From Candidatus Chloroploca asiatica (lineage in GTDB: Bacteria > Chloroflexota > Chloroflexia > Chloroflexales > Chloroflexaceae), in the NCBI RefSeq assembly GCF_002532075.1, contig NZ_LYXE01000140.1:1-33673 (forward strand): 33,673 nucleotides of DNA, in the 5' to 3' direction. A model generated the notes under the pieces. It was not told the DNA's origin, searched no databases, and saw nothing but the letters and a program-made list of their open reading frames with translations. Positions 1 through 33,673 of the stretch are shown here, one piece after another; within the stretch, counting starts at the first letter, position 1, and every line of letters begins with the position of its first letter. The position numbers and the translations under genes were made by a program.

Positions 1-45
1 TGCGGGTGCCCCGCCCCGGTACGGGTACCCCTTGCGGGTGCCCCG
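1..45. repeat. GC-rich palindromic dispersed repeat (left end)
   Basis: The first 45 bases carry one and a half copies of a unit built from the core TTGCGGGTGCCCC and the spacer CCCCGGTACGGG. The core TGCGGGTGCCCC is preceded by its near-complement GGTACCCCT, so each unit can fold. The same unit, in the same orientation, fills the last 100 bases of the window. It is non-coding and REP-like; the name is descriptive and no family is asserted. Confidence 0.85.
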
Positions 46-98
46 TTGTATCCGATTTCGTATGATGCAATCGCCCTGCTGAAAGCCATGCACCACCC

Positions 99-127
99 TC
101 GACCATCATTGACGCGAAGCTTATAAT
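99..127 (+). promoter_or_regulatory. Candidate sigma70-type promoter of the hybrid kinase
   Basis: A perfect TATAAT at 122-127 lies 17 bp after TCGACC at 99-104, which matches four of six bases of the TTGACA consensus. Transcription would begin near 134. That makes the upstream TTG at 138 an unlikely start and favours the ATG at 192, leaving a leader of about 58 nt. Seen in sequence only. Confidence 0.5.
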
Positions 128-191
128 AGAAGGTGAGTTGCATGTTTCCAATATCCCCCTATCCTGTGTCCAACAGAGATCGGATTCGTAC

Positions 192-3100
192 ATGGCTACT
201 CACATCTCCCCCGCAGAGCTTCACGCTGCATTGGAACAGGCGCTCGCACGGATTGCTGAACTTGAAGCGCTGATCGCAACCGAACGTCAGTCAAGCACCA
301 CCCTGCGCCCTGAAGGTGCGTCGCAACATAAACCTTTGCCCACAGCTGCCCCAGCTACGACCGAACACGAGCAGGCCGCAGTGCTGATGACTGCCCAGCG
401 CGACCTGGCGCGCTTGATCGCCCAGGATGCCCCAGAAGCAGAGGTCTGGACGACGTGCCTGCAGGCTGCCATTCTTGTCTCGGGCTTGGATTGCGGTGGG
501 CTCTACCTGTTCAATGCCGACAATCGAGCCTTTGAACTTGTCGCGCATCAAGGCCTGAGCCCGGCTTTTGTGCAGGCAGTAGCTCATTTTGCCGAAGATA
601 CCCCCAATGCCCAGCTTATGCTGCGTGGGACAGGAGTCTGTTTCACCGCCGCCGAGATGGCTTCCCAGAATGATCAGCGTGCCGAGGGGTTGCGGGCCAT
701 GGCTGCCATTCCGCTGGAACACCGCGGGCAGGTGCTGGGTTGTTTGAATGTTGCCTCGCATCTCCATTGTGCTATTCCCGAACAAGCATATCAGGCGCTG
801 GCGATCATCGCCGTCGAGATTGGCAGTCTCCTCATTCAGCAACAGAGCGAGGCGGCCTTGAAGCAGAGCCATGCCCAATTGAGCGCCGCCCTGGTTGCGG
901 CGCGTATGGGTACCTTGCGGTATCATCTTCCAACCCAGCGTATCTTCTGGTCGCCCGAAGCCGCGCAGATTATTGGGACAAATCAGGTTGAAGAAACCTT
1001 AAGCAGATTCATCGAGTATTTTCACCCCGAGGATCGGGAACTGGCCCTCAATGTGTTGCAAGAGGCCTTAGCGCAGAAGAGTGTCCCGAGCCGCGAATAT
1101 CGTATCTTCACGGCTTCAGGCGAGTTGCGCTGGATTACGAATTACGGCAAGCTGGAATATGATCAAGCTGGCAACCCGCTCGCGCTTTCAGGACTGATCC
1201 AGGATATTACCGAACGGAAGCAGGCCGAACAAAAACTGCAGCGCAATGAGCAACTGCTGCGCCTGTTCGTCGCCCACACCCCGGCAGCGATCGCGATGTT
1301 CGACCGCGATATGCGTTACATTATCGCCAGCCAGCGTTATCTGATCGATTACCGCCTCGGCGAACTAGATGTGACAGGGCGCTCGCATTACGATGTTTTT
1401 CCAGAAATGACCGACGAACACCGGGCGATTCATCAGCGTTGCCTCGCAGGTGACGTCGAAATTCAGGCGAATGATCGCTTGCTACGTGCTGATGGAACGA
1501 TCGACTGGGTGCGCTATGAGATTCGTCCCTGGTATGAATTGAACGATGAGATTGGCGGTCTCATCTTCCTCTCTGAAGTGATTACCGAGCGCAAAACTGC
1601 GGAAGCGGCCCTGCGTGCGAGCGAAGAACGCTACCGGCACCTTGCCGAAGAACTGGAACAACGCGTTCAGCAGCGCACCGCAGAGGTGCAAGACTTGTAC
1701 GATCATGCGCCGGTCGGCTACCATTCGCTGGATGCCGAAGGGCGCATTGTTATGATAAACCAAACCGAACTGGATTGGCTGGGCTATAGCCGTGAGGAAC
1801 TGCTGGGCCGCTCGATGACCGACCTCTTTACACCAGAAACGCTGGAAGTGTTCACGCATGAGTTCCCCGTTTTCAAACAGCGCGGCTGGATGCAAAACGC
1901 AGAGGTAACCCTCATCCGCAAAGATGGCTCCACTTTTCCCACGCTGATCAATGCCACCGCGATCAAAGACGCTACCGGACAATTCCTGATGAGCCGCTCG
2001 GTTGTCTTTGACAATACCGAGCGCAAGAAGGCTGAAGTGGCTCTGCGCCTCAGCCGTGACCAGTTGAGCGTGGCGAACGCCGCGTTGCACAAAGCCTCGC
2101 AAGCCAAGAATGAGTTTCTGGCCACTATGAGCCACGAACTACGCACGCCCCTGAATGGCATCCTCGGCATGGCTGAAATTTTGCTGGAAGAGATCCGTGG
2201 CCCGCTAAACGAACGCCAGCGTCGTGCTGTCGCGAACATCGAGTCGAGCGGCGGGCATCTGCTCAGTTTGATCAATGATATCCTCGACCTTTCGAAGGTC
2301 GAAGCCGGCAAGCTGGAGTTGCACCTCGAGTCGATTCTCGTTGGGGAGATCTGCGAGACTAGCCTGATCTTCATGAAGGAACCGGCATTAAAGAAAGACC
2401 TTAACCTCGCATACGAGTTCGACCCGCAGGTTGTGACGATGACGGCCGACGGGCGGCGGTTGAAACAGATCTTGATCAACCTGCTCAGCAATGCGGTCAA
2501 GTTTACGCCCTCTGGGGGCAAGGTTACGCTGCAAGTCAGGGGCGATGCGGAACGTCAGACGATTGATTTTGCCGTAATTGATACAGGCATCGGCATTGCC
2601 GCCGCCGATATGAAGCGTCTGTTTAAGCCCTTTACCCAGGTTGATAGCAGCCTGGCACGGGCGCATGAAGGCTCAGGTCTGGGGTTAGCGCTGGTCATGG
2701 ATCTGGTCGAACTGCATGGCGGCAGTATCAAGGTCGTGAGTGAAGTCGGCCAGGGCAGTACCTTTACCGTGCGCCTGCCCTGGGACGACGACCTCACAGG
2801 AGGCGGAGGAAAAACAGAGCCACACCAATCGGAAGCAGCACCCTCCAGGCAGGCATCAGCCCAACCGCCACCATGCTCAGGAACGATCCTGTTGGTGGAA
2901 GACAAAGCCATAAGCATCGTCGCTATGAGCGATTATTTGAGCAACCTTGGCTATAGCATCATCACAGCGACCAATGGACAGGAAGCGATCGAACGCGCCC
3001 AGGCGCATACGCCCGACCTTATTCTGATGGACATTCACATGCCGGTGATGGATGGCTTGCAGTCCATCCGCCGCCTGCGGGCGGATCCACGCTTCGCCAC

Positions 3101-3248
3101 CGTGCCGATCATTGCGCTCACAGCCCTAGCAATGACCGGCGACCGCGAGCGTTGTCTCGCCGCTGGCGCCACTGACTATCTCAGCAAGCCCGTCAAAATG
3201 AGGCAACTTGCCGCCCTGATTGCCCGCCTGTTGACCCCCACGGGTTGA
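192..3248 (+). CDS. Hybrid sensor histidine kinase, GAF-PAS-PAS-PAS-HisKA-HATPase-REC
   Basis: This is a soluble hybrid sensor kinase that autophosphorylates on histidine and passes the phosphate to its own receiver. Counting from the ATG at 192 (1018 aa), it has a GAF domain (about 62-220) and three PAS domains (about 235-345, 352-470 and 502-617), two of them closed by the usual DITERK/VITERK ends. A short coiled coil (about 475-500) precedes the third PAS. The HisKA phosphoacceptor is H648 in MSHELRTPLNG. The HATPase has its N box (INLLSNAVKF) and G boxes DTGIGIA and GSGLGLAL. The C-terminal receiver (about 897-1018) has phosphoacceptor D947 in LMDIHMPVMDG. No membrane segment is visible, so a cytoplasmic signal is likely. 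The frame stays open to a TTG at 138, but a TATAAT at 122-127 argues against it. There is no separate response regulator nearby. It converges on the next gene with only 32 bp between stops. Confidence 0.95.
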   Translation: MATHISPAELHAALEQALARIAELEALIATERQSSTTLRPEGASQHKPLPTAAPATTEHEQAAVLMTAQRDLARLIAQDAPEAEVWTTCLQAAILVSGLDCGGLYLFNADNRAFELVAHQGLSPAFVQAVAHFAEDTPNAQLMLRGTGVCFTAAEMASQNDQRAEGLRAMAAIPLEHRGQVLGCLNVASHLHCAIPEQAYQALAIIAVEIGSLLIQQQSEAALKQSHAQLSAALVAARMGTLRYHLPTQRIFWSPEAAQIIGTNQVEETLSRFIEYFHPEDRELALNVLQEALAQKSVPSREYRIFTASGELRWITNYGKLEYDQAGNPLALSGLIQDITERKQAEQKLQRNEQLLRLFVAHTPAAIAMFDRDMRYIIASQRYLIDYRLGELDVTGRSHYDVFPEMTDEHRAIHQRCLAGDVEIQANDRLLRADGTIDWVRYEIRPWYELNDEIGGLIFLSEVITERKTAEAALRASEERYRHLAEELEQRVQQRTAEVQDLYDHAPVGYHSLDAEGRIVMINQTELDWLGYSREELLGRSMTDLFTPETLEVFTHEFPVFKQRGWMQNAEVTLIRKDGSTFPTLINATAIKDATGQFLMSRSVVFDNTERKKAEVALRLSRDQLSVANAALHKASQAKNEFLATMSHELRTPLNGILGMAEILLEEIRGPLNERQRRAVANIESSGGHLLSLINDILDLSKVEAGKLELHLESILVGEICETSLIFMKEPALKKDLNLAYEFDPQVVTMTADGRRLKQILINLLSNAVKFTPSGGKVTLQVRGDAERQTIDFAVIDTGIGIAAADMKRLFKPFTQVDSSLARAHEGSGLGLALVMDLVELHGGSIKVVSEVGQGSTFTVRLPWDDDLTGGGGKTEPHQSEAAPSRQASAQPPPCSGTILLVEDKAISIVAMSDYLSNLGYSIITATNGQEAIERAQAHTPDLILMDIHMPVMDGLQSIRRLRADPRFATVPIIALTALAMTGDRERCLAAGATDYLSKPVKMRQLAALIARLLTPTG

Positions 3249-3280
3249 CGTCTTTCTAGCTTGCATAGAATAGAATGGTA

Positions 3281-4174
3281 TCACCCCCGCACCAACGTCA
3301 CCATTCGCCCGCTCAGCGTGGTGGCGCTGGTCGCGCTGGTGCGTTCGGCAATGGGTGGCTGCCCTGGGCGCTGGTCGAAGATCACCAGCCAGCCAGTGTC
3401 CAGGCCCAGCCCGGCCAGGTAGCCATCGAGTTGGGCCAACCCTTCGGTCTGAGGGTCGGGGTTGACTTCCCGCCAGACCTTCACCTCAATCGGCAGGATG
3501 ACGTGACCAAACTCCAGGCGCAAATCGAGCCGTCCGCGCCCCACCGCAGCCTCGCGCTCGACACGCCCGCCGCCATTGGCGACCCGATCGAGGAAGGCCA
3601 TCAATACGAGGTGGGGCGCGATCTCGTGGTAACTGGTCGTGCCCAACAGGGGCTGCCCGTGCTGCCGCCAGAAGGAGAGAAAGGCCTCCAGCAACCGGGT
3701 TGGCTCAAGCTGCCCATCTGGCCCGATCCATGTCGGTGCCACCGGCGGAAAGAACGAGCGCGTCGTGAAGGTCAGCGTGCGCGGAATGACCGCCGCATAG
3801 ATCGGGTTGGCCAGCACCAGACCCTGATGTGCATCTAGCGGTTGCAGTTCCATCGGCAAGCGCAGCAGCGCATCCTCGCGCCACGAACGCAAGATCGACA
3901 CCTCGGCCTGTTCTGGCGTCGCCGAAAAGGGTGCCCCCACCTCGACCGAGAGCATGATCGCCGTCCAGTCTCCGCTCGCCGTCAGCGCCTGGGCCAACGC
4001 CAGCATCGCGGTGGTCTTACCGGTCTGGCGCGGGGCGTGCAGCACGAAGTACGACTGCTGGACAATCAGGCGCTCAAGCTCAGGCAGCCGCGCCAGCGGC
4101 GGCAGCATGTAGTGAATATTGGGGCGGCAAGGGCCAGCCACATTAAACCAGCGCATAGATGTCCTTGGGCTCAT
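3281..4174 (-). CDS. ATP-binding protein with PD-(D/E)XK-like C-terminus, missing the middle of its ATPase domain
   Basis: The N-terminus has a P-loop in APRQTGKTT (K53 counting from the ATG at 4174) and matches the start of a family I recall in Chloroflexota and cyanobacteria of roughly 500 aa, with a AAA-like ATPase followed by a PD-(D/E)XK-type domain. The C-terminus keeps that second domain, with GRGRLDLRLEFG followed by PIEVKVW (D...ExK), and the family-typical EGLAQLDGYLAGLGLD end. Only 297 aa remain. Around residues 105-115 (about 3825-3845) the sequence passes from the early ATPase (RLPMELQP) directly to the post-ATPase segment (GLVLANPIY), so Walker B, sensor and lid regions are absent. 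The reading frame is intact, which suggests an in-frame internal deletion. The frame stays open upstream to 4315, but that part is a non-coding repeat; MSPRTSMRWFN (4174) or MRWFN (4156) fits the family start. ATPase activity is unlikely. Confidence 0.8.
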   Translation of the reverse strand: MSPRTSMRWFNVAGPCRPNIHYMLPPLARLPELERLIVQQSYFVLHAPRQTGKTTAMLALAQALTASGDWTAIMLSVEVGAPFSATPEQAEVSILRSWREDALLRLPMELQPLDAHQGLVLANPIYAAVIPRTLTFTTRSFFPPVAPTWIGPDGQLEPTRLLEAFLSFWRQHGQPLLGTTSYHEIAPHLVLMAFLDRVANGGGRVEREAAVGRGRLDLRLEFGHVILPIEVKVWREVNPDPQTEGLAQLDGYLAGLGLDTGWLVIFDQRPGQPPIAERTSATSATTLSGRMVTLVRG

Positions 4175-4252
4175 GCAGGCGAGTAGTGTACATTGTACCA
4201 TTTCCCAGTAAACCACCACTTCGAGCAGGGCTGCTGCAAAAGTCTTCCTGAT

Positions 4253-4314
4253 TGTCCGCAGATGACACAGATTTAGAGCGTCCGCATCTGCGCCATCTGC
4301 GTCATCTGCGGACA
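4253..4314. repeat. Inverted repeat with 9-bp tandem core
   Basis: Perfect 14-bp arms TGTCCGCAGATGAC (4253-4266) and GTCATCTGCGGACA (4301-4314) flank a 34-bp centre. The right side is three tandem 9-bp units of the type CATCTGCGN at 4285-4311. It lies between the divergent truncated ATPase and the TIR-protease, directly before the point where TIR homology should begin. I recall similar ATCTGCG-type repeats in other environmental bacterial genomes, so a dispersed mini-repeat is likely. Confidence 0.75.
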
Positions 4315-4461
4315 CTATCGAACCCTACTGGGACGTTGCACCCGCCCTACGTACACGCCTAGGGCGAGCAGTTTCTCATCTTTCAGCCCCATCAGGATAT
4401 ACAGTGGGGGCAACAGAATGACACAGAAGTAGCGGCAACGCTTGCCAACGTCTATCTCTTC

Positions 4462-5673
4462 TTGCCAGTGATCACGCCGAGCTACTTCACCGATTCCCGT
4501 TGCCGTCAAGAACTCACGCTCTTTCTCGAGCGCGAGTGCCAGTTAGGCCGCAACGACCTGATCCTGCCCCTCCTCTATCTCCCGACGCCCAGACGCCAAC
4601 CCCCTCATACTGACCCACTTGCCGCAGCCATTGCCACCCGTACCGCCGAAGATTGGACCGCATTGCGTCACGCCGCCATGAACTCCCCTGACGTCCACAA
4701 CGCCATTGAGCGCCTCGCCACCCACATTCTCGCCGCCCTCAACCGAGTGCAATCCGCAACTTCAGAGCGCTTTACTGGTACGCCACCCGCTTCGGGCGAG
4801 ACACTGTCAGAAAGCACGGTAGTCGAATCTGGACGCTTGAATGCGCCGATGCTCCCGGTGGTTGAAGCGCAACGGCTGCTCACCTGTGCCGATGCCGTGG
4901 CGCTGGTCAGTATCGGCCAGTTTGAGCGTGGGCAACTCAAGCCGAAACGGAGTACGGGCACAGCCTGGCTGATTACGCCTGACCTGGCATTGACCTGCTG
5001 GCATGTCGTGCATGGACGAGGTATGTTTGAAGACAAAGCACGTACGAAGGATGTTGACACTCAGGTAGAGCATTGTCTGTTGACGTTCAACTTCACCGAA
5101 GTTGGGGCAGGCACCGACTACATCCTCGAACGCATCGAATGTGCCGAACGTAACAGCAGTGGCCTCGATTATGCCCTGGTGCGCCTGCGTGATCGCCCTG
5201 ATCACCCCCTGGCGCAACGTCAGCCACTGATCATTGAACCCGAAGCCCCGCTGACGGCGATCAGTGAACTTTACATCATGCAGCACCCACGCGGCCAGCC
5301 AAGCCAGGGCGCCGATGGACACTTTGTGCGACGGCTTGCTAACGACCAGCGTCTGCACTACACCAACCCCACGACCGAAGGCACGAGTGGCTCAGCGGTC
5401 TTGGTACGCCCCCGTTGGCGCGTCGTTGCCATGCACCACGGTGCCACGCCCGACACCACATATGGTGAAGGCATCGCCTTACGTTCAATTATGCAGAACA
5501 TCCAGCATCAACGACGAGACTTGTATGAGGAAATTATGGAAGTCCAACGTACCCCTTACCGTTCGCTTATTTTTTGGGCGCTAAATGAAATTGCATCCCC
5601 ACTGGGAACCGAAAAGCGGCTCCGATTTGCAGACCATTCCCCACTTGAGGCTACACGATTTCGGGAAGTGTAA
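4462..5673 (+). CDS. TIR-trypsin-like serine protease fusion with truncated TIR domain
   Basis: Residues 2-45 match the second half of a bacterial TIR domain: LPVITPSYFTDSRCRQE, with the glutamate of the CRQE segment at the usual NADase catalytic position. Residues about 135-365 form a trypsin-like serine protease with an apparent triad H181 (LTCWHVVHG), D236 (SGLDYALVRL) and S309 (GTSGSAV). TIR-protease fusions occur in bacterial conflict or signalling systems in which one domain senses and the other acts. The frame is open upstream to 4363 and reads further TIR-like sequence (DIQWGQQND, then ANVYLF), but a TAG at 4360 ends it. There is no ATG or GTG in that stretch, so TTG 4462 is the first start. 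The first strand and BB-loop part of the TIR is therefore missing. The protease domain looks intact. The gene is either a recent pseudogene or now a protease only. The last ~45 residues are unrecognised. Confidence 0.8.
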   Translation: MPVITPSYFTDSRCRQELTLFLERECQLGRNDLILPLLYLPTPRRQPPHTDPLAAAIATRTAEDWTALRHAAMNSPDVHNAIERLATHILAALNRVQSATSERFTGTPPASGETLSESTVVESGRLNAPMLPVVEAQRLLTCADAVALVSIGQFERGQLKPKRSTGTAWLITPDLALTCWHVVHGRGMFEDKARTKDVDTQVEHCLLTFNFTEVGAGTDYILERIECAERNSSGLDYALVRLRDRPDHPLAQRQPLIIEPEAPLTAISELYIMQHPRGQPSQGADGHFVRRLANDQRLHYTNPTTEGTSGSAVLVRPRWRVVAMHHGATPDTTYGEGIALRSIMQNIQHQRRDLYEEIMEVQRTPYRSLIFWALNEIASPLGTEKRLRFADHSPLEATRFREV

Positions 5674-6152
5674 AACGTTTCCGCTGAATCAGCCGCTAAG
5701 TGGGGCACAGCGCACTCCAAATGGTCCGTTTTGACCCGCTGGTGGGGAAATTTCACGAACCGGTTCTCAAAATAAGCGAACGGTGAGATGATGCTACGGT
5801 TTTTAGAAATTTCTTGACAGCCAATTGACAGCCTAACCAAAACATAGCGCTGGATGTGGGCAGACGGCTGTGAGCAGCGGATCGCATCAGAAAGCCAGAC
5901 ACTGACAGCTACGCACAGCTATGGATAGGCTCGCAGCAGTTTCCTAAACTGCGTGTCAGCCGTTCAATCAGAAGTGACCTCATTAAAGCGGTAGGGGCAA
6001 CTGTAAACATTTCTTGTTGCTTGTAGCTCGTGCGGTGAATTCCATACGCCCCTGCTCATGGAGCCAACATGGAGCCAAATGAGCAAATGACGATGGATAA
6101 TAGAACATTGGTAGTGATTGGGGGTGTCTCTCACGTGCGCTTCTGTCCTTGC
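5674..6152. other. Intergenic stretch without a recognisable gene
   Basis: About 480 bp with no convincing coding sequence on either strand; the frames present are short and lack family resemblance. It holds a direct repeat TTGACAGCC at 5813-5821 and 5824-5832 (11-bp spacing, each like a -35 box) and a tandem CATGGAGCCAA at about 6057-6078. The base composition is lower in GC than that of the neighbouring genes. Confidence 0.5.
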
Positions 6153-6172
6153 TCTGCTAGCATACGAGCAGA
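6153..6172 (+). promoter_or_regulatory. Candidate operator hairpin upstream of the toxin-antitoxin pair
   Basis: TCTGCT at 6153-6158 and AGCAGA at 6167-6172 form a 6-bp inverted repeat with an 8-base centre. It sits immediately before the ribosome binding site AGGAGG (6177-6182) of the antitoxin. Toxin-antitoxin operons are usually autoregulated through such sites; the assignment here is an inference. Confidence 0.35.
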
Positions 6173-6187
6173 CACAAGGAGGATCGT

Positions 6188-6436
6188 ATGTTCCGCACAC
6201 TTCAGGGCGTGTTTCGCAATGGCAAGATAGAACTCGTTGAACACGGGGATGAGATTGCAAACGAGACACCTGTATTCGTGACCATCTTGCCCGTTGGGCT
6301 TGATCTCGCCGCCTACGATCTTGATCAAGCACAGGCAGCCGACCTGCGCGCCCGTCTTGCCGTGTTTGCTGCGGATTGGGATCAGCCTGAGATGGACGTT
6401 TACAATGACTACGACACGGCCAAGCAGCAGATATAA
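6188..6436 (+). CDS. AF2212-like (DUF104-type) antitoxin-like protein
   Basis: This 82-aa protein begins MFRTLQGVFRNGKIEL and continues to TPVFVTILP. The pattern of a short strand, NGKIEL turn and VTIL strand resembles the AF2212/DUF104-like antitoxin fold. The C-terminal half (ADLRARLAVFAADWDQPEM, then DVYNDYD) is acidic and helical, as expected for a part that wraps around a toxin. The start is secured by a strong ribosome binding site, AGGAGG at 6177-6182, five bases before the ATG. Its end overlaps the MazF-like toxin gene by 32 bp, the usual arrangement for a type II toxin-antitoxin pair. The antitoxin appears complete, whereas its partner is internally deleted. The family call is from memory of sequence patterns and is moderately secure. 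Confidence 0.75.
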   Translation: MFRTLQGVFRNGKIELVEHGDEIANETPVFVTILPVGLDLAAYDLDQAQAADLRARLAVFAADWDQPEMDVYNDYDTAKQQI

Positions 6437-6587
6437 ACGTGGCGATGTGGTTCTGGTGCTTTTTCCCAACGCCGATCTGCGCACCACCAAAACACGTCCC
6501 GTTGTGATTGTCCAAGCGACGAATTTGGGTACAGGCTTGGCTCAATATAGGGTAGACACTGCGCTTCGTCACACGTTCGGGCTATGA
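6405..6587 (+). pseudogene. MazF/PemK-like toxin with central deletion
   Basis: Translation from the ATG at 6405 gives 60 aa. The N-terminal part, YKRGDVVLVLFPNADL then TKTRPVVIVQ, is a typical PemK/MazF mRNA-interferase start, with the GDVV strand and the KTRP loop that carries the conserved catalytic Arg. A complete protein of this family is about 110-120 aa. Here the sequence runs to NLGTGLAQ and then jumps to VDTALRHTFGL, which looks like the family C-terminus (usually a ...VDAALRHTLGL-type end). About 45 central residues holding the second half of the barrel and the conserved Ser/Thr are absent, while the frame is preserved. A working RNase is unlikely. It is coupled to the antitoxin by a 32-bp overlap. 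Confidence 0.75.
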
Positions 6588-6963
6588 CTTCGTCGGCCCG
6601 GGTTCCATCGCGCAGCCTGGGGCCATGCGACCGTCTTGCTCTGGTTCAGCTTCGCGGCAAGGCTGTTGACCACCACGCTCCCGTTTCATCCGGGTCAGGG
6701 GTGGAGGCTATGGCCTGATAGCTCGCCACCGGCTGCGTATCCACGGTCTTCTTCCTGGAACTCATTGCCCGTTCATCGCAACCGCGGTGATACGCTGCTC
6801 AGCGCATCACCGTGGTGGCGTCCCTGCGTGCGCGGGAGGCGTTGATGGGGTGTATCGCCTCGCACGTCTGCTCACGCAATTCGTTGGGGAGAAATCCGAT
6901 GGCCTCCCCGTGCGCTTGCTGGCGTGCGCTAGCTTCTCAGGTGACCATGGCAAGGAGATCCGT
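6588..6963. other. Unassigned stretch between toxin remnant and DinB fragment
   Basis: About 375 bp with no frame I can assign. One plus-strand frame reads ITVVASLRAREAL at about 6805-6845, vaguely like a transposase C-terminus, but stops and frame changes prevent a call. The strongest structure is the 36-bp imperfect palindrome at 6781-6816, listed separately. The end of the stretch carries AAGGAG (6954-6959), the ribosome binding site of the DinB-like fragment. Confidence 0.4.
6781..6816. repeat. 36-bp imperfect palindrome
   Basis: Arms ACCGCGGTGATACGCTG (6781-6797) and CAGCGCATCACCGTGGT (6800-6816) pair at 15 of 17 positions around a 2-base centre. No T-run follows, so it is a poor intrinsic terminator. 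Its symmetry suits a protein-binding site, a recombination site or a mobile-element end. Confidence 0.7.
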
Positions 6964-7183
6964 ATGTCCCAAGTTGAGCAACCCGCGCCGGTGCGTTTGG
7001 TCTACCTCCACACCCTTTTTGCCTACGATGCGTGGGCCTCGGGCCGCGTCTTCGCGACCGCTGCGCATCTTGCCCCGGCAGCCCTTGACGCGACCCCACT
7101 CCAGGGGCTTGGCAGCCTCCGTCAGGTTCTGGTTCACATGGTGAGCGCGACCTGGGTCTGGCGGAGTCGCCTGAGCGGAGCGA
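6964..7183 (+). pseudogene. DinB-family protein, N-terminal fragment
   Basis: From the ATG at 6964 (preceded by AAGGAG at 6954-6959) the sequence reads LHTLFAYDAWASGRVFATA, then LGSLRQVLVHMVSATWVWRSRL. This is the first two helices of a DinB/YfiT-like four-helix metal-binding hydrolase, including the conserved HxxxxxxxW segment around VHMVSATWVW. Homology stops near 7175-7183, at SRLSGAN. From there the DNA encodes a serine recombinase in another frame, so the remaining two-thirds of the ~160-aa protein, including later metal ligands, is absent. No DinB-like continuation is seen downstream of the recombinase fragment. It looks like a gene interrupted or truncated by a mobile element. Confidence 0.7.
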
Positions 7184-7756
7184 ACTGCCGTGATCGTGCA
7201 CAAGCTCGACCGCTTCTTTCGGCGTGCCCATTTGTTGCTACAGACGATCGAAGAGTTCGAGCGTCACGGCGTGACCTTTGTGTCCGTCAACGAGCAGATC
7301 GACTTTTCGACGCCAATAGGACGCGTGATGCTGGCCAATCTCGCGGCCTTCGCCGAGTATTACAGCCGGAACCTGGGTGAAGAGACGCGCAAAGGCCATC
7401 GCGAAAAAGCCCGGCAAGGGAAAGCCGTCGGCCCGGTGCCGGTTGGTTATCGCAAAGACGATCAGGGTGTGCTCGTCCCCTCCGATGACGCCGAAGTTGT
7501 GCGCGAGATCTTTCGCCTCTACGCAACGGGCCAGTATTCCTATGGCGATATCGCTGATGCGATGAATCAGCGAGGCCATCGCCTGCCCAGCGTCAAGTAC
7601 ACGACTCCCGAAGAGAGCAGGCGTGAGGCTCGTCTCCCGGAGAGCGCGATACAAGGCGAGAAAGTGGATGACCCACAAGATGAGGACGGCCAGATACAGG
7701 CTGTTCTCTACTATGCGCGCCGTTCTAACGGCGGGAAACCTCATAACCTCCACTAA
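7175..7756 (+). pseudogene. Large serine recombinase fragment (second half of resolvase domain plus recombinase domain)
   Basis: The frame opens after a TGA at 7172 and reads TAVIVHKLDRFFRR, FVSVNEQIDFSTPIGRVML, then FAEYYSRNLGEETRKGHREK. This is the C-terminal half of the resolvase catalytic domain of a recombinase family protein, including the HKLDR arginine and the long helix E. It continues into the recombinase domain (GKAVGPVPVGYRKDDQG and EVVREIFRLYATGQYSYGDIADAMN). The catalytic serine segment at the N-terminus is missing, as are the zinc ribbon and coiled coil at the C-terminus. After HRLPSVKYTTPE the sequence to 7756 is not family-like. The first usable start would be GTG 7190, but there is no ribosome binding site, so I call it a remnant. 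A zinc-ribbon remnant of the same family occurs at 28873-29112. Confidence 0.8.
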
Positions 7757-7861
7757 CTTCGCGCTCCTGCGTGGCAGGTTCCCGTATGGTGCGGGGCCAG
7801 CATTCGATGATGCTCAACGCTCCCGCGCCTCACGATGATAGCACCCGACGGCACGCATGGC

Positions 7862-7891
7862 ATACCACCGCGGTGGTATTTGAGGGGGTAT
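7862..7891. repeat. Composite palindrome element, copy 1
   Basis: A perfect 18-bp palindrome, ATACCACCGCGGTGGTAT (7862-7879), is followed after five bases by GGGGGTAT (7884-7891), giving two inverted half-sites and one direct half-site. The same arrangement with identical spacing occurs at 30240-30268. It lies 13 bp beyond the stop codon of the giant minus-strand gene and could be an operator, a recombination site or part of a terminator hairpin. Confidence 0.75.
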
Positions 7892-7904
7892 GTATGCACA
7901 ACAT

Positions 7905-10900
7905 TTAGCGCCGCACCAGCGGCAGGTAGACGCGCTCGTTGCTGACGGGTGTGGCTGCCTCCAGCAATGCACTAGCTTCGGCGCTGGCGGTGTCGCCCCG
8001 CACCACTGCTCGTACCCGTACGGTGATGGGTGTCTGCGTGAGGGGCGCGGGGTTGCTACGCAGACGCAAGGTTGAGGGGGGACTGGTTGCGCTGGTAGCG
8101 ATCAAGGGCGGGAAGATCTGGTGCTCTGGGCCTGAGCGCGAGGATGGGCTAACGCTCAGCAGAACGGCAACGGCACGTCCAGCGGGGACAAAGACAACCG
8201 CAGGATCGAGCGTGGTTTGCCACGAGGCCGCGTTGCTCTCGGCCTGGAGGTCGTAGATTGCATCCAGATTGCCGGTGTTGGTGATCACCGCGAGCAGGCG
8301 CACCTCGCCACTGCTAGGTAGGGGCATGGCTTCAGGACTGAGGCTGAGCGCCACGCCGTTGAAGCCAAGGACGTTGGCACGGGCGGTGGCTGCGGCGCTG
8401 ACCGTCGGGTCGCCCTGTGAGCGCGCCGTCACAGCGAAGGACAGCCCGCCCGGCGGCAGGAAGGGCAAGGGTTCAACCTGCACCTGCACCTGGGTCGTGG
8501 CCCCCGCGTCCAGCGTTACCTGGGCCGGTTCGAGGCGTGCGTTGGCGGCCAAGACGCCCCCCAAGGTGAGCGCAAAGCTATCGGCTGTGGAGCCAAGATT
8601 GGTCACTTGCGCCGTCCAGGTTTGGGCCTGATCAGGCGCGAGCGTGGCGGACGCCGGGCTGATCGCTACCCCCACGCCCCGTTCGCTCACCACGACCGTT
8701 GCCTCGGCAAGACTTACGGCGGCGCTACTCAGGGCCGAGGTGGTGCGAACGCGAATTGGGTAGCGCCCTGGCAGCGTGCCAGGCGGTGGCGTCACCGCCA
8801 GTTGCAGCGTTGCGCGATTGAAGAGCACGGGCAGTAGGCGCAGGCTGGTCACGGGTTCAGCATCGGCGCTGAGCACGGCCTGCCAACCCGTCGGGGCTTC
8901 GAGCGTGAAGCGGTAGCTGTCGGCCATGCTGCCTAGATTGGTCACGGTCAGCGTCAAGGCGGCGATTGCACCAGGGCCAGTGTGGGCCTCGGCAGGACTG
9001 AGTGCGCTGGTGACAGCAGGGCCGCCGATCACGTTCAGGGCCGCAGTGCCTGCCGCCAGGCTGCCATCGCTCGCTTGCGCCTCGACGCTAAAGGGTGCCA
9101 GGCCAGCCAAGCCCGTCGCGGTCACAGTCAGCGTGAAGGCGCGTTCGGCTCCGGCAGGTACGCTCAGCGTCGCAGGCAGCGCGACACCGTTGCCCTCCAG
9201 CCCATTGGTACGCAGAGCGTAGTCCTGGGCTGACGCAGTGGGATTGTCCAGCGTGACGGTGTAGGTGACGACCTGCCCAAAGCGCGCTTCGCGCAGGCTG
9301 GGCTCAAGCTGCAAGCGCGACCCACTGACCGTGAGCGTCGTCGGGGCCTGATCTTGGACACCAGCGTCGGTCGTCGCCGTGACCACAAAGGGATAGACTT
9401 CAAGCGCCGTATCCGCCGGCACGTTCAGGCGCAAAGTCAGGGTTACGGTGCTGTTGCTCTCCAGTTCGACGCTGGCCGGAAGATCGGCCCATCCAGGGGG
9501 TAGCCCAAGCACCGCCAGGCTGTAATTCGTGGTCGGGCCAGCGTTGTGCAGCGTAACTTCGTAGCTGGCAAGGCCCCCCGGCGCAACCTCGTCGGCGAGC
9601 GGGCGCACCGTAATGAGGCGCGCCGCCGTGACGTAGAGTGGATCAAAGCGCAGGGTGTTGCGCCCGCTGGGCAAGGCGTAGCTGACTTCGGTGCCCAGAC
9701 TGACCGCCCGCACCTCGCCGGGGCGCAGATCGGGTAGGCTTGTGGCGAAACTCGTGGTGCGCGTCGGTTGGCTGAAGCCTTCCTGGCGGTAGCGCCATGC
9801 CAGGTCTGGGGCCGGGGTGAGCGGCGGATTTGAGAAACTTGGCTCCAACGGGATCACGCCACTGACGGGTAAGGTGTGGGTCAGATCAATAGTGTAGACC
9901 GGGACAGGGTTCTGTAGCGGCGACTGGGTGCGGTAGGTGTTGTGAACGCGCCAACTCTCAGGCTCACTGAAGGGCACGGTCAGATCGTCGTTGATATTGG
10001 TGATGTGATAGTTGTACTGATTCCAAAGCGGGCGGGCCGAACCCCAGTCGCTAAAGCCGACCACGTAGAAACCCTCATTGTCACCCGCAATGATCTCGGC
10101 CTGACCATCACCGTCCACATCGGCGATGATCGGATAATCGTTGACCGTCCCCGAATTGATCAGCGGCTCGTTGAAGAGCAGCGTGCCATCACTACCCTGG
10201 AAAATCGCCAACCCGGTGCCAGCCCCATTCCAGACCACCTCATAGCGACCATCGCCGTCCAGATCCATCACGGTAACCCCTGAGGAGGAGGTTGTGCGAT
10301 CAAACACGGGCTGAGTCCAGAGCAAGCTGCCATCAGCGTTGAGCACGATGATGTCCTGTTCGTCGGCGGGCCATGGGCGCTTCATCACGGTGACGATCTC
10401 GACTTCGCCGTCGCCATCCACATCGGCAAGCGAAACCGAACCAGGATTGAGGCGCTGACCGGCGTCGTAGCTCCAGACCAGGCTGCCATCGGCTTTGAGC
10501 AGTTCGATCTTGGTGTCCCAAACCATTACAATTTCGGGATCGGGGTCGCCACCGGGCTGGTTGCCGTCAAGATTGCCAACTGCTGGCGATCCCCAGGTGC
10601 CTTCGCCCCATAGTCCATACGTAATCGTAGTCGTGCGCCGCCACAACTCGCTGAGCGTGCCGTTGGCGTAGCTGAGCGCTATCAGGATGTTGCGCTGACC
10701 GACGAGGATCTCGGGTCGCCCGTCGCCGGTCAGATCGGCGAGCAGCGGCGGCGTGGCCGTGAATTGGAATTCACTGATCGGCAGATCGTAACGGGCTGCG
10801 ACCGTGCCGTCAGCCTTGAAGACGAGCAGACGCTGGCTTTCCACCCCAGGGTTCGGCCTGACATCCAGATGCCCGACCGCGACAATCTCGGCCTCGGGAT

Positions 10901-13900
10901 CAGCATCAAGGTTCGCCACGGCGGCCCCACCCCACCCCAGCGACTCAAACACATAATCTCGAAACTTTACCGTATGGGGGCGGATTTCGCTGTTTGACCA
11001 TAACGGCGTGCCATCGTGGGCAAAAGCAAACACGCCCCGGTCACTGCCGACGATCACTTCGACCAGGCCGTCGCCATCCAGGTCAACCAGCGCCGGCGTA
11101 TCGCCTAGCCCGACCTCGCGTTGCCAGATGATCGGAGTCCCGTCGCCCGCATCCTGACCGTCGCCCCGGTAGATGTAGAGGTTCCCGTTGCCTGAACTGA
11201 GCGCTAATTCGACGCTCCCATCACCAGTTAGATCGCCAGCACTGATAGTTGTGATAACATACCCGTCGTTGCTCGCGGGCACGTCGCTGGACCACTCGAC
11301 CATCGGTATGCCCACGAAGGGCGTCGCCGAACTGTCGAAGCCAACCAGGCCGCCACGACGCAAATTGGTGATCTGAATGACGTGCGGCCCTGCGCCCAGC
11401 CCCGTCAGGCGCAGCGGTAGCGGCGAACGACTAAAAGCGTAGCTCAGATCGAGTGGCCCGCGACTCACCCCATCAACCCAGACCTCGACCTGAGCCGGGC
11501 CATTGGCGTCGGCGGGGTTGGTTGCGCCAATCAGGGTGACTTCGTCGCCCGTGGTCAGGAACCAGGCGCTGCTGCCGTCTTCGATGAAACTGCCACCGGG
11601 CACCCGTGCGCTGGCAACCATGTCCCAGTCCCTGCTGCGGAAGACCCGCTCAGACTCGTGGGTAAATAGGCCGGTGGGCGCGTCGGTGCCATCCCACGCA
11701 TCCAGGTAATCCAGACCGATCCAATTGTCGCCTGACAGTGGGTTGCTTGTTCCCAGCACGCGCACTTCAAGCGTATGCGGGCCGGGGCCTAGGTCGCGGT
11801 AGATGCGGCTGATCAGGCCGGGTGATTCACTGTAGGTGTCAATGCTTTCGCGGCTGACTCCATCAATCAGGACTTCGGCCTGACCATAGAATGGCCCGGT
11901 CGCCAGCCCCAAATGCAGCCACTCACTGGTCAGGGTGGCACTGATCACGTCACCCGCCGTGCGCGAGGTGGCCATGTAGCCGCCGCTGGCCTGGGGAAGC
12001 CAATCGACACCCCAACTGCGTGCCGTCGTCGCCAGCGGTTGGCCGTTGTAGCGCAACGCCGGGTCGTCTTCTTCGTAGCGGATAACACCCGTCGGCACCG
12101 GTGGCGTGTAGAAGGGTGCGCTGCCGGGAACCGTGATCGCATCCAGGGTTGCATCGTCGCGGTATTGCTCGATCTGGAGCACATGCGGCCCGTCACCCAA
12201 ACCTTCGAAGGCGAAGACCTTGGGCGCGACGGTGTCGGCGCGCAGATCAACCAACCCCAGGCTCTGACCGTCCACGCGCACATGGGTTCGCCCGTAGTTC
12301 GGGCCAACCATCAATTGCACACCGACACTGTCGCCGGTGAAGGGGAACCACGCGCTGGCCAGATCCGTGTAGCCATTGAGATAACTGCCGCCGCTCGGTT
12401 CGCCGTCGGAGCGCGTGAACCACGAGCCGCTCAGGCCCACCCGTGGATCGGTTTCCTCGAATGTGCCTTCGGGCATGGACGTCCCGTCCCACGCATCCAG
12501 GTAATCCAGGTTGACCCAATTGTCACCTGACAGTGGGTTACGGCTGCCCAGCACCCGCACTTCGATCGTATGCGGGCCGGGGCCGAGGTTCGCATAGGCC
12601 ACGCTGCGCAGCCCATTCACCCGGCTGTAGAGATCGATTTCGCCCTGGCTGACCCCGTCAATCAGCACCTCGGCGCGCCCGTAATATGGCCCGGTCGCCA
12701 GCCCCAAATGGAGCCATGCACTGGTCAGGGTGGCACTGATCACGTCACCCGCCGTGCGCGAGGTGGTCATGCTGCCGCCGCTGACATGGGAAAGCCACTC
12801 GACACCCCAACTGCGCGCCGTCGTCGCCAGCGGTTGGCCGTTGTAGCGCAACGCCGGGTCGTCTTCTTCGTAGCGGATAACACCCGTCGGCACCGGTGGC
12901 GTGTAGAAGGGTGCGCTGCCGGGAACCGTGATCGCATCCAGGGTTGCATCGTCGCGGTATTGCTCGATCTGGAGCACATGCGGCCCGTCACCCAAACCTT
13001 CGAAGGCGAAGACCTTGGGCGCGACGGTGTCGGCGCGCAGATCAACCAACCCCAGGCTCTGACCGTCCACGCGCACATGGGTTCGCCCGTAGTTCGGGCC
13101 AACCATCAATTGCACACCGACACTGTCGCCGGTGAAGGGGAACCACGCGCTGGCCAGATCCGTGTAGCCATTGAGATAACTGCCGCCGCTCGGTTCGCCG
13201 TCGGAGCGCGTGAACCACGAGCCGCTCAGGCCCACCCGTGGATCGGTTTCCTCGAATGTGCCTTCGGGCATGGACGTCCCGTCCCACGCATCCAGGTAAT
13301 CCAGGTTGACCCAATTGTCACCTGACAGTGGGTTACGGCTGCCCAGCACCCGCACTTCGATCGTATGCGGGCCGGGGCCGAGGTTCGCATAGGCCACGCT
13401 GCGCAGCCCATTCACCCGGCTGTAGAGATCGATTTCGCCCTGGCTGACCCCGTCAATCAGCACCTCGGCACGCCCGTAGGATGGCCCGGTCGCCAGCCCC
13501 AAATGCAGCCATGCACTGGTCAGGGTGGCACTGATCACATCACCCGCCGTGCGCGACTGGGTGCTGTTACCGCCGCTGGCATGGGAAAGCCCCGTGGAGT
13601 CCCATGTGCCACTGGCGCTAAACGTGGCATCGTTTTCTTCATAACGGGTGATGCCAGGGCCAATGAAGGCCGGACGAATCACGTTCAGCCGATCCTCGTC
13701 CTGAGGATCAGGCTCGCCTTGCGGACGCGAATCCTCATCGGCAGCGGGGTCGGTTTGCGGGCGCGCCTCGTCCTGAGGATCAGGCTCGCCTTGCGGACGC
13801 GAATCCTCATCGGCAGCGGGGTCGGTTTGCGGGCGCGCATCACCCTCAGCAGCGGGTTCCGTTTGCGGGCGCAAATCCTCATCGGCATTGGGGTCGGCTT

Positions 13901-16900
13901 GCGGGCGCGAAACCCCAGCGGGCGTGTCACGCCCATCAACGACCGGCGCAGCCGCAGGCCCTGCTACCGGCACAAAGCCGGTTACGGCGGCTTGATCCAG
14001 CACCGCACCTTGGCGAATCTGGGTGGTAATGCTGGTCGTGACCACCGCGCTGCCAGGGGCGACAAGCAGCGGGGCGAGGTCAACGCTGGCGGCTAACCCT
14101 TCACCAACCGTCAGGAAGCCAAAGCCATCGCCGCCAGGGATGGCAGCGCCAGCCGGATCGCGCAGCACGACCGTCGCGGTATAGACGCCGTTGGCGAGCG
14201 CGGAGCTATCGAGCGTGCCCAGCGTGTAGCTCGTCGGATCACCACCCACAATCGTCAACGGCACACTGAGGGTGCGGACTGTGCTGCCATCAGGGGCAAG
14301 CAGGCGCAGGTCAGCCGTCGCCGGACGCGGCATGCCGACCAGATTGGCGACTTCGAGCCGCACGGTACTCGAACTGACCCCGGTTTCAACAAAGTCTGGG
14401 CTAAGCTCGACCCGCAGCACGCGCACAAAGGCGGTGACGACCTGCACCCCGAGTTTGGCACTCGTCGCAAAGCCGAGTTGGTCGCCGCTGGCATCAACCG
14501 CCGTGAGGTCGGCCTGCACACTCAGGAAGCCGGTTTCCGCTGAACTGAAACTCAGCGGGAGGCGCGCCTCTTCATCGGGGGCCAAGCGAAGGGTTTGGGG
14601 CGCAGGGAGGCCGGGCGCACCACTGAACCGGACTTCGTAGGTGGTGGGTTCGCGGCCCTGACTGCGCAGCACCAATTCGGCGCTTACGGCTTGAGCAGGC
14701 AACGCCGCCAGGGTTCCAGGCGCAAAGCGCACGCTCGCCCCGTGGCGCTGGGCCAGGGCCAAATCTGTGCCCAAAGTGTCCATTTCGCGGCACAATCCGG
14801 CAAGGGCGGCTTGCAGACTGGCTGCGTCATTTGCCTCTAGCACCAGCGCGGCGCGGGCACGCAGTTCGCCCGCCGCCGAACCGCCCCCAGGCAGACCCGC
14901 CACCAGATCGGCGAGCAAGCGCAACTGGCTTGCCGTCGCTTCACGGTGCGCCTCGGATGGCGTACTCGCCAAAGCGCTGACGGCTGCACCCAATTCGCGC
15001 AGGGCAATTGCCGGGGCACCGGTGACCGCGTTCGCCGCCGTGTACACGCAGATCGCCTCCGGCGCAACCAGGCTCACCTCGATGGGCAGGGTCTGGGTGT
15101 ACGGGCCACTGCGCGCCGCAAGGCTCAGCGTCACGCGCTGATTCGTGGGCGCATTTGGCGGGGCCATAATCTGGATGGGCAAACGCGCCACCTCGCCCGC
15201 GCCGACATTCGTCACGGGGGGCAGTCCAGCAAGTTGCCAGCCTGCTCCGGGAAGCGTCGCCGTGAGCGGAAAGCCGCCCGCTGCATTACCCACATTCTGC
15301 ACAGTCAGGTCAAATTGGGCCGCCTGACCAGGTGCGGTGACCAACGTTGTGGGCTGCGCCTCGATGTAGCTGTAAGCCAGACCGGGCATGCGAAACGAGC
15401 CGACGGCGCTGGCACTGCGCGCGGGGTTGTCGGTGGCGGTGGCACGCACGGTAAAGGGATAGGCCGTGCCAGCGGGGGGCAGGATTTCCAGGGTTGGCGA
15501 GATCGCAAAGCCCACTTGACCAATTGCGCCCGCTGGAAGGCGGAGGCGAGTTTGCCCAGCGCTATCGGCCCCGCTCAGCACCAGCCACCCCGCAGGCAAC
15601 CCATCCACGCTCAGCGTGAACTCGCGGGCGGTCGCCGCCTCATTGGTCAGGGTCGCCACAAATGCCGCATCACTCAACTGGATGCGTCCATCGTTGATGC
15701 CCGTGGCGGGTGCGTCAGGATTCACCGGCCCCCAGGGCACCGTCGTCTGGGGATCGAGCGCAACCCGCAGCGTGACGCCATCGCGGGCCGCCACGGTCAC
15801 GCGCTGGGTCGCGGCGACGGGCAAACCGGGGGCGCGTTGGGCTTCGGCGAAGACCAGCAGCCCATAATCGCCAGCGGGCGTACCGAGCGGCGGGGTCAGG
15901 CTGATCCGCCCGTTGGCGGCAACCTCAGCGGCCCATCCCGGCGGCGGGGCCACGGTCAGCGTAAAGGAACTGGTGAAACTGGCACGCAGTTCGCTATTCA
16001 GCGCTGTCGCCTCGCCAGGGGTCAGCGGCCCTGCCGGAGCGGTCAGGCCCAGGGTAAAGAGGTCGGTGGCGGTGCCTTCCAGCCCCACGCTATCGGTTGA
16101 CGCATCGGCTTCGCGCACCGTCAACTCACCGGTAAAACTGACCAGCGCAAGGCCGCCGTTTGGCGCGAGCGGCTGTCCAGCCACCTGGAGCGTCCCGGTG
16201 AAGGGCGGCAGCCGCAGGCTCGTGTTCTGCACCGAGAGGTTCGCCGTACTGGCGAAGTTGCTCAGCGCATAGGCCGCGCCGTCCCCACCCACACCCAGGC
16301 CAGCCAGCGCCGGCGCGTAGAACGCAGTGCGCTCCGGCGGCCCGTTCAGGGCCAGCCCCGCTGTGGTCAGCGTCCCGTTGACGGAACCCGCGCTGAGCGC
16401 AGGCGACCCAGGGCTGACGGTCGCGCTGACGAAGGGCGGGGCGGATGCGGGCCGGGGTGCGACATCGCCAAGCGCTCGCGGCAGAGGCGGATCGATTTGC
16501 GAATCGATGATGCGCTGAGCCACCGTAGCTCCATTTTTGAAGCCACCCTGCATGATCAGGGCCTCGTTGGTATCGCCCCCTTTGCCCGCAAAGCCGGTGC
16601 CATTCAGGTAGGCATCAATGCGATCATCGTCATTGCCCGAATTCTTCGCTGAATCGCTGATTCCCTTAATGATCTCGTCAACCATGGCCATGGCGCGACC
16701 GCTAGCGCGTTGCCAAGCGCCCTTCAAATCGTCATCAGCAATTGGCATTTCGCTCAGGATCGCGCCGACAAAGCTAAGGGCATAGGCAAAATAGCCGTGC
16801 CAGAAGCCGATAAACGCAAACATCCATTTGGTGTCCATACCCACAGCAAGAAAGGCATAATCGACCAGGGCGACATGCATGCCATCTTCGCTCACATCGC

Positions 16901-19262
16901 GGGTCTGCCCATTGTTCTGATCGATCTCGAGCCAACCAAACCGGGCTTGCCCCTCCAGCATCACTGGGCGCGTCGGCATGATCGCCACCAGCGCTGGATT
17001 GCGGGTCAGCGCCTCGGTGATCCGGGCCTTGGCTTCAGCGCTGATCGGCAGATTCGCCAACATATCGAGTTGATCGGTATTCAGGGCCACCAACGGGATG
17101 CCGTCGGCCTCGGCTTGGCGCAGCATGTTGGCAACACTAACCACCGGACGCCCGCTCAGCCGCTCAAGCACGCCGCTTTCTAACTCGCCATCAAGCAACC
17201 CGCGCGCCAGGTTAAAGGCGATCAGCCCTTCCCAGCTTTGTCCAGGGTAGACGATGGTGCGGCGCTCGTTGCTGCGCAGATCGAGCCGCAGTTCGGCCAC
17301 GTCATCGCGGGTCTCCCACGAGGCAATCAGCACCCGTGGCGTCGTCAGCACCGGACGCACGCGCAACTGCTCGCCCAGGCGCGCCGTCGCAAAATCAGAC
17401 TCGGCGGCAAACTGGAGCAGCAGTAACTCCTGGCTCAGCCGCACGCCCGCTTGCACATTGCGCTGCGCCGCACGCAGTTCGGGCATGCGCTCAGTCAATT
17501 GCTGTTCGCTGGCCCCTTGCAGCCCTGACACAAGGGCGTAGCCGGCCTGACTGTCGCGCACAATCGCATCACTGCCGACCGCCGCCCGGCTCAGCGCTTC
17601 GGGCGGAACCGTCGAAGGCGCAATCAGCAGCGAGTAAACCTGATCTTCACTGATGATCGGGGTTTGCCCGAGATCCGGGAGTTCGACCGAGCCACCCCGA
17701 CGGGCCACAAAGCCAGCCCGGTCGGCCAACGCCCGTTCGTGGCGCTCGGTTGTGCCGTCAGGCCCACGGGTCACAATCTCTAGCCAGACCCCAACCGTGA
17801 TCCGCGTCGCCAAGGGGAAGTTGGTCACGGAATCTTGGTAGTTCTGCCCAACAAACGCCTCGTCCCCGATGATGAAACTCGGGGTGTAGTCCGTAATCAG
17901 ACCGGAAAAGAGCGCCCCGCCCTGGGCGCGCTGGTTGGTCAGATGTTCCAGATTGACCGGTTCGCCCACAAGGCTAAAACTATTCAGGGTGACACTCAAC
18001 GGGTAGCTCGACTCGAGGCCACCTTGCACCGCGCTGCTCAACACGCTGTAATGTTCAACCCGCAGCCGCAGATCAACGGTGTGGCGCTGGGCGGCGGGCG
18101 GCTCGGCGACGCGGTCGCTCCCATCAGTGGCGACGGTGCTCACAAAGGTTTGACCCGGTTCAAGGCCAAAAGCCGGATCAACGTCACGCCAGCCCTGACT
18201 GGGGAGGAAAGCCTCGACCCACCAATGGTCGCGGGTCTCGCTCAGCAGCAACGGATCATTGTTGGGGTCACTCACCGGCGTACCGGGTGGGATCGTGCCA
18301 ATCGTGCCCAGCGCGGGCGGGAACATCGTCGCCAACAGATCACGGGCGCGTTCATCGGACAAGCTGCCGTGACGGTAGCGCGCCGGGACGCCACTGGCCC
18401 GCAACAGGGCGATCAACAGGCTGGTGCGGTCGAGACTATTGCCGGCTGCGCTCCAAAGCGTGCCGCGTGCGCCGCGTAACGAACCCACGTATGGCTCAAA
18501 GCCGAGCCCATTGACAAAGGCTACAATCCGGGTGGAATCGTGCCCGAGTGCCGCAGCCTGGGCCACGATAAAGGGATCGAGGTGATCCGCGTCAGGGGTG
18601 CGCTGGAGCCAGGGGGCCAGATCGTCTGCCACCAACCCCACCGGCGCCGAGGAAGCCTGCACCGGACGACCATGCAGCATCGCCCAGGCCTGGGCCTCGT
18701 CAGTCAGCGGGCCAGCGCTGCCCGCGGCACGCACGGTCAGGGTCACACTCAGGGTCGCCTGCGGCGGCAGATCTGCCAGCGCCCAGGCCAGTGCGGAGCC
18801 GTTGCGCTCGGGCGCAGGCACGGCACGCACGAACTGAACGCCCGTCGGCAGCGCCGTGGTCAGCAGCACGCTGTGCGCCGTGTTGGGATCAGCAGCCCGG
18901 TTGAAGCCCGCCACCAGGCGGATGCTCTCGGTGTAGGTCGCCCCAGGGGTGACCGGCGGGGCGACCAGTGGCGGCAGAGTATTGGTCACGCTAAAACTCA
19001 GCGTAACTAGGCCATCCTCCGCTTCGTCCAAGGTCACGGCTGATTGGGAACGCGCAATGCTCAACGGCGCACTGAGCGCCGCTGGCTCGTTGGTCGCCTG
19101 GGCCGAAAGCGCCGCTTGCACGCGGTCATAGGCACCTATAGAACGCGCAAACTCGGCTTTGGCCCGCGCCGGAACAGGGGCGATTGCGGTAATCAGGAGG
19201 ACGAGACAGAGTCCCAGGCGCACCAGGGCATGGCGGCGACGCGACGAGGCAACGAGCAGCAT
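7905..19262 (-). CDS. Giant secreted modular protein (3785 aa): transglutaminase-like, NEW3, beta-sandwich, FG-GAP domains
   Basis: A signal peptide (RRR, then a hydrophobic core, cleavage after ARA at about residue 34) sends this protein out of the cytoplasm. A conserved N-terminal beta domain leads to a transglutaminase-like fold (about 230-370). H346 in DHWWVEAF and D362 in DVDPAFG are present, but the usual cysteine is S276 in AAGNSLDRTSL, so it is probably non-catalytic. Residues about 400-960 are unrecognised, with one hydrophobic stretch (KWMFAFIGFWHGYFAYALSF). NEW3/CARDB-like Ig-type domains cover about 1200-1500 and again 3200-3740. An acidic RPQ repeat (about 1785-1857) acts as a linker. 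Tandem beta-sandwich modules span about 1870-2660, then FG-GAP/VCBS repeats (about 2670-3070) with DLDGDG-type calcium loops. It ends in VYLPLVRR, a tail I recall from secreted Chloroflexota proteins. RBS GAGGA precedes the ATG. The likely role is in adhesion, sheath or envelope. Confidence 0.95.
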   Translation of the reverse strand: MLLVASSRRRHALVRLGLCLVLLITAIAPVPARAKAEFARSIGAYDRVQAALSAQATNEPAALSAPLSIARSQSAVTLDEAEDGLVTLSFSVTNTLPPLVAPPVTPGATYTESIRLVAGFNRAADPNTAHSVLLTTALPTGVQFVRAVPAPERNGSALAWALADLPPQATLSVTLTVRAAGSAGPLTDEAQAWAMLHGRPVQASSAPVGLVADDLAPWLQRTPDADHLDPFIVAQAAALGHDSTRIVAFVNGLGFEPYVGSLRGARGTLWSAAGNSLDRTSLLIALLRASGVPARYRHGSLSDERARDLLATMFPPALGTIGTIPPGTPVSDPNNDPLLLSETRDHWWVEAFLPSQGWRDVDPAFGLEPGQTFVSTVATDGSDRVAEPPAAQRHTVDLRLRVEHYSVLSSAVQGGLESSYPLSVTLNSFSLVGEPVNLEHLTNQRAQGGALFSGLITDYTPSFIIGDEAFVGQNYQDSVTNFPLATRITVGVWLEIVTRGPDGTTERHERALADRAGFVARRGGSVELPDLGQTPIISEDQVYSLLIAPSTVPPEALSRAAVGSDAIVRDSQAGYALVSGLQGASEQQLTERMPELRAAQRNVQAGVRLSQELLLLQFAAESDFATARLGEQLRVRPVLTTPRVLIASWETRDDVAELRLDLRSNERRTIVYPGQSWEGLIAFNLARGLLDGELESGVLERLSGRPVVSVANMLRQAEADGIPLVALNTDQLDMLANLPISAEAKARITEALTRNPALVAIMPTRPVMLEGQARFGWLEIDQNNGQTRDVSEDGMHVALVDYAFLAVGMDTKWMFAFIGFWHGYFAYALSFVGAILSEMPIADDDLKGAWQRASGRAMAMVDEIIKGISDSAKNSGNDDDRIDAYLNGTGFAGKGGDTNEALIMQGGFKNGATVAQRIIDSQIDPPLPRALGDVAPRPASAPPFVSATVSPGSPALSAGSVNGTLTTAGLALNGPPERTAFYAPALAGLGVGGDGAAYALSNFASTANLSVQNTSLRLPPFTGTLQVAGQPLAPNGGLALVSFTGELTVREADASTDSVGLEGTATDLFTLGLTAPAGPLTPGEATALNSELRASFTSSFTLTVAPPPGWAAEVAANGRISLTPPLGTPAGDYGLLVFAEAQRAPGLPVAATQRVTVAARDGVTLRVALDPQTTVPWGPVNPDAPATGINDGRIQLSDAAFVATLTNEAATAREFTLSVDGLPAGWLVLSGADSAGQTRLRLPAGAIGQVGFAISPTLEILPPAGTAYPFTVRATATDNPARSASAVGSFRMPGLAYSYIEAQPTTLVTAPGQAAQFDLTVQNVGNAAGGFPLTATLPGAGWQLAGLPPVTNVGAGEVARLPIQIMAPPNAPTNQRVTLSLAARSGPYTQTLPIEVSLVAPEAICVYTAANAVTGAPAIALRELGAAVSALASTPSEAHREATASQLRLLADLVAGLPGGGSAAGELRARAALVLEANDAASLQAALAGLCREMDTLGTDLALAQRHGASVRFAPGTLAALPAQAVSAELVLRSQGREPTTYEVRFSGAPGLPAPQTLRLAPDEEARLPLSFSSAETGFLSVQADLTAVDASGDQLGFATSAKLGVQVVTAFVRVLRVELSPDFVETGVSSSTVRLEVANLVGMPRPATADLRLLAPDGSTVRTLSVPLTIVGGDPTSYTLGTLDSSALANGVYTATVVLRDPAGAAIPGGDGFGFLTVGEGLAASVDLAPLLVAPGSAVVTTSITTQIRQGAVLDQAAVTGFVPVAGPAAAPVVDGRDTPAGVSRPQADPNADEDLRPQTEPAAEGDARPQTDPAADEDSRPQGEPDPQDEARPQTDPAADEDSRPQGEPDPQDEDRLNVIRPAFIGPGITRYEENDATFSASGTWDSTGLSHASGGNSTQSRTAGDVISATLTSAWLHLGLATGPSYGRAEVLIDGVSQGEIDLYSRVNGLRSVAYANLGPGPHTIEVRVLGSRNPLSGDNWVNLDYLDAWDGTSMPEGTFEETDPRVGLSGSWFTRSDGEPSGGSYLNGYTDLASAWFPFTGDSVGVQLMVGPNYGRTHVRVDGQSLGLVDLRADTVAPKVFAFEGLGDGPHVLQIEQYRDDATLDAITVPGSAPFYTPPVPTGVIRYEEDDPALRYNGQPLATTARSWGVEWLSHVSGGSMTTSRTAGDVISATLTSAWLHLGLATGPYYGRAEVLIDGVSQGEIDLYSRVNGLRSVAYANLGPGPHTIEVRVLGSRNPLSGDNWVNLDYLDAWDGTSMPEGTFEETDPRVGLSGSWFTRSDGEPSGGSYLNGYTDLASAWFPFTGDSVGVQLMVGPNYGRTHVRVDGQSLGLVDLRADTVAPKVFAFEGLGDGPHVLQIEQYRDDATLDAITVPGSAPFYTPPVPTGVIRYEEDDPALRYNGQPLATTARSWGVDWLPQASGGYMATSRTAGDVISATLTSEWLHLGLATGPFYGQAEVLIDGVSRESIDTYSESPGLISRIYRDLGPGPHTLEVRVLGTSNPLSGDNWIGLDYLDAWDGTDAPTGLFTHESERVFRSRDWDMVASARVPGGSFIEDGSSAWFLTTGDEVTLIGATNPADANGPAQVEVWVDGVSRGPLDLSYAFSRSPLPLRLTGLGAGPHVIQITNLRRGGLVGFDSSATPFVGIPMVEWSSDVPASNDGYVITTISAGDLTGDGSVELALSSGNGNLYIYRGDGQDAGDGTPIIWQREVGLGDTPALVDLDGDGLVEVIVGSDRGVFAFAHDGTPLWSNSEIRPHTVKFRDYVFESLGWGGAAVANLDADPEAEIVAVGHLDVRPNPGVESQRLLVFKADGTVAARYDLPISEFQFTATPPLLADLTGDGRPEILVGQRNILIALSYANGTLSELWRRTTTITYGLWGEGTWGSPAVGNLDGNQPGGDPDPEIVMVWDTKIELLKADGSLVWSYDAGQRLNPGSVSLADVDGDGEVEIVTVMKRPWPADEQDIIVLNADGSLLWTQPVFDRTTSSSGVTVMDLDGDGRYEVVWNGAGTGLAIFQGSDGTLLFNEPLINSGTVNDYPIIADVDGDGQAEIIAGDNEGFYVVGFSDWGSARPLWNQYNYHITNINDDLTVPFSEPESWRVHNTYRTQSPLQNPVPVYTIDLTHTLPVSGVIPLEPSFSNPPLTPAPDLAWRYRQEGFSQPTRTTSFATSLPDLRPGEVRAVSLGTEVSYALPSGRNTLRFDPLYVTAARLITVRPLADEVAPGGLASYEVTLHNAGPTTNYSLAVLGLPPGWADLPASVELESNSTVTLTLRLNVPADTALEVYPFVVTATTDAGVQDQAPTTLTVSGSRLQLEPSLREARFGQVVTYTVTLDNPTASAQDYALRTNGLEGNGVALPATLSVPAGAERAFTLTVTATGLAGLAPFSVEAQASDGSLAAGTAALNVIGGPAVTSALSPAEAHTGPGAIAALTLTVTNLGSMADSYRFTLEAPTGWQAVLSADAEPVTSLRLLPVLFNRATLQLAVTPPPGTLPGRYPIRVRTTSALSSAAVSLAEATVVVSERGVGVAISPASATLAPDQAQTWTAQVTNLGSTADSFALTLGGVLAANARLEPAQVTLDAGATTQVQVQVEPLPFLPPGGLSFAVTARSQGDPTVSAAATARANVLGFNGVALSLSPEAMPLPSSGEVRLLAVITNTGNLDAIYDLQAESNAASWQTTLDPAVVFVPAGRAVAVLLSVSPSSRSGPEHQIFPPLIATSATSPPSTLRLRSNPAPLTQTPITVRVRAVVRGDTASAEASALLEAATPVSNERVYLPLVRR
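12004..13593. repeat. 795-bp tandem duplication inside the giant gene
   Basis: The segment 12004-12798 is repeated as 12799-13593, a period of 795 bp (265 codons). The two copies are nearly identical over about 675 bp (12004-12680 against 12799-13475), with the rare difference TGCG/CGCG at 12021/12816, and diverge somewhat towards the right end. Each copy encodes two related beta-sandwich modules (one with GDVISATLTSAWLHLGLATG, one with GDSVGVQLMVGPNYGRTHV). A third, more diverged copy of the first module lies at about 11640-12003. The near-identity indicates a recent duplication or ongoing gene conversion, and a site where module number may vary. Confidence 0.92.
13694..13837. repeat. 72-bp perfect tandem repeat within an acidic 12-residue repeat region
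   Basis: Bases 13694-13765 and 13766-13837 are identical. They belong to a longer run (about 13688-13905) that encodes six 12-residue units of the type RPQTDPAADEDS and RPQGEPDPQDEA on the minus strand. The exact duplication covers two units. The units are rich in Pro, Asp and Glu and have no hydrophobic residues, which suits an extended acidic linker between the Ig-like half and the beta-sandwich half of the giant protein. Confidence 0.9.
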
Positions 19263-19440
19263 TGGTTTTTCCTCAAGGTATAAGAGCGACTTACTCTGCT
19301 TTCTAACATCTTCTTAACACAGTCTTTACCGTTAAGCGCATACCTGCATAATGTAGCAAGCAATTGCCTCCCCAATTAAACCAGTTTATTGTTATACTTA
19401 GGTAACACAAAAGTGACACAATTCGGATGACTAGCAACAT
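19263..19440. promoter_or_regulatory. Divergent promoter region between the giant gene and the HTH-STAND regulator
   Basis: This 178-bp AT-richer region separates two divergent starts. On the plus strand TATACT at 19393-19398 is a fair -10 box without a clear -35. Immediately after it, GTAACAC (19402-19408) and GTGACAC (19413-19419) form a direct repeat spaced 11 bp, one helical turn, as a dimeric HTH protein might bind. On the minus strand a TTATAC box lies about 20 bp before the GAGGA ribosome binding site of the giant gene. Coregulation by the adjacent HTH protein is an inference. Confidence 0.45.
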
Positions 19441-21963
19441 ATGGTTCGTTCCTCTGTTTTTGGTGAATGGGTGCGCCGCCGCCGCACTTCCCTCGGTCTG
19501 ACTCAGGCGGCGCTTGCCGATCAGATTGCCTGTTCGCTCTCGCTGGTGCGCAAAATTGAACGCGGCGAGCGTACGTTGCCACCGGCGATGTTGCCGCAAG
19601 TGCTCGATCTGCTCCAGGCTACCCCGGCTGAGCAGGCGGCTTTTTTGCCCGCGAGCACGGTGCCACTCCCCGCGAGCCGCACCGTTGTCATCAACGCACC
19701 ACGCTCGCGCCCACCAGGGGCGGTACCTGCGCCGCCTAATCCCTTGCTTGGGCGTGAGGTTCTGCTCGCCACCATCCAACGCCATCTGTTGCGCGACGGC
19801 ACACGGTTGCTCACCCTGCTTGGCCCGCCCGGTGTTGGGAAAACCCGCCTCGCGCAGCATGCCGCACTCAACGTACGCCCGCTCTTTGACGACCATGTCG
19901 TCTATCTGGCGCTTGCCTCACTAAGCGAGCCGACCCAATTGCTCCCCGCGCTTGCCCGTGCCCTGGCGCTTACGGAACAGCCCGGAACTTCCCTGCTCAA
20001 TCAACTCGCCGATCGCCTGTATCATCAGTCAACCCTGCTCATCCTCGATAACTTCGAGCACCTGCTTGCGTCAGCTCACGATGTGGCTGAATTGCTCGCA
20101 CTCTGCCCTCTGCTCCAGGTTATTGCGACGAGTCGTGCGCCGTTGCGCCTGCGTGCCGAACGCCTCTTTGCGGTCGAGCCGCTCGGTTTGCCCGCAACAG
20201 ATCAGGCCGAGGCGATTGTCCAGGCCCCGTCCGTGCAACTCTTTGCCGAGCGCGCTGGCGCAGTGTGTCCGAGCTTCAAACTTGCCGATGCAGCTTCCGA
20301 AGTGGCCACGATCTGCCGCCGTCTCGACGGCCTCCCCCTTGCGATTGAGCTCGCTGCCGCACGTTGTTATCGTTTTACACCCGCTGAACTCCTGGCCCAG
20401 CTTTCGCCCTTGCTGCCTGCCCTCACTGAAGGCCCACACGATCTGCCCGAACGCCAGCGCACGCTCCATCGCGCGATCATGTGGAGCTACCAGTTGCTCG
20501 ATCCCGCGACCCGCCAGATCTTTGATCGCCTAGGTGTTTTCGAGGGCGGCTGGACACGGCACGCAGCGCAGACCATCAATGGTTCTATGCCCATCGCGCT
20601 GGCCCTTACCCAACTGGTGGAACAACAATTGGTGAAGGTCAAAGATGATCGCTACGAATTCCTGGAAACGTTGCGTGCCTTTGCGTTCGAGCAACTGAGC
20701 GCCAGCGGTGAACTGGCAACGCAACAGGCCCGGCATGCCGCATTCTTCGTCAAGCTGGCTGAGCAGGCCGAGGTCGCTCTTGATGGCCCAGAACAGCAGA
20801 CCTGGCTTGTGCATCTTGACGCCGAGTTACCCAACCTGCGGGCCGCCTACACCTGGTCGCTTGCCCACGACGGTGGCCTGGCTGGGTTGCGCATCAGTAC
20901 CGCTCTCTTCACCTACTGGCGCACACGCGGTCTCTTCAGTGAAGGGCGCCGCTGGCTCGAACCGTTGGTGGCGCATCCGCCGCCCGGCGATCTTGATCTC
21001 CAGGCACGCGCCAACTATGCCACGAGCTTTCTCATCTCACAACAGTCAGACACCAGTTGCTATGCCTATCTCGACCAGGCAATCGCCCTCTTTCGCGCCT
21101 GCGACAATCCAACTGGCCTCGCCCGCAGCCTCAACCTCGCGGGCATCCTTGCACGCATTCCTGGCAAATATGCGCAATCGGTCGAACTGCATCAACAGAG
21201 TCTCGCCCTGGCGCACTCAACCGGTGATGCCTTTTTGTTGTCCACGATCCTCAACAACCTGGGCATGACCTACGTCGCTCAGGGCAATTACCTCAATGCG
21301 ATCAACTGCTTTCACGACGCAATGACCTATGCGCGTGCCTGTGGTAATCACGTGCGGATCGCCGGTATACTTGTTAATCTCAGCAATGCGCTGCGTCTAC
21401 AGTGCGCTTACACGCAAGCTGAGGCCACTTTTCAACAGGCTCTCGTGCTTGCCGAACAGATCGGCATACCCGAGATCATCGCTGAGTCGCAGGATGGGTT
21501 GGGCCTGATCGCCCTTGCGAGCGGCGATTACCCTCAGGCTATGCAGTTACTCACCCAGAGCCTCAATACCTATGAAGCCCAGGGTCTGGTCTTTGCCGTC
21601 GTCCGCGTACGGCGCAACCTGGGATATCTGGCGCTCCAGCAGAGTGACGCAACGACAGCCGAGCACTGGTTCCGTGCCAGTATACACAGCTCCCCTCTGT
21701 CAGGGTTGGCCGACATCACCATCCATGCCATCGCTGGTCTGGCGCTGCTCGCCGCACAGCGGGGCAATGTGCCTAAAGCCGCACGACTGCTCGGGGCCGC
21801 TGAGCACCTGCAGCGTTCCTATGAACTAGGCACCGAGCCGAACGATTTGCATGTACGTGTGCAGGTGCGCACCTTGATCGCAGTGCATCCAACCTGGCAG
21901 GCTGACTATGCAGCAGGCAGCATGCTATCATTGGCGCAAGTGCTCGCCGAGTATACATATTAG
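19441..21963 (+). CDS. XRE-type HTH, NB-ARC (STAND) ATPase, TPR regulator
   Basis: An N-terminal Cro/C1-type helix-turn-helix (about residues 6-62; GEWVRRRRTSLGLTQAALA and SLVRKIERGER) is joined to a STAND NTPase. The P-loop is GPPGVGKTRLA with K134, and Walker B is STLLILDNFEHLL (about 195-208), followed by the ATSRAPLRL sensor and LDGLPLAIELAAAR, the GLPLA motif of NB-ARC proteins. From about residue 500 to 790 are tetratricopeptide-type repeats (for example LNNLGMTYVAQGNYLNAI and LGYLALQQSD). Such proteins act as ligand-gated switches, with TPRs sensing, ATP exchange opening the protein and the HTH binding DNA. At 840 aa it looks full-length, with no frameshift. It is transcribed away from the giant secreted gene across 178 bp, which makes that gene a candidate target. 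No enzymatic effector is attached, so regulation is more likely than a killing role. Confidence 0.93.
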   Translation: MVRSSVFGEWVRRRRTSLGLTQAALADQIACSLSLVRKIERGERTLPPAMLPQVLDLLQATPAEQAAFLPASTVPLPASRTVVINAPRSRPPGAVPAPPNPLLGREVLLATIQRHLLRDGTRLLTLLGPPGVGKTRLAQHAALNVRPLFDDHVVYLALASLSEPTQLLPALARALALTEQPGTSLLNQLADRLYHQSTLLILDNFEHLLASAHDVAELLALCPLLQVIATSRAPLRLRAERLFAVEPLGLPATDQAEAIVQAPSVQLFAERAGAVCPSFKLADAASEVATICRRLDGLPLAIELAAARCYRFTPAELLAQLSPLLPALTEGPHDLPERQRTLHRAIMWSYQLLDPATRQIFDRLGVFEGGWTRHAAQTINGSMPIALALTQLVEQQLVKVKDDRYEFLETLRAFAFEQLSASGELATQQARHAAFFVKLAEQAEVALDGPEQQTWLVHLDAELPNLRAAYTWSLAHDGGLAGLRISTALFTYWRTRGLFSEGRRWLEPLVAHPPPGDLDLQARANYATSFLISQQSDTSCYAYLDQAIALFRACDNPTGLARSLNLAGILARIPGKYAQSVELHQQSLALAHSTGDAFLLSTILNNLGMTYVAQGNYLNAINCFHDAMTYARACGNHVRIAGILVNLSNALRLQCAYTQAEATFQQALVLAEQIGIPEIIAESQDGLGLIALASGDYPQAMQLLTQSLNTYEAQGLVFAVVRVRRNLGYLALQQSDATTAEHWFRASIHSSPLSGLADITIHAIAGLALLAAQRGNVPKAARLLGAAEHLQRSYELGTEPNDLHVRVQVRTLIAVHPTWQADYAAGSMLSLAQVLAEYTY

Positions 21964-22164
21964 TGGCTGGTGGGCAGGCTGAGACTCGCCGTCGAACGGT
22001 TGCACATCGCCACGAGTACCAATCGTCAAGATACAGCGGTGTACCAAACCAGCTTATCACCATCGCCAGCGTTCTGTGTGGTTGAGCTACTGCGAGGGCT
22101 CTTCGTCTTCGTCCCATTCGCCTGCGCTATACTGAGTATCATCACAAGATGGGAGGAACCCTGG

Positions 22165-22812
22165 ATGCGTTCAGCGACGATCACGCGCAGTGAGGCGAGG
22201 AAGATCTACGACCAGCTTGGTACCCGCCTGGATCGGGCGGCCCGCTTCGAAGGGCGGGCCAAGGCGCTCGCACTCACGCTGCTGGCGGTGAAACCCGGCC
22301 AGCGCGTGCTCCATGTTGGCGTTGGCACCGGCGTCGAGCACGCTGCCCTCCAACAGGCGACCGGAGCGCACGGGCTTGTCGTGGGCTGCGACCTTGCACG
22401 AAGCATGATCGAGCTGACGCGGCAACGTGCGCCTACCCCGCTCTGCCAGAGTGATGCGATCCAGCTGCCTTTGCGCTCGCACCAATTTGACCGGCTCTTC
22501 TCCGCCTACATGCTCGACCTCATCCCACTCGCCGAGATTCCGCTCGTGCTCGCTGAGTTCCGGCGCGTCTTGCGTCCGGGCGGACGGCTCGTGCTCGTCT
22601 CGCTCACCGAGGGCACCAACCTCGCGAGTCGGATCTTCGTTGCCGCATGGAAGCTCGTCTACCAGCTTGATCCGCGTCGCCTCGGGGGCTGTCGCCCACT
22701 CCACCTCACGGCGCTGCTCAGCGCCGCTGGCTTTGCGGTCGAGCACCATGTGGTTGTGCAGCGTGGTTTCCCGAGCGAAGTGCTGGTTGGGACGGCGCCC
22801 GAGCTAGGTTGA
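22165..22812 (+). CDS. Class I SAM-dependent methyltransferase (UbiE/PmtA-like)
   Basis: This is a 215-aa methyltransferase. Motif I is VLHVGVGTG (residues 48-56), the acidic end of strand 2 is D76 in VVGCDLARSM, and QSDAIQLPLRSHQFD with SAYMLDLIP forms motifs II and III. RRVLRPGGRLVLVSL is the post-motif III segment of UbiE-type enzymes. The substrate cannot be read from sequence; relatives methylate quinones or phospholipid head groups. The frame is open back to 21970, but the start at 22165 is chosen because GGGAGGA at 22151-22157 sits just before it and because homology starts there. A TATACT at 22128-22133 could be the -10 of its own promoter. It stands alone between a regulator and a degenerate region. 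Confidence 0.9.
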   Translation: MRSATITRSEARKIYDQLGTRLDRAARFEGRAKALALTLLAVKPGQRVLHVGVGTGVEHAALQQATGAHGLVVGCDLARSMIELTRQRAPTPLCQSDAIQLPLRSHQFDRLFSAYMLDLIPLAEIPLVLAEFRRVLRPGGRLVLVSLTEGTNLASRIFVAAWKLVYQLDPRRLGGCRPLHLTALLSAAGFAVEHHVVVQRGFPSEVLVGTAPELG

Positions 22813-22837
22813 CCTTCCTCACCACGTGTAGCAACGG

Positions 22838-22871
22838 GCCGTCCGGTCCGAATCCGACGATTACGGACGGT
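22838..22871 (+). terminator. Possible terminator hairpin after the methyltransferase
   Basis: GCCGTCCG at 22838-22845 and CGGACGGT at 22864-22871 form an 8-bp stem (one G-T pair) with an 18-base loop, 26 bp after the stop codon. There is no T-run, so intrinsic termination is doubtful. Confidence 0.25.
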
Positions 22872-22883
22872 CGTCGGCGGGAT

Positions 22884-23192
22884 TATGCGGCGGCGACTGA
22901 CGCAACTCGCGCAGCACGCTGATGCGAGAGACCGTCGAGACGCAGGAGGGCACCAGAATCGTCAGAGCCATAGCCACTCGTGCATCTGCTTGCTCCCCTA
23001 CGGTCTTCTTCGACGACCCCTGTGGCAGTGCCCCACTCGACGGCTCGGGGTAGGTTGCGCGTCGCCAGCGCCTCGCCGGGTCGAGGGGGAATGGCGCGGG
23101 GTAGACTGGGGCTCACCCCGCATCCTGCCACTGTCCCGTCGACCAGCACTGTGCGCCCGACCGGCGGCTCCAGGGCCACGACCAGCAGTCAT
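22884..23192 (-). other. Degenerate stretch with a strong ribosome binding site but no recognisable product
   Basis: On the minus strand an AAGGAGG sequence overlaps the end of the glucosidase fragment, followed by a TAG and then an ATG at 23192. This is a textbook start for a downstream operon gene. The frame from that ATG gives a 64-aa Arg/Gly-rich product that does not look like a real protein. The neighbouring frame (LLVVALEPPVGRTVLVDG at about 23185-23132, open to 22883) looks more protein-like but has no start of its own. The simplest reading is a third operon gene destroyed by frameshifts. I recognise no family. Confidence 0.4.
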
Positions 23193-23194
23193 AG

Positions 23195-24138
23195 CTATTC
23201 CTCCTTTGTTCTGCTGGGCTCACGCGTCTGCCACTCGCCCTGCTGCTGAATGAGCTTGGCCACCAGCCCCGTCCAGCCGGTCTGGTGGCTGGCACCCACC
23301 CCACGCCCCGTGTCGCCGTGAAAGTATTCGTAGAAGAGCAGTGCATCACGCCAGTGCGGGTCGTGCTGGAAGACCGCGTGGTCGCCGAAGACGGGCCGTC
23401 GCCCGTCCGCGCCTCGTCGGAAGATTCCGATCAGGCGCTGCGCGAGATCATCGGCGATCTGGCGGAGCGTATGCAACTGCCCCGACCCGGTCGGGTGCTC
23501 GACCAGGAAGTCGTCACCGTAGTAGTGGTGGAACTGCTGGAGCGCCTCGATCAGCAGGTAGTTCACCGGGAACCAGATTGGCCCGCGCCAGTTCGAGTTG
23601 CCACCGAACAGCCCGCTGTCCGACTCGCCCGGCAGGTAGCGCACTTCCAGCGTGTCGCCGTTGACATGAAACCGGTAGGGCTGCGCCAGGTGAGCGCGTG
23701 AGAGCGCACGTACGCCGTACGCGCTTAGGAACTCGGCCTCGTCGAGCATGCGCCGCAGCACGCGCTTCATGCGCTGGCCTCGGCAGAGCGCTAACATGCG
23801 CCGCTTGCCTAGCCCCGGTTCTTGCCAGCGCGAGACCAGCGCCGCCAGATCGGGCCGGTGCGCCAGGAACCATTCCATGCGCACGCGGAACTCGGGCAAC
23901 TGGACGAGCAGCGCCGGCTCGATCGTTGTTACTGCGAAGAGCGGGATCAGCCCAACCATCGAGCAGATCTTCAGCGGTGTGGTGCGACCGTCGGGCGTGT
24001 GCAGTACAAAGAGGCCCAGGCATCGCCGTCGGGGCTGTAGTCCTCGCGCACCGTGCCCCAGGCCCGTTCGGCCAGATACGGCCCCCAGTGCTTCCAGGCA
24101 TCGCCGTCGGTGGTGAGGCGCTCGTGTTCAATCGTCAT
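23195..24138 (-). pseudogene. MGH1-type (GH63-like) glucosidase reduced to its two ends
   Basis: The first ~38 residues from the ATG at 24138 ([20 protein letters not shown], then SPDGDAW) are the conserved start of a roughly 880-aa glucosidase family with an (alpha/alpha)6 MGH1/GH63-type catalytic domain. After about 24020 that frame soon stops. In another frame the DNA resumes with [20 protein letters not shown] and runs to the family C-terminus (LFGGNSNWRGPIWFPVNYLL, FYEYFHGDTGRG, ASHQTGWTGLVAKLIQ). About 580 internal residues are missing and the joint is out of frame, so no functional enzyme is made unless the C-terminal part is translated alone from 23959. The gene starts 16 bp after the SDR stop, with GAGGAG as ribosome binding site, so it was the second gene of that operon. 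It probably acted on a small glucoside or compatible-solute-like substrate. Confidence 0.8.
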
Positions 24139-24154
24139 CGGGACTCCTCGTGGG

Positions 24155-24976
24155 CTACTCACTTGACCAGGCGCTGCGAAAGTCGGGGAACAGGGTCAGG
24201 CCACCATCGACAAAGAGGGTCTGCCCAGTGATGTAGGCCGCCTCGTCGGAACAGAGGAAGACCGTCACCGCAGCCATCTCCTCGGCCGTGCCGGCGCGGC
24301 CTAGCGGGATGTGGCCCTCAACCTGGGCGCGCTTCTCTGGGTCGTCGATCCAGGCCTGGTTCATCGGCGTGACCGTCGCGCCCGGCCCGACGCCATTGAC
24401 CCTGATGCCGCGCCCGGCGTACTCCAGCGCCAGCGAGCGGGTCAGGTTCTGCATGGCGCCTTTGCTCATCGCATAGCTGAGGAAGCGCGGCTTGGGGATG
24501 AGTTGATGCACACTGGACATATTGATGATCACGCCGGGCTTACGTTCCGCCAGAAAGTGACGGATCGCCTCGCGTGCGCAGAGGAACGCGCCGCGCGCAT
24601 TGACGGTCATCACGCGGTCGTACTGCTCAACCGTCAGTTCGTGCGAGTCGGCAGCGCTCTGGATGCCGGCATTGTTGATCAGGATGTCGAGCCCACCCAA
24701 CTCGCGCACCGTGGTCTCCATCATCGTGCGAATGTCGTCCTCTTTGGCTACGTCGGCCTGGACCAGAATGTGGCGAGCCCCAGCGGTCTCGATCTGGCGG
24801 CCACATTCTTCGATCGCCGCATAGATCTGCGCGTGGGTCGCCTCGGCCTCCTCTTCACCCTTGCGATAGTTGATCGCCACATTCGCGCCCTCCAGCCCGA
24901 AGCGCACCGCAATCGCCTGGCCGATGCCCGAGCTCCCCCCGGTCACCAGCACATTCTTGTCGCGAATCCCGTTCAT
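24155..24976 (-). CDS. SDR-family glucose 1-dehydrogenase-like oxidoreductase
   Basis: This is a 273-aa classical short-chain dehydrogenase. The Rossmann cofactor motif is TGGSSGIG (residues 12-19), the NNAG motif is in [10 protein letters not shown], the catalytic serine is in INMSSVHQ, and the Y168xxxK172 pair is in SYAMSKG. The C-terminal [21 protein letters not shown] and [11 protein letters not shown] are typical of glucose 1-dehydrogenase-like SDRs that oxidise sugars or polyols with NAD(P). INYRK after strand 2 suggests NADP preference. The start at 24976 is set by AAGGAGAA about seven bases upstream; the frame is open to 25012 without support. It is the first gene of an operon with the (now broken) glucosidase, 16 bp apart. 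That pairing suggests release of glucose followed by its oxidation. Confidence 0.93.
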
Positions 24977-25131
24977 ATGGTTCTCCTTCTTGGCCAATAA
25001 TCCCGCAGGCAACTCCGCCCACCGTGAAGCGGTCGAGAGCGGGGTGGTCGCAAGCCCAACTACTGCCTCAGTAATGACTAGAGGGCTGCTAGGCTAGCTA
25101 TTTAGGGTAGGCGGACACCCGCATGGGCATT

Positions 25132-25358
25132 CATCATGACATCGCCGACCAGGAGCGCGACGAGCAAGAGTGCGACGAGTTGCAACAAGCAGGTGCTTGC
25201 CATCCAAGCGGCCAGTCTTCAAGAGCGGTCGGGACCGAATCATGCCGGTCTCGCGCCATATGATCGCGCTGCCGCTGATCGGCACAGTTGACAGTCGGCG
25301 GGTGCAGTTTACCATAGAGCTCATGGTCGAAGCGGTCGAGCGGCGCGACTACCGCTAG
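25132..25358 (+). pseudogene. rsbR-type STAS domain remnant, frameshifted
   Basis: Three successive frames each give a piece of an RsbR-like stressosome protein. DIADQERDEQECDELQQ (about 25138-25188) resembles the linker helix. QVLAIQAASLQERSGP (about 25190-25237) continues it in a second frame. MPVSRHMIALPLIGTVDSRR followed by TIELMVEAVERR (25242-25358) is the first strand and helix of the STAS domain in a third frame. A TAG at 25356 ends it, before the DxSG-type phosphorylation loop. It has two frameshifts and lacks both ends, so it is a pseudogene. It lies just upstream of the SDR-glucosidase operon on the opposite strand, consistent with a former general-stress locus. Confidence 0.65.
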
Positions 25359-25459
25359 TCGTGCCGTTGGGCATACACGACCGCACTGCGCGAGTTGACC
25401 AGCGCGAAGATCGCCCAGCGCGTGGCCCGGTGCGAGCTATAGATATATCAGACTGAATC

Positions 25460-25488
25460 TCGACAACAGCACCTAAAACATGTATCAT
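25460..25488 (+). promoter_or_regulatory. Candidate promoter of the pRiA4b/SWIM operon
   Basis: TCGACA (25460-25465) and TATCAT (25483-25488) are separated by exactly 17 bp, each differing from the sigma70 consensus by one and two bases respectively. Transcription would start near 25495 and leave a leader of about 200 nt. No better promoter is seen closer to the gene. Confidence 0.5.
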
Positions 25489-25692
25489 CTGGGTAGTTCG
25501 GTCAACCTTTGTGAGCGACTAGGGGCATTTGCCATGGAGCCAACGTTGCGAGATCTCGGGGGACAACCGCAGCACCTGATGGCGGCATGCACTTTCAGGT
25601 GACTCAGAATCATTGGAAATACTTTACAGATTCATGCCGCCTCAGACTCTCTTGCTGCGGCGCGACTCTGCACTATGTGAAAGGGCAACGCG
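25489..25692 (+). other. Long leader with a possible small ORF and hairpin
   Basis: The 200-nt leader of the operon contains a 22-codon frame (ATG 25534 to TGA 25602) without a good ribosome binding site. It also has a perfect 9-bp inverted repeat, GGCGGCATG (25581-25589) and CATGCCGCC (25633-25641), with a 43-base loop. The frame ends inside the hairpin loop. This geometry could allow translation-dependent control, but no known riboswitch is recognised. Confidence 0.3.
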
Positions 25693-26901
25693 ATGGGTGA
25701 GGAAGACCACCCTCTGGAGGATTGGCTCTTTATCAGCGCACGGGTGCCTCCCGGCAACCTTGATCAGCACTTCCTGCGTTTAGTTCGCACATCGCTTGAC
25801 CAGCTAGAGAAGGCTTTGGCTGGTGAAGCTGGCAGCAAGCAACGCTTCAGCGATCTGCTGCCGCCTTTCTCCGAGCTAACCCCGCTGACCTTGCCGCCCT
25901 CTGAGCGCGAGCGTGCTCAGCAGCTCGCCGTCCAGCTCGCGAAGCGCGGCACCAGGGACGCGGCGAGGGCCGAGGCGTTTCTGCTCAATGCGATCGGCTT
26001 CACCCAGGCCACCGAGTCTCTTCCCTTCTGGCAGGCGCTGCTCGACCTGAAACGCTCGCGCGACAGCTTCGCTCCGCGCAGGCGACAATTCGCCGTGGGG
26101 GCCCTGGCCCTGCTCGCGATCAGGCAGGCGAGCCCGGCCGCGTACGCCGCACTTGACGCCGCGCTCCAGCACACGAATGAGCAGGTGCGCGCCCAGGCTG
26201 CCTACTACCTCGGCAGCGCCTACACCATCCCTAGGCGTCCGCTCCCCGAGCATGTTTTGGTTGCGCTCAATGCCTGCGCATCCAACGACCCCGCCTTCGA
26301 GGTGCGCTACCAGGCCCGCATGACTCTGCGCTACGTTGGGGTGCCAGCCCCGCTCGATCGTCCTGGTGGCGTCTACCTGTTCAGGGTGCAGCTCAGAGAC
26401 GACCGTTCGGGCGCGACGCGCACCATCGCTCTGCGCCCTGAGCAGACCCTCGAGGATCTGCACTTCGCGATCCAGGACGCCTTTGCGTGGGACGCCGACC
26501 ACCTCTATAGCTTCTTCCTGCGTGGGAAGGAGTTCGACGCCGCCTACGAGATCTCCGGCCCCGATGGCGACCCCTTCGCGGGTGCGCTCTTTGGGGAGGA
26601 TCTGCAGCTGATCACGGGTGAGGAAGCTGCAGGCGTAGAGGATGATGAGGACGTTGAGCCCCTGGATGCCACCACCGCTGTGCTCGGTCAGTTGGGCCTG
26701 CGCGTCGGCCATACGCTGCTCTACTACTTCGACTACGGCGACGACCACAAGTTTGATGTCAGGCTCGTGACGATCCAGCCGCAGGCTGAGCCGGGCGACT
26801 ATCCGCGTCTGGTCGAGTCAACGGGGGACGCGCCGCCCCAGTACTACGGCGACGAAGATGAGGATGATGAGGATGATGAGGACTGGGAGGAAGAGATATG
26901 A
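25693..26901 (+). CDS. Plasmid pRiA4b ORF-3-like family protein with N-terminal helical repeats
   Basis: This is a 402-aa protein of unknown function. Residues about 70-215 are all-helical and HEAT-like (FAVGALALLAIRQASPAAY, then EQVRAQAAYYLGSAY, then FEVRYQARMTLRYVG). Residues about 226-380 match the pRiA4b ORF-3-like (PF07929-type) fold: VYLFRVQLRDD, LEDLHFAIQDAFAWDADHLY, FFLRGKEF and the diagnostic LLYYFDYGDDHKFDV. The C-terminus (383-402) is almost entirely Asp/Glu. The fold is often found near mobile elements, but its biochemical role is not established. The ATG at 25693 is preceded by a modest AAAGGG. The stop overlaps the next gene's start in an ATGA, which makes the two genes translationally coupled. 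GC and codon use look normal for the window and the gene shows no damage. Confidence 0.85.
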   Translation: MGEEDHPLEDWLFISARVPPGNLDQHFLRLVRTSLDQLEKALAGEAGSKQRFSDLLPPFSELTPLTLPPSERERAQQLAVQLAKRGTRDAARAEAFLLNAIGFTQATESLPFWQALLDLKRSRDSFAPRRRQFAVGALALLAIRQASPAAYAALDAALQHTNEQVRAQAAYYLGSAYTIPRRPLPEHVLVALNACASNDPAFEVRYQARMTLRYVGVPAPLDRPGGVYLFRVQLRDDRSGATRTIALRPEQTLEDLHFAIQDAFAWDADHLYSFFLRGKEFDAAYEISGPDGDPFAGALFGEDLQLITGEEAAGVEDDEDVEPLDATTAVLGQLGLRVGHTLLYYFDYGDDHKFDVRLVTIQPQAEPGDYPRLVESTGDAPPQYYGDEDEDDEDDEDWEEEI

Positions 26902-28802
26902 CGATCATCCCGGGCCTCAGCGAGCAGGTGATCCGCCGACACGCCGCAGGCGAAATGTTCAGTCGCGGTGAGGACTACGTTCGCGAGGGCATGGTCGCTG
27001 GCCTGACGCTACATGAGGGCGTCCTGGAGGCGCTGGTGCATGGCAGCCAGTACGACCCCTACCGCGTGCGCGTCACCTTCGACGCCGGGGGCCTGGTTGC
27101 GGCGACCTGCACCTGCCCCGCTGCAGCGCACGCATGGTGCAAGCATATGGTCGCCGCTCTGCTCGTCGCGCTCCGGCAGCCCGAGTCCGTCCAGGTCGCG
27201 CCGCCCCTTGCGGCGCTGCTGGAGACCCTCGACCGCGAGCAGCTCATGGGCCTGCTGCTGCGCATGGTCGCACGCCAGCCCGACCTTGCCGATATGCTTG
27301 CGGGAGAGGTTGCGGCCAAGCAGTCCGCCACGCCACCGCGCGCTGCTCCGGCGCGCCCGCCCATAGACGTCGGCCCGATCCAGCGCCAGGTGCGCACGCT
27401 GCTTCGCGCATCGTACCGTGATTATAACGACTACTATGACGATGGCCCATCCAGCATGATCACCGAGGGTATGGGCGACATCCTCAACCAAATACGCGGC
27501 TTTGTCGAGGGCGGCGACAGCGCCAACGCCCTGAGCCTACTTCAGGCGATCACCGAGGAGTGTCGCGCGGGCCAGCATGCCTTCGACGACTCTTACGACA
27601 CCCTTGACCCCGTCTTCGACAACCTGGGCGAGCTCTGGGCCGAGGCACTGCTCGTAGCAGATCTGCGCCTCGATGAGCTGGAGGAGTGGGCCGAACAGAT
27701 CGCGGAGTGGGCTGACGATACGGCGGACTATGGGAACGACCATGGCCTGCGGCTGGCGATGAAGGCCGCCCTGGAGGGTTGGCACGACCCGTTGATCGTC
27801 CGCGCCCTGCGCGGCGAGCCGGTGCTCACCCCTGCGCCGCGTGTGGTCGAGGTGGGCGAGCGTGAGGCGTCGGAAGCGGACGAGGGCTCGGACGGCGATG
27901 ACGACGATGAGAACGAGAGCTTGGACGACAAGGATGAGGAGTGGGACGAGGCACCGCTCACCACGGTGCGAGCGTCGGCGACCGCCCCGCGTCCCAAGCT
28001 GGCCCTGATCCGGCTGCGCATCCTGGAGCGCCAGGGTCGCCTGGAAGACTACCTCAACCTCGCCGCAGCCTACGAACTGCATCGCGAGCGTGCCCTGATG
28101 CTGGCCCACCTGGGCAGGGCGGAGGAGGCTGTCACGGCGGGCATCGCGACCCTTGCCAGCGCCGCGGATGCCCTGGCGCTCGCCATGGCCCTGCGCGAGG
28201 GCGGCGCGCTCGACGCGGCACTTCGGGTCGCCGAGCATGGCCTGGGTCTGGATGGGCTGCGGGGCGCTCTGGGCGACTGGCTGGCCTCGTTCGCGCCTGG
28301 ACTTGGCCGACCTGACCTGGCCCTGCGTGCGGCAGAGGTGGCCTGCGCCAGCGAGCCGAGCATGGCACGCTACCTGGCCGCCCGCGAGCTCGCCGGCGAG
28401 GGCTGGCCCAAGTTGCGCGCGCGGCTGCTCGACCAGCTGCGCAAGGGCGCCGGGGGCTGGATAGGCTCCCGCGCCCAGGCCGAGATCTTCCTGCACGAGG
28501 GTCTGATTGATGATGCGATCAAGGTGGCCGAGCGAAACAGCTACGGCGTGCTGGAGCTGGTGATGGACGCGGCGATCACCACCCGACCCCAGTGGGTGAT
28601 CAAGAAGGCCATCGCCCAGGCTGTGCCAATTATGAACGGCGGGAAGGCTCAGCACTACGACCGGGCGGTGAACTGGCTGCGCCGGGCCCGCGATGCCTAC
28701 CACGCCGCAGGCCAGGCAGACGCCTGGGAGCGCTACCTGGCGGAGGTGCGGGCGATCCACGGGCGCAAGTACAAGCTCATGGGGCTGCTCAAGGAGCTGT
28801 GA
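26898..28802 (+). CDS. SWIM zinc-finger protein
   Basis: This is a 634-aa protein whose N-terminal 90 residues carry a SWIM zinc finger: C71-x-C73-x7-C81-x-H83 within CTCPAAAHAWCKHMVA, preceded by the usual FSRGEDYVREGMV and YRVRVTF strands. SWIM fingers bind DNA or protein. The rest is mainly helical: a region around 170-290 rich in Asp and Glu, a central acidic run (DEGSDGDDDDENES and on to about residue 353) and from about 365 to 600 TPR-like or alpha-solenoid pairs (LRILERQGRLEDYLNLAAAY, then MLAHLGRAEEAV). It begins inside the last codon of the pRiA4b-like gene (ATGA overlap), so the products are likely made in fixed ratio and may form a complex. No nuclease, helicase or transposase motif is visible. 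Confidence 0.87.
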   Translation: MTIIPGLSEQVIRRHAAGEMFSRGEDYVREGMVAGLTLHEGVLEALVHGSQYDPYRVRVTFDAGGLVAATCTCPAAAHAWCKHMVAALLVALRQPESVQVAPPLAALLETLDREQLMGLLLRMVARQPDLADMLAGEVAAKQSATPPRAAPARPPIDVGPIQRQVRTLLRASYRDYNDYYDDGPSSMITEGMGDILNQIRGFVEGGDSANALSLLQAITEECRAGQHAFDDSYDTLDPVFDNLGELWAEALLVADLRLDELEEWAEQIAEWADDTADYGNDHGLRLAMKAALEGWHDPLIVRALRGEPVLTPAPRVVEVGEREASEADEGSDGDDDDENESLDDKDEEWDEAPLTTVRASATAPRPKLALIRLRILERQGRLEDYLNLAAAYELHRERALMLAHLGRAEEAVTAGIATLASAADALALAMALREGGALDAALRVAEHGLGLDGLRGALGDWLASFAPGLGRPDLALRAAEVACASEPSMARYLAARELAGEGWPKLRARLLDQLRKGAGGWIGSRAQAEIFLHEGLIDDAIKVAERNSYGVLELVMDAAITTRPQWVIKKAIAQAVPIMNGGKAQHYDRAVNWLRRARDAYHAAGQADAWERYLAEVRAIHGRKYKLMGLLKEL

Positions 28803-28872
28803 TCACAGCCTCGTCCGGCTATGCGACAATATCACCAGCATAGGTACCAAGAAAGCGTGACGGCTCCCAGGG

Positions 28873-29112
28873 CTGACCGAAATCGTTGCGTGTGCGCAGT
28901 ACGGGCATCCGATGGTGTACCAGCCGGGCGACAGCACGGTGCGCACGCACCATTACTACCACTGTAGTCGGCGGATCAACTGGCGCGATTGTCCCGCTCG
29001 TATGGTCTGGATCGACGCCGTTGATGCGCAGATGCTTCAGGTGGTGAAGGCCCTCGCCTTGCCGGAGGACTAGAAGCGCGAGATTCTGGCCCAGGCCGAG
29101 GCCTTGCCTTAA
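28873..29112 (+). pseudogene. Serine recombinase zinc-ribbon remnant with an in-frame amber codon
   Basis: One frame reads LTEIVACAQYGHPM, then HHYYHCSRRINWRDCPARMVW and LQVVKALALPED, the recombinase zinc beta ribbon and following helix of large serine recombinases. The second ribbon cysteine is tyrosine (CAQY instead of CxxC). A TAG at 29071-29073 stands where the family has tryptophan (LPEDW). Coding resumes as KREILAQAEALP to a TAA at 29110. The catalytic and recombinase domains are absent. With the fragment at 7175-7756 it shows that this recombinase family has been active here twice or that a locus was rearranged. Confidence 0.7.
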
Positions 29113-29194
29113 CGGATGCCTTGCTTCTATGGTGGGCGTTCTGAGCGAAAAGCGCGGGGAACCCCGAACCTTGTGGTAGAAACGAAGCTCAGGG

Positions 29195-30166
29195 TCAAAA
29201 TATCGTAAGAACGACTTTCCCACGGCCGCGCCCCGCCGCACGGTAGCGCAGCGCCTCTGGCAGTTCACGCAGGGGAAAGCAGCGATCGATTACGGGTACG
29301 ACCTCGCCGGATTCAAGCAACCCGCCGACGAACGTCAGATCCTGCTGGCTCGGCTGGGCAAGCACGTTGCGGATGCTGACACCCCAGGTGAGCGATAGCG
29401 ACGGCCCGAGCAATGTCGCGGTGAGGATCGTCCGGATCGCGCCGCCGACCACCACACAGCGCCCTCCAGAGCGTAAGGCCCGCCGGTACGCCGCGAGCGG
29501 GCGGTTGCCGTTCACCACCAGGATCAGGTCGTAGCGCTGGTCGCTCTGGGTAAAGTCCTCCTGCGTATAGTCAATGACATGGTCAGCACCGAGCGAACGA
29601 GCCAGTTCGACATTCTTCGTACTGCATACGGCCGTTACGGTGGCCCCAAACGACCGGGCAAGTTGCACGGCAAACGTGCCCACGCCACCCGATGCGCCGT
29701 GGATTAGCACCTGCTGGCCTGCCGCGATCTCTCCCCTGGCCCGCAGCGCCTGCAGTGCGGTGACCGCCGCTAAGGGCACGGCAGCGGCCTGCGCGAAGCT
29801 GAGCCGCGTCGGTTTCAGCGCTAACACACCCGCTGGGGCGCAGACGTACTCGGCGAACCCGCCAAAGCCACACCCTGACAGGTCGCCATACACGGCGTCA
29901 CCCGGTTGAAACTGCGTGACACGGCTGCCAACCGCCGCAACCGTGCCGGCAATGTCGGCACCGAGAATGGGATGTTTCGGCCTGCGCAGCCCTGAGAATA
30001 GCCGCGCTATGGCCGGCTCGCCTTTTAAAAGGTAGGCATCGGCCGCGTTGAGCGAGGTCGCATGCACCTGAATCAGCACATCGTCGTGGCCAGGGGTGGG
30101 TTTCGCCACGGTTTCGAGCCGCAGCACCTCCGGTTCCCCGTAGCGCCGGTAGCACATCGCTTGCAT
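29195..30166 (-). CDS. MDR-superfamily NAD(P)H quinone oxidoreductase-like dehydrogenase
   Basis: This is a 323-aa medium-chain dehydrogenase/reductase. The N-terminal GroES-like domain reads MQAMCYRRYGEPEVLRLE and VHATSLNAADAYLLKG (the NxxD motif of quinone reductases), followed by GADIAGTVAAVG. The Rossmann domain has the NAD(P)H motif HGASGGVGTFAVQLA (about 150-165). Zinc ligands of alcohol dehydrogenases are not evident, which fits the zinc-independent quinone oxidoreductase class. The C-terminal GRGRGKVVLTIF is typical. It likely reduces quinones or enones using NADPH. An AAGGA lies nine bases before the ATG. The 186-bp upstream region carries copy 2 of the composite palindrome, and the LuxR regulator gene lies upstream in the same direction. 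The gene may therefore be read from its own controlled promoter. Confidence 0.92.
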   Translation of the reverse strand: MQAMCYRRYGEPEVLRLETVAKPTPGHDDVLIQVHATSLNAADAYLLKGEPAIARLFSGLRRPKHPILGADIAGTVAAVGSRVTQFQPGDAVYGDLSGCGFGGFAEYVCAPAGVLALKPTRLSFAQAAAVPLAAVTALQALRARGEIAAGQQVLIHGASGGVGTFAVQLARSFGATVTAVCSTKNVELARSLGADHVIDYTQEDFTQSDQRYDLILVVNGNRPLAAYRRALRSGGRCVVVGGAIRTILTATLLGPSLSLTWGVSIRNVLAQPSQQDLTFVGGLLESGEVVPVIDRCFPLRELPEALRYRAAGRGRGKVVLTIF

Positions 30167-30238
30167 TACATATCCTTATCATCATGAGTGGGCACTTGTA
30201 CACATGGATCTACGATAACAGCCGATCGCCTTGTTGTC

Positions 30239-30268
30239 GTACCACCGAAGTGGTATCTGGTGGGGTAT
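30239..30268. repeat. Composite palindrome element, copy 2
   Basis: TACCACCGAAGTGGTAT (30240-30256) is followed by CTGGT and then GGGGTAT (30262-30268). Aligned with copy 1 (7863-7891) it matches at 24 of 29 positions with no gap; the changes fall in the palindrome centre and the spacer, not in the half-sites. It lies 73 bp upstream of the oxidoreductase start and 84 bp beyond the LuxR regulator stop. Confidence 0.75.
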
Positions 30269-30352
30269 TTGATCAATGCGCAAGCCGTTTGCGCGCAATG
30301 TGTGCTTACGCGGCGCTCGCGGGGTGCGTAGCGCTGGGCAGTAGCAAGTGCG

Positions 30353-33130
30353 CTACGGCAACTCCAGCATGCCGAGCGCCCGGCCCCTGGCAACCGCCTG
30401 CGTGCGACTTGAGACGCCGAGTTTGCTGTAGATGTTGCGCGTATGCACCTTAACCGTCTGTGGCGAGAGGTGTAGCCGCACGGCAAGCTCCTGGTTGCTG
30501 AGACCCTCGGCGATCAAGCGCAGCACCTCGCGCTCACGCTCGCTGAGCGACTCGCCTGAAGGAGGCGGGAGGTGGGAGGCAGGATGCAACGTTGCTTGCT
30601 TGCCAAAGGCGTTCAGCAGGGTGTGAACATACGCCTGCATCAGTCCGCCTGTATCCCGCATCCGTTCCAACAGCCTTGCCAACGGCGGTCCTTCATCCAC
30701 GAATAGCCGCACGTAGCCCTCGGGCTCGGCAAGGGCCAGGGCGCGTTCCAGCGGAACGCGCGCCTGGCTTGGCTCACTGCACACCTCGTGGGCCATGGCC
30801 TGGAGCAGGAGGATCTCGATCACACTCTCAACCCTCCCCGTGGCCTCTGCCGCACTCAGCAGCCGGACGAGTAGTGGGAATACGGCCGGCAACTCGTCGT
30901 GATCCTGCTGCTGACGAGCGCGGGCCAACAGCAACCTGACGAGCGTGAGTTGTTCAAACTCGCGGAGGTAGCCTAGCTCGTCTGCAGGTTTCAGGCCCAC
31001 CTCTGCGGCCCAGGCTGACGCAGCGGCGAGGTTGCCCTGCCGCAGGCGTACCCGTGCCTTGAGCGCCGCGATGGGGCGCAGGTCGGGGACAGGGTTGGGA
31101 ACATAGCGTCGCCCGGCCTCGTCCAGCAGATCAAGGGCGGCCTCCCAGTCGCCTGTTGACGCCTTCACCCGGGCCTGGAGCAGATGCCAGCGGAACGGCC
31201 AGTCGATCAGCGCAACCCGTTCGCCCGCTTCCTTGCTCGCCTGGAGGTGCCGCGCAGCAGTCGGCCCGTCGCCCTGCTCGTGGGCGACCAGGGCCAACCC
31301 CAGGTGCAGATGCGGCACGGCCCGGCTGGCACCCTCGTCGTCCGGCGGCACCAACTCGAGTAACTGCCGATACAGCCTGGCCGCCTCGCGCAGCTGGCCC
31401 TGGGCAAGCCGCATCTCCACCAGATAGAAGCTACTAGCCAGCGTGAAGGCGAGCTGACCGGCCTCGCGGGTATACGCGATCCAGACGTTGATGGCGCGCT
31501 CGGCGGCAGTGATATCGCCCTCGGCCAAGTGGGAAAAGCTAAGCAACGACATGGCCTGGGCGCGCAGCAGCGGCTGCGCGTCGTTGGGCTGGGCGAGGGC
31601 GCAGGCAGCGTGCTGCGCCGCAGCAGCGAAATCGCCCGCAGCATGGGCATTGTAGGCCCGGAGAATGGCGATCTGCATCGGCAGCGCCGCGAATTGCGCT
31701 TGCAGCAGCACGACCGGCTCCTCAGCTTGGCCCTCCGGTGCCAACCAGCGCTCGGCGTCGCGCAGCCGGGCCGTGCTGCCCTCTAGGTCGCCAGCGTTGC
31801 TCAGCGCCGAGGCGTACTGCATGCAGAGCACTGGCCTGGTCAGCAGCACCGCCTCGGGGAGCTGTCGCACCCAGCGGCACCAGGCGGCCGACTGAAAACC
31901 GCTGTCCAGTTGCGCCCACGAGCACTCGGCCAGCGCAGCGACCCGGGCGGGGTCAGCCGCCGCAGCGGCATGATCCAGCGCCTCTAGCATCAGACCCTGA
32001 GCCTCATACCAGTCACTTGCGCGGAGGTGGAGTCCGGCGAGGTCATCCTTCGACAGGCCCGCGTCCTGCGGGAGGCGCTGCCGCAGCAACTCGCCAAATA
32101 GGTGATGGTAGCGATACCAACGCCGCTCGTCGTCGAGGGGAACCAAGAACAGATTGGCACGTTCAATGGCGTAGAGGGTGGCTTGACCAACGCCGGGGGG
32201 GGCCTCAAGCACCGCATCGCACAATGGCCCGCACAGCCGGTCGAGGATCGCAGTGCGGAGCAAGAACTGCTGGATGAGCACGGGCTGCTGGCGGAGAACC
32301 TCTTCGAGCAGGTAGTCGCGCACAAAGCGATGGCTGCCAGAAAAGGAGCGCACGAAGCCAGCACTGTCCTGGTGGCCCCGCAGGGAGAGCGCGGCTAGTC
32401 GGAGGCCAGCGGCCCAACCCTCGGTGCAGCGCTCCAGGGCGGCGACGTCCTCCGCCGACAGCCTGAGACCTTCGGTCTTGGTGAACAGCGCGCTCGCTTC
32501 CAACGGGGTGAAGCGTAGATCCACGGCGCGCAGCTCACTCAACGCGCCGCGGGCGCGCAGGCGTGCCAGGGGCAACTGCGGATCTTCGCGGGTGGCGATG
32601 ACCAGGTGCAACTGAGGCGGCTGGTGGGCCAGCAGCAGGCTGAGGGCCGCATCAACTGGCGGCGAATTGACCAGATGATAGTCGTCGAGCACCAGCACGA
32701 TCGGCTGCGCGAGCGCGGCAAGCGCATTGATCAGATCTGTCATCGCTACGTCCGTGGGCGGCGGCTGGGGGGCAAGCAGCGAGGCCATGAGCCCGGCCCC
32801 AAGCTGCGGTACAACGCTCTGCAGCGCAGCGACGAGGTAGGCCAAGAAGCGTGCGGGCTCCCGATCACCTTCGTCGAGGGTCAACCAGGCGGAACGTAGA
32901 GCGGGATTGGATTGGTCATTGCCCGCTTGTTCTACAGTCTGCGTTCTGCGCTCTAGGCTTGGAAGCCACTGACTAAGCAGCGTGGTTTTCCCAAAGCCGG
33001 CCGGGGCGGCAATCAGGGTCAAGTTACGCCGTAGCCCATCGTTGAGCTGCGTGAGCAACCGTGGCCGCAGCACACTATTCGGCTGCGGCGGGGGGCGGTA
33101 TAGCTTTGTCGCCAAGAGAGAGGTGGACAT
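30353..33130 (-). CDS. MalT-type LuxR-family STAND transcriptional regulator
   Basis: Counting from MSTSLLATKLYRPP at 33130 the protein has 925 aa. The P-loop APAGFGKTT (K48) and Walker B PIVLVLDDYHLV belong to the MalT-type STAND ATPase. The middle (about 420-800) consists of TPR-like helices (for example EQGDGPTAARHLQASKEA). The last 65 residues are a LuxR/GerE helix-turn-helix: LSEREREVLRLIAEGLSNQE and LHLSPQTVKVHTRNIYSKLG. MalT itself binds maltotriose and activates sugar genes; the ligand here is unknown. The frame is open to 33211, but the family start is at 33130. Upstream lie two TATAAT boxes very close to the ATG. The downstream gene on the same strand is the quinone oxidoreductase, 186 bp away, a plausible target. 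Confidence 0.93.
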   Translation of the reverse strand: MSTSLLATKLYRPPPQPNSVLRPRLLTQLNDGLRRNLTLIAAPAGFGKTTLLSQWLPSLERRTQTVEQAGNDQSNPALRSAWLTLDEGDREPARFLAYLVAALQSVVPQLGAGLMASLLAPQPPPTDVAMTDLINALAALAQPIVLVLDDYHLVNSPPVDAALSLLLAHQPPQLHLVIATREDPQLPLARLRARGALSELRAVDLRFTPLEASALFTKTEGLRLSAEDVAALERCTEGWAAGLRLAALSLRGHQDSAGFVRSFSGSHRFVRDYLLEEVLRQQPVLIQQFLLRTAILDRLCGPLCDAVLEAPPGVGQATLYAIERANLFLVPLDDERRWYRYHHLFGELLRQRLPQDAGLSKDDLAGLHLRASDWYEAQGLMLEALDHAAAAADPARVAALAECSWAQLDSGFQSAAWCRWVRQLPEAVLLTRPVLCMQYASALSNAGDLEGSTARLRDAERWLAPEGQAEEPVVLLQAQFAALPMQIAILRAYNAHAAGDFAAAAQHAACALAQPNDAQPLLRAQAMSLLSFSHLAEGDITAAERAINVWIAYTREAGQLAFTLASSFYLVEMRLAQGQLREAARLYRQLLELVPPDDEGASRAVPHLHLGLALVAHEQGDGPTAARHLQASKEAGERVALIDWPFRWHLLQARVKASTGDWEAALDLLDEAGRRYVPNPVPDLRPIAALKARVRLRQGNLAAASAWAAEVGLKPADELGYLREFEQLTLVRLLLARARQQQDHDELPAVFPLLVRLLSAAEATGRVESVIEILLLQAMAHEVCSEPSQARVPLERALALAEPEGYVRLFVDEGPPLARLLERMRDTGGLMQAYVHTLLNAFGKQATLHPASHLPPPSGESLSEREREVLRLIAEGLSNQELAVRLHLSPQTVKVHTRNIYSKLGVSSRTQAVARGRALGMLELP

Positions 33131-33151
33131 ACCTCCATTATATCCATTATA
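33131..33151 (-). promoter_or_regulatory. Twin TATAAT boxes next to the LuxR regulator start
   Basis: Read on the minus strand, TATAAT occurs at 33151-33146 and again at 33142-33137, followed by GGAGGT abutting the ATG. The proximal box would place transcription start at about the A of the ATG (a leaderless message); the distal box would leave a leader of about eight bases. No convincing -35 is seen. Confidence 0.4.
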
Positions 33152-33247
33152 AGGCCAGAGCACATGACATCTCGCGCACCTACTCAGCACCGGCAACGGG
33201 CTCGGCAGCATGTACGGGCCGCTCAGACCAGAGCGCGTAGCCCAACC

Positions 33248-33337
33248 TCACCCGCGCAAGCCCACGACAGCAGCCGGGGTGAGCAGCCGCAGTACCTCGC
33301 GCTCTCGTCCACTCAGTGGCTCAATACGCGAGCGTGC
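33248..33337 (-). pseudogene. LuxR helix-turn-helix scrap
   Basis: The minus strand reads RIEPLSGREREVLRLLTP before drifting into AAVVGLRG and a stop. The EPLSxREREVLRLL segment is the first helix of a LuxR/GerE DNA-binding domain, followed in complete proteins by AGLSNxEIA. Everything before and after is missing. It is probably the remnant of a second regulator paralogous to the intact gene just downstream. Confidence 0.5.
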
Positions 33338-33541
33338 GCACCATGGTCGGGCTGAAACCCTCGGCTACCGGGAGCGGAGGCCGCCTGCGCAGCCTCATCC
33401 AGCTCGCGCAGGCGGGCTTGGCACGCGGTAGCCGAGCCGTTGCCGGCGCCGGCGACGGCGACGGCGACCCCAGAGAGCTGACTTTGCATCAGCCCTGGGT
33501 CGGTGAATAGGGCGATTGCATCTTCCGTGTATGCACCCCAC

Positions 33542-33673
33542 CAGGGCACCCGCAAGGGGTGCCCCTACACCGGGCCCGCCCCCACCCCTTGCGGGTGCCC
33601 CACCCCGGTACGGGCACCCCTTGCGGGTGCCCCACCCCGGTACGGGCACCCCTTGCGGGTGCCCCACCCCGGT
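33542..33673. repeat. GC-rich palindromic repeat array (right end)
   Basis: The window ends in a tandem array with a 32-bp period. The unit starts CGGGCACCCCTTGCGGGTGC at 33611 and 33643. A related unit with an 8-bp insertion lies at 33571-33610 and an inverted copy of the core (GGGCACCCGCAAGGGGTGCC) at 33545-33564. The array matches bases 1-45 in sequence and orientation. Confidence 0.9.

What the first reader, a model, noticed from the sequence alone, without database searches (positions are those of the whole stretch)
25460..28802. Intact two-gene operon: pRiA4b ORF-3-like protein coupled to a SWIM zinc-finger protein
The two genes share an ATGA overlap, both encode helical-repeat proteins with long acidic tracts, and they stand undamaged in a window full of broken genes. 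The first contains a fold known mainly as a passenger of mobile elements. The second has a canonical SWIM finger (C71, C73, C81, H83) but no enzyme domain. A paired DNA- or protein-binding complex with DNA-mimic-like acidic tails is plausible, and I know of no described function for this pair. The pairing and motifs are seen; the role is inferred.
Basis: partly seen in the sequence, partly recalled or inferred. Interest (0 to 1): 0.62.

Follow-up and report, generated by a model that had tools for sequence, protein, structure and literature searches.

The report
Bacterial ZSWIM8-like protein with pRiA4 partner
A gene pair of a green photosynthetic bacterium makes a zinc-finger helical protein that looks like a prokaryotic relative of the human ubiquitin-ligase receptor ZSWIM8 and yeast Cut8, beside a partner of the pRiA4 family; the same two kinds of gene sit together again in salt-loving archaea, which makes a shared job likely though still untested.

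Summary
The operon is real. HEAT-pRiA4 gene 25693-26901 and SWIM gene 26898-28802 share ATGA and are intact; against a congener the block 25450-28821 is 98.75% identical while the flanks differ. The pairing recurs but is optional: in 61 genomes 9 of 25 kept SWIM places (9 of 40 counting weak ones) have a PF07929 gene within 1 kb on the same strand, 0.009 expected. Of nine haloarchaeal plasmids with a full-length SWIM gene, five have a pRiA4-type gene within 110 bases, up- or downstream, two of them below Pfam's cut-off. In the 400-genome phylum survey none of 31 SWIM-bearing genomes outside the window's family shows it. The SWIM protein is nearest human ZSWIM8 (profile E 3.8e-15; Foldseek E 3.5e-9) and Cut8 (Z 11.8). 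Its post-SWIM helices align with the first half of ZSWIM8's knotted dimerisation domain; 14 of 15 genome-wide hits of the Cut8 model in 400 genomes fall in this family. Best reading: a homodimeric SWIM adaptor with pRiA4 as partner. The SWIM protein's acidic tract is lineage-specific and looks disordered, so DNA mimicry is not supported. Dimerisation, binding and role are inferred.

The parts
25450..28821 (+). Block shared at 98.75% with Candidatus Chloroploca mongolica (L021) and G001 (L046) while the flanks differ: the pair as a discrete cassette
   Evidence: blastn
25460..25488 (+). sigma-70-like promoter match (TCGACA-17-TATCAT)
   Evidence: consensus scan; not evidence of function
25693..26901 (+). 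HEAT-pRiA4 protein P0001, 402 aa: HEAT repeats, then a PRiA4_ORF3 domain ending in GDAPPQY, then an acidic tail
26371..26850 (+). PF07929 PRiA4_ORF3 domain, residues 227-386; fold of 2i1s (Z 17.2)
26898..28802 (+). SWIM protein P0002, 634 aa, start overlaps gene 1 by ATGA
26994..27176 (+). SWIM module: strands 33-71 and finger C71 C73 C81 H83 with A86 (residues 33-93)
27204..27326 (+). Post-SWIM helices (residues 103-143; modelled at low confidence, pLDDT 50-57) matching Cut8 PF08559 positions 52-86 and the first half of the ZSWIM8 D-domain
   Evidence: dimerisation by analogy with PMC13083262 and PMC10808114
27363..27779 (+). Helical bundle, residues 156-294, superposes on Cut8 3q5x (Z 11.8, 3.1 A, 128 residues)
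27828..27989 (+). Disordered acidic insertion, residues 311-364, acidic in 3 of 20 members aligned
27993..28799 (+). TPR-like superhelix, residues 366-634, with a conserved basic motif (HGRKYKLM here) near its C-end

Best explanation
The two genes encode a two-protein module. P0002 is a non-enzymatic, zinc-stabilised adaptor: the SWIM finger organises a helical dimerisation segment right behind it, so that two copies are held together as a clamp, and the helical bundle and TPR-like superhelix of each arm bind a client. P0001 is made together with it by translational coupling and is the partner held by, or presented to, that clamp: HEAT repeats to dock and a PRiA4_ORF3 domain (2i1s fold) as the recognition part. 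Shown here: the gene structure; the recurrence of the SWIM-pRiA4 pairing with different pRiA4 types and gene orders in Chloroflexota and haloarchaea; the sequence and fold relation of the SWIM protein to ZSWIM8 and Cut8. Inferred: dimerisation, the P0001-P0002 complex, client binding, and the cellular role, most likely a service function of plasmids and other accessory DNA (DNA upkeep or defence).
For: Pairing: 9 of 25 kept SWIM places against 0.009 expected; in haloarchaea again, with the partner upstream or downstream; ATGA or short gaps; the 98.75% block ends 243 bases before and 19 after the genes. Adaptor: profile A1 hits human ZSWIM8 (9rwz_N, E 3.8e-15), aligning 13-130 to ZSWIM8 127-247 and, colinear but weak on its own, 196-277 to 349-455; the ZSWIM8 D-domain is residues 225-268 and forms a knotted dimer, SWIM 172-208 being its organiser (PMC13083262, section 9 read). 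Eukaryotic Zswim4 too has a Cut8/STS1 domain after its SWIM (PMC10897318, passage). Foldseek: the two ZSWIM8 chains first (E 3.5e-9 and 3.5e-8), next hit 3.4e-4; VIA: ZSWIM8 Z 12.9 over 480 residues, Cut8 Z 11.8, rmsd 3.1, 128 residues. Pfam Cut8 matches 14 of 20 members at E up to 1; genome-wide 14 of its 15 places at E up to 0.01 in 400 genomes and 3 of 3 at E up to 0.001 in 61 genomes lie in SWIM-family genes.
Against: Without the SWIM part the profile no longer finds ZSWIM8 at E up to 1 and finds Cut8 only at E 0.047. Cut8 matches are below Pfam's cut-off (P0002 21.4 against 26.2; 0 of 400 genomes over it). TPR_ZSWIM8 (PF25572) matches 3 of 20 members weakly and genome-wide its 6 places are elsewhere. 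The ZSWIM8 superposition has rmsd 18.5, and helical proteins reach such Z easily, as that output warns. The model rests on 4 sequences and the post-SWIM helices have pLDDT of only 50-57. P0001's model is poor (pLDDT 64). Many SWIM relatives have no pRiA4 neighbour seen: 16 of 25 kept places (31 of 40 with weak ones) in 61 genomes, 31 of 31 SWIM-bearing genomes outside the window's family, the two next-closest full-length relatives (L051, L058); contig ends hide some neighbours. No complex was modelled or measured.
Confidence: 0.45

Rival explanations
1. A nucleic-acid factor: the SWIM and pRiA4 proteins form a DNA-binding recombination or repair accessory, as Shu2/SWS1 SWIM proteins do with RAD51 paralogues.
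For: The finger keeps the Shu2/SWS1 signature CXC...CXHXXA, with A86 invariant in the 20 members aligned (signature from PMC6316741, passages). DNA-repair-type genes lie near some haloarchaeal copies: SprT-like, DUF790 with a DEAD/DEAH helicase, helix-hairpin-helix and UvrD-type. The PRiA4 domain model resembles the DNA-binding subunit SNAPC3 (Z 10.8; SNAPC3 binds promoter DNA, PMC9758055, passages).
Against: No RecA/RadA gene is named in the annotated loci read, though none was searched for; neighbour genes were not counted against a background; the pRiA4 sequence profile does not find SNAPC3 at E 10.
Confidence: 0.2
2. An anti-phage or anti-plasmid defence module with the SWIM protein as scaffold.
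For: PADLOC's candidate PDC-S62 matches 20 of 20 members scanned; on some plasmids the gene lies near restriction, toxin-antitoxin and CRISPR Cmr or DISARM drmD genes.
Against: For P0002 the PDC-S62 match covers 11-143 only, i.e. SWIM plus the helices after it; no nuclease, protease or other effector domain in either gene; on those four plasmid loci my pRiA4 profile found no partner. That PDC means a phage-defence candidate is recalled, not read.
Confidence: 0.2
3. Passengers: both genes ride on mobile DNA and are found together only because such islands collect them.
For: PF07929 is very common on plasmids; a recombinase zinc-ribbon remnant lies just behind the pair (ORF from 28861); the flanks differ between near-identical copies; the pairing is patchy.
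Against: ATGA overlap, same strand and mostly tight spacing; 9 against 0.009 expected, though that null does not keep islands together; different pRiA4 types beside the same family; dN/dS below 1.
Confidence: 0.15

Closest known systems
Human ZSWIM8 (and the ZSWIM family of cullin-RING substrate receptors)
   Same: SWIM finger with the strands before it, then the first half of the dimerising D-domain (profile E 3.8e-15), then helical repeats in the same order; best fold match
   Different: No room for the BC-cullin-box that precedes the SWIM in ZSWIM8; no ubiquitin system is implied; one third of the length; can be paired with a pRiA4 protein
Cut8/Sts1 nuclear proteasome tether (PF08559, 3q5x)
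   Same: Helices matching PF08559 52-86, then a helical bundle (Z 11.8)
   Different: Scores are under the Pfam cut-off; that Cut8 has no SWIM finger and no TPR superhelix is recalled, in line with its 245-residue chain
pRiA4b ORF-3-like proteins (PF07929; 2i1s MM3350)
   Same: P0001's C-terminal half is a member (73.7 bits) with that fold
   Different: HEAT repeats in front; an APPQY end shared with the haloarchaeal upstream partners instead of the PPED end of the stand-alone kind
SWIM zinc finger family proteins of plasmids; PADLOC candidate PDC-S62
   Same: Same protein family over nearly full length on plasmids of haloarchaea, cyanobacteria, rhizobia; PDC-S62 matches 20 of 20 members
   Different: No pRiA4 partner found on the seven bacterial plasmid loci read; no acidic insertion in the plasmid members aligned
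Shu2/SWS1
   Same: CXC...CXHXXA SWIM signature
   Different: No relation outside the finger was found or sought; no RAD51 paralogue named beside the loci read

Membership tests
PRiA4_ORF3 (PF07929) | Score over Pfam's cut-off | tested here: met
   P0001 73.7 bits against 26.6
PRiA4_ORF3 (PF07929) | 2i1s fold | tested here: met
   VIA Z 17.2, 140 residues, rmsd 4.1; Foldseek E 2.1e-6
SWIM (PF04434) | Score over cut-off and CxC...CxH | tested here: met
   26.7 against 19.6 bits; motif in 20 of 20 members aligned
ZSWIM8-type cullin-RING receptor | SWIM followed by D-domain helices | tested here: met
   Sequence alignment 13-130 to ZSWIM8 127-247, E 3.8e-15, reaching the first half of the D-domain; second half not aligned
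ZSWIM8-type cullin-RING receptor | BC-cullin-box before the SWIM (ZSWIM8 71-111) | tested here: not met
   The match to ZSWIM8 127 begins near the N-end of the family; P0002 has only about a dozen residues before it
ZSWIM8-type cullin-RING receptor | TPR_ZSWIM8 (PF25572) helical region | tested here: inconclusive
   3 of 20 members weakly, P0002 not among them; genome-wide 6 places, none at a SWIM-family gene
ZSWIM8-type cullin-RING receptor | Knotted homodimer | not testable with these tools
   No complex prediction on hand
Cut8 (PF08559) | Score over Pfam's cut-off | tested here: not met
   21.4 against 26.2 bits; 0 of 400 genomes over it
Shu2/SWS1 | CXC...CXHXXA | tested here: met
Shu2/SWS1 | RAD51-paralogue partner | not tested
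   No RecA/RadA search was run; none is named in the annotated loci read
PDC-S62 defence candidate | Match along the whole model | tested here: inconclusive
   Positions 13-147 of 566 for P0002; coverage of the other 19 members not shown
DNA-mimic proteins | Conserved, structured acidic domain | tested here: not met
   SWIM protein: acidic insertion in 3 of 20, pLDDT about 27-34. P0001 tail: pLDDT 33-38 in a weak model and variable in relatives

The most novel reading that the evidence does not exclude
The SWIM protein is a living prokaryotic form of the ZSWIM/Cut8 core: a knotted SWIM-D-domain dimer that existed before ubiquitin and was later wired to cullins and the proteasome. In bacteria and archaea it works as a two-armed clamp with a pRiA4 protein as its recognition subunit, whose domain itself shares the core fold of the eukaryotic promoter-binding protein SNAPC3. 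A client captured between the arms, possibly a nucleoprotein of invading or plasmid DNA as AGO2-RNA is for ZSWIM8, would then be sequestered or handed on.
Probability: 0.22. Interest if true: 0.85.

Novelty: new variant of a known kind. Interest (0 to 1): 0.6.

Why it matters
The dimeric SWIM module of ZSWIM8 was described in 2026 as part of a distinct class of cullin ligase (PMC13083262). A small bacterial and archaeal family with the same SWIM-plus-dimerisation core, and no ubiquitin parts, would let the core's own function be studied in a simple system and bear on where the ZSWIM and Cut8 proteins come from. It also gives the orphan pRiA4 family, found on 2816 of 72,556 plasmid records (700 with at least 80% cover), a first candidate partner. 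My paper searches on these links found none describing them: 'SWIM zinc finger'+'pRiA4b' (0 papers), 'ZSWIM'+'prokaryotic'+'SWIM zinc finger', 'ZSWIM'+'Cut8' (1 paper, which reports a Cut8/STS1 domain after the SWIM in eukaryotic Zswim4; passages). The library holds open-licence papers only.

Tried and rejected
DNA mimicry by the acidic tracts: rejected. Pair as a fixed element: rejected, since SWIM relatives 73-78% identical (L051, L058) have other neighbours and HEAT-pRiA4 occurs without SWIM (G032 C168). Pair on viruses: the SWIM profile gave 42 pattern matches and no relative among viral contigs and P0002 none among phage records; pRiA4 alone is on 19 viral contigs. TPR_ZSWIM8 as support: not specific. 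SWIM-less profile against ZSWIM8: no hit at E up to 1. SNAPC3 by sequence: no hit at E 10. Repeats of the flanks in the own genome, as a trace of an insertion element: each flank matched only itself. NCBIfam gave no match for either protein nor for six pRiA4-type proteins (0 of 6). MoxR/vWA-linked SWIM systems were considered from memory; a paper search with 'SWIM domain', 'MoxR' and 'bacteria' found 0; I ran no gene search for them. Papers: PMC13083262 section 9 and passages; PMC10897318, PMC10808114, PMC6316741, PMC9758055, PMC9652321, PMC11899642 passages only; others as search listings.
Full report
What is there. Gene 1 (25693-26901, 402 aa) and gene 2 (26898-28802, 634 aa) are intact and overlap by ATGA. 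Protein 1 carries HEAT repeats and a PRiA4_ORF3 domain (PF07929, 73.7 bits, cut-off 26.6); protein 2 carries a SWIM finger (26.7 bits, cut-off 19.6) and no enzyme domain. The stated start, 25460, is the start of a promoter-like match, not of the gene.

The pair as a unit. The window lies in a genome close to Candidatus Chloroploca (the best genome match is C. mongolica, 99% for P0002). Against C. mongolica (L021) and G001 (L046) the DNA is 98.75% identical over 25450-28821 and the flanks differ, apart from short pieces before the genes. Behind the pair a recombinase zinc-ribbon remnant lies in an open frame 28861-29070 (25.8 bits, cut-off 25.3); in L021 the end of a DNA alkylation repair gene (36.7 bits) lies before the pair, a second, shorter copy of it follows (seen in the translations; no Pfam match), and a PemK-type toxin gene lies between them. 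So the pair behaves as a cassette. dN/dS is 0.34 (SWIM) and 0.48 (HEAT-pRiA4) against L021 on few changes, 0.27 for SWIM against L051 and 0.20 for the pRiA4 part against L061.

Does the pairing recur? In 61 genomes (own plus 60 relatives), of 25 SWIM-family places that I kept, nine have a PF07929 place (69 in all) within 1 kb on the same strand; 0.009 are expected if pRiA4 genes fell at random. With the 15 weaker places it is nine of 40. The nine are of two kinds: the kind of P0001 (G000; G001 C121; G032 C172, where both genes look broken; G012 C393, 77% identical over residues 297-400, HEAT part not seen) and stand-alone pRiA4 or cut forms of it (G001 C104, G002, G014, G030, G031). G001 has both kinds. 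Nearness by descent makes the nine not independent; on a tree of 31 SWIM proteins, 10 of them labelled as having an adjacent partner, the label needs 5 changes, which starred branches alone force.

In haloarchaea the same pairing appears again. Nine plasmid records hold a SWIM relative over at least 98% of the Natronorubrum protein at 49.8-100% identity. Five have a pRiA4-type gene within 110 bases on the same strand: upstream in Natronorubrum bangense (overlap; PF07929 75.5 bits), Natribaculum luteum (annotated as plasmid pRiA4b ORF-3 family protein) and N. breve plasmid 1; downstream in Halococcus dombrowskii and Natrinema pellirubrum, where the match is below Pfam's cut-off (25.1 and 20.3 bits against 26.6). 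Two have one 2 to 4 kb away (Halovenus, Halorubrum); two have none found within 5 kb (L096, L097). The haloarchaeal upstream partners and P0001 share an APPQY end (GDAPPQY or GEAPPQY) that the stand-alone kind lacks.

Against a general rule: on seven bacterial plasmid loci read (L025, L027-L030, L032, L033) my pRiA4 profile found no partner. In 400 Chloroflexota genomes the SWIM family was found in 40 and PF07929 in 86; 31 of the 40 lie outside the window's family (5 in its order, 26 outside its class), and in none of the 31 is a PF07929 place within 1 kb, though contig ends may hide some. The two next-closest full-length SWIM relatives, 73 and 78% identical (L058, L051), have other neighbours. 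The pRiA4 protein is thus an optional partner, gained or lost repeatedly.

What the SWIM protein is. A profile of 20 members hits human ZSWIM8 (9rwz_N) at E 3.8e-15, far above the next PDB hit (3.5e-4, a designed TPR). The alignment runs from before the SWIM finger through it into the following helices (13-130 to ZSWIM8 127-247); a second piece, not significant on its own but colinear, aligns 196-277 to 349-455. In ZSWIM8 the SWIM (172-208) organises a D-domain (225-268) whose helices from two protomers are intertwined in a knot; a monomeric form is defective on its target (PMC13083262, section 9). The Cut8 Pfam model matches the same place in P0002 (103-137). Cut8 and Sts1 have a three-helix domain, by which Cut8 dimerises and Sts1 is inferred to, then a six-helix bundle (PMC10808114, passages); in eukaryotic Zswim4 a Cut8/STS1 domain follows the SWIM (PMC10897318, passage). 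Genome-wide the Cut8 model is sharp: of its 15 places at E 0.01 or better in 400 genomes, 14 are SWIM-family places, and the fifteenth (G327) was not examined; in 61 genomes 3 of 3 at E 0.001. None reaches Pfam's cut-off.

The predicted fold agrees in part. The AlphaFold2 model (4 sequences, mean pLDDT 77) has SWIM strands, helices at 104-142 of low confidence (pLDDT 50-57), a bundle at 159-304, a disordered acidic stretch at 311-364 and a well-predicted superhelix at 366-633. Foldseek puts the two ZSWIM8 chains first (E 3.5e-9, 3.5e-8; next 3.4e-4). VIA gives ZSWIM8 Z 12.9 over 480 residues, but rmsd 18.5, so arms and core do not superpose as one body; Cut8 (3q5x) Z 11.8, rmsd 3.1 over 128 residues at 156-294; that output warns that helical models can reach such Z without kinship. 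Against it: a profile without the SWIM part no longer finds ZSWIM8 and finds Cut8 only at E 0.047, and TPR_ZSWIM8 is weak in 3 of 20 members and unspecific genome-wide (6 places, none in the family). I therefore hold the SWIM plus D-domain relation as well supported, the bundle as likely, and homology of the superhelix as open.

How it probably works. By analogy, P0002 dimerises behind its SWIM finger and offers two helical arms. P0001, coupled in translation, is the likely bound partner, with HEAT repeats and a compact recognition domain (2i1s fold, Z 17.2). No catalytic domain is present in either, so the module should act by holding or presenting something. The role is open; nearby genes in archaea point to DNA upkeep (SprT-like, DUF790 with a helicase) and the PADLOC candidate PDC-S62, matching 20 of 20 members, points to defence. 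Neither was tested against a background.

The acidic tracts. The one in the SWIM protein is confined to P0002 and its two nearest relatives in the alignment and predicted disordered. The tail of P0001 is short, varies in relatives and has low confidence in a weak model. A DNA-mimic role is not supported.

Verdict. Membership in the ZSWIM receptor class fails (no BC-cullin-box), membership in Cut8 fails (below cut-off); 'works like a SWIM dimer clamp' stands as the best-supported inference.

Noticed in passing
window 26350-26829 (P0001 about residues 220-379): The PRiA4 domain model resembles the promoter-binding subunit SNAPC3/SNAP50 (7zx8_b Z 10.8, 144 residues, 3.7 A; 9fso_Z; 7xur_B), of which one 2022 paper says it has no known homologous structure (PMC9652321, passage) and another describes a ubiquitin-like central domain (PMC9758055, passage). 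The sequence profile does not find it, Foldseek does not list it among its 50 rows and the model is weak.
   Followed up: partly
G047:C14:60131-60550, G053:C1:4325555-4325974, G055:C3:58338-58757: Open frames of only 150-160 aa that hold just the SWIM and post-SWIM helices: a minimal stand-alone SWIM-dimerisation unit.
   Followed up: no
L094, L095, L031: A SprT-like protease gene (named or matched in L031 and L094) and a conserved ORF of about 280 aa lie near the SWIM-pRiA4 genes in Natribaculum and Halovenus.
   Followed up: partly
L098 1996-4849; L102 1149-3936: A DEAD/DEAH helicase gene with DUF790 lies beside the SWIM gene in Halococcus and near a pRiA4 gene in Natrinema zhouii.
   Followed up: no
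window 28861-29070; L021 5701-7316: Remnants around the cassette: recombinase zinc ribbon behind it; in L021 the end of a DNA alkylation repair gene in two copies with a PemK-type toxin gene between; part of that stretch also matches window 6113-6847.
   Followed up: partly
G032:C168:9143-10330 (L062): A second HEAT-pRiA4 gene, 45% identical, without a SWIM gene in the stretch read.
   Followed up: partly
window 7905-19262 (-): A 3785-aa protein with a transglutaminase core and FG-GAP and Ig-like repeats.
   Followed up: no
window 19441-21963; 30353-33211; 4462-5673: HTH-AAA/NB-ARC-TPR protein, MalT-like LuxR regulator, and a trypsin-like protease with a weak, sub-threshold TIR/FxsC-like N-end.
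   Followed up: no
BFVD A0A3G5A3U8: A giant-virus (Harvfovirus) SWIM protein is the only viral fold match of P0002 at E up to 0.001 (E 1.6e-6).
   Followed up: no
Haloferax volcanii HVO_0362: A SWIM protein annotated as proviral is listed among genes regulated in strains without Cas11b (PMC11899642, passage); whether it belongs to this family was not tested.
   Followed up: no
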